From contig KV748212.1 of assembly GCA_001692895.1 (NCBI GenBank), forward strand, positions 1,052,428 to 1,116,427: DNA of 64,000 nucleotides. Direction: 5' to 3'. Below are positions 1 through 64,000 of this stretch, one piece after another. This stretch comes from Cenococcum geophilum 1.58 (taxonomy: Eukaryota > Ascomycota > Dothideomycetes > Gloniales > Gloniaceae). Made by a program: the position numbers and the translations under genes. Every line of letters begins with the position of its first letter. Within the stretch, counting starts at the first letter, position 1. Under the pieces are notes generated by a model. That model saw nothing but the letters and a program-made list of their open reading frames with translations, had not been told where the DNA came from and ran no database searches.

Positions 1-1104
1 ACCAAAAGGACTAACCTTTAGATACCTTCTCTATACGAAACAAAGTCAATTAACTATTTGCATTAAAACTGCAAGTAGAAAAACCTATTTTAGCATCTAT
101 AGCTAGAACTAAGGGAAAATAAAATATCCTCCTTATGACTACGGAAGAGTATAATGCGGATTTCCTAGTTAAATACAAGGAAATCTGGCATAACTGCTTT
201 ACTTTTTAAAGAGAACAAAAACTAGAACTATGGGTTCAAATTATAGCCTATAGGGTTCCTACCCTACCTTTTCTAGGAGAAGGAGGCTCTAAGCTCTTAA
301 AGGAAGAAATTGAGACCTTTAATCCTATAAGGATATAAGGACTACCTAGATGGATCTTATTTAGTGAAAAAAGATATAATTTATAGACTAGATTTGGCTC
401 TATAGTTTTTACTATAGAGAANNAAGAAAAAAGANAAGAAATCCTTAAGCAAAAAGAGATATTAATTGCAGGTACAGCTACTAAGGTAGTAAAATACCTT
501 AAAGTCTCTCCTACTACGCAGTGTACGAGCTGCCAAAAATTTGGCCATATAGGAGATAGGTGCTCTACTAGGGCCTACAGATACTATGCAGCTGTACATT
601 TATCTAAAGACTATTTCTGTTCTACCTGTATAATAATAGGCAGGCCTTGCCAGCATACCACCCCTCTTTGCATTAATTGTAAAGAAAAACACTTTGCTAA
701 TAGTAAAGACTGTAAGACTCTTAGAGCTGCTAAACTAGTACGCAAAGAAGATTCTATGGAAGAATAAATCAGATAGGATTTTAGAAGGGGGTAACTCCTA
801 CTAGGCTCTTAAAATGATATTAGAGAGTAAAAGGATAGAAATAAATTGCAAAAGGACAGGGACAGGGTTTAGGATTTCTTATAGTTTTTCTTACCATTTT
901 CTCATTCCCTAGTAGTTATAGTATCTTAGTATTTTACTAGGAAACTATAAACTCCTAATTTAAGGGTTTATAAACTACTANGACATAGCTACTAGTACAT
1001 ATTAAGCTGCCTAGAAAGGATTTATATATATAGAACTATAGCGCTATAGCCCAAGGCTGCATGCGCAGTATTATACGTAGTATAATATAATGGATATAAA
1101 AAAA
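1..1104 (+). mobile_element. Half-LINE copy 1 (ORF1 + 3' tail, 5' end outside window)
   Basis: This is a non-LTR retrotransposon fragment. It holds the end of a gag-like ORF1, about 220 bp of spacer, and then a 3' tail (about 986-1097) that ends in a short A-run at 1098-1104. No endonuclease or reverse transcriptase lies between ORF1 and the tail. The same arrangement recurs in three minus-strand copies at 25901-28022, 30086-34267 and 39472-41617, which gives the element definition. The 5' end lies left of the window. Confidence 0.75.
3..767 (+). pseudogene. LINE gag-like ORF1 with zinc knuckles (RIP-broken, partial)
   Basis: The frame runs in register from base 3 to the TAA at 765-767 and is interrupted only by TAA/TAG codons, as RIP would produce. 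Near the C-terminus is a CCHC zinc knuckle (CTSCQKFGHIGDRC, from about 522), followed by further Cys/His clusters (STCIIIGRPCQH and CINCKEKHF). This is the usual tandem knuckle region of LINE ORF1 nucleic-acid-binding proteins, which coat the element RNA. Complete relatives in this window (39814-41241) have about 475 codons, so roughly half is present here. Ambiguous bases occur at 422-423 and 435. It is a pseudogene; identity as a LINE ORF1 protein is well supported by the knuckles and by the poly(A)-ended tail. Confidence 0.75.
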
Positions 1105-1156
1105 GCTTTAGATAAGCCAAATAGTTAAGGACTAAGAGCAGTTAAAGCCAGCAGCA

Positions 1157-1915
1157 AGCTTTTTTAAGGATATGCTATACTACGACCACCCTATCGCCTT
1201 CCTTGCTATTAATAGTACTATATAGGTAAACAAGCTTAGCCAATTAACACATAACCTAGTCTACGCTTAACGCGCATTCTAAGTGGCCATGGCGCTAATA
1301 AACTTTAGATTTAAGCTATTAGAGGTTAGCCTTACCATTCTATATATAGCCTAACTTACCGTCTACTCCGCAGCGCTATATGCGCTTAAAGAATAGTGCT
1401 ATACCCAGCAAGATAGCAGCAAGTGGCGGGGATTTACGCCAGTAGTTAGCGAGATTAAGGTCTTTACCGTTAACGGCATCTAAGGCGGCTAGGTGGAGTT
1501 ATTAGTATACAATACAACAGTTACTAGTCTGCTAAAATTTATCTAAGACATAGCAAGGAACCTTTTTATAATTACTAGACCATAAGCGGGCCTTATTATT
1601 ATTAGTAGTCCCTAGGTAGTCTATAATTATTATACTAGCAATAAGACCTTTATAAATACCGCGTACTATAAAATTAAGAAGTGGTGTAAGGATAATAAGG
1701 TATTTATTAACCTTAAGAATTTTAAGCAAAAAGAGCACTTCTAGCAACTTATCGCCCCGTTTAATGTCAACGAAACTATACAGCGTGTCTACCGCTAGCG
1801 TACAGCTAATTATATACCTATTTCATATAGTATAAATATTAACTTTAATATTACTATCCCTAACTTCATAGGTAAAGCAAATATCAGCGGCGCCGGTAAT
1901 TATACTAAAGCGTAA
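1157..1915 (+). pseudogene. Unrecognised RIP-degraded coding frame
   Basis: Reading through TAA/TAG, one plus-strand frame continues from about 1157 to a TAA at 1913-1915, roughly 250 codons, with no TGA and no frameshift. All stops are explainable as CAA, CAG or TGG changed by C-to-T on one strand or the other. The inferred product has a compact, mostly hydrophobic middle and an Asn/Gly-rich end. I do not recognise the family. It starts just after the poly(A) of the half-LINE, so it may belong to the DNA that element inserted into. It could be part of an unidentified transposon or an old host gene. Confidence 0.35.
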
Positions 1916-2335
1916 AATAAGGCCAATAAAGAAGGCGCCAATAATAATGGCTAGGACGGTGCCGGTAATAATAATAAGGATAATAATAATAGAGAGAATA
2001 TTAGTGGCGTCGGAATATAAAAAGGGTAGTAAGAACGGATATTATAGACTTTACTAGTAGCAAGACCCTTAAATAGGGACACTAGATAGAAGTTAAGAGC
2101 GGCAGTAGCTATAGGCCTTTAGCATTTACAATTTTGCTATAGCACTAGGTAAAATACGGCATATTATAACATTATATATTACAGCTAAATTAGATAGACT
2201 CTTAATAATTATAATCTCTAAAACAGATAAGCGCATTACGGTAAAAACAGCCCAATTTATAAAGCCTAGTAATTCTAGTTTCTATCCCTTATAGGCTAGC
2301 GGTTAATTAATACTAATTTATAATTTAGATTTTAA

Positions 2336-2691
2336 GGGGTCGTTTAGTTGTAATCTATCGCTTTTAAATCTAAACTAAAAGTCTAGTAGAAAGAACGCGT
2401 TCCTTCCCAATTTAATACGCGTTTATAGCTTTACGGATTATATAGACGTATACAATCTAAAGCCTTTAGATTTAAACTAACGCCAAGACCTTAGCTTAGA
2501 TTCTATATATAGTAAAGTTACCAACTTTTTAGTAACTTTTAGCGTGTTTTTTTAGAACATTAAAATTTTATAGCTAAAGTTAAGTTAAACTAGAATTTAA
2601 CCAAACGGTCGCCTTAGAATTAAATTAAAGCTCTAAATTAACTCTATTCTAAAGCCCTTATTCTAATCTAAACTTATAACCAACCGTTTCC
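2336..2691. mobile_element. Small inverted-repeat element (MITE-like), RIP-mutated
   Basis: The left terminus reads GGGGTCGTTTAGTTGTAA. The reverse complement of the right terminus reads GGAAACGGTTGGTTATAA, a match apart from mostly transition differences. A TAA trinucleotide flanks both ends (2333-2335 and 2692-2694). A 3-bp TAA/TTA duplication is typical of PIF/Harbinger elements, but the superfamily is inference. A further inverted copy of the terminus lies inside at about 2606-2621, so the exact right end is uncertain. The left terminus equals that of the element at 58687 apart from C-to-T and G-to-A changes. Confidence 0.45.
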
Positions 2692-3199
2692 TAAGTACTT
2701 AACTAGTTAGATTATAGTCTAGATATCTTACTAGCAACCACAACTATTATTAATTACTCTCCGTATAGTATAGGCCGCCTTTATTTTTACTAAACTATAA
2801 CAACCTTAAATAGGATCTAATCCTTTTCTTACTATAGTTACCGCTAAGGCAATATAACCTAACGCCCTCTCCTACTTATATTGGGTATACTATTCCTAAT
2901 ATTAGCACGCCATTACTATATCTTAAGAAACTTGTCGCTAATACTATAGGCCCTTAAAATAATACCTATCCTACTATACTGGCTACTAGCTAGTAAAACA
3001 TAGGATAAATATAATGTCTATATAGTTGCCCCTAATAAAAGAGCCTATAGTAAAGGTAATTCGCTATACTACATTTAGATAACCTAGGATTATATATAGG
3101 CAATAATCTTAAGGCTTCCTAGTATAATAGGAGGTCTCGCTATAAGGCAAACTTAACTAAAGTTACTATCTCCAAGTAGATTAGATTAACTATAATTAA
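2692..3199. other. No gene recognised
   Basis: AT-rich, stop-dense DNA between the small inverted-repeat element and the LINE. I see no motif, RNA gene or repeat that I can name here. Confidence 0.4.
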
Positions 3200-3489
3200 T
3201 TAATGCCTTTTGATTTAATAGAAAGATTGCTAGAGGAGCTCTTGCTGCACCCGGCCTAAAAAGACCAAAAACAACCAAAAGAACCCTAAAAAACACCTAG
3301 AGAATCCCCCTAAGATGCATGTATCGCAGGGGAGGCATACGTTAAACGACAGTGGTTCGCACTCGCGCGCGCCCACTAGAACCACGCCCAGTAATAGCCC
3401 TCCACAACAAGAACGGGTGAATACCACACTATAAAACGGAAAGACCTCTATTAAGAAGGTATCTAATAAAATATAAAGCCTATTAAACA

Positions 3490-4650
3490 TGTCTAGTATC
3501 CGTAGTTATAGGGGAGCGACCGTTAGCTATAACAAACTAATACAGTTAGTAGAATGGCTCCGCTAATCTAGCGTACTTTAGGCGCCCCTCTAGTAAACCC
3601 TTAACTAAATCCTCTAATAGCTAAGTAAAATCGAAAATAAATAAAACCCTTCCCTACTGGCGAACCGCACCTAGGCCGCTATAGCTACGCCTCTATAGCA
3701 TAGGGAGCCTACCCCCCTAAAGACAATATCTGGATATATAATTATAATATAACTAAATATAGAGAAAGTAGAGGGGCTTAGGGGATAATTAGAAACAGAA
3801 GTCCTTATAGAAATTCGTAAAGAGGTCTATAACGCCATTATAGTCTAACACCTTAGGAGTGGAGACATTAGAGTTACCTTAAGGGACTAATAGGTAAAGA
3901 AACGAGCTATAAGGGTAGGGGACAGGCTAGGAGAATATATTGGCATAAAAGTGCTCCGTAAAGATTACCCAGTTAAAGTCCTAGTGGTTTCCCTAAGCCT
4001 TAGGGTAGAAAAGGGACGCTAGGCAGATAATACGGCAACTATATATAAGATAGTAAAATAAATAGAACGCCTTATACTAGGACTTAAGATTACCTAAATC
4101 TAATAGCTTTAATAGGAAAATATAAACTAAGTATATAATAAGAATAATAAAAGAATATAAGGGTCGCTAGAGACTTGCTAGGGAGATGCTAGTTAAACGT
4201 ATAGCTCCCTTATTATTAGCACATATATACCAGAAATGTAAAAACTCCTTATCTAAAAAGGTATTATTATAAATAGCCTTATATATAACGCAAGGCTTTA
4301 TAACTATAAACTCCGCCTAAAATAATACTACCGCTATGTATAATAGGGATATACCTAATCCACATACGCAGTATAGGTATGCTGCGGCCACTATATAGAC
4401 CCCTATAATATAAGAAACTGCTTAAATTAAAACCAAATAAAATGCGTAAACTGCCACTAAAGTATATATAAGGCGTAGGAGAGAGGAGACTATATTAAAT
4501 ATAGGAAATAGAAGGTAAGGGCTTAACAGCTACAGGAATAACTGCACGCTAGGTTATATAAATGGAAACAATAGGTAATAAGCTAGGGGGGCGTAGGTGC
4601 CTTTTTAGCATTTCCTACCTTTAATACCGGGGGGCTAGGCTAGCTACCCT
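3490..4650 (+). pseudogene. LINE ORF1 (gag-like), RIP-broken
   Basis: A plus-strand frame opens with an ATG near 3490 and is broken by many TAA/TAG stops. Around 3955-3990 it reads VLRKDYPVKVLVVSLSLR, which resembles the conserved [V/L]RxDYPVE(V/I)xGVPLS stretch of Tad-clade gag proteins. Around 4380-4510 there is a Cys/His-rich segment (CCGHYIDPYNIRNC, then CVNCH), a degenerate zinc-knuckle region. The role would be binding of the element RNA. The end is approximate because the stops are dense. Confidence 0.5.
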
Positions 4651-5070
4651 AAGCCTTAACGGGCTAGGAGCGTTGCTGCGCGATATTACCAGACCATATA
4701 GGGACATAAGGGTTATAGGAGATATAAGAAAGAGGACACCCTATAGAAAGACTATTGTAAACAGCTATAGTAAGCTTAAGACCAGGATAATTAAGAATTA
4801 GATTTAACGCGGTAAACATAATATTTATAGCCGACTCTTAAAGGGTATATAGCTAACTAGTAAGAATAGGGGAGGAACCGGAGATAATAATAGATTTAAA
4901 TATAGAAGCGCTACTAGGAATATAAAATATAGGAATAGAAAGCTCTATATAAAATAAGTAGTAACTAGGATATAAATATAAGAGATAGAAGCTCTAAATG
5001 TCCTAGAGAAAGTAGAAACAGAGGAAGTGAGGAATAAAGGAGAGGTAAAGGACCCCTACTAGGGGTCCGC

Positions 5071-6768
5071 CACCTATCCATTATATAGTATAACTACGGC
5101 AATACAAACCACCGTCTTATAAGGCCCCTACTAGACAGCTTAGACCTAGAGAAATACTACATCCTTACTATACAAGAGCCGTATTATAATACCTACACAT
5201 AATTAATATACTGCCCCTAAGGATTCCAGCTCCTATATAAACCAAAAGCAGCTATATACGTGTGCTTTATAATTAGTAAGGCTATTAGCCTATCCTTATA
5301 GTTATAGTAGGCAGTTAACCTAGATATATAGGGGACCGGTTTAGATTATTAATATATATAACCCTAGGGTTAAAGGGGTCCTATAAATAGAGAATATTAT
5401 ATCGGTAATAAGCTTACTAGAAACCGAAGATATAGAGTTTATCCTATTAGGAGATATAAACCTCTACTACCTGCGGTAGGGGGGTATCTATATTACTGCC
5501 GAATGATAAGCAGAGTGCCTACTAAAAGCTATAAACACCTGGGGCCTTAAGCTAGCCACCCTTCTAGGAGTAATTATATAGTAATAAGGCACCGCTAAAA
5601 GTATAATTAACCTTATATTTATAGACAAAGGTCTATACCAGAGACTTAAAAGATATAACCCTAAAGAAAAATAGGCACTCGCTTTAGACCATATCCCTAT
5701 CTAAATATAGCTAGATTTGGATATTAAGGTATAATTAAATAGCAAAAGATATATAATAAGAAAGCTTAAGACAGATAGCTTCCTTAACACAGTTAAATAA
5801 TAACTTTAAAACCTAGAAGAAATCTACCTAATACCAAATAAGCGAGGCTTAGTAGCTACCCCTAAGGAAATCGACTAAAGACTAGAAAGGATTTAGGCAG
5901 CAATTAAAAATAGGTTAGAAGAGCACTACCTAGTCTTAAAAGCGGGCCCCTATGCGTAATACGTATAGTCCGCATAATACGCGGTTCTTATTATTAGCCA
6001 ATAATAAGTAAGAAGAAAATATATAAGTAGCCACAATCCTAAAGATGAGAGATATTATAAAGACATAAGAAACCAGCTAAAGAATACCCTAAAAAAAGAA
6101 GTAAGGAATAGCTAGAGACGGTTTATAAATAAGCATACTACTAACCCAAGCCTCCCCTATAACAAAGGTCTTTAAAGGATAGCGAAATAGGTAAAGAAAA
6201 AGGCAGGACGTCTAGTAGAAGATCTACACCTTCCGCCCCTACGAAGACTAGGTAAATTACTAGCTACAAGCGATAATAATAAGAAGGCAAAAATCCTTAT
6301 AGAAAGATTTTTCCCCTAACTAGCTCTAGTAGACCTTAGTAATATTACGGGTAAAGCACCGGTGACTTACCTAAGGGTTAACAGTAATATAACAACCGAA
6401 GAAATGGCTAGAACTATTAGCCGCCTTTTAAATAATATAGCACTAGGACTAGATAGGATCCTAAATAAAGCCCTAAAGACCTACGGACCACTAATAGTAC
6501 CTTAGCTTGCGGATATAGCTAGAGTATACTTTGCAATAGGCTACTACCTAAGACTTAGAAGAGCTATAATAACGTTTATTCTATATAAAGAAGGTAAAGC
6601 AGACTACTTATTTCTAGGGAGCTACCGCCCTATTGCCTTAGAGAATACCCTTAGCAAGATCTTAAAAAGGGTAATAGCGGACCGCATAGCAGATATAGTA
6701 GAGGAATATGCCCTACTACTATAAAGCTAAATAGGGGCAAGAAAGAACCGCTTAATACTATTAGCACT
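5071..6768 (+). pseudogene. LINE ORF2: endonuclease and truncated reverse transcriptase
   Basis: The N-terminal part is an exonuclease-endonuclease-phosphatase (APE-type) domain. IQEPYYN near 5170 corresponds to the conserved Q-E-P segment. LLGDINLYYLR near 5445-5480 corresponds to the catalytic GDxNxHHxxW motif, here with the Trp codon turned into a stop. IINLIFID near 5605 matches the S/T-x-IDLxF segment. The C-terminal part is the beginning of an RT domain: LGLDRILNKALKTYGP near 6445 and GSYRPIALENTLSKILKRV near 6620 match RT fingers motifs. The catalytic palm (motifs A to C) is missing because the element stops near 6768. Stops are nearly all TAA/TAG. Confidence 0.65.
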
Positions 6769-6863
6769 TCATCGGGAAAATATTCGCAGGATGAGATTCA
6801 AGTAGACTTTGGTTTTCGCGTTTCGCGTAATTGACATGCAATTTGACCAACTCGACACGCAAT

Positions 6864-7315
6864 TGTTAATTTGCGTAAGCGGAGGTCGGAGGACGACAGG
6901 GTGAACGATGTAGTGAAGTAAGTGAAGTGGATGAACTTGATGCAATTGATGATGTCTATCTACGGGGGATCGAGTCTCTATATACCTAGAAGACCCTAGT
7001 TCCGGAACGTCTACGTTCCGCCTCGTATTCTGATACGTTACCTGATACGCTAGGTAATACGTTACCTGACACACTAGGTGATACGTTACCTAATACACTA
7101 AGTAATACGTTACCTAATACACTAGGTGATACGTTATCTAATACACTAGGTAATACGTTACCTAATACACTAGCTAATACACTAGCTAATACCATCTAAT
7201 ACACTAGCTGATACACTAGCTGATACCATCTAATACACCGCGTAAAGCCGTAGGGTTCTTCCAGGGTATTCTTATATAATGCTTACATAAGCAACATCAG
7301 AGATTATTATTGACA
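6864..7315 (-). repeat. 3' LTR of Copia-A
   Basis: 452 bp running TGTTAAT...TTGACA as printed, so TG...CA when read on either strand. Reading on the minus strand, U3 contains 12-bp repeats alternating GGTAACGTATCA-like and CCTAGTGTATCA-like units. A GGAACGTCTACGTTCC palindrome and a TATATAG box follow. It is bounded on the internal side by a purine-rich PPT (AGGGGCG on the minus strand, 7316-7322). Confidence 0.9.
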
Positions 7316-7532
7316 CGCCCCTATAAACAATATATTGTATTACAATATTTTGTTTATCAATTTTGTTTATCAATTTTGTTCATTGATTTTGTTCATCAAT
7401 TTTATGTATTGAGTGACCCAAGAAGTAAGTCAAGCAGCCTCAATAAAAACCTTAGCCTATGGCCAAAACCCAGTAGGAATAAAAGGTCCAATTAGAAAGA
7501 AAAAGAGTGTCTGCTGATTTTATTTATCGATT

Positions 7533-10238
7533 TTATTTATCTATTAGTAGCAAGTTCATCTGCCTGACCAAATTCTTAAAAGTAGGTCCACTTAGTGCTT
7601 TAGTAAGCATATCAGCTAGCTGTTCTGTCGTACTTATATGGCTTAGCTGTATTGTATTGTTTGTTACGTGTTCTCACACAAAGTGGTATTATATATCAAT
7701 ATGCTTAGTCTTGGCATAATATTCTGGATTGTTCGCCAATTCAATTGCTAATAGGCTGTCTGTGAACAAATGGAATTTTTCTTTGTTTTCTATATTAAGC
7801 TATTTAATAACGCTTATTAAATATAGATATTCCTTTAGAGCCTCTTTTAGGGCCATATATTCAGCTTCACAGCTAGATAGAGCAACTGTTTTTTATAATT
7901 GACTTACCCAGCTTATAGGGCTTCTACCAAATGAGAAGTAGTATACGCTTGTTAATTTTCGACCTATTATATCACCCCCCCAATCTAAATCGCAGTAACC
8001 TAAAATGTAAGGTTCTAATTATCCAGAATAGGTAATTCCTAAGGTAGGGGTGTAATTTAGGTATTTCCAAATTTAATTTAGTGCCTGGTAATATATTTTA
8101 TTTGGATTTAACATAAATCTAGCACAGGTATTTACGTTATAGGCTATGTCAGGCCTAGTCTTTGTAGACAAGTATATTAGGCTTCCTACTTCTTGTTAAT
8201 ACTATTTTATATCTTTAGGAGAGGCCTATTCTGTATTCTTTTCCATTTTTAAGCCAATAATTCCAGGGGTAGATACTAGATTTAGATTTTGTTTATTAAA
8301 CCTTTGTAAGATATCTTAGGTGTATTTCTTTTAGTTTAATTTTATAACCTTATTTTTACGGTCTCTAGTAATTTCCATACCTAGGAAATAGGAAACTGGT
8401 CCCAAATTTATCAATTCTAGGTCTTTACCTAGTTTTGTTTGGATTTTATTAATTTATTCAATATTTGGGCCAAATACTAGTAGATCGTCTACATGGCAGA
8501 TTATTATAATGCTTAGTATATCATTTTTAAATACTGCCTGATCTGCAAAGATAGGATAAAATCCTTCTTTTTCAAGGTTATTTGCTAGGTGGTTATACCA
8601 TATTCTTAGTAATTGTTTTAGGCCATATAGAGCTTTATTTAATTTATATACCTTATTCGGTATTATAGTAACACCTTCTAGTTGTTCTACATATAGCTCC
8701 TTGTCTATATCAGCATGCGTAAACGCATTTTTAAAGTCCCATTGTACTATTTCCCAATTATAGTAAGCTGCTAAATATAGTAGCATTTTGTACACTTCTG
8801 GGCGGCAAGTATTTGCGAAGGTTTCTTCGTAATCTATGCCATATTACTAACTAAAGCCTTTTACTACCCATCTGGCTTTATATTTAATTATTTGGTTATT
8901 TTAATCTATTTTAATCTTATACACCCATCGAGTTTTTAGAGCCTTTCTATTGGGTGGTAGATCAACAATATTCCAGGTCTTTTATTTTTTAAGTTAATCA
9001 ATTTCTACACCCATCGCTGTTTGCCAATTTGGCCAATCATGCGATTTTATAGCTTCTCTATAGGACCTTAGTTCATTTTAATTGGTTCGTCTATATCATC
9101 ATCCTCTAATTCACTGGATTGATTTATCCTTAATATTTGATTTTATCTGGTTTGATTTTGTCTAATAGATTAATTTTATCTGATAGATTAATTTTGTTCA
9201 ACAGATTGATTTTGTTTAATAGCTCAATTTTGTTCAATAGCTTAATTTTGTTTATTTATCTGTTCATCGTTCAAATCAAACAGACTCTCTAGCCCTAAGT
9301 AAGCCTTTTTAAATCTATGTCATATAATCTGTAAAGATTACTTCCAATCCAAGTAATATCGCCTTTTTAGCTCTAGGCTCTAGTTTTTTTGAGTCCTTTG
9401 GCTTTGTTTTTATAATACGCAACTAATCCAAATACTTTAATATTTGTGATATCTGGTTTTGTATTATAAAGTGCTTCATAAGGCGTTTTAATTGCAATTG
9501 ACTATATAGAGTCCTATTATATAGGTAACTGCTATACTTACTGCTTCCCCCAAGGTTCTTTAGTAGTTTTGCAGTAAATAAAATACAGCGTACCTTTTCT
9601 AGTATTGTTCTATTTATTCGTTCTATCAACCCATTTTGTTCGTGGGTATAAGCAGCCAAATATTGCTGAACAATACCGTATGTAAAGCAGGCTCCTTTAA
9701 ACCTTTTGTTTACAAATTCACCCCCCTAATCTAATTTCAGTATTGTATTTTCCTTTTTAATAGATTTTCAGCCCGATTTTTAAATTCTATGAAAGCTTCA
9801 TAGGCTTTCTGATTTAGATTTCAGTAATTTGAATTCTAAATATCTAGTAGCTGAATCTAGGAAGAAAATGATGTATCTTTCACCATTTATAGTTTCAGGG
9901 GATATTGGTCCACATAAGTCTTGTTTACTACCTTTTCTAGGTGAACTTTTGCTTTTAGTGTAATTCTTTATTTCGCTGACTTGTCAGCTTTAATTCTATA
10001 CAATTTCGCATTCGTTAAAATAGAATATTTGACTGAAGACCTAGAGTCTTTTGTAGTGAAATAGGATTTATATGGCCCATTCTTTTGGTGCCAAAGTTTA
10101 ATTTGATTGCTTGTTCAAGCAAATTGATTTTTTTTGTTTTGTTCAAGCAAATTAATTTTATTTGTTGGCTCAATTGATTTTATTTGCTTGCTTTTGACTT
10201 TTTTAGTCTTTTCACTAGGCAGATTGTTTTGTACTATA
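7533..10238 (-). pseudogene. Copia-A pol, 3' segment: integrase, RT, RNase H
   Basis: Minus-strand coding remnant. Its termination codon is the TAA at 7533-7535, after LLLIDK. The integrase core ends with the E-containing segment THEQNGLIERINRTILEK around 9600-9650. The RT carries IVQWDFKNAFTHADID (motif A region, about 8700-8750), KALYGLKQ, and the catalytic box CHVDDLLVF around 8480-8500. The RNase H region follows to 7533. Several TAA/TAG codons break the frame, so this is a RIP-damaged pseudogene. The upstream part of the polyprotein continues at 21169. Confidence 0.85.
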
Positions 10239-10774
10239 TGTCAAATGATGATCTCTGATGTTGCTTATGTAAGCATTACATAAGAACACCCTGGAAGAAC
10301 CTACGGCTTTACGCGGTGTATCAGATGGTATCAGCTAGTGTATCAACTAGTGTATCAACTAGTGTATCAACTAGTGTATCAACTAGTGTATCAACTAGTG
10401 TATCAACTAGTGTATCAGATAGTATCAGCCAGTGTATCAGCCAGTGTATCAGGCCAGTGTATCAGCAGTGTATCAGGTAACGTATCACCTAGTGTATCAG
10501 GTAACGTATCACCTAGTGTATCAGGTAACGTATCACCTAGTGTATCAGGTAATGTATCACCTAGTGTGTCAGGTAACGTATCACCTAGTGTATCAGGTAA
10601 CGTATCAGAATACGAGACGGAACGTAGACGTTCCGGAACTAGGGTCTTCCAGGTATATAGAGACTCGATCCCCCGTAGATAGACATTATTAATTGCATCA
10701 AGTTCATCCACTTCACTTACTTCACTACATCGTTCACCCTGTCGTCCTCCGACCTCCGCTTACGCAAATTAACA
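10239..10774 (+). repeat. 5' LTR of Copia-B with expanded 12-bp array
   Basis: 536 bp, TGTCAAATG...AATTAACA. It is 84 bp longer than the Copia-A LTRs, which is seven 12-bp units. The extra length coincides with a run of ACTAGTGTATCA repeats at about 10335-10420, followed by the mixed GGTAACGTATCA/CCTAGTGTATCA array to about 10605. The palindrome CGGAACGT-CT-ACGTTCCG, a TATATAG box (about 10655) and a conserved 3' portion follow. Confidence 0.92.
10655..10661 (+). promoter_or_regulatory. Putative TATA box of the Copia LTR
   Basis: TATATAG lies in the segment AGGTATATAGAGACTCGATC, just after the 12-bp array and the GGAACGT palindrome and about 115 bp before the LTR end. It is kept in nearly all LTR copies in the window. 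Position and sequence fit the U3/R promoter of an LTR retrotransposon; no transcript evidence is available. Confidence 0.45.
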
Positions 10775-10788
10775 GGTTATGAGCCTGG
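10775..10788 (+). other. Primer-binding site: initiator tRNA-Met anticodon arm (half-tRNA type)
   Basis: Directly after the LTR comes GGTTATGAGCCTGG. This is complementary to the anticodon arm of eukaryotic initiator tRNA-Met (CAU anticodon in a ...GGCUCAUAACC... loop context), not to a tRNA 3' end. Use of an internal fragment of initiator tRNA-Met as primer is known for Drosophila copia and yeast Ty5. The minus-strand equivalent in Copia-A is at 22698-22711 (GGTTATAAGCCCGG). Confidence 0.7.
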
Positions 10789-11151
10789 CTGCTCTAACCT
10801 CAACCAAATCTCGATCAATTTTCGACTAAAATGATAAAATCTGACCTCGATCAAATATTAATCAATTGTTGACCAATTTTTTGATTAAATCTGAACTAGA
10901 TCTTAAGTCAATTTCATCTCTATTTCACTTTTACTTGAATTTCACTTTAAGTCAAATCTTGTTTGAATCCTATTTGAATCTTGATCGAATCTTGATTGAA
11001 TCTGAAGTATATATTATTTGATCTATCTGTTTATTTGATTTTATTTACTTGTCCAAATCCTATCATTTGATTCTACTTGTCCAAATCCTATCATTCAATT
11101 TTATCTGTTCAATCCTATCGTTCAAATTCTATTTATCTATTCGCAGATAAA

Positions 11152-12640
11152 ATGTCAGACAAAATCTCAATCGAAAAGCTCATTGGGCAATCCAACTACG
11201 AAGTCTGGAGCCTTCGGGTCCAATCACTTCTCGTAAAAGGATTGCTTAGTGATGCTATAGAAGAAGGAGTTACCCCAAAAGGGGAAATCGACCAAAAAGC
11301 CTTAGCTAATATAAGGCTGACAATTGAGGATGGACCTCTCTTGCAAATACGGTATTCCAAAACAGCTCTGGAAGCATAGAAACTATTAAAAAATCTCTAT
11401 AGCCTAAAAGGGTTTAGCTCGGAATTCTTAATCTGCAAAGAGCTTTTTAAGACCACCTTATCTAGATACTCTTCTATAAAGGAGTATTTAAATAAAGTAA
11501 AGTAACTCACCGACCAATTAAAAGCTAAAGGCATAGAATTGCCAAATCAGGTAATTATTGCTTGGGTTTTAAATAACCTAACTAGTCCTTACAAGGGATT
11601 TGTTATAATGGTTACCCAATCTTANAGAACCAATTCTAGTACCATTAACTTAGAAAACCTGTTTTCTAACTTGCTGGACGAATCTAGAAGANAGGTATCT
11701 AAAGATNAGGAAATAGCCTTGGTTACAGGGTCTAGACGACCTAGGACTAATTAGATAAATTAAATACATAAAAACAAGTACTATAAGAAGTGTAGAACAA
11801 CTACGCATTCTACAAAGGACTGTTTTTATCTATTTCCTAAAAAGGCCCCAAAAGGCTTTAAAACTAAGCACCAATATAAGCTAAAACCTCAAGAAGCTCT
11901 CGTGTCTATAAATACTAGTAATAACTATCCTAGTAATATAGAAGAAGACGATTTNNAAATNGATCTTAATNTNATGGATACCGATNAGGTACTTATTACN
12001 AATAAAAAACCCNAACNAAATTAAAAAGGAGCTAATTTTGTATTAGACTTAGGAGCTACTAAGCATCTAATAACTAAAAAGGAATACTTTACAAGCTTTA
12101 AAGATTCCTATAGGAAAATTGGTTGGGGAACCGATGTATTAATTAATTATATTGGAATCGGAAATGTTAAATTGGTAAACAAAGGAAACAAAATTATACT
12201 AGAAAACTGCAGATATGCACCCAATTTTCAATACAATCTTATCTCTGTTAGTAAGCTAGATCAACTTAGCTATGAAATTGTTGTTAAGGGCGGTTAAGCC
12301 CATATATACAAAAATGAACAACTGCTTATCTCAGCTATGGGAAGAAACTCCCTGTACTATATAAATATAGTACAAAACAATCTGCCTAGTGAAAAGACTA
12401 AGAAGGTCAAAAGTAAGCAAATAAACAAAATTGAGCCAACAAACAAAATCAATTTGCTTGAACAAACAAATAAAATTAATTTGCTCGAACAAGCAGATAA
12501 AATTAAACTTTGGTACTAAAGAATGGGCCATATAAATCCTATTTCACTACAAAAGACTCTAGGTCTACAATCAAATATTCCATTAGATGAATGCGAAATT
12601 TATATAGAATTAAAGCTGACAAGTCAGCGAAATAAAGAAA
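11152..12640 (+). pseudogene. Copia-B gag, protease and integrase N-terminus (RIP-broken)
   Basis: The polyprotein probably starts at the ATG of MSDKISIEKLIGQSNYEVW (11152); the frame is also open from an earlier ATG at 11077. This opening is the usual copia Gag start (LxGxNYxxW). A Gag helical domain follows (WVLNNLTSPYKGFV near 11560; ENLFSNLLDESRR near 11650). Next is a knuckle that has lost its first Cys (YYKKCRTTTHSTKDC near 11780). The protease box reads VLDLGATKHLI near 12040, where families have D-S-G-A-T; a Ser-to-Leu change is a single C-to-T. The integrase zinc-binding start (RMGHINPIS near 12520) precedes the retroposon insertion. Stops and ambiguous N bases make it non-functional. 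Confidence 0.8.
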
Positions 12641-14172
12641 TTACACCAAAGCCTCCGCTTGGAGCTCCCGTTCTACCATCTAGGGAGGCCTATCAAGGGA
12701 AACTGGGATACGAAAACCACCCGATGTACAACTACCTGGCTCGTAGCCAGGCCCGAAACTAGCCTTATTATTCAGCTAGTCGACGTAGACGCGTCCTAGG
12801 CGTACAACAGGACACCCTTGGGCTTGCACTAGCTCTGAGATCGCAAAGGAACGCGACGAGGGCGTAGGGATCCTCTTTCTATAAGAACTTGTTAAGGTTA
12901 ACGCGTCGCAGACACCTCGTACGAAACTTGTTAAGGCCCAAGGCCACCGCGAAGAACTTATTAAGGCCCTACCTAGAGAACTCGTTAAGGCCCCTCTACG
13001 AGAGCCTATCCGGTACATCCAGGAGACTCAGAAGAGGGTCTTAATAGGCGTAGTGCGCGCGACCTGGACAGAGACGCGACAGCGACGCGACAGCGACGCG
13101 ACAGCGACGCGACGGCGACCAGACGGCTCAACGAGGTGGAAACACGGGCAAAGCTCTAGGTAGCGGAAACACAGGCCAGCTTCGACGGCCCCATAGCGTT
13201 CAACCAGGTGACTTATAGGAGGGTCTTAATAGGCGTGGTGCACGCAACCTAACGCATACGTATACGTACACGCATATGCATATATATATAGGGGAGGCTA
13301 TAGGGGAAACACAGGCCAGTCGGACGAGGACTTGACAGTTAGAGATATAGGCCAGCTTATAGAAAGGGGGGACACAAGCTTAATTAGTAGGAGAGGGGGG
13401 AGTAGGTTGCCTGGCACGGGACCTAGTCTATGGCCCCCTCCTATAAGATACGGTCGGCCTGTTATAAGGAGACTCTTATAGGCAACGCGAAACGGGAACC
13501 TCCTATAGGGCGTAGTACGTAGTAGCCACTGCTGGCTCTAGGGACCTTACCCCTTAACTGGGCTCTGACCCCTAGTGCACCTAGTAGGTAGGCAGGATTA
13601 TGTCCTAGCCGGAAAAACTACTACATAGCTTAAGAGAATGGATGCGCGTATCGGTATATCAATAGACGGAACCGTTTAATAGGACGGTATGCTAGTAAGA
13701 CGTGCTTATGGAGTAAACAGGAGTTACTTAGGTGGGAGAGGTTTTGGCTAGGCCTTAACCGTAAAAGGTATACCTAACTACAGTATAGGATGCAGCCATA
13801 ACGCCCTCGTAGGATTACGCCAAAAGTAGGCGCGTAAGACGGGAGTTACGACCCCTGTAAATGGCAGCTTATACCCGTGCCGGCGGAAATAATAAAGAAA
13901 GGCGTAAAACTAGAGGCTATAGAAGGCTCCTAAGCCGTACGAAAGCGTACCAACTCTAGGAGGAAACTCTTATACAGACTGCTAGGGGGCGGACTGGTAC
14001 TTGGGCTAACCCCACTATAAGATATCCATAAGAACTGGTGAGAATCCCCGTGCGATTGGTGGTGGCAGCCAACTGCTTATAGTTTAGGACTAAAGCACTA
14101 GAAAACTGGGGTAGAGGCCTGGATAAGCAGGTATATAAAACTCTACTATATTACTAGCTAATATATAACTAC

Positions 14173-14510
14173 CTGCCTCTATAACCAGTCTGCTGTAGGG
14201 CAAACGACCTCCTCTATAACCAGTCTACCGCAGGGCAGACGACCTCCTCTATAACCAGTCTACCGCAGGGTAAACGACCTCCTCTATAACTGTCTGCCGC
14301 AGGGCAGACAACCTCCTCTACAACCAGTCTGCCGCAGGGTAGACGACCTCCTTATAACTGTCTGCCGCAGGGCAGACAACCTCCTCTACAACCAGTCTGC
14401 CGTAGGGTAGACAACCTCCTCTATAACCAGTCTGCTGCAAAGCAGACGACCTTCTACAACCAGTCTACAGCCGTTATACTATAGACGACCTCTACTACAA
14501 CCGGTCTACG
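14173..14510 (+). repeat. ~34-bp minisatellite inside the retroposon
   Basis: About ten imperfect copies of a unit built on CTATAACCAGTCTACCGCAG followed by GGCAGACGACCTC. The reverse complement shares GTCGTCTGC and GTAGAC[TA]GGTT with the minisatellite at 50740-51490, which supports that the second copy is homologous. Confidence 0.8.
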
Positions 14511-15112
14511 GCTGTCGCGCTATAGGCCAATCAAACTATAGAGACCGCAGGCGTACCGTAGGCGCACCGTAGGCGTACCGCAGACGATGCACTGCTAGGG
14601 TAGCTATGGGGATAGGGGAAGGGGGCCGGCCCGTGTTACCATTAGCACGTTAAATATAAGGTGTATTAGGCGAATTGGGTGTTTATACCCTATACAGACA
14701 ACCTCGTGAAAATTTTCCTATAGGAGTAGGTTTATGTAACGAGGTTCGCCCTTATAAAATACTTATTATAGCCTACTTTTGGGGAGAGTAGCTATTAATT
14801 ACTAATTCCCTACCCATTTCTTTAGTAAGGAGAAGAGATAAGTATAGGATAAAAAGTCGCTTTAGGGGTAATTGGTAGCTGCTTCCAAGCTAGCAAGCTA
14901 TTGTAACGCAAAACTATTTAATAAAAATCATTCTTTTAGAGCGCTTTTTCTACCTCTAAGGAACGGCAGAATACGGCAGAAATAGATAAAAGAGCCAGGA
15001 TTTCCTTAGTTTTCTTGGTGTAAACTGGACCATAGTAAGCAAAATACCAGAACGAAAAAACACCAGTCGCTAGAGCTCCCAGCCATTTTAAAAACGGGCC
15101 AGAGTGTCCACT

Positions 15113-15250
15113 TAGCTACTAGTACATGTTAAGCTGCCTAGAAAGGATTCATGTATATAGAACTATAGCGCCATAGCCTAGAGGCTGCATGCGCAGTATT
15201 GTACATAGTATAATACAACGGATATAAAAAAAAAAAAAAAAAAAAAAAAA
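15113..15250 (+). repeat. Shared LINE-type 3' tail with poly(A)
   Basis: The stretch begins TAGCTACTAGTACATGTTAA and ends with ACGGATATA and an A-run. Equivalent tails end the four half-LINEs (986-1104; 25901-26028 minus; 30086-30216 minus; 39472-39599 minus) and the second non-coding retroposon (49927-50060 minus). A common 3' tail is what LINE reverse transcriptases with stringent 3' recognition use to capture partner RNAs. Confidence 0.85.
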
Positions 15251-15262
15251 TTACACCAAAGC

Positions 15263-17771
15263 AAAAGTTCACCTAGAAAAGGTAGTAACTAACTTATGTG
15301 GACCCAATATCCCCTAAAACTATAAATGGGTGAAAGATACATCATTTTCTTCCTAGATTCAGCTACTAGATATTTAAATTCAAATTACTGAAATCTAAAT
15401 TCAGAAAGCCTATAAGCTTTCATAGAATCAAAAATCGAGCTGAAAATCTATCAAAAAGAAAATACAATTACCTAAATCAGGATCAGGGGGTGAATTTATA
15501 AACAAAAGGTTAAAGGAGCCTGCCTTTACATACGTATTATTCAGCCAATATTCGGCTGCGTATACCACGAATAAAATGGGGTTAATAGAACGAATAAATC
15601 GAACAATACTAGAAAAGGTACGCTGTATTATTCACTGCAAAACTACCAAAAAACCTTGGGGGGAAGCAATAAGTACAGCATTTACCTATATATAGGACTC
15701 CACATACGTCAATTGCAAATTCAAGACGCCTTATAAAGCACTTTATAATACAAAACCAGATATTACAAATATCAAAGTATTTGGATCAATTGCGTATTAT
15801 AAAAACAAAGCCAAAGGACTCAAAAAACTAGAGCCTAGAGCTAAAAAGGCGATATTACTTAGATTTAGAAGTAATCTTTACAGATTATATAACATAGATT
15901 CAAAAAGGCTTACTTAGGCTAGAGATATCAAAATACTGGAAAACCAGTTTCATAATTTCAATACTAGCAAAGAAGCCGACCTAGAAGTCAACGAAGAAAG
16001 TCTATTTAATTTAAACGAAAGAGATAAACAGATAAATAAACAAAATCAAGCTATCGAACAAAATCGAGCTATTGAACAAAATCAATCTGTTGAACAAAAT
16101 CAATCTCAATCTGTCCAATCTGTCAGACAAAATCAAACCAGACAAAATCAAATATCAAGGATAAATCAATCCAGTGAATCAGAGGATGATGATATAGACG
16201 AACTAGCTCTCCTAGGAACCAATCAAAATAAACCAAGGTCCTATAGAGAAGCTATAAAATCGCCTAATTGGCCAAATTGGCAAACAGCGATGGGTGTAAA
16301 AATCGATCAACTTAAAAAACAAAAAACCTAGAATATCGTTGATCTACCACCCAATAGAAAGGCTCTAAAAACTCAATAGGTGTATAAGATTAAAACAGAT
16401 CAAAACAACCAAATAATTAAATACAAAGCCAGATGGGTAGTAAAAGGCTTCAGTCAGCAATATGGCATAGATTACGAAGAAACCTTCGCAAATACTTGCC
16501 GCCCAGAAGTATACAAAATGCTACTATATTTAGCAGCTTACCATAATTAGGAAATAGTACAATGGGACTTCAAAAATGCGTTTACGCACGCTAATATAGA
16601 CAAAGAGCTATATGTAGAACAACCAGAAGGTATTACTGCAATACCAAATAAGGTATATAAATTGAATAAAGCTCTATATGGCCTAAAACAATCACCAAAA
16701 ATATGGTATAACCACCTAGCAAATAACCTTAACAAAGAAGGATTTTATCCTATCTTTGCAGATCAGGCAGTATTCAAAAATAATACACTAAGCATTATAA
16801 TAATCTGCCATATAGACGATCTACTAGTATTTAGCCCAAATATTAAACAAATAAATAAAATTCAAACAAAACTAGGCAAAGACCTAGAATTGACAAATTT
16901 GGGACCAGTTTCCTATTTCCTAGGTATGGAAATTACTAGAGATCGCAAAAATAAGGTTATAAAATTAAACCAAAAGAAATACACCCAAAATATCTTACAA
17001 AGGTTTAATAAACAAAATCTAAATCCAGTATCTACCCCTAGAATTATTAGCTTAAAAATAGAAAAGAATATAGAACAGGCCTCTCCTAAAGATATAAAAC
17101 AGTATCAACAAGAAGTAGGAAGCCTAATATACTTATCTACAAAGACTAGGCCTGACATAGCCTACAACGTAAATACCTGCGCTAGATTTATGTCAAATCT
17201 AAATAAAATACATTACCAGGCACTAAATCAAATTTGGAAATACCTAAATTACACCCCTACCTTAGGAATTACCTATTCTAGAGAATCAGAACCTTATATT
17301 TTAGGTTACTGCGATTCAGATTAGGGGGGTGATATAATAGGTCGAAAATCAACTAGCGCATACTACTTCTCATTTGGTAGAAGCCCTATAAGCTNGGCAA
17401 GTCAATTANAAAAAACAGTTNCTCTATCTAGCTGTNAAGCTNAATATATNGCCCTAAAAGAGGCTGTAAAGGAATATCTATATTTAATAAGCGTTATTAA
17501 ACAGCTTAATATAGAAAACAAAGAAAAATTCCATTTGTTCACAGACAGCCTATCAGCAATTAAATTGGCGAACAATCCAGAACATCATGCTAAGACCAAG
17601 CATATTAATATACAATACCACTTTATGCGAGAACACGTAACAAATAATACAATACAGCTAAGCCATATAAGTACGAAAGAATAGCTAGCTNATATGCTTA
17701 CCAAAGCACTAAGTAGACCTACTTTTAAGAATCTGGTCAGGCAGATGAACTTGCTACCAATGGATAAATAA
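15263..17771 (+). pseudogene. Copia-B integrase, RT and RNase H (RIP-broken)
   Basis: This continues the Copia-B polyprotein after the retroposon. The integrase core is recognisable by the catalytic-Glu segment near 15590 (NRTILEK context). The RT runs through EIVQWDFKNAF near 16555, KALYGLKQSPKIWYNHLA near 16665 and the catalytic CHIDDLLVF near 16808. A 220-codon stretch (16662-17324) is free of stops. RNase H follows: CDSD near 17310 (the following Trp codon is TAG), SSCxAEY near 17430 with N bases, FTDSLSAIKLANNPEHHAK near 17540. The stop is the TAA at 17769-17771 after LLPMDK. Other parts contain TAG stops, so the polyprotein is dead. Confidence 0.87.
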
Positions 17772-18289
17772 AATCGATAAACAAAATCGATGAACAAAAT
17801 CAGCAGACACTCTTTTCCTTCCTAATTGGACCTTTTATTCCATTATATAATATAAATTGCAGTTCAGATTAAACAATAAGGACATATCAATTCTACTGAT
17901 CATTAATTCGCATACCGATTACTTAACATCAATCCCCGCCAATGTCGGGAGTAAAAATTCTGAAATATGTCTTACATTTGTGATGAATAATAGTCGGTAC
18001 CCTTCTTTGAGGACAGATATATGCATATCAACCAAGATATTATATTATCCACGTCATCGCGCATTCCTAGAACACCTCACGCTGATATCCCAATATGACT
18101 CCATCATCCATCTTCATTCTACCTTCACCTAGTCTGATACATGAGCGGTAAGAGATACTATATATACAGATTACATTTCATTCGCTCCTAAGACTTCGAG
18201 AGTATAATATATGAACCTCATTGATCAAGCCTATGCAGGAATGCAAGGCCCAGAGAGTCCTAGCTCAATATACCCTATGCCTAATGCCG

Positions 18290-18862
18290 ACATTATTTGT
18301 ATCGCAATATATTGACAATGGACTGTATTACATCAACCTCATGTAAATATGTTACTATATACACTACTACTATCATAACGAGACTAATGTATCCACTATG
18401 CAATGGACTATGTGACCGCTATGTGACCCCGACTATGGTAGACTATGTGATCAACTATGTGATCAACTATGGATCAACTATGGACAAAAAATCTCATTAT
18501 TACCATTATATTCTAACTTATAATGATCGATAATGGTAGACTATCAAGTCAATCGAACATGCTCCACACACTATATATAAGGTCCGATCAAAGTAAATAC
18601 ATTACGAATAATATATGGCTTAGTATAATCTCTAATATTAACTGTGCGGGGTATTTTTGTCTTTATATAATCTTTACAACGTCCATAAGAGACGAGAATG
18701 TAAGAATATAAAGAATCTATATATGCATAGGCGTTTAAAACAAGTAACTAAAACAAATTAGTTAACGAATATAAATACATAATTCACTGATTCTTATCAA
18801 GAATCGTTCGGATAGTATAATAATTCGAATCGGATACCCTGCTATTGGGTTCAAATCACCTA
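18290..18862 (+). repeat. Direct repeat, left copy (gap-flanking)
   Basis: Contains short tandem CTATGTGATCAA-like units, then ACTGTGCGGGGTATTT, then AACAAGTAACTAAAACAAAT, then ATCGGATACC...TTGGGTTCAAATCACC. The same modules in the same order occur at 19489-19975. The arrangement could be a pair of LTRs of an unidentified element or a tandem duplication. Confidence 0.5.
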
Positions 18863-19488
18863 NNNNNNNNNNNNNNNNNNNNNNNNNNNNNNNNNNNNNN
18901 NNNNNNNNNNNNNNNNNNNNNNNNNNNNNNNNNNNNNNNNNNNNNNNNNNNNNNNNNNNNNNNNNNNNNNNNNNNNNNNNNNNNNNNNNNNNNNNNNNNN
19001 NNNNNNNNNNNNNNNNNNNNNNNNNNNNNNNNNNNNNNNNNNNNNNNNNNNNNNNNNNNNNNNNNNNNNNNNNNNNNNNNNNNNNNNNNNNNNNNNNNNN
19101 NNNNNNNNNNNNNNNNNNNNNNNNNNNNNNNNNNNNNNNNNNNNNNNNNNNNNNNNNNNNNNNNNNNNNNNNNNNNNNNNNNNNNNNNNNNNNNNNNNNN
19201 NNNNNNNNNNNNNNNNNNNNNNNNNNNNNNNNNNNNNNNNNNNNNNNNNNNNNNNNNNNNNNNNNNNNNNNNNNNNNNNNNNNNNNNNNNNNNNNNNNNN
19301 NNNNNNNNNNNNNNNNNNNNNNNNNNNNNNNNNNNNNNNNNNNNNNNNNNNNNNNNNNNNNNNNNNNNNNNNNNNNNNNNNNNNNNNNNNNNNNNNNNNN
19401 NNNNNNNNNNNNNNNNNNNNNNNNNNNNNNNNNNNNNNNNNNNNNNNNNNNNNNNNNNNNNNNNNNNNNNNNNNNNNNNNNNNNNNNN
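18863..19488. other. Assembly gap (N run)
   Basis: 626 unresolved bases between the two related direct repeats, a typical place for assembly failure. The gap size may be an estimate. Confidence 0.98.
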
Positions 19489-19975
19489 GACTATGCAAAT
19501 GGACTATGTGATCCACTATGCAATGGACTGTATGATCCACTATGTAATGGACTATGTGATCCACTATGCAATGGACTATGTGATCCACTATGCAATGGGA
19601 CTATGTGACCGACTATGTGACCGACTATGGTAGACTATGTGATCAACTATGTGATCAACTATGTGATCAAACTTGTGATCAACTATATGATCAACTATAT
19701 TGATCGACTATGGTAGACTATGTGGCGCATTTCGGCATCCCAAGAAGGTCCCACAAGAATACATTACGAATATATTCGTTGTAATCTCTAATAGTAACTG
19801 TGCGGGGGTATTTGTTATATAACATAACGTTATAAAACAAATAGTTAAAACAAGCAGTTAAAACAAGTAACTAAAACAAATAGTTAAAATACATAATTTC
19901 ACTGGATTCTTCATTCAGTTCCGTCGGAGTTATTTTTGGATCGGATACCGGTTTTGGGTCACCCTTATTTTTCCA
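19489..19975 (+). repeat. Direct repeat, right copy (gap-flanking)
   Basis: Starts within a longer array of GGACTATGTGATCCACTATG-like units. It then repeats the modules of the left copy: TACATTACGAAT, ACTGTGCGGGGGTATTT, AACAAGTAACTAAAACAAAT and GGATCGGATACCGG..TTGGGTCACC. Confidence 0.5.
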
Positions 19976-21001
19976 GGTTAATCCTTCCTTTTCTCACAGA
20001 CGACTAAAACAAGTAGCTAAAACAAATAGCTAAAATAAATAGGTAACCATCGGTTCAAGTAGACGGACTGGTCTAAGAATTTTTTCATCCAGGGTGAATC
20101 ACGGAAACCATTCGTATAATTCGATCGACGAAGAAAGCATGAATATACCGAATCGACATACATAATAAACAATGCACAAGAGCGTATTTCACCATAACAT
20201 ATAATTATACGAACCAGAATCGTACTACAAGACCTAACAAGCGGGTTAAATTAACGACTATCCGACAGACACTTGTTTACCTTAAAAGAAACAAAAGATA
20301 TAATTCATTCCGGACAAATTATTGCAATAATATTATATCTATTAAAGGAAATGTCGGAGAAAATCCCGGTATATAAGTCGAAGTTCGTTGTTATATTTCC
20401 TCGTTTTGACAAAAATATTAACTGAACCCGGATCGAATATCCCGAAGATGGTTTACTCTTCATACATAAGCGTCAACTAAAAGCTGGATAATTATAGTGA
20501 GACGGGATAATAACGACTTCGCGTCATTGGAATTTTATATTCCAAGACTAAGAGATCCTTATCCTTAGGATTACCATCCCCACATTAAATCCATAAAGGT
20601 TTAAACTAAATCACGGACCATTACATAAAATAAATCTAAACTGTATTTAGATGCGTCCATAAATTGCAACATCGATACAGTCCGGATCAGAAAACATCTA
20701 TATATAATCCGGGATGAAGAACAACTAAAGAAACAACGACAAAATATAGAATCCTTCCCGCGACAAGATATAAGAAAAGATAAAAATTCGAATTATTAAG
20801 ATCGCCCATCTATGACCTAAATCAAAATCACACACATAATAATTTTGGAAACAGATTTTCCAAAATATAATACTCCTATATAAGCAGGATCTATAAAGAA
20901 AAGCCCAATAATATAATCGAAATTATTGGAATAAAACGTGGCTTAGAATGCATTGAAACGAAAAATTATGGATCTTTATTCCTCATTTTATGATACAGTC
21001 T

Positions 21002-21168
21002 GAATACGAGACGGAACGTAGACGTTCCGGAACTAGGGTCTTCCAGGTATATAGAGACTCGATCCCCCGTAGATAGACATTATCAATTGCATCAAGTTCA
21101 TCCACTTCACTTACTTCACTACATCGTTNACCCTGTCGTCCTCCGACCTCCGCTTACGCAAATTAACA
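21002..21168 (+). repeat. Truncated 3' LTR of Copia-B
   Basis: The last ~167 bp of the LTR, from GAATACGAGACGG through the GGAACGT palindrome and TATATAG box to AATTAACA, followed at once by the CTATA duplication. The left part, including the 12-bp array, is missing. Confidence 0.85.
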
Positions 21169-22363
21169 CTATATCTATATAGTACAGGGAGTTTCTTCCC
21201 ATGGCTAAGATAAGTAGTTGTTCATTTTTGTAAATATGGGCTTGACCGCCCTTAACTACAATTTCATAGCCAAGCTGATCTAGCTTACTAACAGAGATAA
21301 GATTGTATTAAAAATTGGGTGCATATCTGCAATTTTCTAGTACAATTTTGTTTCCTTTATTTACCAATTTAACATTTCCGATTCCAATATAATCAATTAA
21401 TACATCGGTTCCCCAACCAATTTTCCCATAGGAATCTTTATAGCTTATAAAGTATTCCTTTTTAGTTATTAGATGCTTAGTAGCTCCTAAGTCTAATACA
21501 AAATTAGCTCCTTTTTAATTTGGTTAGGGTTTTTTATTGGTAATAAGTACCTAATCGGTATCCATTAAATTAAGATCGATTTCAAAATCGTCTTCTTCTA
21601 TATTACTAGGATAGTTATTACTAGTATTTATAGACACGAGAGCTTCTTGAGGTTTTGGCTTATATTGGTGCTTGGTTTTGAAGCCTTTTGGGGCCTTTTT
21701 AGGAAATAGATAGAAACAGTCCTTTGTAGAATGCGTAGTTGTTCTATACTTCTTGCAGTACTTATTTTTATGTATTCGATTTGTCTAATTGGTCCTAGGT
21801 TGTCGTCTAGACCCTATAACCAAGGCTATTTCCTAATCTTTAGATACCTGTCTTCTAGATTCATCCAGTAAGTTAGAAAACAGGTTTTCTAAGTTAATGG
21901 TACTAGAATTGGTTCTGTAAAATTAGGTAACTATTGTAACAAATCCCTCGTAAGGACTGGTTAGGTTATTTAAAACCCAAGCAATAATCACCTGATTTGG
22001 CAATTCTATGCCTTTAGCTTTCAATTAGTCGGTGAGTTGCTTTACTTTATTCAAATACTCCTCCATAGAAGAGTATTTAGATAAGGTAGTCTTAAAAAGC
22101 TCTTTGTAGATTAAGAATTCCGAGCTAAACCCTTTTAGGCTGTAGAGATTTTTTAACAGTTTCCATGCTTCTAGAGCTGTTTTAGAATACCATATTTGCA
22201 AGAGAGGTCCATTCTCAATTATCAGCCTTATATTGGCTAAGGCTTTTTAGTCATTTTCCCCTTTTAGGGTAACTCCTTCTATGAGAAGTGATTGGACCCA
22301 AAGGCTCCAGACTTCGTAGTTAGATTGGCCAATGAGCTTTTTAATTAAGATTTTGTCTGACAT
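21169..22363 (-). pseudogene. Copia-A gag and protease (RIP-broken)
   Basis: The minus-strand polyprotein start is the ATG at 22363, giving MSDK as in Copia-B. Gag shows the same domain order: start with xxLIxxSNYEVW, the WVLNNLT helix region near 21990, and the knuckle with CxKYRTTTHSTKDCF around 21720. The protease segment is near 21500. The frame is broken by TAA/TAG stops. The polyprotein continues at 10238 on the far side of Copia-B. Confidence 0.8.
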
Positions 22364-22697
22364 TTTATCTGCGAATAGATAAATAGAATTAAATAATAGG
22401 ATTTAAACAAAATTGAATAATAGGATTTGGACAAATAAAATCGAATGATAGGATTTGAACAAATAGATACGATTAAAAGAATAGATAAACCAAATGATAT
22501 ACTTGAGATTCGATCAAGATTTAATTAAGATTTAACTAGAATAAAATTCAAGTGATAGTGAAATAGAGATAAAATTAACTCAAGATATAGTTCAGATTTA
22601 ATCAAAAAATTGGTCAACAATTAATTGATATTTGGTCGAGGTCAGATTTTGGAGTTTTAGTCAAAAATTAATCGAGATTTGGTTAAGGTTAGAGCAG

Positions 22698-22711
22698 CCG
22701 GGCTTATAACC
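22698..22711 (-). other. Primer-binding site of Copia-A
   Basis: On the minus strand GGTTATAAGCCCGG follows the LTR directly. It corresponds to the Copia-B site GGTTATGAGCCTGG with transition changes, and is complementary to the initiator tRNA-Met anticodon arm. Confidence 0.65.
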
Positions 22712-23163
22712 TGTTAATTTGCGTAAGCGGAGGTTAGAGGACGACAGGGTGAACGATGTAGTGAAGTAAGTGAAGTGGATGAACTTGATGTAATTAATAA
22801 TGTCTATCTACGGGGGATCGAGTCTCTATATACCTGGAAGACCCTAGTTCCGGAACGTCTACGTTCCGCCTCATATTCTAATACGTTACCTAATACGCTA
22901 GGTAATACGTTACCTAACACACTAGGTAATACGTTACCTAATACACTAGGTAATACGTTACCTGATACACTAGGTAATACGTTACCTAATACACTAGGTA
23001 ATACGTTACCTAATACACTAGCTAATACACTGGCTGATACCATCTGATACACTAGCTAATACACTAGCTGATACCATCTAATACACCGCGTAAAGCCGTA
23101 GGGTTCTTCCAGGGTGTTCTTATGTAATGCTTACATAAGCAACATCAGAGATCATCATTGACA
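22712..23163 (-). repeat. 5' LTR of Copia-A
   Basis: 452 bp, the same length as the 3' LTR at 6864-7315, and followed by the GCAAT duplication at 23164-23168. It carries the same 12-bp array, palindrome and TATATAG box on the minus strand. Differences from its partner are mainly A/G and C/T changes. Confidence 0.92.
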
Positions 23164-23198
23164 GCAATTGACCAATTGACACATCTAAAAGTCAAATA

Positions 23199-23342
23199 AC
23201 ACGCAGTTAACCTATTTAACAACTTTAAAAGCTAACTATATATTTCTTGACACGCAGTTGACCTACTTAATAGCTAACTGTATATTCCTTGACACGCAGT
23301 TAACCTATTTAACAACTTTAAAAGCTAACTATATATTCCTTG
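23199..23342 (+). repeat. Three direct repeats of ~42-52 bp
   Basis: ACACGCAGTTAACC..., then ...AGCTAACTATATATTCCTTG, in three tandem copies starting near 23199, 23249 and 23291; the middle copy lacks ~8 bp. Short related pieces (GACATGCAATTTGACC and GACACGCAAT) occur left of Copia-A near 6833-6863, as expected if Copia-A landed inside this array. Confidence 0.7.
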
Positions 23343-23401
23343 ACATGTAATTAAGGTAAAGTTATATGCTAATTACGCAAATGAATTTTTACACAGTTTT
23401 A

Positions 23402-23876
23402 TTACTTAAAGGCTCTGCACAAGGCTCTACACGAAGCTCTACACGAAGCTCTACACGAAGCTCTACACGGAAGCTCTACACGAAGCTCTACACGAAGCTT
23501 CTACACGAAGCTCTACACGAAGCTCTACACGAAGCTCTACACGAAGCTCTACGTACAGAGGGCTCTGCACGAGGCTCTGCGCGAAGCTCTGCGTACGGAG
23601 GCTCTGCCACGAAGCTCTGCACGAAGCTCTGCACGAAGCTCTGCGTACAGAGGCTCTGCATGAAGCTCTACACGAAGCTCTGCACGAAGCTCTACACGAA
23701 GCTCTGCACGAAGCTCTACACGAAGCTCTGCACGAAGCTCTGCACGAAGCTCTACCACGAAGCTCTGCACCGAGGCTCTGCACGAAGCTCTGCACGAAGC
23801 TCTGCACGAAGCTCTGCACGAAGCTCTGCACGAAGCTCTGCACGAAGCTCTGCACGAAGCTCTGCACGAAGCTCTT
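23402..23876 (+). repeat. 12-bp minisatellite CTCTGCACGAAG
   Basis: About 39 near-perfect copies of CTCT[GA]CACGAAG, with a few irregular units that contain GTACGGAGG. Long open frames on both strands here are a by-product of a 12-bp period. The same motif recurs at 59840-61340. Confidence 0.92.
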
Positions 23877-23889
23877 CCCTACCTAGGGA

Positions 23890-24350
23890 GGCACCAGAAC
23901 GGCAGCCAGCAGAGGACCGTCACCAGAACTAGACGACCCGTCGCCAGAACCAGACGACCGTCGCCAGAGCCAGAACGGACCTGTCGCCAGAGCCAGATGA
24001 CCGTCGCTAGAACCAGACGACCGTCGCCGTCGCCAGACGCGACGCGTCGTTAGAACCAGACGACCGTCGCCAGAACTAGACGACCGTTACCAGAAACCAG
24101 ACGACCGTCGCCGTCGCCAGACCCGACCGCCGCTAGAACTAGACAACCGCTACCAAAACCAGACACGACCGTCGCTTAAAACTAGACAACCGTTACCAAA
24201 AACCAGAGCCGACCGTCAACTAGAACCAGACGACCGATTGCTAGAGCCAGACGACCGATTTCGTCAGCAGCCAGACCAGATTAATTCCGTCGCGCTAGAG
24301 CCAGACGACTGTCGCCAGACTAGACGACCGTTACCAAGAACCAGACGGAC
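23890..24350 (+). repeat. ~20-27-bp degenerate minisatellite (GCCAGAACCAGACGACCGTC)
   Basis: Roughly twenty imperfect units, degenerating to the right, and resuming at 24664-24750 after the tetranucleotide tract. No coding frame is conserved. Confidence 0.8.
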
Positions 24351-24540
24351 AACCGTTCGAATCAACCAGCCAGCAAACACCACGAATAATTTAATTATTG
24401 ATCAATCGAATTAAACCAGAGCTTTAATATTGGCCTGTCACCGAATTAAATTAAGGCTTCCTAGGGAGGCACCCGTTCAAATGTAATCAGGGCCTTTAAT
24501 TAGGCCGACCCCTCCCCCAAATTAAATTATACACTGACAC

Positions 24541-24660
24541 AGGCAGGCAGGCAGGCAGGTAGGTAGGTAGGTAGGTAGGTAGGTAGGTAGGTAGGTAGGT
24601 AGGTAGGTAGGTAGGTAGGTAGGTAGGTAGGTAGGTAGGTAGGTAGGTAGGCAGGCAGGT
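24541..24660 (+). repeat. Tetranucleotide microsatellite (AGGT/AGGC)n
   Basis: About 120 bp of AGGT repeats with AGGC variants at both ends. Confidence 0.95.
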
Positions 24661-24884
24661 AGGAGAGGACCGTCGCCAGAACCAGACCACCGTCGCCAGA
24701 GCTAGACGACTGTTACCAGAACCAGACGACCGTCGCAAGAGCTAGACGACAACGACTAGCCAGCGAACGCTATAAACGATTCGATCGATCGATTGAATTA
24801 AGGTACCACAAACAGGTAGGCATAAGTAGGGAGATGCTGACGGGTAGGCAGATGCAGACAGGTAGGCAGATGCTAACGGGTAGG

Positions 24885-25170
24885 CAGATATAGATAGGTA
24901 GGTAGATGCAAACAGGTAGGCGATGTAGACAGGTAGGCAATGTAGACAGGTAGGCAATGCAGATAGGTAGGCAATGCAGACAGGTAGGCAATGTAGACAG
25001 GTAGGCAATGCAGATAGGTAGGCAATGCAGATAGGTAGGCAATGCAGACAGGTAGGCAATGTAGACAGGTAGGCAATGCAGATAGGTAGGCAATGTAGAT
25101 AGGTAGGCAATACAGACAGGTAGGTAATATAGACAGGTAGGCGATGCAGGCAGGTTGGTAAGTCAATAGG
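24885..25170 (+). repeat. 18-bp minisatellite (AGGTAGGCAATGCAGACA)
   Basis: About fifteen copies of an 18-bp unit with [GA]CAATG[CT]AGA[CT] variation. The AGGTAGG core matches the neighbouring tetranucleotide tract, which suggests a common origin. Predicted Pro-Thr-Tyr-Leu-rich peptides are artefacts of the period. Confidence 0.9.
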
Positions 25171-25189
25171 TAGATAGGTAGAAGAGAAC

Positions 25190-25439
25190 CATCGCTATAT
25201 TATATTAAATTATCTAAAATAATATTTATTTTGCTAGTCTTATAAATAGCTTTAAAGTAGCTTTTATTTATTTAAAATATGCTATTAGTATAAAAGAGGT
25301 AAATACAATTATGGTTGCCAAATGCGTAGATTGCTCGCAGGCTGCGCGCAGGCTGCGTGTTAAAAAAACACGACATAGGCTAGTCGGTTGAGTTGCCAAA
25401 TGCCCTCAACTACGCGCTAATTGCGTCAACCACCAACCA
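25190..25439. other. No gene recognised
   Basis: An AT-rich stretch, then a short GC-rich stretch with GCTCGCAGGCTGCGCGCAGG and TTGCCAAATGC written twice. No motif I can name. Confidence 0.4.
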
Positions 25440-25900
25440 TTGAGGCCATTGGTAGGGTACCATATTTTGCCGATGCTTACGCTACTCGCTACTACTATTA
25501 AATTAGTATGGGCGATACGAAGGGACTTTATAGTATTAATGCTTAGCCTAAATATTAGTAGTGCCTATAACAACGTACCCTATAAGCGTCTCCTATATAT
25601 CCTTAGAGTAAAAGGCTTTCTAAAATGGATTATATAATTTATTTAAGGGTTTACAGGCTAAAAAGAAATATTACTGGTCTTTAGCGGATACTAAAGCCCC
25701 CCTATTGCAGTTGCAACAGGAATACTATAAGGATTACCCCTCTCGCCTATACTTTTCCTTTTCTTTATAAGCAACCTACTTAACTTCTTTAAGAAAGGGG
25801 CGACTTAGGGGATAGGCTTTATTAATAATATAAACCTAATTATATACGGGCTAATAGCCGTAAAGAATTGCAGAACGCTAGAGAAAGCTTATAATACCTA
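25440..25900 (+). pseudogene. LINE-X reverse transcriptase, first part
   Basis: SLNISSAYNNVPYKRLL near 25550 is RT motif A (families have LDISGAYDNV, so the catalytic Asp is Asn here). GIL*GLPLSPILFLFF near 25720 is the QGxPLSPILF motif with Gln turned into TAG. GFINNINLIIYG near 25820 is the FVDDxN catalytic box with both Asp changed to Asn. All changes fit C-to-T or G-to-A transitions. It is 5' truncated just before motif A and continues at 28023. Confidence 0.75.
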
Positions 25901-28022
25901 TTTTTTTTTTTTTTATATCCGATTGTATTATACTACGTACAATACTGCGCATGCAGCCTTTAGGCTATGGCGCTATAGTTCTATATACATGAATCCTTTC
26001 TAGGCAGCTTAACATGTACTAGTAGCTATGTCCTAGTAGTTTATAAACTCCTAAACTAGGAGTTTATAGTTCCTTAGTAATCCCTAAGTTCCTACAACTA
26101 CTAGGGAATAAGAAAACAGTAGGAAAAACTATGAAATCCTAATACCTGTCCCTGTCCTTTTGCAATTTATTCTGTCCTTTTACTCTCTAATATCTTTTTA
26201 AGAGCCTAGTAGGAGTTGCCTCCTTCTAGAATCCTATCTGTTTTATCTTCTATAGAATCTTTTTTACGTACAGTTTTAGCTGCTTTAAGAGTCTTATAGT
26301 CTTTACTATTAGTAAAGTATTTTTCTTTACAATTAATGTAAAGAGGGGTAGTATGCTGGCAAGGCTTGCCTGTTATTATACAGGTAGAATAGGAATGGTC
26401 TTTAGATAAATGTACAGCTGTATAGTATCTGTAGGCTCTAGTAGAGCACCTGTCTCCTATATGGCATAATTTTTGGTAGCTTATACACTGCGTAGTAGGA
26501 GAGACTTTAAGGTATTTTACTACCTTAGTGCTGTACCTGCAATTGATATCTCTTTTTACTTGAGGATTTCTTGTCTTTTTTCTTCGTTCTCTATAGTAAA
26601 AACTATAGAGCCAAATCTGGTCTATGGTTGTGTCTTTTTTTACTAGATGAGATCCATCTAGGTAGTCCTTATATCCTTATAGGATTAAAGGTCTTAATTC
26701 TTCTTTTAGAAGCTTAGAGCCTCCCTCTCCTAAAAAGGTAGGGTGGAAACCCTATAGGTATAAATTTAACTCTAGGGTTCTAGTTTTTTTGTTCTCTTTA
26801 AAAGGTAAAGCAGTTATACCAAATATCCTTATACTTAACTACGGAAATCTGCATTATACTCTTCTATAGTTATAAGGGGAATATTTTTGTTTCCCTTTAG
26901 TTCTAGCTATAGAACGCTAGCACTGGCTTTTCTACCTGCAGTTTTAATATGAATAGTAATTGACTTTTTTCGTATAGAGAAGGTTCTAAGGTAGTCCTTT
27001 TTCGTCTATAATTAGGTAACAGCTTCCTTCTTATAGCTGCTTTTTCTTAGTTCTAGTAGAAGGTTGTATTCTGCTGGTAAGACGGTATGGGTAGAGTTTG
27101 TAGTGTGGGGCCAGGTAGGGTGGGCATGTGTGGTGGGTCTTCTTTAGTCTTCTTGTTAGGTTTCTTTAGTATAGGCTATCCTGCCTTATGGATTAATTAG
27201 TTTTTACTCTCTTCTAACTAGTTCCTTTTAGGACTCATTTGCCTTTTCTTTTCTTTTTCTTTTTCTTCTTCTTCTTCTTATATAAAGGGCTCTTTCTCCT
27301 AATAGGTACTTGTCGTGTATAGTCTCACTTGCTATTTAAACTTATTCTTTTATTTCTTTTCTTTCTTCTTCCTTCTTCTTCCAGTCCTTTTATAGGCCTG
27401 GTTTAGGCTTTCTAGGGCGAAGCTTAGATGTTTTCTAAGGAAGGGGAATAGGAAGGGTTGAATAGAAAGGTCATTATTTAGCCGTACTATCCGTAGTAGT
27501 CGTTAGTTTTTATTATCTTTTTTGCAGGTTTTTTTTGGTTTTCTTTTTTAGGAGAAGACTAAGGATGTTTTTTTTTTCTCCTGTCTAAACGGGCCAGGGG
27601 AAGGAGAAGGGGGAGAAAAAGTAGATATAGAAATCCTCATCACTTAATTTCTATAGGAGGTTTTTTTAGACCTATTAGGCCTTGCATTTTATTATCTTAT
27701 AGGGGGGTTCCTAGTTTTTTACTACCCTTATACCCTTTCTCCTTACTAATCCTACTAGAAGATTTCTGGGGAATTAGGCTAAAAGGTAGTAGAAAATCTA
27801 GCCTCTATATTCCGTGGTTTTGGTTATTTAGTTTTGGTGTTCTGTCTGTTGGGGGAAAGGGGGTAAAACGACAAATAAATCCACCTCTAGCTCGCTAGGC
27901 AGTAAGAATTGGGTCTTAAAAGTTGGAAAATCGATTGTTTTTAATGGTAAGATGGGTATGCGTAAGTTTTGAAGTGTGGCGCTACCTTTTGGTAAGGTTG
28001 CATGTGTAGTGAAAGGTTTTTT
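25901..28022 (-). mobile_element. Half-LINE copy 2 (complete, 2.1 kb, ORF1 only)
   Basis: Minus-strand insertion into LINE-X. The T-run at 25901-25914 is the poly(A) tail, and 25901-26028 is the shared 3' tail. ORF1 starts near 27687, and the 5' end is at 28022 (AAAACCTTTCACTACACATG on the minus strand). The flanking duplications (25891-25900 and 28023-28032) differ only by one C/T. Because the duplication is found at both ends, the element is complete. It nevertheless lacks any endonuclease or RT. Confidence 0.85.
26235..27687 (-). pseudogene. Half-LINE copy 2 ORF1 (gag-like)
   Basis: The probable start ATG is at 27687, matching copies 3 and 4 (start context M-[LPQ]-x-x-x-R-S-KKK). An acidic/Ser-Pro-rich N-terminus, a Lys/Glu-rich (possibly coiled) middle and a C-terminal CCHC knuckle near 26450-26500 follow. 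The knuckle's GH pair reads as CH/ILY-like variants here because of transitions. The 3' end is approximate: a small indel moves the stop relative to the other copies. The frame is RIP-broken. Confidence 0.65.
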
Positions 28023-29480
28023 ATAACACCTATATAGAATAGGCAAGACGATATAGAGTTTAATTCTCACTAGAGAAGTACCAGCTAATCCATTTTATAA
28101 GAAAACGCAACCAATTTACAGATCTCTAGCATATAATTCGCATTTAAGGCTTTAGGGGTTAGCTAGTTTAGGGCCTAAGAGTATTAGGAGTATGGGTAGA
28201 CAGTAAGCTCTAGTAGAGCGTATATGCGGCCTAAGCAGCCCATAAGGGCTAAGCATAGTATATTATATTATCTAGGATCGTTAATTCTATATAGGGCCTA
28301 TACTTCTAAAGGTCACGCCTACTATATATAGCAGTTGTCCGGCCAACCATGACGTATAGGTCTAGTATTTAGGCTATTAGAGAATCTAAGAAAGGCCCCC
28401 CTAAATCGCTCCTTAAACTACTCTAAAAGGTCTAAACAGCCTACCTCTGGAGTATAATAGGCGGATATAAGCGAACGGCTATAGCACTGCTTAAAAAGGA
28501 AGCTAATATTCCCCCCCTATAACTATATATTAAAGCCGCTGCAATATAAAGGGCGTAAAAAAAACGCAACTCTAATATTATAAAGTATATTAAGACACGC
28601 CTAAATAAACTATAGAGGGATCCTAGGGCGCCTTATAGGAGAACAAACTAATAACCCCAAAGTAGGGAAGATATATTAGAGAAACAGGTAAAGAAAGTAA
28701 AAGAAGAATAATGCTACTCTAGGGCCCAGGCCTATATAAAGGAGGAAGGGAGACGCGTAAGAGGCCAGTAAGGATAATAGTAAGAGAGAGAAAAGAGCTA
28801 AAGTAAAGTATAAAAGAACGCTAGGAAACTAACTACCGTAATGCAATACTAGCTGAACTAATGCTAGAGAGGTATATAGGAGTTAAAGGTATAGAGGTTA
28901 ACTAAGGCAAGAAAAACCTAAGCCGTAGCATGGTTAACGCCATAGGGGGTAAATACTCTAGGGCTCTAAGAAGGCCTAATAAAGGCAGAAAATATAATGG
29001 TAATACTCCTAAGAACAGGAGTAATAGGACTAAAAGACTGGCTCTACTAGGTGGGTGTCCTAGTAGGTAGCCCAAGATATGAATATAGCTGGCTAAGACA
29101 GACACTAAAGCACGTAATATTGCTATGCCCCTTATATACTAACCAAGAAGTAATACTCTTAATAGCTAGCATAGAGAACTATAAGACACTGCTCTTAATA
29201 TAAAAAGGCCTTAAGGCGGTTACCCAGTAGCTTATTAGCTAAAATGTACTAAACCAGTTCTAGGTTATAAAGGAAATGGCAATAGAAGGTAGGGGGGCGA
29301 GCAACAGGTACCCCCTAATGACTCTATAGCAGTAGAGTAAAGTTTACAATACTAGCGCGTCCGTAGGCTTGTTACGGCAGCAGTGGTTCCCAAGGAGGTC
29401 AAAAAGTAAGGTAGTAGGAGTACTATAGGTAACTCGCAGGCGCCTTACAGGCGCCTTATAGGCGAGTCCCAAAAGGCGGG
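28023..29480 (+). pseudogene. LINE-X ORF2, C-terminal part with zinc finger
   Basis: This resumes the RT exactly after the insertion (AYNT|Y, ARRY, then EKYQLIHFIRKRNQFTDL near 28074-28125). The thumb/connection region includes YKRTAIALLKKEANIPPL near 28470. The C-terminus has RQTLKHVILLCPLY near 29095-29135, the H..x..LLCP half of the C-terminal CCHC finger of Tad-type ORF2; its first Cys positions read Tyr, as C-to-T/G-to-A change would give. No RNase H is seen. Confidence 0.65.
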
Positions 29481-29660
29481 GAGATGGATTACGGGGTTTT
29501 CTTAAATAGAGTTTTCTCCCTATATGTATATAAGGAGTAGTCCGCGTGGGCCCAATAGGGATCCAAATCGGACGTTAAGCAATGAATTATTAATTAATGC
29601 CTTTTAGCCCGCCTAGCGAAACGTATCGCGCTAAAGATAGGGCTAGATAAACATTAGTAA

Positions 29661-30073
29661 TATATTATAATTACGATAGATATCTACATACCATCTTTAT
29701 AGATAGCCGTAAATATAACCTAGCCCACCCTATAATAAACTGCCCTTAATAGAGCAGCCCTTAAGGCCCCATCGTTTCGGATAGGTATAGTCTCTATATA
29801 GGCGGCCTATATCCACTCCTTATTATAATCCACCCCAGCCTCTAAAAATATCTTAACTAGCAGCTAATATTTAACTATACGTAGGTCTTAAGGTACATTA
29901 GATAGCAACACTAGACTTAAGGCCACATCTATACTTAGAACTAAGTTCGTACCATCTAGTTTCCGCCTATAAAGTAGTATAATAAGTCGTTTAAGATTAT
30001 AGCCGCAGTTCTGCGTATAGTTAAGCTAGGACAAACTCTACGAGTTTACGGCAACTATATACCCCCTTTCCGC
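29661..30073 (-). pseudogene. Unrecognised RIP-degraded minus-strand frame, downstream part
   Basis: A minus-strand frame that reads in register with only TAA/TAG stops. It joins, across half-LINE copy 3 (30086-34267), with a frame at 34268-34600: reading INYIMDAERGYIVAVNS crosses the duplication ATCCATTATATA. So one older coding unit was split by that insertion. I do not recognise the family; a weak resemblance to helical repeat proteins is not enough for a call. Confidence 0.35.
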
Positions 30074-30225
30074 ATCCATTATATATATATATATATATAT
30101 TTAGGTCCGTTGTATTATACTACGTATAATACTACGCATGCAGCCTCTAGGCTATAGCGCTATAGTTCTATATACATGAATCCTTTCTAGGCAGCTTAAA
30201 ATATACTAGTAGCTATATCCTAGTA

Positions 30226-32308
30226 CGGAGGACCGCGCAATAAAAGATTTCTCCTTCCTTTTTTAGAAAAGCGTGGTTTTGGTGCTAAGACCCCACTAAA
30301 AATACCGACTTTTTAACTTCGAGCTTATAAAAAGCAACTCTACACCGACTTTTTGATAGAATATATTCACTTAATCGCTCGTAATACACTCTATACTCCT
30401 TCTACTATCTTTTGTACTGTTTTTTCGGCCCAAAATGCCTTCCTATGGCCTTGCAACAAGGGCGCAGGCTGTAGTAATGCGAGCCCTGGGTACACCCTTA
30501 AAAGTAATCACTTGTGTCACCGGAATTAGCTCTAAGCACATCGGTAACCTCCTAAAAAAGGCAGTAGAGAATGGCTGGCGTGTAGATTGGGTCCTCTTTA
30601 ATAACCACCTTAAAGATAAGCCCCGTCTAGGGCCTAAAAAGAAAATTACCCCTAATCTTAAGCAAAAGGTTATTAACGCTATTACGTGCGATCGATATGG
30701 GCGTAAAAAAAGTGTTAAAATACTTACTCGCGAAACAGGTATCTCTCCATCAGCTATTTAAATTATACTTAAAAAGCACGGCTTCCGTAAGACAAAGCCA
30801 ACAAGAAAGCCTAGATTAACTTTAGCCATAAAGGCTAAACGGTATAAATTTACACTAGCTCACCGCAATTAGACATTAGAAGATTAGAAGGCTATAATTT
30901 AGACGGATAAAATAAGTATCGTTTTAGGCCATCGTTAAGAGGGCTACCGAGTATAGCGACGCCCATATAAGGCCTGCACGCGCAGCTGCGTACGAGAGCG
31001 GTGGAAGGGGTACTCTGAGTTTATGTTTTGGAGTTGCTTTATATACGACTTCAAAGGCCCTTATTATATTTAGAAGCCTTAAACAAAAAAGGAATTAGAA
31101 GAGTTAAAATCTATTATTAAGAACTAGAATTAAGCTCTAGAGCCAGAGGCGCATTAGGCCTAGAAGGAATATTAAGCTGCTAAAAGAAATGCATATAAAC
31201 TGCGTTATAAGAAGCGTATGGGCGGAGCCCCTGCTAAATAGAGGTTTACTACATTATACGGAGCTTTTACTCGATTAGATGGAGGTGGAATTGACTAGTG
31301 GCGATATTTAACAAATATTTTAATACTAAAACTTCTTCCGTTTACCCAGAGCCTTACTTACTTAAATTTAGATACGATCGTATAGGAAGACAAGGCTACT
31401 TCTTATACTATAAAGATTTACTAGGTCTACTTTAACGCCTACAAGATTCAGCGTCTTATTTGGCTAGGTAATTCACCTAATCTAAATATAATTAAGCCTT
31501 GTTGGGGTTACCTAAAACGGGCTATTACAAAAAGGGGCCCACCTACTTCCCGTGCAGCTGCAGAAAAGGCCTAGCTTAAGGCTTGGCGCGATCTTAAGTA
31601 GTAGCAAATTCAATAGTGGATTAAGAGGATCCCTTACTATATTTAGAAGATTATAGAGCTAAAAGGAGGCAATAATTATAGAGAAGGAGTAGAGGACAAG
31701 CGGTGAAGTAGAAAGTAACTCTATGAGGAAGCCAATCGCAAGCTCCCTACGATCGTTAAGGTGCTTTAAACGGGCTACAAGACGTTGCGCAATTACTATA
31801 GTCTACCTAACGCCTATCTGCAATTCTTCCTTCCTATGCAGAGCTGTGAGGAAATTGAGGAGATTACTGAGGAAGAGTGGCAAAAAACAGTTAATATAGT
31901 CATTCCAAATCGGCGTCAAAATACTTAAGGCCCTGGCTTAATTGCAGATAGACAGCTTCATAATCAAAGACTCTAAAGGAACGATTACAATTAGGTGGTT
32001 AAACGGGCAGAGAGCTAAGTAGAGAGCTAGGTAGAGAGCTAGGTAGAGGGCTAGGTAGAGGGCCAGGAACAGCAGAGGTAATTAAGGCCTTAAAAAGCTC
32101 GAAAGCCTTTAGAATATAAGGTGCAATAGAACGAGGTTAATCAGGTAAATATTAAACGGTAAAACACCACGTTTTAGAAGCTATATAGATAATATATTAG
32201 TATCAAAAGCTTTAATTAAGTTGATTAAGTTAATTTAGTGGGGTCTTAGCACCAAAACCACGCTTTTCCAAAAAAGAAAGGAGAAATCTTTTATTACACG
32301 GTCCTCCG
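30226..32308 (+). mobile_element. Tc1/mariner transposon with ~76-bp inverted termini
   Basis: The left end CGGAGGACCGCGCAATAAAA and the reverse complement of the right end CGGAGGACCGTGTAATAAAA begin inverted repeats that match for about 76 bp, to ...GGTGCTAAGACCCCACTAAA. A TA dinucleotide is duplicated (30224-30225 and 32309-32310). The empty site CCTAG-TA-GTTTATAAAC is seen in other half-LINE copies (about 26034 and 39605), which proves the boundaries. Confidence 0.95.
30435..31769 (+). pseudogene. Tc1/mariner (DDE_3-type) transposase, RIP-broken
   Basis: 445 codons in one unbroken frame apart from TAA/TAG stops; the first 108 codons are intact. The N-terminus carries the helix-turn-helix DNA-binding domains (LATRAQAVVMRALGTPLKVI, then a second HTH ending KKHGFRKTKPTRKPRL). 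The catalytic domain shows *TDKISIVLGHR near 30898 (first Asp; the usual next Glu is Lys) and EDKATSYT near 31390 (second Asp). WLGNSPNLNIIKPCWGYLKR near 31470 is the normally W-x-G-[NS]-S-P-D-L-N-x-I-E-x-xW segment. The third catalytic acid is therefore Lys and the preceding Asp is Asn, both G-to-A changes. KRGPPTSRAAAEKA is typical of fungal members. It is inactive even if the stops were ignored. Confidence 0.9.
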
Positions 32309-32513
32309 TAGTTTATAAACCCCTAAGGGTTTATAGCTCCTTAATAAAACACTAAGGTGCTACAACTACTAGGGAATAAAAAAACGGTAGGAAAAACTAT
32401 AAGAAATCCTAATACCTATCCCTATCCTTTTACAATTTATTTCTATCCTTTTACTCTCTAATATCTTTTTAAGAGCCTAGTAGGAGTTACCTCCTTCTAG
32501 AATCCTATCTATT

Positions 32514-33890
32514 TTATTCTTCCATATAATCTTCTTTACATACTAGTTTAGCTGCTTTAAGAGTCTCACAGTCTCTACTATTAGTAAAGTGTTTTTCTTT
32601 ACAATTAATACAAAGAGGGGTAGTATACTAGTAAGGTTTGCCTATTATTATACAGGTAGAACAGGAATAGTCTTTAGATAAATATGCCGCTATATAGTAT
32701 CTGCAGGCTCTAGTAGAGCACCTATCTCCTATATGGCCAAATTTTTGGCAGCTCGTATACTGCATAGTAGGAGAGACTTTAAGGTATTTTACTACCTTAG
32801 TAGCTGTACCTGCAATTAATATCTCTTTTTACTTAAGGATTTCTTATCTTTTTTCTTCATTCTCTATAGTAAAAACTATAGAGCCAAATCTAGTCTATAA
32901 ATTATATCTTTTTTCACTAAATAAGATCCATCTAGGTAGTCCTTATATCCTTATAGGATTAAAGGTCTCAATTTCTTCCTTTAAGAGCTTAGAGCCTCCT
33001 TCTCCTAGAAACGATAGGGTAGGAACCCTATAAGCTATAATTTAAACCCATAGTTCTAGTTTTTGTTCTCTTTAAAAGGTAAAGCAGTTATGCTATATTT
33101 CATTATATTTAACTAGGAAATCTGCATTATACTCTTCTGTAGTTATAAGAAGGATATTTTGTTTTCCTTTAGTTCTTCCTATAGACCCTAAAACTGGCTT
33201 TTCTGCTTACAGTTTTAATACAAATAGTTAATTAACTTTGTTTCGTATAGAGAAGGTATCTAAAGGTTAGTCCTTTTAGTCTATAATAAGGACTAGCTTC
33301 CTTTCTTATAGCTGCTTTTTCTTACTTCTAGTAGAAGTAGAAGGGGTAGGAGATAGTATTAGTAAGGAGGGCAGGGGGGATAAGGAAGGGAGGTTCTTCT
33401 TTAGTCTCTCTGCGTAGGTTTCCTTAGTAGGAGCTACCTCCTTACGAAGAGCTCTTACTTCTTCAACTAATCCTTATAGGATATCTTTTGCCTTTTCTTT
33501 TCCTTTTATAAAAGGATTTTCTCCTGCTAGAATACTCCGTGTATAGTCCTCTAGCTATTTAACTTGTTCTTTTTCTTCTTCTTTTTCTTCTTCTTCTAGC
33601 CCTTTATAGGCCTGTATTAGGCTTTCTAGGGCCTTTTATANGTNTTATTTAGGAGAAAGGGGAGGGAAAGATATACTAGGTATNCCAGCCGTAAAAGTNA
33701 TNANTTTTATTGTCTTTTTTGCAGGTTTTTGGTTTTCTTTTTCGGTAGAAAACTAAGGATGTCCTCTTTTTTCTCCTGTCCCAAATAGGCCAAAAGAAGG
33801 AGAAGGGGCAGAAAAAGTGAATGTAGTCGTAGACTCATTATCACTTATTTCTATAGGAGGTTTTTTTTTATGCCTATTAGACTTTGGCAT
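32514..33890 (-). pseudogene. Half-LINE copy 3 ORF1 (gag-like)
   Basis: Minus-strand frame from the ATG at 33890 (MPKSNRHKKK context) to the TAA at 32514-32516, about 459 codons. The knuckle cluster corresponds to 32580-32770 (SCQKFGHIGDRC, then CQHTT-like and INCKEKHF-like segments). Internal stops are mainly TAA/TAG; N bases lie near 33639-33702. Confidence 0.7.
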
Positions 33891-34267
33891 CTTATAGGGG
33901 GGTTTCCTAGTTTTTTCTACCCTTATACCCTTTCTCCTTACTAATCCTACTAAAAGATTTCTAGGGAGATTAGGCTAAAAGGCAGTAGAAAGACTAGCCC
34001 CTATTAGTATTAGTATTGGTAGTAGTGGTAGTAGTTTTAGTGTTCCTATCCGTGCCTCGCCTATAAGCTAGGACCACCCCTAAAGAAAATTTTCTGTTAG
34101 GATAAGGGGGTAAAATAATAAATAAATCCACCTCTAGCTCGCTAGGTAGTGGGAATTAGGTCTTAAAAGTTAGAAAATCAATTATTTTTAATAGTAAGAT
34201 AGGTATACGTAAGTTTTAGAGTGTGGCGCTACCTTTTGGTAAGGTTGCATATGCGGTAAAGGTTTAT

Positions 34268-34600
34268 ATCCATTATATAGTTAATGCCAAGCCGTCCTAG
34301 CACCTTTATCTTCTTATATATATTTAACTATACGCGGGCTAGTATATTCTATATAGCTTTATATACCTATAGCGCTAGTACCTTCTCACATTCTACTACC
34401 TAATGGATAACTTTCTAAATCGCCTACTCGCGTAGTAAATCGTTTAGTTATCTACGAAATAAAACATATAGGATACCGTCCTTAATAATAACCTACTTAA
34501 AAGTCTACTTAATAGTATTAAGTCTCTCCGCAATAATGCCTAAGCTAATAATAAGCTGTATATCTTTTCGCGGGTCCATAGCGCTCGCAGAGTTATACCA
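34268..34600 (-). pseudogene. Unrecognised RIP-degraded minus-strand frame, upstream part
   Basis: Upstream portion of the frame described at 29661-30073, read on the minus strand and broken only by TAA/TAG (for example KDIQLIISLGIIAERLNTIK near 34560). The family is not recognised. The 34600-35130 stretch further right shows no feature I can name. Confidence 0.3.
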
Positions 34601-35129
34601 CGCCGTATTTATGGCATACCGCTATCATATATCGCGTCCCATCGTAAAAAACAGTCTAGTATCCTAAATAGGGAATAGTGGTATTTAGAATCCTATGCTT
34701 AGTATAACAGAGAAGTGGCGCGACATTAGCAATAAGTAGAGTCTCCTAGCCTAACGTAACGCGATCTAGCGCAAATTAGCGCAAAACGCAACGGGTTACG
34801 CTATCTAGCGCGTTAGTGTCCACGGACATCGCCATACTCTTACTATACTCCTCCCATCTTAACTAGCTTATAACGTAGCATGAGCTATAAACACTACTTC
34901 GAACATACGGTTCTACATAGATGTTATTTTTAGCTCCTTTCTAACTAAACTATAGCAAATTACAGCTTAATGCGGCAATTTATAAATAAGCTCTATTTAG
35001 CAGTAATATAGAAAGTATAGGACTAAAGTAAAAGGCATGGGCGGTCTAACCTATTATAAATAATATTGTCTAAGACAACAGAAATGGAAGAAGGGTAGAT
35101 ATAAGGGCGTTAATATTAAAGAGACAAAT

Positions 35130-36216
35130 AATAATACACCCTTACGCCATTAAAGCTTAGAGGAGTATTAGATAGCCTATTATAGGGCTGAGCTAAAGCA
35201 ATATAATAAGTGGCCACTTATACAATATATAGACGACAATACACCATTATACTATTAAACCGTAGAAGGGCATTATATAACTAATTATAAGGCCGAATTA
35301 AAGCAAGGTAATAAGTGGCCACCCATATAAGCTCTAGGCAATAATATTATTAATAAGCTAAACAACGGGGCTACAGATATGCACTATAATAATAATTCCG
35401 CAACATTTAATAGGGTGCATAACCTAGTAATAGTTAAGACCAATTAGTAAACTTTAACTAAAACATCTATAGACGTCTTTCGGACTAAAACATTTAAAAA
35501 GGCTACTAGCTACGCTATAGGAAAGCCTCTAGGACGGAACTAAGGAAATCCGCAAACTATAAACGATACTGCGGTAGTATACAATATTATACCGCGTATT
35601 AAGCGTACTAGCAGTACACTAAATAAAACACCTCCCCTATTTTATCCATTTAGCAGTAAGGCAGAATACGTATAGGTCTTATAGTAGGTAAGCTACAGGA
35701 CTTTTAACCACGCTATTAACGAGTAGTTTAACGATATTAGGCTTTAGGGAGTATTTGCTAACTATTTTTCTTACTAGAGTGCTAATAATATTAAAGCAAA
35801 ACTACCTTTAAAACAGATGTAATCTAAAAGTAATTAACCGTAGTAGATTAAAATAATTATAACCGTAGGGGACTAGTAGCTGCTGGTACGTCACCGAAAT
35901 ACTCTAGATATTATATCCTTTCTTATTAGTCACGGCCCTTTCTAAAAAGATATAACTTTCTCGCTAGTAAGGCAGTACTTGTTAGTAGGAATAAGAATAT
36001 ACAATAAGCTTAATACAGTAAACTAGTAGTAGGAGACGCAAGAGCAGCTACCGCTTAGCGCAACCGTAGTGCCAATTATATTAGCTAGTAATAAGACCTA
36101 ATTAATATAACACGCCGGCGGCAAGAAAGCATAACCGCTCTATATTTTAATTAGAAACATTAAACTGCATATTTAACAATCCGTAAATTAACTAGCCCTA
36201 TTACTACTTATATACC
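35130..36216 (+). pseudogene. Plavaka-type (CACTA-related) transposase fragment
   Basis: One plus-strand frame, in register with TAA/TAG stops only. It contains FYPFSSKAEYV near 35640, the Y-x-P-F-x-S-x-x-E/D-W/Y opening of Plavaka transposases. ETQEQLPLSATVVPIILASN begins near 36031 and KTxLIxHAGGKKAxPLYI follows near 36095, then a hydrophobic LLLLIYLPV. This matches the well-known core (GATVVPIILASDKTQLT, xxGxKxAWPVYLTIGNI, LLGYLPV). The N-terminal zinc finger is not visible and the C-terminal half is missing where LINE ORF2 sequence begins at about 36216. Plavaka elements are common in basidiomycetes and occur in some ascomycetes. Confidence 0.7.
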
Positions 36217-39200
36217 TCCCGGTCTATATACCTAGCAACTAAATAATATAACTAGCAGTGCAATATTATCTCTAGGGCTATTCTAGAACTAGAAATAGAC
36301 CTCACTTTTATACTAATAGGAGACTATAACCTATACCATATATAGTAGAACGCGTTAGCTAAGAATCTAACTAGAGAGGTTAAAGAACTAGTAGACTGGC
36401 TAGACAAATACAACTACTAACTACTAAATTTAGATAAATAGGAAGGGACCTTCTATAAATCTAATATAAGGGAAAAGTCTATTATAGACCTAGCCTTCTA
36501 CTTAGGAAACTTTTAAGAAAATACCTAGGATAATTAGACTATAATAGAAGATATAAGATCTAACCATAAGACTATAACATTTTCTCTATTTACTAGAGAG
36601 ACGCAAAGATACTTAAACCCTCTTTAAGAAACTCCTTTCTCTATAAAAAAGGTAAACTAGGAGCTTTTCTCTACTTCTTTAAAAGAGTAAGTTCTTAAGC
36701 TAGAACTAGAAGCGAAGCTTTTAGTACTAAAAAAACTAGTAGGAGAAAACCCCTATATAGAGATAGGAGATAAAGGTCCCCTAGCCTCTTTAGAAGATTC
36801 TTATAAACCTAGGGATAGAAGCTTAAGTACCCTAGTAGATAATCTAGTAATAGATCTTACTAGCGGTATAAAGCTAGCAGTAGAGAAAGCTATCCCTAGA
36901 TCTAAAACCTGTGAATTCTCTAAACTATAGTGGAATAAAGAGCTTCTAAAGAAAAGATAGAAAATAGTAAAACTAGGAAGACTTTAAGAGGAATAACCTA
37001 CTAGAAGTTCTAGACTAGAAGCCTATAAAAAAGCTAAAAATTAATACTTTTACATAATAAGAGAAGCTAAGACTAGCTGCTAGAATAGCTTTCTAGAAAA
37101 AGTATAAGGAAGGGAGGTCTTTACTGCCCTAAAATATATAAAGGAAAGAATATTATAAATAATCCTAAGTCTATAGTATAGTAAAGACGGGACTACTAAA
37201 TTAGTAAAAAGCTTTAAGGAACAGTGTAAGGCTTTTATAACTACTCTATTCCCTAAACCCCCCCCCTTCTACTAACCCTATAGAGTGGAAGGACTATATA
37301 ATAGACAATAAATAGGAATGGCTAGAACTAGAGAAAATAGAAGTTAAATAAGTAATTTTCTCTAGCTTTAATAAAAAGGCTCCAGGACTAGATAGGATAT
37401 CTTTTATAATCCTATAAAAGGCCTACCCTATTATAAAAGATCTTCTATATAGAATCTATAGGATTTTATTTATCCTAGGCTATCAGCTAAAGGTCTAGAG
37501 AGAAGCTTAAGGGGTTATTCTCCCTAAAGTAAATAAGGAGGACTATTCCTTACCAAAGTCCTATAGACCTATCTCCTTACTAAACTACCTAGGAAAGACT
37601 CTAGAGAAGATCTTTACTACTAGATTAGGATATCTAGCTAGTACTACTAGCTTACTTTAAGATTCTTGACTAGGAAGAAGAAGACAGCGGTCCGTAATAA
37701 ACGTAGTCTTACTACTTCTAAATAATATCTAATCTAAAAATAGTAGGAAAAAGGCTAGATAAAGAATAGCTACTATATTATTCCTAGATGTAAAAGGGGC
37801 TTTTAACTATATCTCTAAAAACTAGCTTCTATCTATCTATAAGGAACTAGGACTACCTATAGCGTTTATATAATAGGTAGCTACTTTCCTTAGCAATAGA
37901 AAGCTACAGCTCTCCTTTAATAGGCAAATATAAGAAAAAGTAGAACTAGAAACAGGGATACTATAGGGATCACCTATATCCCCTATTTTATTTCTACTAT
38001 ATATACGCAATATCTGCAGCATATAAACAGAAGGAGCCTATTCTCTTAGCTATATAAACGATTTTGCAATTATAGTTACTTTAAATTCAGCTAAATCCAA
38101 TTACAAAAAGCTAGAGAGAATAGCGCTAGAGCTAATATCTAAAGCTAAGGAAGCTGCTATTAGTTTCGATGTTAGTAAAATAGAGCTTATACACTTCTAT
38201 AGTAAACGCACTACTATAGAAGAAGGGTTAAAGCTAGGAGATATAGAAATATCCCCTAAACCCCTAGTTAGGTAGTTAGGGGTATTCCTAAACTCTAAGC
38301 TTACTTTTAAACAATATATAGAAATACAAATCTTTAAAGTAAAGGCAGCCTTCTATTTAATTAGAAGACTAGGCAATATAAAGAGGTCTATCTCTATAAG
38401 CCCTACAACAGCTCCATATAGCTTACATTACCACTATAGCAGACTACGGAGTATAATGCTGGTGGAAAAGCAAATCTTAAGACCACCTACTAGATAGGTA
38501 CCAATCTCTATAAAATAAGGCCCTAAAACTAGTTCTAGGAGCGTTTAGAGGATCTCCTAGTCAAGCTATAGAGATTAAAGCCTCTATTCCTCCCCCTAGA
38601 ATTAGATTAAAAAAGCTTTACAATAGCTATGCATTAAGAATCTTAAAATTTAAGGAAAACTACGCAATTAAGAAGGTCTATATAGAAGAGATTAATAAAG
38701 ATAGGGACGAATTAGCAGCTAGTTCTAGCTCTAGTTCTAGCCCTAAAAACTCTACTATAAAGTACCTCTTACAGCCAAAGACACAGCTACTATCTTTAGC
38801 CTCTAGAGTTTAGTAGCTAATTTAAAACTAGAAAATAAAGAGAATCTCTCTAGATTAGTAAAAACTATAATCTCCTCCTATTTCTGCATCCTTTTCTATC
38901 TAGTAGAAAATTTATAAGAATCCCTAGAGTGGGACCTAGTAGATATATACTATATAGGTAGCTTTAAAGACAATAAATTAAATATAGCTGCTTAAATGAA
39001 ATAGGGGAGAGAAATAGTATTAAATACGCAATAAACTGGAATCTAGGACCCTATATAGAAGTTATAAACATAGAGATCTATACAGTCTATAGGGCCCTAG
39101 AATACCTAAAATAATAAAGACTAAAAGAGAAATAAGTCTATATCTTTATAGATAGCCAAGCGGCTATTAAGAGATTATAGCTTAATTCTCTTATAAGAGG

Positions 39201-39471
39201 GCAAGAACTAGTCTTTAAAATTACGCAAAGCTATTCCTATTTAGCTAGTAAGGGGATCTCTATTAACTTTTACTGGGTTTCTAGCTACCTAGGAATCTAT
39301 AGGAATAAAATAGCAGATAAGCTAGCTAAAAAGGGCCTCTTTAGAAGAAAACTATATTCTTCTTATACCTCCCTAGCCTATATAGGGAGAGCAGCAAGAG
39401 AAAAGATACTAGAATAGTAGAAAAATAACTAGCAGCAGAATAAGAATAAAGGAAAACACTATACTAGGATC
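36216..39471 (+). pseudogene. LINE ORF2 with endonuclease, RT and RNase H (RIP-broken)
   Basis: The order of domains is that of a fungal LINE ORF2. The endonuclease shows LIGDYNLYHI near 36320 (GDxNxHH) and SIIDLAFYLGNF near 36480. RT follows from about 37380: SFNKKAPGLDRISF, SYRPISLLNYLGKTLEKI near 37560, FLDVKGAF near 37790 (motif A), GILxGSPISPILFLLYI near 37950, and a YINDF-type catalytic box near 38050 where YIDDF is expected. RNase H follows: IFIDSQAAIKRL near 39150 and FYWVSSYLGIYRNxIADKLA near 39270. The frame is split by TAA/TAG and a few shifts. The C-terminus is cut at 39471 by half-LINE copy 4. Confidence 0.8.
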
Positions 39472-41617
39472 TTTTTTTTTTTTTTTTATCCGATTGTATT
39501 ATACTACGTACAATACTGCGCATGCAGCCTCTAGGCTATGGCGCTATAGTTCTATATACATGAATCCTTTCTAGGCAGCTTAATATNTACTAGTAGCTAT
39601 GTCCTAGTAGTTTATAAACTCCTAAACTAGGAGTTTATAGTTCCTTAGTAAACCCTAAGTTCCTATAACTACTAGGGAATAAGAAAACAGTAGGAAAAAC
39701 TATGAAATCCTAACACCTGTCCCTGTCCTTTTGCAATTTATTCTATCCTTTTACTCTCTAATATCTTTTTAAGAGCCTAGTAGGAGTTGCCTCCTTCTAG
39801 AATCCTATCTATTTTATTCTTTTATAGAATCTTCTTCACGTACTAGTTTAGCTGCTTTAAGAGTCTTGCAGTCTTTACTATTAGTAAAGTGTTTTTCTTT
39901 ACAATTAATATAAAGAGGGGTGGTATGCTGGCAAGGCTTGCCTATTATTATACAGGTAGAATAGGAATAGTCTTTAGATAAATATGTAGCTATATAGTAT
40001 CTGCAGGCTCTAGTAGAGCACCTATCTCCTATATGGCCAAATTTTTGGCAGCTTATATACTGCATAGTAGGAGAGACTTTGAGGTATTTTACTACCTTAG
40101 TAGCTGTACCTATAATTAATATCTCTTTTTGCTTAAGGATTTCTTGTCTTTTTTCTTCGTTCTCTATAGTAAAAACTATAGAGCCAAATCTGGTCTATAG
40201 ATTGTGTCTTTTTTTACTAGATAAGATCTATCTAGGTAGTCCTTGTATCCTTATAGGATTAAAGGTCTTAATTTCTTCTTTTAGAAGCTTAGAGCCTCCC
40301 TCTCCTAGAAAAGGTAGGGTGGGAACCCTATGGGCTATAATTTGAACCCAGGGTTCTAGTTTTTATTCTTTTTGAAAGGTAAAGTAGTTATGCTAAATAT
40401 CCTTATACTTAACTAGGAAATCTGTATTATACTCTTCTATAGTTATAAGGAGAATATTTTGTTTCCCTTTAGTTCTAGCTATAGACGCTAGCACTAGCTT
40501 TTCTACCTACAGTTTTAATACAAATAGTTGATTGACTTTGTTTCGTATAGAAAAGGTATCTAGAGGTTAGTCCTTTTCGTTTGTAATTAGGACTAGCTTC
40601 CTTTCTTATAGCTGCTTTTTCTTACTTNTAGTAGAAGTAGTACTCCTACTAGAAGGAGAAGGGGTAGGAGATNGTAGTNGTGGGGANNGTAGAGAGGACG
40701 AAGTAGGGAGGTCCTTCTTTAGTCTCTCTGCGTAGGTTTCTTTAGTAGAGGCTACCTCCTTACGGAGAGCTCTTACTTCTTCTACTAGTCCTTTTAGGAC
40801 CTNATTTGCCTTTTCCTTTTCTTTTTCTTCTTCTTCTTCTTCTTATGTAAAGGGTTTTTCTCCTAATAGGATACTTCGTGTATAGTACACTAGCTATTTA
40901 ACTTGTTCTTTTATTTTTTCTCTTTCTTCTTCTTTTTCTTCCAGCCCTTTATAGGCCTGGGTTAGGCTTTCTAGGGCGAAGCTTAGATGTTGTTCTAGAG
41001 AAGGGGAATAGGAAGGGGAATAGGAAGGCATATTAGCCGTACTATCCGTAGTAGTCGTTGGTTTTATTGTCTTTTTTACAGGTTTTTAGTTTTCTTTTTT
41101 AGGAGAAGACTAAAAATGTCCTCTTTTTTCTCCTATCCTAAACGGGCCAGGGGAAGAAGAAGGGGGAGAAAAAGTAGATATAGAATCCTCATCACTTATT
41201 TCTATAGGAGGTTTTTTTTTAGACCTATTAGGCCTTAGCATTTTGTATCTTATAAGGGGGTTTCCTAGTTTTTACTACCCTTATACCCTTTCTCCTTACT
41301 AATCCTACTAGAAGATTTCTGGGGAGATTAGGCTAAAAGGTAGTAGAAAATCTAGCCTCTATATTCCGTGGTTTTGGTATTTNGTTTTNGTGTTNCTNTN
41401 NNTNCCTCGCTTATAAGCTAGGACCACCCCTAAGAAGAATTTTCTGTTGGGGGAAAGGGGGTAAAACAACAAATAAATCCACCTCTAGCTCGCTAGGCAG
41501 TAAGAATTGGGTCTTAAAAGTTGGAAAATCGATTGTTTTTGATGGTAAGATGGGTATGCGTAAGTTTTGAAGTGTGGCGCTACCTTTTGGTAAGGTTGCA
41601 TGTGTGGTGAAAGGTTT
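39472..41617 (-). mobile_element. Half-LINE copy 4 (ORF1 only)
   Basis: Minus strand. The T-run is at 39472-39487, the shared tail runs to about 39599, ORF1 is at 39814-41241, and the 5' end is AAACCTTTCACCACACATGC at 41617. The structure matches copies 2 and 3. I find no matching duplication: the left flank belongs to a LINE with RNase H and the right flank to a different LINE (LINE-Y). The insertion therefore involved a target deletion or later rearrangement. Confidence 0.8.
39814..41241 (-). pseudogene. Half-LINE copy 4 ORF1 (gag-like, zinc-knuckle protein)
   Basis: 476 codons from the ATG at 41241 (MLRPNRSKKKPPIEISDEDS) to the TAA at 39814-39816. The N-terminus is basic, then acidic/Ser-Pro-rich. 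The central part is rich in Glu and Lys. The last 83 codons are open and hold SCQKFGHIGDRC (CCHC), then CIIIGKPCQHTT and INCKEKHF. This is the best-preserved knuckle region of the four copies. N bases lie at 40627-40687 and 41383-41404. The expected role is coating of element RNA; it is broken by TAA/TAG upstream of the last 83 codons. Confidence 0.78.
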
Positions 41618-44210
41618 AATAAGGGACTTTAGACTCTATTAAAATGGAGTAAAAAAGCAAGCGTAGCAAAGGCGGACCCCTATTTATTAGACCTTAGGAG
41701 GTTTACTAAGGATCCCTTAACAGACAATAATATTATAAAGGCTGATATCCTTGCAGCTAAGTTTTTTTCTAAAACTAAAATAGCAGACCTTAGCGATATA
41801 GAGATAATAAGGGAATAAAATGTGCTTAATATTAGCCCTACTATCTTAATAGAAGAAATCGGTAAGCTTATTAGGAGTCTTCTAAATAGAAAAGCCCTAG
41901 GGCTAGATGGTATACCAAATAAGGTTCTTAAAGTGGTTACCCCAGTTATTATAAAAGATTTAGCAGAAGTAGTTAGTTATTACTTTGCCAGCGGAATAAT
42001 ACTAGAAAGCCTTAAAGAATCCATAACTATAGTGTTACGTAAAGAAGGAAAGAAAGACTACTCTCTCTTAGGCAGCTATAGACTAATTACCCTTAAAAAT
42101 ACGCTAGTAAAAGTCCTAGAAAAGCATGTAGCTAATATTATATCTAAGGCTGCGGAGGAGTATAGGCTACTCCCTTAGAACCAGATGGGAGTAAGGCGTA
42201 AATAATCCACACTATTAGCGGTAGGACTGCTTAGCTCTTATATATAGACGGCGTGGCGAACGCGCTGTAGGTATATAGTGTTAATGCTAAGCCTAGACTT
42301 AGCAGGGGCATTTAACAACGTCTTCTATAAAAGGCTCCTCCATATTCTAAAAAGAAAAGGCTTTTTAAAGTGGCTTATAAACTTTATATAAAGCTTCCTA
42401 ACAGTATATAAAACCCGTATTAAGTTTATAGGATATAAGAGCAACTAGATCCAGACACAGACAGGCATCCCCTAGGGGTTACCCTTATTACTAATCTTAT
42501 TCCTCTTTTTTATATTAGAGCTATTAGAGGAATTCTAGTGCCCTAATAGCGGTACGCTGAGGTTTAGCTTTGTAGACGACACAAACCTTATTACCTAGGG
42601 GGACTCCGCAGTAGAGAACTGTTAACAATTAGAGGCCGCCTATAACTACTATACTGTATAGGCAAATCGACACGGGGCGGCGTTCGCCCCTAAGAAGTAC
42701 TAGCTTATGCACTTTACAAGGCAACAGTGCTACGCTACCGCAGACCTTGCGTCTACCGTATATATCACTGGCTGCGAGACAGCCCTCTAGAAAACCAGCA
42801 TGCGAGTCCTAGGGATCTAGGTAGACCCTAAGCTCCAATAAAAAGAATAGGTTAAAAAGGCCGCGAGTAAGGGCTTAGTAGCCTTTAAAGCGATATTAAG
42901 GATTACCGCGTCTATATAGGGCCTATTAATGCGCCGCTTACGCCTCCTATATACAGCCACCGTCCGACTAGTAATGATATATATAGCGCCTAAGTGTAGA
43001 GAGTACAGGATAACGGCGGAACGCTAGCGAAAAGCTTACTTAAACCACTATAGAAAGTCCAGAACTAGTGTCTCCGTAGGGTTATAGGGGTATACTAGTA
43101 AATACTAATAGCTGTAATAGAGAAGGAAGCGGCTATTCCCCTAATCCAACTCTATATTAAAACGACAGCCCTTTAAAGAGCTGCTAAGATGGCCTCTAAT
43201 AGGGTAGAAAAGGAATTAGTAGAGGCACTTAACGGTATCTAGAATATATTAGTAAAGCGCCGGCAAAAAACAAAACGGCTACTAGTACTATTAGAAGCGC
43301 TTAGGGAACGCGTAAAGGACTATAAAAATAAGATATAAGGCTTCCTCGTGCACTAGAAGGACTATATAGAGCGGGAAGCTGTAATAAACCCCCGTAAGCG
43401 TGGCCAGCGGAACGCCGGCAGAGTGTAGGCGGAGCGCCGCTACCGTATAGGAGGTCACCAGCACTAAAGGCAGGCAACCACCTTTATCGCGAAATGGGCA
43501 GATTTAGAATGGCGATAACAGTAGTAGGTAAAGGCTAAAGACCGCATAGAAACCACGTGGAAGACCCTATAGGGGAAACCTACAATCCTATTATACGAAG
43601 GCCTAATAAAAGCAGAGGCTATAGCACTATTTCTCCTTCGTATAGAGGTAATAGGGCTTAATGTATGGCTTATATCCGTCGGTGTACCGGCGGTTCTCCC
43701 GCGGTGCGAATGTGGCTAGATAAGGCAGATAGTCCACTATGTGCTGCTCCAGTGTCCACACTACTAAAGGGCGGACTTTATAGCAAAATGCGCCTCTAAA
43801 CGCCTTTAGGATATTTTAAATAATAAAGAAAGCGCCTAAGTAGCAGCAAAATGGCTAGTATAGTCAGGTGTTTTACCCTAGTTTTAGGCAGTAAAGGTAA
43901 TGGATGTAGAGGATATAAGTGGATACCAGCCCTTTTAAAGCCTAGAGGACTGGTAAAAGAATAAGGATAAAAGGATAAGGAAAGAAGGGGGCAGAGTGAG
44001 ATTGTCCGCGAAGCGCGGCCAGTTGGCTTAATATGCAGACTTGAAGGCAGGTAGAAGGCGAGTCGCCGGCGCTCCGATGTCGGAACGCTGCCATCTCTCC
44101 AGCGCGGCCTGAGGTGGGGTTTTCTCTAAGTTAGAGTTTTTCCTATAGAAGGTATTAGCCTGCGTGGACCCACTAGGGGGACCGGGACGGGCGGTAAATT
44201 GAATTTATTA
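41618..44210 (+). mobile_element. Tad-like LINE (LINE-Y), 5' truncated
   Basis: Plus-strand RT through C-terminal zinc finger and a 3' UTR that ends ...GCGTGGACCCACTAGGGGGA..., AT-rich to about 44210. It is homologous in arrangement and 3' end to LINE-X. It abuts Copia-C sequence at AATATAAGGCT. Confidence 0.72.
41700..44100 (+). pseudogene. LINE-Y ORF2: reverse transcriptase and C-terminal zinc finger
   Basis: The first 118 codons (41822-42178) are open and hold LLNRKALGLDGIPNKVLK and ITIVLRKEGKKDYSLLGSYR (RT fingers). The frame then shows MLSLDLAGAFNNV near 42280 (motif A, with intact first Asp) and GIPxGLPLLLILFLFF near 42465. The FVDD box, SFVDDTNLIT near 42570, is intact. The C-terminus has PRCECGxIRxIVHYVLLQCP near 43705-43770, the CxC...H...C finger of Tad-clade ORF2. 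No endonuclease (5' truncated) and no RNase H. Stops are TAA/TAG. Confidence 0.8.
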
Positions 44211-45595
44211 TTAATATAAGGCTAATAATTGAGGATGGACCTCTCTTGCAAATATAGTATTCCAAAACAGCTCTGGAAGTATAGAAACTGTTAAAAAATC
44301 TCTATAGCCTAAAAGGGTTTAGCTCGGAATTCTTAATCTGTAAAGAGCTTTTTGAGACCACCTTATCTAGATACTCTTCTATGGAGGAGTATTTAAATAA
44401 AGTAAAGCAACTTACCGACCAATTAAAAGCCAAAAGCATAGAATTGCCAAGTTAGGTGATTGTCGCTTGGGTTTTAAATAACCTAACTAGTCCTTATAAG
44501 GGATTTGTTACAATGGTTACCCAATCTTATAGAACCAATTCTAGTACCATTAACTTAGAAAACCTATTTTTTAACTTGCTGGACGAATCTAGAAGACAGG
44601 TATCTAAAGATCAGGAAATAGCCTTGGTTATAGGGTCTAGACGATGACCTAGGACTAATTAGATAAATCAAATACATAAAAATAAGTACTGCAAGAAGTG
44701 TAGAACAACTACGCATTCTATAAAGGACTGTTTTTATCTATTTCCTGAAAAGGCCCTAAAAGGCTTTAAAACCAAGCACCAATATGAGCCAAAACCTTAA
44801 GAAGCTCTCGTGTCTATAAATACTAGTGATAACTATCCTAGTAATGCAGAAGAAGACGATTTCGACATCGATCTTGATCTGATGGATACCGATCAGGTAC
44901 TTATTACTAATTAAACCCCTAATTAAAAAGGAGCTAATTTCGTATTAGACTTAGGAGCCACTAAGCATCTAATAACCAAAAAGGAATACTTTACAAGCTA
45001 TAAAGATTCCTATGGGAAAATTGGTTGGGGAACCGATGCATTAATTGATTATATTGGAATCGGAAATGTTGAATTGGTAAACAAAGGAAACAAAATTGTA
45101 CTAGAAAACTGCAGATATGCACCCAATTTTCAATACAATCTTATCTCTGTCAGTAAGCTAGATCAGCTTGGCTATGAAATCATAGTAAAGGGCGGTTAAG
45201 CCTATATATACAAAAACGAACAACTGCTTATCTTAGCCATGGGAAGAAACTCCCTGTACTATATAGATATAGTACAAAACAATATGCCTAGTGAAAAGAC
45301 TAAGAAGGTCAAAAGCAAGTAAATAAATAAAATTGAGCTAACAAACAAAATTAATTTGCTTGAACAAACAAATAAAATTAATTTGCTTGAATAAACAAAC
45401 AAAATCAATTTGCTTGAACAAATAAATAAAATCAATCTGCTTGAACAAGCAGATAAAATTAAACTTTGGCACTAAAGAATGGGCTATATAAATCCTATTT
45501 CACTACAAAAGACTCTAGGTCTTCGGTTAAATATTCCATTTAACGAATGCGAAATTTATATAGAATTAAAGCTGACAAGTCAGCGAAATAAAGAA
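44211..45595 (+). pseudogene. Copia-C gag, protease and integrase start
   Basis: The Gag helical domain (WVLNNLTSPYKGFV near 44466) is followed by an intact CCHC knuckle CKKCRTTTHSIKDC at 44690-44731, spaced C-x2-C-x4-H-x4-C. The protease box again reads LDLGATKHLI (44945-44975) rather than D-S-G-A-T. The integrase N-terminus (RMGYINPIS near 45478, where His of HHCC is Tyr) precedes the LTR insertion at 45601. Stops are TAA/TAG. It is clearly the same protein as in Copia-B. Confidence 0.8.
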
Positions 45596-45600
45596 ATTAC

Positions 45601-46053
45601 TGTCAATGATGATCTCTGATGTTGCTTATGTAAGCATTACATAAGGACACCCTGGAAGAACCCTACGGCTTTACGCGGTGTATCAGATGGTATCAGCTAG
45701 TGTATCAACTAGTGTATCAACTAGTGTATCAACTAGTGTATCAGATGGTATCAGCCAGTGTATCAGCCAGTATATCAGGTAACGTATCACCTAGTGTAAT
45801 TAGGTAACGTATCACCTAGTGTATCAGGTAATGTATCACTAGTGTGTCAGGTAACGTATCACCTAGTGTATCAAGGTAACGTATCAGAATACAAGGCCGG
45901 AACGTAGACGTTCCGGAACTAGGGTCTTCCAGGTATATAGAGACTCGATCCTCCGCAGATAGACATCATCAATTGCATTAAGTTCATCCACTTCACTTAC
46001 TTCACTACATCGTTCACCTGTCGTCCTCCGACCTCCGCTTACGCAAATTAACA
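45601..46053 (+). repeat. Solo LTR in Copia-C integrase
   Basis: 453 bp, TGTCAATGATG...AATTAACA, flanked by ATTAC at 45596-45600 and 46054-46058. Removing it restores the copia sequence AAAGAAATTACACCAAAAGC seen in Copia-B. Confidence 0.92.
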
Positions 46054-46847
46054 ATTACACCAAAAGCAAAAGTTCACATAGAAAAGTAGTAACTGACTTA
46101 TGTGGACAATATCCCCTGAAACTATAAATGGTGAAAGATACCATTATTTCTTCCTAGATTTAGCTACTGGATATTTAGAATTTAAATTACTGAAATCTAA
46201 ATTAGAAGCCTATGAAGCTTTTAATATATTTAAAAATTGAGCTGAAATCTATTAAAGGAAAATATAATACCTGAAATTAGATTAGGGGGGTGAATTTGTA
46301 AATAAAAGTTTAAAGGAGCTGCTTTAGATACGGTATTGTTCAGCAATATTTGGCTGCTTATACCCACGAATAAAATGGGTTGATAGAACGAAAAATCGAA
46401 TAAATACTAGAAAAGGTACGCTGTTTTATTTTACTGTAAACTACCAAAGAACTTTGGGGGAGCAGTAAGTATAGCAGTTTACCTATATAATAGGACTCCA
46501 TATAGCCAATTGCAATTTAAGACGCTTTATGAAGCACTTTATAATACAAAACCAGATTACAAATATTAAAGTATTTGGATTATTGGCGTATTATAAAAAA
46601 ACCAAAGGACTTAAAAAACTAGAGCCTAGAGCTTAAAAAGGCGATATTACTTGGATTTTGGAAGTAATATTTACAGATTATATAATATAGATTCAAAAAG
46701 GCTTACTTGGGCTAGAGATGTTTAAAATACTGGGAAAATAGTTTTTATAATTTTAATACTAGCAAAGAAGCCGAACCTAGAAGTCAACGAAGAAAGTCTG
46801 TTTGATTTGAACGATGATAGATAAAATAAATAAATAGCTATTGAACA
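46054..46847 (+). pseudogene. Copia-C integrase core (frameshifted)
   Basis: Integrase sequence corresponding to 15263-16060 of Copia-B: a D-x-GGEF-like segment near 46280 and the NRTILEK context near 46390. Many single-base losses relative to Copia-B break the frame, in addition to TAA/TAG stops. Confidence 0.7.
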
Positions 46848-47297
46848 TGTTAATTTGCGTAAGCGGAGGTCGGAGGACGACGGGTGGAACGATGTAGTGA
46901 AGTAAGTGAGTGGATGAACTTGATGCATTGATGATGTCTATCTACGGGGGATCGAGTCTCTATATACCTGGAAGACCCTAGTTCCGGAACGTCTACGTTC
47001 CGCCTCGTATTCTGATACGTTACCTGACACGCTAGGTGATACGTTACCTGACACACTAGGTGATACGTTACCTGATACACTAGGTGATACGTTACCTGAT
47101 ACACTAGGTGATACGTTACCTGATACACTAGGTGATACGTTACCTGATACACTAGCTGATACACTNGCTGATACCATCTGATACACTAGCTGATACACTA
47201 GCTGATACCATCTGATACACCGCGTAAAGCCGTAGGGTTCTTCCAGGGTGTTCTTATGTAATGCTTACATAAGCAACATCAGAGATTATCATTGACA
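46848..47297 (-). repeat. Solo LTR in Copia-C, opposite orientation
   Basis: 450 bp, TGTTAATTTGCG...ATTGACA, flanked by GAACA at 46843-46847 and 47298-47302. One N at 47166. Confidence 0.92.
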
Positions 47298-48458
47298 GAA
47301 CAAAATCAATCTCAATCTGTTAGACAAAATTAAACCAGACAAAATCAATCCAGTGAATTAGAGGATGATGATATAGACGAACTAGCTCTCCTAGGAACCA
47401 ATCAAAATGAACCAAGGTCCTATAGAGAAGCTATAAAATCGCCTGATTGGCTAAATTGGCAAACAGCGATGGGTGTAGAAATCGATTAACTTGAAAAACA
47501 AAAGACCTGGAATATTATTGATCTACCACTCAATAGAAAGGCTCTAAAAACTTGATGGGTGTATAAGATTAAAACAGATTAAAACAACTAAATAATTAAA
47601 TACAAAGCCAGATGGGTAGTAAAAGGCTTTAGTCAGCAATATGGCATAGATTACGAAGAAACCTTTGCAAATACTTGCCGCCCAGAAGTGTACAAAATGC
47701 TACTATATTTGGCAGCTTACCATAATTTAAAAATAGTACAATGGGACTTTAAAAATGCGTTTACGCATGCTAATATAGACAAGGAGCTATATGTAGAACA
47801 ACCAGAAGGTGTTACTGCAATACCAAATAAGGTATATAAATTGAATAAAGCTCTATATAGCCTAAAACAATCACTAAGAATATGGTATAACCACCTAGCA
47901 AATAACCTTAAAAAAGAAGGATTTTATCCTATCTTTGCAGATCAGGCAGTATTTAAAAATGATACACTAGGCATTATAATAATCTGCCATGTAGACGATC
48001 TACTAGTATTTGGTCTAAATATTAAATAAATAAATAAAATTCAAACAAAACTAGGCAAAGACCTAGAATTAATAAATTTAGGACCAGTTTCCTATTTCCT
48101 AGGTATGGAAATTACCAGAGATTGCAAAAATAAGGTTATAAAACTAAACTAAAAGAATTACACCTAAAATATCTTACAAAGGTTTAATAAACAAAATCTA
48201 AATCCAGTATCTACCCCTGGAATTATTGGCTTAAAAATGGAAAAGAATATAGAACAGGCCTCTCCTAAAGATATAAAACAGTATTAACAAGAAGTAGGAA
48301 GCCTAATATACTTATCTACAAAGACTAGGCCTGACATAGCCTACAACGTAAATACCTGCGCTAGATTTATGTCAAATCTAAATAAAATACATTACCAGGC
48401 ACTAAATCAAATTTGGAAATACCTAAATTACACCCCTACCTTAGGAATTACCTATTCT
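47298..48458 (+). pseudogene. Copia-C reverse transcriptase
   Basis: RT with an open stretch at 47688-48029. It includes KIVQWDFKNAFTHANID (motif A), KALYSLKQSLRIWYNHLA and the intact catalytic box CHVDDLLVFG near 47985. LGPVSYFLGMEIT and RPDIAYNVNTCARFM follow before the gap. TAA/TAG stops occur elsewhere. Closest to Copia-A in this segment. Confidence 0.85.
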
Positions 48459-48730
48459 NNNNNNNNNNNNNNNNNNNNNNNNNNNNNNNNNNNNNNNNNN
48501 NNNNNNNNNNNNNNNNNNNNNNNNNNNNNNNNNNNNNNNNNNNNNNNNNNNNNNNNNNNNNNNNNNNNNNNNNNNNNNNNNNNNNNNNNNNNNNNNNNNN
48601 NNNNNNNNNNNNNNNNNNNNNNNNNNNNNNNNNNNNNNNNNNNNNNNNNNNNNNNNNNNNNNNNNNNNNNNNNNNNNNNNNNNNNNNNNNNNNNNNNNNN
48701 NNNNNNNNNNNNNNNNNNNNNNNNNNNNNN
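48459..48730. other. Assembly gap (N run)
   Basis: 272 unresolved bases that remove the RT/RNase H junction of Copia-C. The sequence to its right is unusually indel-rich. Confidence 0.98.
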
Positions 48731-48807
48731 CAGAGAGCGCGATGGGAATAAGCGTATAAACAGCTTAATATAGGAAAAAAAGAAAACCATGTTCACAGAC
48801 AGCCTAT

Positions 48808-49295
48808 TTTAATTTGCGTAAGCGGAGGTCGGAGGACGACAAGGGTGAAACGATCGTAGTTTGAAGTAAGTTGAAGTGGGATGAACTAATGCAATTGATG
48901 AATGTGCTATCTGCGGGGATCGAGTCTCTATATATACCTGGAAGACCCTAGCTTCCAGAACGTCTACGTTCCGTTCTCGTATTTCTGATACGTTACCTAA
49001 TACACTAGGTGATACGCTTTACCTGACACACTAGGTGCATACATTACCTGATATACTTAGGTGATACGTTTATTTTTGATACACTAGGAGATACGTTACC
49101 TGCATACACTGGCCTGCATACACTGGGCTGAATACCAATTCTGATAACACTAGTTAATACACTTTAGATTGATACACTTTAGTGATACACTAGCTGATAC
49201 CATCGATACACCGCCGTAAAGCCGATAGGTCTTCCAGGGCATGCTCCTTATGGTAATGTCTTACATAAAGCAACATCAGAGATCCATCATGCACA
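48808..49295 (-). repeat. Solo LTR in Copia-C RNase H, indel-rich
   Basis: Reads TTTAATTTGCG...CATGCACA and is flanked by CCTAT at 48803-48807 and 49296-49300, within the RNase H coding TCACAGACAGCCTAT. It contains dozens of single-base insertions and losses relative to all other LTR copies, unlike the transition-type changes seen elsewhere. Confidence 0.8.
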
Positions 49296-49770
49296 CCTAT
49301 TACAATTAAATATGCCGAACAATCCAGAACATCATGCCCAAGACCAAAGCATATTGGATATACAATACCACTTTTGTGCGAGAACACGTAACAACAACAA
49401 TACAATACGACTAAAGCCAAATAAGCTACAACAGAACAGCTAGCTGATCGATTGCTTTACCAGAAGCACTTAAGTCGACCTACCTTTTAAAGAATTTGGT
49501 CAGGCAGGATGAACGTTTTGCTACCAATAGATAAATAAAAATCGCATAACAAAAACAGCCAGACACTTATCTTCCTTCCTTAATGGACTCTTGTATTCCC
49601 CACTGGGGTTTTGGCCATTAGGCTAAGGTTTTATGCAGGCTGCTTGACGTACTTACTTCGGCTCAGCTCTGAAGTACATAAAATGATGAACAAAATCAAT
49701 GGAACAAAAAATTGATGAACAAAATTGATAAACAAAATATTGCAATACAAATATAATTGTTTAGGGGGCG
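49296..49770 (+). pseudogene. End of Copia-C RNase H, 3' UTR and polypurine tract
   Basis: Corresponds to the RNase H end (NNPEHHA context near 49320) and to the 3' UTR of Copia-A (GGGGTTTTGGCCATTAGGC near 49604, then repeated GAACAAAATCAATG). It ends at the PPT TTTAGGGGGCG directly before the LTR. Indel-rich. Confidence 0.7.
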
Positions 49771-49925
49771 TGTCAATGATTGATTATCTGGATGCTTGCT
49801 CATGTAAGCCATTACATAAGAACACCCTTGGAAGAAACCCTACGGCTTTACGCGGTGTAGCAGATGGTATCAGCTAGCCTATCAGCTTAGTTGTATCAGG
49901 GATGGTATCAGCCCAGTGTTATCTT
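49771..49925 (+). repeat. 3' LTR of Copia-C, left part
   Basis: Begins TGTCAATGATTGATTATCTG after the PPT and runs to the start of the 12-bp array, where the T-run of a minus-strand retroposon begins. It continues at 51946. Confidence 0.8.
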
Positions 49926-50739
49926 GTTTTTTTTTTTTTTTTTATATCCGTTGTTATATTCAAACTACGTACAATACTGCCGCATGCCAACCCTCTAGGC
50001 TATGGCGCTATAGTCTCCTATATACAAGAATCCTTCCTAGGCAGCTTAACATGTACTATAGCCAAGTGGACACTCTGGGCCCAGTTTAAATACAAGGAGC
50101 CCTAGAGCCTATTGGTGTATTCTGCTCCTGATATCTTGCCTTACTATGCGTCTAGTTTTGATGCCAAGAAAATCGCACTAAGGAAAACCTGGACTCGTTA
50201 TATCTATTCCTGGCCGTATTCTGCACGTTCCTTAGAGTTAGAAAAAGCCGCTCTAAAAAAAATATTTTATAAAGATAGTTTTGCACTTAAGAAGAAGAGC
50301 GCGCTTATAATAGGCATGGCTAGCTTGGAAGCAGCTACCAATATACCCCTTAAAGCCAAAGCTTTGTTATCCTGCTTACCCTATCCTCTTCTCCATTGCC
50401 TTAAAGAAATGGGTAGGGAATTAGTAAATAATAGGGTACTCTCCCCAAAAAATAAAACTAATAATGGATATTTTATAAAGCGGCGAACCCTCGTTATATA
50501 AACCACACTTCCCATTAGGAAAATTTTCACGAAGTTGTCTGGTATGTAGTGCATATAAAACACCAATTCGCCTATACACCTTAGATTAAACGTGCTAAAG
50601 TAACATCGGGGCCGGTCCCTTTCCCCTCCCGCTACTATAGCCCACCGCCTATTCTGCCGCATTCTGCGGGTACGCCTATAGCTGCGGTATTGGTATGGTA
50701 TATGTGGCGGTGGTGGCGTTGTTGCGTAGGAGAGTCGTC

Positions 50740-51490
50740 CTGAAGCGCGATGGCTGTAGATAGGTTGTGGAGCGTCGTCTGCAGCGCGATTGGCGTATAG
50801 ACAGGTTTGTGGAGGTCGTCTGCCAGCGCGATGGCTGGTAGACAGGTTGTGAGGTCGGTCTGCCAGCGCGAATGGCTGTTAGCGCAGTGTTTGTGGATAG
50901 GGTCGTCTGCAGCCGTGGATGGCTGTAGACAGGTTGTGGAGGTCCGTCTGCCCAGCGCGATAGGCTGTAGGACAGGATTGTGGAGAGGGCGGTCTGCAGC
51001 GTGATGGCTGTAGACAGGCTTGTTGGAGGTCGTCCTGCAGCGTGATGGCTGTAGACTTAGGTTGTGGGAGGATCGCTGCAGGCGCGATGGCTGTAGACAG
51101 GTGTGATAGTCGTCTGCAGCGTGATGGCTGTAGACAGTTGTGGAGGTCGTCTGCAGCGCGAGGCTGTAGACAGGTTGGGAGAGTCGTCTGCAGCGTGATG
51201 GCCGTAGACAGGTTGTGGAGTCGTCTGCAGCGCGACGGCTGTAGACAGGTTGTGAAGGTCGTCTGCAGCGTAATGGCCAGTAGACAGGTGTGGAGGTCGT
51301 CCCGCAGCGCGAATGGCCGGTAGACAGGTTGTGGAGAGCGCTGCAAGCGTAATGGCCCGTAGACAGGTTGTGGAGAGGTCGTCTGCAGCGCGATGGCCGT
51401 AGACAGGTGGAGAGGGTCGTCTGCAGCGTGATGGCTGTAGACTAGTATAGGGGAGAGGTCGCAGCAGCGTGATGGCTGCAGACTGGTTGT
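50740..51490 (+). repeat. ~37-bp minisatellite in retroposon copy 2
   Basis: About twenty copies of a unit GTCGTCTGCAGCGCGATGGC followed by TGTAGACAGGTTGTGGAG. It is homologous to the shorter array at 14173-14510 and contains many single-base indels. Confidence 0.88.
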
Positions 51491-51544
51491 GGTAGAGGTT
51501 GCGTCCGGTGACGTGGTCCTCAGGGCTATATAGCCTGCGGCGCC

Positions 51545-51935
51545 ATAGCGACGACGACGGAGGAGCGAAGGGGGAACACGACGGAGGACGAAGGGGAGAC
51601 GACGACGGAGAGCGAAGGGGAGACGACGACGGAGAGCGAGGGGAGACGACGACGGAAGCGAGGGGAGACGCGACGGAGGAGCGAAGGGGAGACGACGACG
51701 GAGGAGCGAAGGGGGAACGACGACGGAGGAGCGAAGGGGAGACGACGACGGAGGAGCGAAGGGGAGACGACGACGGAGGAGCGAAGGGGGAGACGACGAC
51801 GGAGGAGCGAAGGGGAGAGACGCGACGACCTGGCGCAGTGAGGAATCAAGCTAGGATATCAGAGTAACGGATGGAGGAAGGTCGAGACACGCGAGATGGA
51901 GGCGAAGGGGGTAAACGACGACGCAGAGCGAAGCG
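51545..51935 (+). repeat. ~25-bp minisatellite (GACGACGGAGGAGCGAAGGG)
   Basis: Around a dozen near-identical units, very rich in G and A on the plus strand. Low-complexity open frames on both strands are by-products. Confidence 0.9.
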
Positions 51936-51945
51936 GGAGGATCGA

Positions 51946-52267
51946 CCTAGTGTATCAGGTAACGTATCACCCTAGTGTGAGACGTACTCACAGCAGCGTA
52001 AGTTAACGTTATCCCCTAGTGTATCAGAACAACTATACGTAACGTATCACCTAGTGTGCTCAGGAACGTATTCACCTAGCGTATACAAGGTAACGATTCA
52101 GAATACGAGGCGGAACGTAAGACGTTCCGGAACTAGGTCTTCCAGGTATATAGAGACTCGATCCTCCGCAGATAGACATCATTAATTGCATCAAGTTCAT
52201 CCACTTCACTTACTTCACTACATCGTTCACCCTGTCGTCCTCCGACCTCCGCTTACGCAAATTAACA
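51946..52267 (+). repeat. 3' LTR of Copia-C, right part
   Basis: Resumes in the 12-bp array (CCTAGTGTATCA), through the palindrome near 52112 and the TATATAG box, to AATTAACA at 52267. Together with 49771-49925 it makes one LTR in one orientation. Confidence 0.82.
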
Positions 52268-52326
52268 GGCTCTTCTCTCTCTCTAAAGAAGCTATTTTGT
52301 ATGTAAAAAGGAAGGGAGGCGCTTTT

Positions 52327-52754
52327 TGCTAATTTAGGTAAGCGGAGGTCGGAGGACGACAGGGTGAACGATGTAGTGAAGTAAGTGAAGTGGATGAACT
52401 TGATGCAATTGATAATGTCTATCTACGGNGGATCGAGTCTCTATATACCTGGAAGACCCTAGTTCCGGAACGTCTATGTTCCGTCTCGTATTCTAATACG
52501 TTACCTAATACACTAGGTAATACGTTACCTAACATACTAGGTAATACATTACCTAATACACGAGGTGATACGTTACCTAATATACTAGGTAATACGTTAC
52601 TTAATACACTAGCTAATATACTAGCTGATACTATCTAATACACTAGTTAATACACTAGCTGATACCATCTGATACACCGCGTAAAGCCGTAGGGTTCTTC
52701 CAGGGTGTTCTTATGTAACGCTTACATAAGCAACATCAGAGATCATCATTGACA
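52327..52754 (-). repeat. Copia-family LTR, first of an abutting pair
   Basis: 428 bp, TGCTAATTTAGGTAAGCGG...CATTGACA. It touches the next LTR at 52755 without spacer. The 59 bp on its left (52268-52326) hold no feature I can name. Confidence 0.85.
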
Positions 52755-53141
52755 GGTCAGAGGACGACAGGGTGAATGATGTAGTGAAGTAAGTGAAGTG
52801 GATGAACTTAATAATGTCTATCTGCGGGGGATCGAGTCTCTATATACCTGGAAGACCCTAGTTCCGGAACGTCTACGTTCCGTCTCGTATTCTGATACGT
52901 TACCTGATACACTAGGTGATATGTTACCTAACACACTAGGTGATACATTACCTGATACACTAGGTGATACGTTACCTGATACACTGGCTGATACCATCTG
53001 ATACACTAGTTGATACACTAGCTGATACACTAGTTGATACACTAGCTAATACCATCTGATACACCGCGTAAAGCCGTAGGGTTCTTCCAGGGTGTTCTTA
53101 TGTAACGGTTACATAAGCAACATCAGAGATCATCATTGACA
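52755..53141 (-). repeat. Copia-family LTR, second of an abutting pair
   Basis: 387 bp. It lacks the outermost ~22 bases (starts GGTCAGAGGACGACAGGG), ends CATTGACA, and is followed directly by a piece of copia coding sequence. Probably a product of unequal recombination or nested insertion. Confidence 0.82.
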
Positions 53142-53606
53142 AAGACTAAGAAGGTTAAAAGCAAGCAAATAAATAAAATTGAGCCAACAAATAAAATCAA
53201 TTTGCTTGAATAAATAAATAAAATTAATTTGCTTGAATAAGCAGATAAAATCAAACTTTGGTACTAAAGAATGGACCATATAAATCCTATTTTACTACGA
53301 AAGACTTTAGGTCTTTAATTAAATATTCCATTTAACGAATGTGAAATTTGTATAGAATTAAAGCTGATAAGTCAGCGAAATAAAGAAATTATACTAAAAG
53401 CAAAAGTTTACCTAGAAAAGGTAGTAACTGACTTATGTGGACCAATATCCCCTGAAACTATAAATGGTGAAAGATACATCATTTTCTTCCTAGACTCAGC
53501 TACTAGATATTTAGAATTTAAGTTACTAAAATCTAAATCAGAAGCCTATGAAGCTTTTATAGAATTTAAAAATCGGGCTGAAAATCTATTAAAAAGGAAT
53601 ATATAA
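53142..53606 (+). pseudogene. Copia-D: fragment of copia protease-integrase region
   Basis: Matches Copia-B from AAGACTAAGAAGG (about 12393) through the Lys/Asn-rich linker, the integrase zinc region and the integrase core to AAAATCTATTAAAAAGGAA. It is cut on the left by one LTR and on the right by another. It supplies the uninterrupted integrase junction (GAAATTATACTAAAAGCAAA, about 53385) that helps define other insertions. Confidence 0.75.
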
Positions 53607-54154
53607 TGTCAATGATGATCTCTAATGTTGCTTATGTAAGCATTACATAAGAACACCCTGGAAGAACCCTACGGCTTTACGCGGTATATCAGATGGTATT
53701 AGCTAGTGTATTAACTAGTGTATTAGATGGTATTAGCCAGTATATTAGCTAGTATATCAGGTAACGTATCACCTAGTGTATTAGGTAACGTATCACCTAG
53801 TATATTAGGTAACGTATCACCTAGTATATTAGGTAACGTATCACCTAGTGTATTAGGTAACGTATTACCTAGTATATTAGGTAACGTATCACCTAGTATA
53901 TTAGGTAACGTATTACCTAGTATATCAGGTAATATATTACCTAGTGTATTAAGTAACGTATTACCTAGTGTATTAGGTAACGTATTAGAATACGAAATAG
54001 AACGTAGACGTTCCGGAACTAGGGTCTTCTAGGTATATAGAGACTCGATCCCCCACAGATAGACATTATCAATCGCATTAAGTTTATCCACTTTACTTAC
54101 TTCACTATATTGTTTACCCTGTTTTCCTCCAACCTCCGCTTACCCAAATTAACA
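53607..54154 (+). repeat. Copia-family LTR, strongly RIP-mutated
   Basis: 548 bp, TGTCAATGATG...AATTAACA, with an expanded 12-bp array in which many ATCA units have become ATTA. Flanks TATAA (53602-53606) and TATAT (54155-54159) may be a decayed duplication. Confidence 0.88.
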
Positions 54155-54190
54155 TATATTTAATAGGCCGGGTATATATATAGTTATTTT

Positions 54191-55037
54191 TGTTAATAAT
54201 AAGCTCTAATGTTGCTTATATAAGCGTTATATAAGAACACCCTAGAAGAACCCTACGGCTTTACGCGGTATATCAGATGGTATTAGCTAGTGTATTAACT
54301 AGTATATTAGCTAGTGTATTAACTAGTGTATTAGATAGTATCAGCTAGTGTATTAAGTAACGTATAACCTAGTATATTAGGTAATATATTACCTAGTATA
54401 TCAGGTAATGTATTACTTAGTATATTAGGTAACGTATTAGAATATAAGACGGAACGTAGACGTTCCGGAACTAGGGTCTTCTAGGTATAATATATTAGCC
54501 ACCCTAACGAGCCAGCCACCCAAGCAAGCCACCTAAAATTACACTAAAATCGGCTCTCTTTATATATTAATAACTCCACCACTACTTAATAAATAATTAT
54601 AAAATTTTAAAAATGAATACTTATATACCTATACTACTAATATAATAAACTTTTTAAATATAATTATTATTATTTCTCTTAAAGTTATACTTTTGCTATT
54701 GAAAAATTGAAAAATTGAAAAATTAATAGATATTTTAAACTAAAAGTTAAATAATTAAGTTTTAAATATTAAAAACTTATAACCCATTAACTTAAATACT
54801 TAATTTTATAATTATTTATTAAGTGGTGGTGGAGTTATTAATATATAAAGACAGCCGATTTTGGTGTAATTTTGGGTGGCTCGCTTGGGTAGCTAGCTCG
54901 TTGGGGTAGCTAATACGTTATAGAGACTCAATCCCCCGCAGATAGACATTATCAATCGCATCAAGTTCATCCACTTCACTTACTTCACTATATCGTTCAC
55001 CCTGTCGTCCTCCGACCTCCGCTTACCCAAATTAACA
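54191..55037 (+). repeat. Copia-family solo LTR split by a MITE
   Basis: LTR sequence at 54191-54489 and 54919-55037, flanked by ATTTT at 54186-54190 and 55038-55042. The split occurs at the TATATAG box. Confidence 0.9.
54490..54918. mobile_element. 429-bp MITE with ~110-bp terminal inverted repeats
   Basis: The left end ATATATTAGCCACCCTAACG and the reverse complement of the right end ACGTATTAGCTACCCCAACG start inverted repeats that match for about 110 bp, to ...AATAATTATAAAATT. The TA at 54488-54489 and 54919-54920 is a duplication: removing the element and one TA restores GGTATATAGAGAC of the LTR. TA duplication suggests the Tc1/mariner superfamily, but the termini differ from the Tc1 element at 30226. 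No coding capacity. It contains a triple GAAAAATT repeat near 54698. Confidence 0.93.
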
Positions 55038-55042
55038 ATTTT

Positions 55043-55799
55043 ATTTTTATTTATAGGTGTTGCTATTAGGGTCTTTAATGTAAGTGCTTTAAGGTTATAG
55101 AGTTCTTCGCGGATTGCTCCCACTAATTACTAGTACTAAGCTTCTAATATTGCTCGCTATTGGGGCCAAAGCATCCGTAAAGGACTGTTATATTATTGTT
55201 AACTGTTCCCTAACTAGGGCTACAATGCTTATAGTTAACGCGGTAGGTTTAAGTTCGTTTACTATTTTAATAGTAGTTATTTTAACGCAACGTAATATAA
55301 GGGCGCGAAGAGACTTTAGAAAAGATTTAAAGGAACGATATAAATTCTATCTAAATCTAAGGGTACATAGCTCTTGCTAAGAACAAGACGTTGCGTAAAC
55401 AAGAGAAAGGAATAACAAGAGAATTATATAATTAAATAGTCAGGGGCTTGGTGGTCGATGCGTGCGCACGTGCGCACGCGGTCTTCGACGGACTTCGGTA
55501 GAATTCGATTGATCTGGCAGAATTTGGCAGAAGTCGATTAAGCTGGCAGAATTCGGCAGAATTTGGTTAAAGCGTCGGAATTCATCTGTCGAGTGTTTCA
55601 CCGAGACATTCCTACTGTAACTGGGCTAGTCCCCTTACAGATGCTAACGCTGAGTCCTTCCCCGCTTTTTTTTTTAGCTTTAGGCTTCATCTTGCTTATA
55701 ACGGAAGCTTAGTAATGGATCAAGGATGGTCGGAGAGGAGAGTGGCTAGAGGTGAGAGCGGGGCAATTCCGCACTTGGCGACGGTTAGCGGCGGCGCAG
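55043..55799. other. Non-repeat spacer left of the intact gene; no gene recognised
   Basis: The left half is AT-rich, with an 88-codon plus-strand frame at 55114-55380 whose product (hydrophobic N-terminal half, basic C-terminus) I do not recognise and would not call. The right half is less AT-rich. It holds a perfect 20-bp palindrome at 55460-55479 and a repeated CTGGCAGAAT[TC][TC]GGCAG motif (about 55515-55560). This is the 3' flank of the minus-strand gene. Confidence 0.5.
55460..55479. repeat. Perfect 20-bp palindrome
   Basis: GCGTGCGCACGTGCGCACGC reads the same on both strands. Alternating purine-pyrimidine composition favours cruciform or Z-DNA. It lies about 320 bp beyond the stop codon of the intact gene. 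Confidence 0.9.
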
Positions 55800-57887
55800 T
55801 TAACTCCAGGTGGCGTCAGACAAGTCATGGCGAGCCCGGTCGCAGTTGGACTTTCCGGTGTGAGTATAGCAAAGGCCTGCCACTCCAGCCGCCCACAGTG
55901 CCCCGCACTCCCACATGACGATAGCAAGGTCCCACAACTCCATAATCTTCTGCCCGTGGGGGTAAGCCAGTTCGGCAGCGAGGACGGCTCCCACGTATTC
56001 ACTCTCAGGGGGTAGACTATCAGCCCCTCTCACGTAAGCGAGAACAGGGCTTACTAGGAGGTCGATGACGGCACGAGTTTCCGGCAAAGGGTCAGAGGAA
56101 AGGACAGATTGGAGCCGGGCCTCGGCGTTGGCGAGGGGACGCTGCCCGCGCTCGACCTTGGTGCCGCACGCTCGAAAGTGCTCCAACGAGGGCCTCGCTC
56201 CCGGTATCGTGGTGGCGATGCCCGCGCTGACACTGAGGTCCGTTCTGCCGAGGAGGGTAATGGGTCGGTGTCGGCAGTTGGCGAGCTGCCACCAGTGCGT
56301 GAAGAGAATGCACAGGGCTGCCGGGTTATAGGGGTCGTTGTCCCGATACCAGATCATTGCACCAACCAAGCGAGAGTAAACTTCGGCCAGCGGTTCCTCA
56401 GCCAAAGATCCCTGCGTCAGAGAAGGGATGATGTTGCTAACTTCTCCGCACGCTATATCAGCTCCAAGATCAATCCAGTCGTGCACAACGCACCCAAGGC
56501 CGACGATAGCGGCCATCTGTTCTCCACCACCCGAATCGTAATAGACATGACAGAACACGGCATCCGCTAGCTTGTAACGGGCAAGCCGGGCGAGGTCGTC
56601 CCATACAACTATACACGGGCGGGAGGGGACAGAGTGGGTATCCTCGATGATGGTCTTCTGGCGTAAGCATCCATAATTGCAGCCCTTGACAATCCTTATG
56701 TCGGTGATGTGCGGGCCGGCAGAGACGGATGCTTCAGCAACAGCAGCCACTTCCGCGAAAGCAGACGAGAGGCTGCCCGCCAACGCAGTGCTTTTGGCGC
56801 CTATAGAGTAATCTAGGACGAACGCCGAGTCCATGATAGCCCACAAGCCAGAGATCGAACCGCCGTAGACGCCCCGGTTGTAGCCCACCGCCATAGAGAA
56901 AATGCTGGTGTTGACCAGAGAGCCGTTACAATCCTCTGCTGCGAGGAGGTCGACAGTGGCCCGGTCGGGCGAGAGCGCCACGCCGCTCAGTTTTGGAGGG
57001 AGGGGCTTGCGGGCGGAGCACCACGTGGGCATTACGGCCCCGCGCACCTCGGCGAACGCTAGGCGCTCCGTCGTACCAGTCGTTATTACCTTGTCACGTG
57101 CTGTCAAGAGAGCCGCGGCGTCTGCTAACAGCCCAACAGCACAATCGACGGCGTCTGCAACGCGCGTGTTGCGCATCCAAGAGATACTTGCGGCGGCGCC
57201 AAGAACTCCCCCGGTGCGAGTGGTGTCGGGACGACGCGCCAAGTTGACCGTTGTCATCAGCGTGTCGGTTTCAGCGAGGTATCGTTGAGAAAATTTACTT
57301 GACCCAGCCTCGACCGGACCTATGCCGTGAGTCTTGAGCGACCAGCAGGGGGCTCCAAGAGGGGAATCCATGGTAGCCCCTTCTCCGATGACATTGGTGG
57401 TACCCCACGTCGAAGAAAGACGGACGGTGGCGGCAGGGTCCTCTGCCGAAGACTCGTCGGTGCGGTCAGCCCAATGCGAGACCGTAGGCAGGCAATCGAA
57501 AGCGGGCGAGCGACTGAGACCACCGCTAACAACCAGCCCTGGTACTAGGTCAGACAAGGGCTGGTCTAAATGCTTATATCCGTTTTCCTCATTCTTTGCT
57601 GCCAACGGCAGCCTGATCTCCCTCGAACGGGCGAGGATCTTGTCGAGTTTGGCCTGGCACTCGCTAGCTGGCTTATGGCACCGCATACCCCAGTCGGTGT
57701 GCCTAGCACCAGCCCTTTTGTGTCTCAATTCTAAAGGCGAGAACTCGGTTGTGTTGGAAATGAAGTTGGTTACGTCCCGACAGGTCATCCGTTTGTCGAA
57801 AGAAGGCTGATGATCAGCTCGGGGGTCAACGAGCCCACCACTGAGAGCCAGCTTGGGGAGGGCGCCTGTCCGGGCGATGTAAGGCAT
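55800..57887 (-). CDS. Intact 695-aa protein, family not assigned (possible class I terpene-cyclase-like fold)
   Basis: The only long open frame in the window, free of stops and GC-richer than its flanks, so it looks like a selected host gene. The product has no signal peptide or clear transmembrane segment. It is rich in Ala and probably helical, and likely cytosolic. Residues 429-431 are WDD, within VVWDDLARLARYKLADAV. Residues 469-485 (HDWIDLGADIACGEVSN) align position by position with the metal-binding NSE region of class I terpene cyclases (N-D-x-x-S-x-x-K-E, then G-[DE]-V-x-N), but His replaces Asn and Asp replaces Ser and Glu. DSGGGEQM (451-458) and FTHWWQLANCRHRP (529-542) are further motif-like stretches. 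At 695 residues it is longer than usual fungal sesquiterpene cyclases. The frame stays open for some distance upstream of the chosen ATG, so an upstream exon is possible. Function is inference only. Confidence 0.85.
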   Translation of the reverse strand: MPYIARTGALPKLALSGGLVDPRADHQPSFDKRMTCRDVTNFISNTTEFSPLELRHKRAGARHTDWGMRCHKPASECQAKLDKILARSREIRLPLAAKNEENGYKHLDQPLSDLVPGLVVSGGLSRSPAFDCLPTVSHWADRTDESSAEDPAATVRLSSTWGTTNVIGEGATMDSPLGAPCWSLKTHGIGPVEAGSSKFSQRYLAETDTLMTTVNLARRPDTTRTGGVLGAAASISWMRNTRVADAVDCAVGLLADAAALLTARDKVITTGTTERLAFAEVRGAVMPTWCSARKPLPPKLSGVALSPDRATVDLLAAEDCNGSLVNTSIFSMAVGYNRGVYGGSISGLWAIMDSAFVLDYSIGAKSTALAGSLSSAFAEVAAVAEASVSAGPHITDIRIVKGCNYGCLRQKTIIEDTHSVPSRPCIVVWDDLARLARYKLADAVFCHVYYDSGGGEQMAAIVGLGCVVHDWIDLGADIACGEVSNIIPSLTQGSLAEEPLAEVYSRLVGAMIWYRDNDPYNPAALCILFTHWWQLANCRHRPITLLGRTDLSVSAGIATTIPGARPSLEHFRACGTKVERGQRPLANAEARLQSVLSSDPLPETRAVIDLLVSPVLAYVRGADSLPPESEYVGAVLAAELAYPHGQKIMELWDLAIVMWECGALWAAGVAGLCYTHTGKSNCDRARHDLSDATWS

Positions 57888-58686
57888 GTTGGATTCAATA
57901 AGAACTTTTGAGCGATGAATGTGGTTTATAGGTACTACACCACCCCGGTTGAAAGCGCGTGTCGACCAAGCCTTCTACTAGCCGTATGTAGATCGATTGC
58001 CGATATCAAACGGAAATATCCGAATAACCTCAACTCGTGACCGTAGAGCTGAGGTTAAAGGCGTCGCGATCGCATTAGGTGCTCTCCTGGTAAGGTCGTA
58101 ATGCGGCTCTTCTTGATTTTATATTACCAAGTGTAAGCTTTGCAGTGTGAAGGATTGAATGAACGACTTGATTGTGAATGTAGCTCTAAAGCCTCTATAT
58201 ATACACGAAGAAGGTGGAGGTAATAAGACATGATGGGGTAATAGGTAACTCAAATGGGAACAATGATCTGCAAGCAATATTGATCTGCGATCAATATATA
58301 GGGTGGCGTTGACGCTGTCTTGGAGCCTTCCAAGCGGTGATCTTATGTTTCAGCACAGTGTCGGTAGTCGGTTACACCAAGAAATATTTATAACTGTCGA
58401 TCGGTAGTCCGTGCACCAATTGTAAGAAAAGAATGAAGACTGTCTATTTAAACTATAAAGAAAAGAAACTATTTATATATAAGGTAGGTGCGGTAATAAG
58501 GAAAGGGGGGGTATGCAATTGAAACAGAGGATATGTAACTGAAACAGGGAAGTGGTAGATTTAGGTGAGAGCCTAATGGAAGGAATTGGACACTTATTCG
58601 CTAATTTAACGATTGCTTAATTGCTCCTCTATAGAAATTAGTATATACGCAAAATCCCTCACAATCGTTTGATTTGAAAAGCTTCA
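57888..58686. promoter_or_regulatory. Upstream region of the intact gene
   Basis: Non-repetitive spacer to the right of the minus-strand ATG. A TATATATA stretch at 58196-58203 lies about 310 bp upstream and could be a TATA box with a long leader. A direct repeat TCGGTAGTC[CG]G...CACCAA occurs twice at 58362-58420. No second gene is visible. Confidence 0.4.
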
Positions 58687-59314
58687 GGGGCCGTTCGGTT
58701 GTAACTTCATATTCAATATGGAGGCTCCATATTTAACCGAAATGGAGCTCAAATCTGAATATGAGGTGGTGGTTCGGTAAATCTGATGACTTTTGAATAT
58801 GAGCCCCTCCATATCAGTAAGCGCGTCAAATTTGCAGGCTATACTATATACGGTAGTTGAAATGAGGTTCTTGGCACCGTTTCAATATGTTGCCTTCGAG
58901 CCTCCGTTCCATATTCCATATCAATCTGGAGCTCTCATATATGCGCCAAAGTAACGACTCCAAGCACCCGGATCGCAATACTACTGTTGCATTTGCATGC
59001 CTTATATAATATTATTATTCTAACCTTCGTGATCGCGATAAGCTTGTTTCTAGGGCGTCGCATGCGTCGCAGGCGTCGCAGGCATTGCTGTAGTTCTACT
59101 ACGGCTCCTGCGGGAGGTGGGCAAAGGTGTAGAAAGCGTTGATCGCAGAGAGGGCGTTGGCCGAGGAGGAGGCTCCACTACTACACCAAAGTAGGGAGTC
59201 GCGATAGAGGCCTGGTGGCAGAGAGGAGCTCACTCGAATCGCTCGCCAACGTCAATCACGCATTGTGCGAAGCCAAATCTGGAGCCTCATATGGAAGCTC
59301 ACCGAACGATCGAC
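58687..59314. mobile_element. 628-bp inverted-repeat element (MITE-like), not RIP-degraded
   Basis: The left end GGGGCCGTTCGGTTGTAAC and inverted right end GTCGATCGTTCGGTGAGC share the CGTTCGGT core. Both continue into [AG]TGGAGGCTCC or TGAGGCTCC, followed by [TG]ATTT. TCA flanks both sides (58684-58686 and 59315-59317). It contains several inward CCATAT/ATATGG palindromes. The left terminus is the unmutated form of the element at 2336. Superfamily is uncertain. Confidence 0.45.
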
Positions 59315-59404
59315 TCAATTACAGATTCAAACGAGCCACGGTAGTAGCCGCCACTAATTACAAAACGGGCGACACTAAAATACGCACAGATTGAACAAAT
59401 AACA

Positions 59405-61386
59405 TGCGGAACGTTGATCCCCTAACGTAAATTTTGACCCGAGTTTATAAGTAATAAGCCAATTAATTTTAGAGCTTTATTATTGACCCGAGGTACGAGT
59501 GGTCTATATATTCGGGTTGGGGGTCCTGGATTTCAAACTCCCGCCAAGCCAGCTTTTGATTGGCCGAGCCTCGGCTTCTAATTGGCTGGAAAAATGATGC
59601 GCGCGGTAAGCTATGGCAGAATCCACGTGACGAACATCAAAATATTATAAACGTTAAAATATCTTAGTATTGCATCTTAATAAGTTATCTTATTAATATT
59701 ATGAATATTAATATGTAGAATTATAGGACTTTACATGCGTCTAATATATCTACTTTGCAGCCTCTTGCGGGCTGTATTGGGTAGAGGAGTAGCGATTGTA
59801 AGCTCTGCAGCTGCATAGAGGCCTGAAGCTTTGCGAGAGCTCCCTCAGGGGAAGTGCACGGAGCTCTGCACGGAGCTCTACCAAAGCTCTGCAAAAGCTC
59901 TGCACGAAGCTCCGCAAAAGCTCTACCAAAAGCTCTACCAAAGGCTTTGCAGCACCTCTGCCCACCCAGTGTACTGGCCACGCAGTAAATGGAGTACGCA
60001 GTGCGCAGGGGGTCCAAGGGATCTCCCCCTTGAAGCTCTGCTTAAAGCCCTATACAGAGCTCTAAAGCTCTATTAACACGCAGCACTAATATACTAGGAA
60101 GGTTCTGCAATCGGCCGTATCACCACCCATACAATTAATCGCCGTACAATTGTCTCTACGAACGGCTCTACAAACGTCTACACGACCACCCGTACGAACG
60201 CCCATACAATCGATCAATTAATTAATTGCCCATACAAACACCCGTACAAACGCCCGTACGAACGCCCATATAATCGATCAATTAAACGTCCATACAATTG
60301 CCCATACGATCGTCTCTACAAACGTCTCTTCAATTAATTACCCTTACAAGCGTCTGCACCCTATACGCCTACACGTGGCTCTATAAAAGCCCTACACGAA
60401 GCTCTACGCAAGGCTCTACATAAAGCTTTACACGAAGGTCTGCAAAAGCTCTACTAAAAGCTCTACTGGGAGCTCTACTAAAGTCTCTACTAAAGCCTCT
60501 GTAAAAGCTCTGCCCACGCAGTAAATGGAGCACGCAGTGCGCAGGGGGGGTCCAAGGGGGTCTCCCCCTTAAGCTGCTCAAAGCTCTACTAACGCAGCAC
60601 TGATATACTAGGAAGTCTTACAGTTGTCTCTACAAACGTCTCTACAAACGCCTCTACAATGGCTCTACAATTGCCCATATAATCGTCCGTGTAAACATCT
60701 CTACAAACGTCCATACAAACGCCCGTATAAACGCCTATACAATCGATTAATCAAACGCATACAATCAATCAATCAAACGTCCATGTAATTGCCCATACGA
60801 CTGTCTCTACAAACATCTCTGCAGTTAATCGCCCAAGCGAATGCCTGCATGTGGCTCTGCATAAGGCTCTGCATAAAGCTCTACCGAACCTCTGCAAAAG
60901 CTCTATAAAGGCTCTGCACGAACCTCCATACGAAGCTCTGCAAAAGCTCTACTAAACGCTCTACTAGAGCCTCTACAAGAGCTTTGCCCACGTAGTAAAT
61001 AGAGCACGCAGTGCGCAGGGGGGGTCCAAGGGGGTCTCCCCCTTGAGCTCAAAGCTCTACTCAAAGCTCTACTTCGGGCTTAATACGGAGCTCCAGTGCT
61101 GATATACTAAGAAGGCTCTATAATTATCTGCACGTCTATATGTCTGCACGTCTACACGTCTACACGTCTACACGTCTACACGTCTACATGTCTGCACGTC
61201 TGCACGTCTGCACGTGGCTTTGCACAAGGCTCTGCATAAAGCTCTACACAAGGCTTTACCAAAGCTCTGCACAAGGCTCTACTAAAGCTTTGCATGAGGC
61301 TCTACTAAAACTCTACATAAGGCTCTGCCCAAAGCTTACCCCCGGGTCAAAATTTTCGTTGGGGGGTACCAACGATCCGCATGTTA
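59405..61386. repeat. Minisatellite-rich block bounded by imperfect inverted repeats
   Basis: The left boundary ACATGCGGAACGTTGATC with AAATTTTGACCCGAG (59401-59441) matches the inverted right boundary ACATGCGGATCGTTGGTACC with AAAATTTTGACCCGGG (61341-61385). Inside are three ~0.5-kb tandem units marked by CGCAGTAAATGGAGCACGCA and GGGGGTCCAAGGGGGTCTCC, at about 59981, 60517 and 60991. They are joined by GCTCTGCACGAAG-like 12-bp repeats and CGTCTCTACAAACG-like repeats. A TACACGTC tract lies at 61148-61190. No gene is seen. Confidence 0.6.
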
Positions 61387-61421
61387 TAGACTTTAATTAA
61401 TATATATAGAGATAAGGTTTT

Positions 61422-61440
61422 CCAGGGGGAGACCCCCTGG
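61422..61440. repeat. Short G/C hairpin
   Basis: CCAGGGGG-AGA-CCCCCTGG, an 8-bp stem with a 3-base loop. Related AAGGGGG/CCCCCTT stems occur in each 0.5-kb unit to the left. Confidence 0.7.
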
Positions 61441-61489
61441 GACCCCCCTATATAGAGCTTTTGCTTAATTTAGAAGTAGTAGTAAGATT

Positions 61490-61543
61490 AAGGCGCCTTA
61501 GTTACTGCTAGGTAAGGATCTACTACAGTAACCAAGGCGCCCT
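61490..61543. repeat. Imperfect inverted repeat (16-bp arms)
   Basis: GGCGCCTTAGTTACTG, then about 20 bases, then CAGTAACCAAGGCGCC; the arms differ at one position. A similar but weaker pair (CTCTGTTACTATA / TACAGTAATAGAG) lies at 62525-62560. They flank the 255-bp tandem repeats and may be related termini. Confidence 0.55.
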
Positions 61544-61707
61544 ACTTAAGCTAGGCTTAAGGATTATATTGATTACGAATCTAGTATATATTTGGACTGC
61601 AGAGCTTTAATATAGAGCACTTTACGTAGGATCTAATATAGTGGGTATATATTTGCGTTCCCAAATATCGTTATATAACACAATTTTTGGGTAATGAAAA
61701 CTGCCGT

Positions 61708-62460
61708 TAATGTTGCTCAACTAATACCTACCAGAGGTTCCTCCGTTCTTTCTATCTCCTCTCTTACCTATCTCCTTATCCGATGCTGTCTATATTACTA
61801 TATCGACTAATAAATCCCTTAGTGGAGACTGGGGAGGGGTATTAGAGCGCCTCTAGCTCTTATAAGGAAGAAGAAAGAAGAAGAAAGGAAGGTATAGAAG
61901 AGGGAGTATTTATAAATAGGAGGAGGCCTGCGAATAGGAGATTAGGCAGCCATAATATAGATATTAATATTGCTTAACTAACACCTACTAGACGCCCCTC
62001 CGTCCTTCCTATCTCCTCTCTTACCTATCTCCTTATTAGATACTATCTATATTGCTATATTAACCAATAAATCCCTTAGTGGGGACTAGGGAGGGGTATT
62101 AGAGCACCTTTAGCTCTTATAAGGAAGAAGAAAAGAAGAGAGGAAGGTATAAAGGAGGGAGCATTTATAGACGGGAGGAGGCCTATAAATAGGAGATTAG
62201 GTAGCTATAATATAGATATTAATATTACTCGGCTAATACGTACCGGACGCCCCTCCGTCCTTCCTGTCTCCTTTTTTACCTGTTTTCTCGTCAGATACTA
62301 TCTATATTACTACGTCGACTAATAAATCCCTTAGTGGAGACTAGGGAGGAGTATTAGAGTACCTCTAGCTCTTATAAGGAAGAAGAAAAGAAGAGAGGAA
62401 GGTATAGAGAAGGGAGTATTTATAGATGGAAGGAGGTCCTATAAGTATATAATTTAGTAA
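61708..62460 (+). repeat. Three tandem copies of a ~255-bp unit
   Basis: Units start near 61708, 61965 and 62220 with TAAT[GA]TT[GA]CTC. Each contains CCTCCGT[CT]CTTCCTATCTCC, AATAAATCCCTTAGTGG[AG]GACT and a purine-rich AAGGAAGAAGAAA stretch. The third is slightly truncated. No coding frame is conserved across the three. Confidence 0.85.
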
Positions 62461-63594
62461 GTACTAATAAGTATAAGATTCTCGTACAAGATAGGCTTAA
62501 TTGCTTACTAAAATACGGGGTATCTCTGTTACTATAGTGGCTACTACAGTAATAGAGACGCCTTAAATATTTAATGTAACCGACTACTAAGGCTGTTGAT
62601 AAGTAAAAGGTAGGCTACCGATATAGTGCAAATAATGTAGTTATTAATATCGTTTATAGCCTGTTTTTGCTTTTAGTATACGCGTAAATCGTTCTTATAT
62701 TTGGCGTAGAGCTAGTTATAGGTAGTAAGCTAATTTAGGTCTAGCTTTGCTATTAATATAGCCGTAGGTAGTGTATCCCTTAGTATAGGCCAACTTAGTA
62801 GTTCTAGCTTAGAAGATTGTCTTTTTTCTTAAATAGGTCGATATACTGCTATACCTTATTAGTTTTAGCTATATCTTAGATAATAAAGAACTATTAAATC
62901 TAATCGGATGGCTTATTAAGGATAAGGATAATTTTTAATTTGGTAGAGGTTATGATTTTTAGAATTTAATAGGTTAGGAAGGGTCTAGGTTAAAGTCCAG
63001 CTAGCGTCTTAGTAGAACTTTATTTAGACGTTCCGAACTTTTAATTTAATTTATTAGTTTATTTATTAGTTAGGTTTTATTACGGGGAGTATAATTAATA
63101 ACCCCTACTAATAGCTCTAACTATGTCTAATTTTTAATTTTTAAATTAGCAGATCTATAGGTAATAGTTATTTTAAGTAGCTTTAGGTGCGGTATATATA
63201 AAATCTTAACTATAGTGTAGAGAAGTTATAGCTGCTAATATGCGGTCCTAAGTAGTATGTATTCTTAGAGGTCACATAACTCCTTATATAAGTAATATTT
63301 CCGCCCTTCTAAAAAAAATTCTAAAAATTCTAAAAATCGATTAATGCTATAGATAGCAGCAATATTAATCCGGTAATACTGCTAATTCTCCCTATACACT
63401 ATTGTATATATATTTAATAGCTCTAGAAGCGGTAAGAAGGTAGGACGGATAGGGGGGTTAAAATTTAGAAAATTAGATTTCGCGGTTAAGCTATTTAAAA
63501 GTAAAAAAACTAAGACAAATGCTGTATTCTCCGCTTACCTTTAAGCTAGTATATAATTTCCTAATTAGGAAAAGTTGTTTACGAGTAGTTACTG
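62461..63594. other. RIP-like AT-rich region, no gene recognised
   Basis: On the minus strand, frames can be followed for tens of codons with only TAA/TAG stops (for example TYGYINSKARPKLAYYL near 62745), so degraded coding DNA is likely. I cannot assign it. It lies directly downstream of the helicase remnant and may be part of the same element. Confidence 0.4.
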
Positions 63595-64000
63595 CTACCT
63601 CCGTACAAAATCTTCTTATTATACCTCTTTAGTCTTACTTATAGATAACTAAAATTGTTTTATATTAAACCTACATTTAAATATAAGCCCTAAAAGCTTC
63701 TTGACTTATAAGATTGCTATATAGGTTAGCCCGGCTGTCTTATCTTTTTCCTTAATATTTAGAACCACCCGGTTAAGTATTAGGCCTTAGCTTTTATATA
63801 CGGTAAGAGCAAAAGCTAAAGTAATTGGAAATTAATGCTGTAAGTAAGAGCCTTTTATACCCTCCTATTTATAAAGTACGGAAAATATAGGGACGACTTT
63901 CTTACTATCCTGCTAAGTGAATAGGGTAGGTCCGTTATACTCATCTACTATAATTAGTAGTAACTAAAGCTGATCCTTTTTAATATCCGCGTGTCCCTTT
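63595..64000 (-). pseudogene. PIF1-like helicase C-terminus (possible Helitron), RIP-broken, runs off window
   Basis: The minus strand reads, in one frame with TAA/TAG stops only: IIVDEYNGPTLFT near 63950, VVPIFSVLYK near 63900, FPITLAFALTVYKS near 63835, GLILNRVVLNIKEKDKTAGL near 63780 and FKCRFNIKQF near 63670. This is the order of the PIF1 helicase C-terminus: DDYxGP, PI/VxP, FPLRLAYAITIHKSQG, LTLDRVVLNI..K..AxGLTYVA.SRV, GLxF. The stop after KS takes the place of Gln in HKSQG (helicase motif). Helitron transposases end in such a helicase, but free-standing PIF1-like genes are also amplified in fungi. The Rep domain, if any, would lie right of the window. Confidence 0.72.

Follow-up and report, generated by a model that had tools for sequence, protein, structure and literature searches.

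Derivatives of LINEs that retain only ORF1 are known from mammals and flies, the original paper on HAL1 reportedly being that of Bao and Jurka in 2010. HAL1 elements are described as LINE-derived sequences with ORF1 only, poly(A) and target-site duplications (TSDs), which depend on the reverse transcriptase (RT) and endonuclease of a full LINE (PMC5322556, PMC5753468), and which arose from L1 several times independently (PMC5322556). HeT-A is reported to encode only Gag, from a gene seemingly under negative selection, to take its RT from another element and to insert at chromosome ends, with a derivation from the complete element TAHRE having been suggested (PMC5537684). In fungi, the EKA sequences of powdery mildew are described as 3'-truncated LINE ORF1s read as effectors (PMC4641428), and Eg-R1 as a non-LTR element with a small ORF, for a 74-aa peptide, whose genomic copies are without poly(A) (PMC6022598, PMC6022647). 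Among the literature matches listed, no fungal ORF1-only LINE derivative was found, in agreement with an earlier note on this DNA, which knew of no described fungal counterpart.

The 2.1-kb elements analysed here, termed half-LINEs and lying in a large, probably fungal genome that is rich in repeats, very likely constitute a family of ORF1-only, non-autonomous non-LTR retrotransposons, probably spread in trans, in which ORF1 was kept functional. In the window, meaning the whole 64-kb stretch of DNA that was analysed, all four copies lie at the positions given in the earlier note, together with a partner-family LINE and a second passenger:

25901..28022, minus strand: full-length half-LINE copy, with its 5' end at 28022 and poly(A) at 25901
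~27687-26246, minus strand: ORF1 of this copy, start codon set by eye, stop-riddled
25891-25900 and 28023-28032: TSD of this copy, ATAATACCTA / ATAACACCTA, 10 bp with one C/T difference
26240..26268, minus strand: ORF2-deletion junction (half-LINE position 1755/1783), where the LINE's ORF2 of ~4 kb is absent
25901..26040, minus strand: 3' tail common to half-LINE, LINE and VNTR element (96-100%, best 40 of 1,339 candidates)
30086..34267, minus strand: full-length half-LINE copy interrupted by the Tc1-like transposon of the next line and flanked on either side by the TSD ATCCATTATATA
30224..32310, strand not assigned: nested Tc1-like DNA transposon of ~2.1 kb, with 77-nt terminal inverted repeats (30224-30300/32234-32310) and a degraded transposase on the plus strand
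39472..41617, minus strand: full-length half-LINE copy, TSD not detectable
1..1104, plus strand: 3' portion of a half-LINE copy that crosses the edge of the window, its ORF1 match starting outside the window at G000:C37:1051812
36254..39471, plus strand: ORF2 region (endonuclease-RT-RNase H) of a partner-family LINE, 80-88% to the parent-like LINE L069
12652..15250, plus strand: VNTR element of 2.6 kb, the second passenger, with a 35-bp VNTR at 14171-14466, the half-LINE's 3' tail and poly(A), and TSD TTACACCAAAG

The 10- and 12-bp TSDs previously reported for the second and third copies are present, the 12-bp pair being exact, and these two are whole insertions of ~2.1 kb as had been claimed. 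Two details are added: the third copy holds the nested Tc1-like element (HTH_Tnp_Tc3_2, E 5.7e-8 in a domain search), and a search for a TSD around the fourth detected none (best score 6). The fourth copy is flanked by the LINE ORF2 at 36254-39471 and by a different RT-like sequence, the latter read by eye. Neither an ORF1 nor a 5' part was matched for that LINE, and its RNase_H match (E 1.1e-4) is under the Pfam cut-off. In the three long window copies, in-frame stops break ORF1 16, 19 and 10 times.

The likeness to HAL1 that had been proposed is upheld, alongside one to HeT-A. The half-LINE shares with HAL1 an ORF1 without ORF2 as its standard form, poly(A), TSDs, a parent LINE in its own genome and a probable need for the RT and endonuclease of a full LINE, with ORF1 not open in the scored copies. 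Unlike HAL1, it fits one origin, from a parent whose ORF1 has three zinc knuckles and whose ORF2 combines endonuclease, RT and RNase H; half-LINE and LINE have a sharply bounded 3' stretch of ~120 nt, and copies bear RIP-like mutation. L1 is not known to have three zinc knuckles in ORF1 or RNase H in ORF2. The partner LINE, which may by its domain order belong to the Tad1 / I-like clade, has both (RNase H at E 1.1e-4, under the curated cut-off), and therefore differs from the L1 source of HAL1; hence the half-LINE is not HAL1 proper, as it is not derived from L1. With HeT-A, considered together with TART and TAHRE, it shares a coding capacity for one protein only, signs of selection on that gene and an RT that would come from another element (PMC5537684), whereas half-LINE insertions are dispersed inside contigs, with TSDs, and not at chromosome ends. 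EKA is likewise a derivative of a fungal LINE ORF1, but is not presented as a mobile family in the relevant sections of its source (PMC4641428), while Eg-R1 is described with a 74-aa peptide instead of ORF1 and without poly(A) (PMC6022598, PMC6022647); the half-LINE has an ORF1 and poly(A). Nor, by its length of 2.1 kb and its constrained ORF1, is the half-LINE a SINE, these being short elements with an RNA polymerase III promoter and without an ORF.

Genome-wide, the ORF2-less internal junction has 387 matches, compared with 2 for a reversed-pattern control, and the corresponding LINE 3' junction has 220, 5'-truncated LINEs included. Hence it is not the case that most copies contain ORF2 between ORF1 and the tail, the finding that the earlier note had said would overturn its reading. 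The 2.1-kb form is standard among the best matches, as 32 of the 55 listed, which include the query's own place, run nearly end to end (40 of 1,678 candidates were scored). Leaving out L071 and the window copy at 25901, as was also done for the indel and VNTR-element analyses, 23 copies had ends that could be read, and 19 of them gave TSD scores of at least 9, a level reached by 16 of 506 mismatched pairings; the remaining four fell short of it. The family is dispersed over many contigs, with A-rich ends and TSDs that differ between copies, and is split into several subfamilies. An LTR, TRIM or DNA-element origin is ruled out by the A-rich ends, the TSDs and the LINE parent. On contig C37, two of the places listed adjoin each other head to tail (C37:1011117-1013243 and 1013244-1015341).

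The full LINE that had been predicted, combining the half-LINE's 5' end, ORF1 and tail with an ORF2, was found in L069. This parent-like element of about 6.5 kb has an endonuclease and an RT (Exo_endo_phos_2, E 4.8e-9; RVT_1, E 4.4e-27; Pfam) and its own 14-bp TSD; it is 86-87% identical to the half-LINE at the 5' end and 78-83% in the C-terminal half of ORF1, with the tail common to both. L085, L086 and L087 are further LINEs of this kind in the genome. One ORF2 deletion junction is common to 9/9 half-LINE sequences aligned across it, and a 5'UTR segment present in 4/4 LINEs is absent from all 24 half-LINE copies covering that part. As these common deletions suggest a single origin, half-LINEs most likely arose a single time, from a ~6.5-kb LINE of this genome, with loss of the whole of ORF2 and ~180 bp of the 5'UTR. 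LINE ORF1s form a separate clade in the tree (support 1.0; four LINEs sampled), although with only four LINE ORF1s compared, exchange of ORF1 between LINEs and half-LINEs could have gone undetected. A pattern at the ORF1/ORF2 boundary had 15 exact matches. A marker codon within it shows the LINE allele in 11 of these, nine of which coincide with listed ORF2 loci, and the half-LINE allele in four, none of which does. Of the 40 ORF2 loci listed, 31 are not hit by the pattern and are uninformative.

Three cysteine motifs, which we take to be zinc knuckles, were read in the C-terminal half of ORF1: CX2CX4HX4C plus two variants. A Pfam search of ORF1 found no domain above cut-off, a PDB profile search gave no match, and structure prediction of the C-terminal half from 9 sequences was uninformative (pLDDT 36). 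Of the 92 ORF1 matches with the highest scores, none is open and three carry a single stop. Stops are uninformative about ORF decay, because RIP strikes the same CAA and CAG codons in all clades and in the LINEs; some clades lack an open codon at hotspots (codons 109, 195 and 273 for clade C, codon 195 for clade B). The observed and expected synonymous counts given below for the two halves of ORF1 come from 27 of the 32 aligned copies, as L071, the window copy at 25901, L018, L037 and L034 were dropped for long branches or many indels. In the absence of a RIP filter, clade-fixed differences were the same as singletons (p 0.40), as were shared changes; with the filter, the whole of ORF1 exhibited a weak difference (41 and 60 versus 42 and 108, p 0.04). 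Setting RIP-context sites aside and splitting ORF1 at codon 191 brought the signal out; this division was unplanned, was made after the unfiltered null test and followed the stretch where the alignment has few gaps. In the C-terminal half, 31 of the 48 variants found in at least three copies were synonymous, compared with 15.1 expected (0 of 20,000 simulations as high), whereas singletons fitted neutrality (20/58 against 18.7; Fisher p 0.003 for shared versus single). This excess held without CpG sites (26/38, 11.6 expected) and when each of three clade groups was left out in turn. Taken alone, transversions are few, 4 of the 8 shared ones being synonymous (P 0.028). Variants present in just two copies fit neutrality (3/10 synonymous, 3.6 expected), and the RIP-context clade-fixed columns of this half that were set aside comprise 1 synonymous and 9 not. 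The N-terminal half exhibits no constraint (20/69 synonymous, 22.2 expected). Indels found in at least three of 30 copies were in frame in 10/10 cases in ORF1 and 1/10 in the UTRs, with private ORF1 indels in frame in 16/89. The constraint anticipated for ORF1 is thus apparent in the C-terminal half with RIP sites aside, but not in the neutral N-terminal half, nor is there an open copy among the 92 best matches. These patterns of substitution support purifying selection on ORF1 after ORF2 loss, demonstrable for the C-terminal half only and with RIP-context sites aside. Such retention would imply that the protein helped its own encoding RNA.

The 3' ends of half-LINE and LINE, compared across 20 half-LINEs and 12 LINE tails (two being one locus), are 96-97% identical over the last ~120 nt before poly(A), against 74-80% just upstream. 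This contrast makes the near-invariant, sharply bounded stretch probably a 3' recognition module. RNA folding found no excess stability for the tail or the 5' end, the tail being no more stable than shuffled versions of it (z -0.4 and -1.1). The VNTR element, which ends in the same tail, lacks any ORF that reaches 100 aa. SVA elements are GC-rich, with poly(A). SVA and LAVA, the closest parallels to the VNTR element, are described as non-autonomous, VNTR-bearing and LINE-mobilised in trans (PMC4432496, PMC7353768), but are unrelated to it in sequence, and the VNTR element ends in the tail of the LINE itself. A chimera on C3 prompted the idea that a LINE subfamily has the VNTR body as its 5' part. 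This was rejected, as only 1 of 40 scored places matched the chimera over the full query, which makes it look like one template switch. A VNTR body is found 0.6-1 kb upstream of three of the listed LINE 3'-junction matches (C10, C20, C92), either as a chimera or as a neighbour, with the C10 piece reading as LINE sequence.

In the proposed mechanism, transcription of the half-LINE would start within its 5' region, the ORF1 protein would coat the RNA that encodes it, and the LINE's ORF2 protein would recognise the 3' stretch. Target-primed reverse transcription in trans, for which the common tail is indirect support, would then turn the RNA into a new genomic copy, and RIP would thereafter inactivate the copies. 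It is conceivable, if rather doubtful, that LINE, ORF1-only element and VNTR element form a three-tier guild on one tail, in which the half-LINE, more than a cheater, would provide ORF1 protein usable by other members: a divided retrotransposon, with RT from one and much RNA-binding protein from another.

The LINE could instead have spread an inert passenger via the common tail, with ORF1 a functionless leftover. The absence of open ORFs among the 92 best matches, the neutral N-terminal half and the lack of a selection signal without the RIP filter would all fit, as would the spread of the VNTR element on an identical tail without any ORF that reaches 100 aa. However, the synonymous excess in shared C-terminal variants (31/48 versus 15.1 expected), with singletons neutral, and the 10/10 in-frame shared ORF1 indels make this quite improbable. 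Alternatively, half-LINE subfamilies may have arisen from more than one LINE lineage, repeatedly or through recombination, such that the ORF1 constraint acted on LINEs and not on half-LINEs. Groupings differ somewhat between the whole of ORF1 and its C-terminal half, with a hint of mosaic copies, and only four LINE ORF1s were sampled; yet the one ORF2 junction (9/9), the one 5'UTR deletion (24/24), the LINE clade support of 1.0 and the marker codon, with nine LINE-allele matches at listed ORF2 loci and none of the four half-LINE-allele matches there, render this unlikely.

Independent chance deletions in dead LINEs, multiplied by segmental duplication, would fit the copy at 39472-41617 without a TSD and the head-to-tail pair on C37. 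They are refuted for most copies examined by the distinct TSDs in 19/23 copies over many contigs, and one junction pattern recurs 387 times, such that this origin is exceedingly unlikely for the family. That the host took over ORF1 as a gene, with constraint on a host function, has a fungal precedent in the powdery mildew EKA effectors, described as thought to derive from LINE ORF1s (PMC4641428). It is nevertheless very unlikely here, as the constraint extends across dispersed copies with retrotransposon ends rather than one locus, 0/92 best ORF1 matches are open, and the EKA candidates are described as losing the C-terminal half (PMC4641428), which the half-LINE keeps.

The half-LINE, probably a trans-mobilised family that kept its ORF1, comes from a different sort of LINE, in what is likely another kingdom. 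This suggests that evolution can arrive repeatedly at elements that have lost the RT and kept an RNA-binding protein. The protein-free VNTR passenger on an identical tail provides a natural comparison for the gain from keeping an element's own ORF1 protein, and the constraint visible in the C-terminal half only names the part worth testing.

The earlier note's observation of elements with ORF1 but no reverse transcriptase (half-LINEs) is right, and its reading of them as resembling mammalian HAL1, probably in a fungus, holds in the main. Measured in 22 full-length copies, the element spans 2,090-2,159 bp and in sense order comprises a conserved 5' end, a 5'UTR, ORF1 (458 codons in the copy L083), a short 3'UTR and a conserved tail, closing with an A-rich 3' end. 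Sequence comparison bore out the positions of the four copies in the window:

1-1104, half-LINE copy
25901-28022, half-LINE copy
30086-34267, half-LINE copy interrupted by a nested Tc1-like transposon
30224-32310, degraded Tc1-like transposon with 77-nt TIRs, inside that half-LINE and directly upstream of its conserved 3' tail
36254-39471, LINE ORF2, adjoining the next copy
39472-41617, half-LINE copy, in which a target-site duplication (TSD) was looked for and is absent

RT-like sequence of another LINE family, read by eye, directly follows this last copy (41618-42700).

The genome holding the window (177 Mb, 162 contigs) contains many further copies. A whole-element search, in which the 40 best of 1,678 first-look candidates were scored, listed 55 matches, 32 of them nearly end-to-end half-LINEs if the query's own locus is counted, the rest of these 32 being at 80-89% identity. 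The ends of 23 copies were inspected (three long window copies, seven from this search and 13 fetched additionally), and 19 had a TSD score of at least 9, all 19 scoring 10 to 14, versus 16 of 506 mismatched pairings of one copy's 5' flank with another's 3' flank, as expected of the whole insertions that had been proposed. Nor do most copies appear to hold ORF2, the outcome that the earlier note had set against its reading: the half-LINE ORF2-deletion junction has 387 genome matches with at most two mismatches (reversed-pattern control, 2), versus 220 for the corresponding LINE 3' junction (control, 0), a count that takes in LINE 3' ends of every length.

The predicted full LINE with the same 5' end, ORF1 and tail plus an ORF2 exists, as L069. 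Among the 40 best matches to the tail, 30 were fetched, comprising 14 half-LINEs, 13 that run on into LINE sequence, and three with a short match only, one of which stops at the end of a contig. The parent-like LINE L069 is about 6.5 kb long, with a 14-bp TSD and an ORF2 that encodes endonuclease and RT domains and overlaps the ORF1 stop at its start (ATGA); ORF1 and ORF2 of L069 both contain stops. A search with the ORF2 start region yielded 107 first-look candidates, of which the best 40 matched at 92-100% identity. Three further LINE ORF1 regions (L085, L086 and L087) were read; the half-LINE ORF1 protein is 57-65% identical to those of three LINEs over most of its length, and 80% identical to that of L069 over codons 191-458 (the C-half).

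Three features suggest that the half-LINEs had one origin. The ORF2 deletion junction is common to all nine half-LINE sequences aligned across it; about 180 bp of 5'UTR, present in 4/4 LINEs, are absent from 24/24 half-LINE copies covering the region, eight further aligned copies ending short of it; and the ORF1s of the four LINEs form a separate clade (support 1.0). An ORF1/ORF2 boundary pattern, which 31 of the 40 scored ORF2 loci do not match, had 15 exact matches, 11 with the LINE allele at a marker codon, nine of these at scored ORF2 loci. The half-LINE allele occurs in four, including one 55 bp from a half-LINE junction (C4:2613031) and one within an 87% match to half-LINE ORF1 (C11:118785).

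Selection on ORF1 was assessed by comparing shared with singleton changes without ancestor reconstruction, the rationale being that changes in single copies mostly postdate insertion, while those in several copies mostly come from source elements. Before any RIP filtering, changes fixed in a clade (50 synonymous and 93 nonsynonymous) did not differ from singletons (54 and 124; p 0.40), and with RIP-context sites removed the difference across the whole of ORF1 was weak (41 and 60 vs 42 and 108; p 0.04). In the C-half, after removal of RIP-context columns (1 synonymous, 9 not), clade-fixed changes were 17 synonymous and 4 not vs 22 and 57 for singletons (p 2e-5), the split at codon 191 having been chosen after the first result, not beforehand, because the largely gap-free alignment starts there. 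A clade-free test on 27 of 32 copies found that 31 of the 48 C-half variants in at least three copies were synonymous (15.1 expected), as were 3/10 of those in two copies (3.6 expected) and 20/58 singletons (18.7 expected). This excess survives removal of CpG sites, and omission of any one of three clade groups; transversions alone are few, and run in the same direction (4/8 synonymous, 1.3 expected; P 0.028). The remaining N-half has no excess among variants in at least three copies (20/69, 22.2 expected). Indels in at least three of 30 copies are in frame in 10/10 cases in ORF1 and 1/10 in the UTRs, and ORF1 indels in two copies or private to one are in frame in 4/8 and 16/89 cases. The constraint therefore concerns the half of ORF1 with three zinc knuckles, a pattern common to the LINE and most half-LINE copies, with single cysteines lost in some. 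Together these comparisons are evidence for selection on the RNA-binding protein half of ORF1 after the reverse transcriptase was lost.

Across 30 aligned ORF1s, the share of T in C/T columns, by following base, is 37% of cells (A), 33% (G), 13% (C) and 7% (T); that of A in G/A columns is 39% where T precedes and 32% where C precedes. This RIP-like pattern, along with the earlier note, is the basis for regarding the genome as probably fungal. Stops common to copies within half-LINE clades occur where other copies have CAA, CAG, CGA or TGG. None of the 92 best ORF1 matches (1,211 candidates), a list biased toward intact copies, is stop-free; three have one stop, and only four have TGA. Hence, as far as the scored copies go, the family now looks inactivated. 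What supports the proposed retention of ORF1 is past selection on the C-half.

The clearest mechanical clue to how half-LINEs are probably copied is the sharply bounded tail. LINE and half-LINE are 74-80% identical in the 3'UTR, 96-97% over the ~120 nt before the A-rich end, and 88% in the last 25 tail columns, A run included. Two other elements in the window end in this tail:

12652-15250, VNTR element of 2.6 kb, unrelated in sequence, with TSD and poly(A)
at least 49925-51822, minus strand, related VNTR element with 37-41-bp repeats at 50729-51492 and another array at 51550-51822

The first, an SVA-like VNTR composite, has a GC-rich body with a 35-bp VNTR, no ORF as long as 100 aa, and the tail at about 97%; the second carries it at 88%. 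The first is flanked by TTACACCAAAG and inserted into an AT-rich repeat, with an unfilled counterpart at about 53378-53398, and the best 40 of 524 candidates for its body scored as matches, itself included. Both 6864-23164 and 44212-54489 hold large AT-rich repeats in either orientation, which have arms of up to 1.6 kb at 93% and 12/24-bp tandem arrays (GTATCA... units). At L088 (G000:C3:3371950-3372900) the 5' part of the first VNTR element is joined to LINE ORF1, followed by ORF2, the product expected of a LINE enzyme that switches between LINE and VNTR element RNAs; this chimera was matched over the whole query in one of the best 40 scored loci. The LINE ORF2 protein probably selects RNAs by this tail. 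Use of the tail seems open to coding-free RNAs as well, judging by the VNTR element, so the retention of ORF1 by half-LINEs points to a benefit in cis, which might be the packaging of the element's own RNA.

HAL1, which derives from LINE-1, keeps only ORF1, has poly(A) and TSDs, and depends on L1; it arose several times independently and has nearly 2,100 copies in human (PMC5322556, PMC5753468). Half-LINEs likewise have ORF1 only, with an A-rich end and TSDs. Drosophila HeT-A is without enzymes for transposition, takes its RT from another element, and encodes a Gag that appears under negative selection (PMC5537684). The nearest fungal items in the literature examined are Eg-R1 and the EKA genes, described as derived from truncated LINE ORF1 (PMC4641428), while the portion seen of a Cochliobolus transposon survey covers LTR- and DNA-type non-autonomous elements, and does not mention an ORF1-only LINE (PMC4112212). 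In agreement with the earlier note, no fungal ORF1-only LINE family is among the literature matches listed, most subscription journals and Repbase being outside their scope. The HAL1-like kind of element is already known, and the half-LINE family adds a further member to it, in which the use of ORF1 after the loss of ORF2 is what separates a passenger from an element with its own protein.
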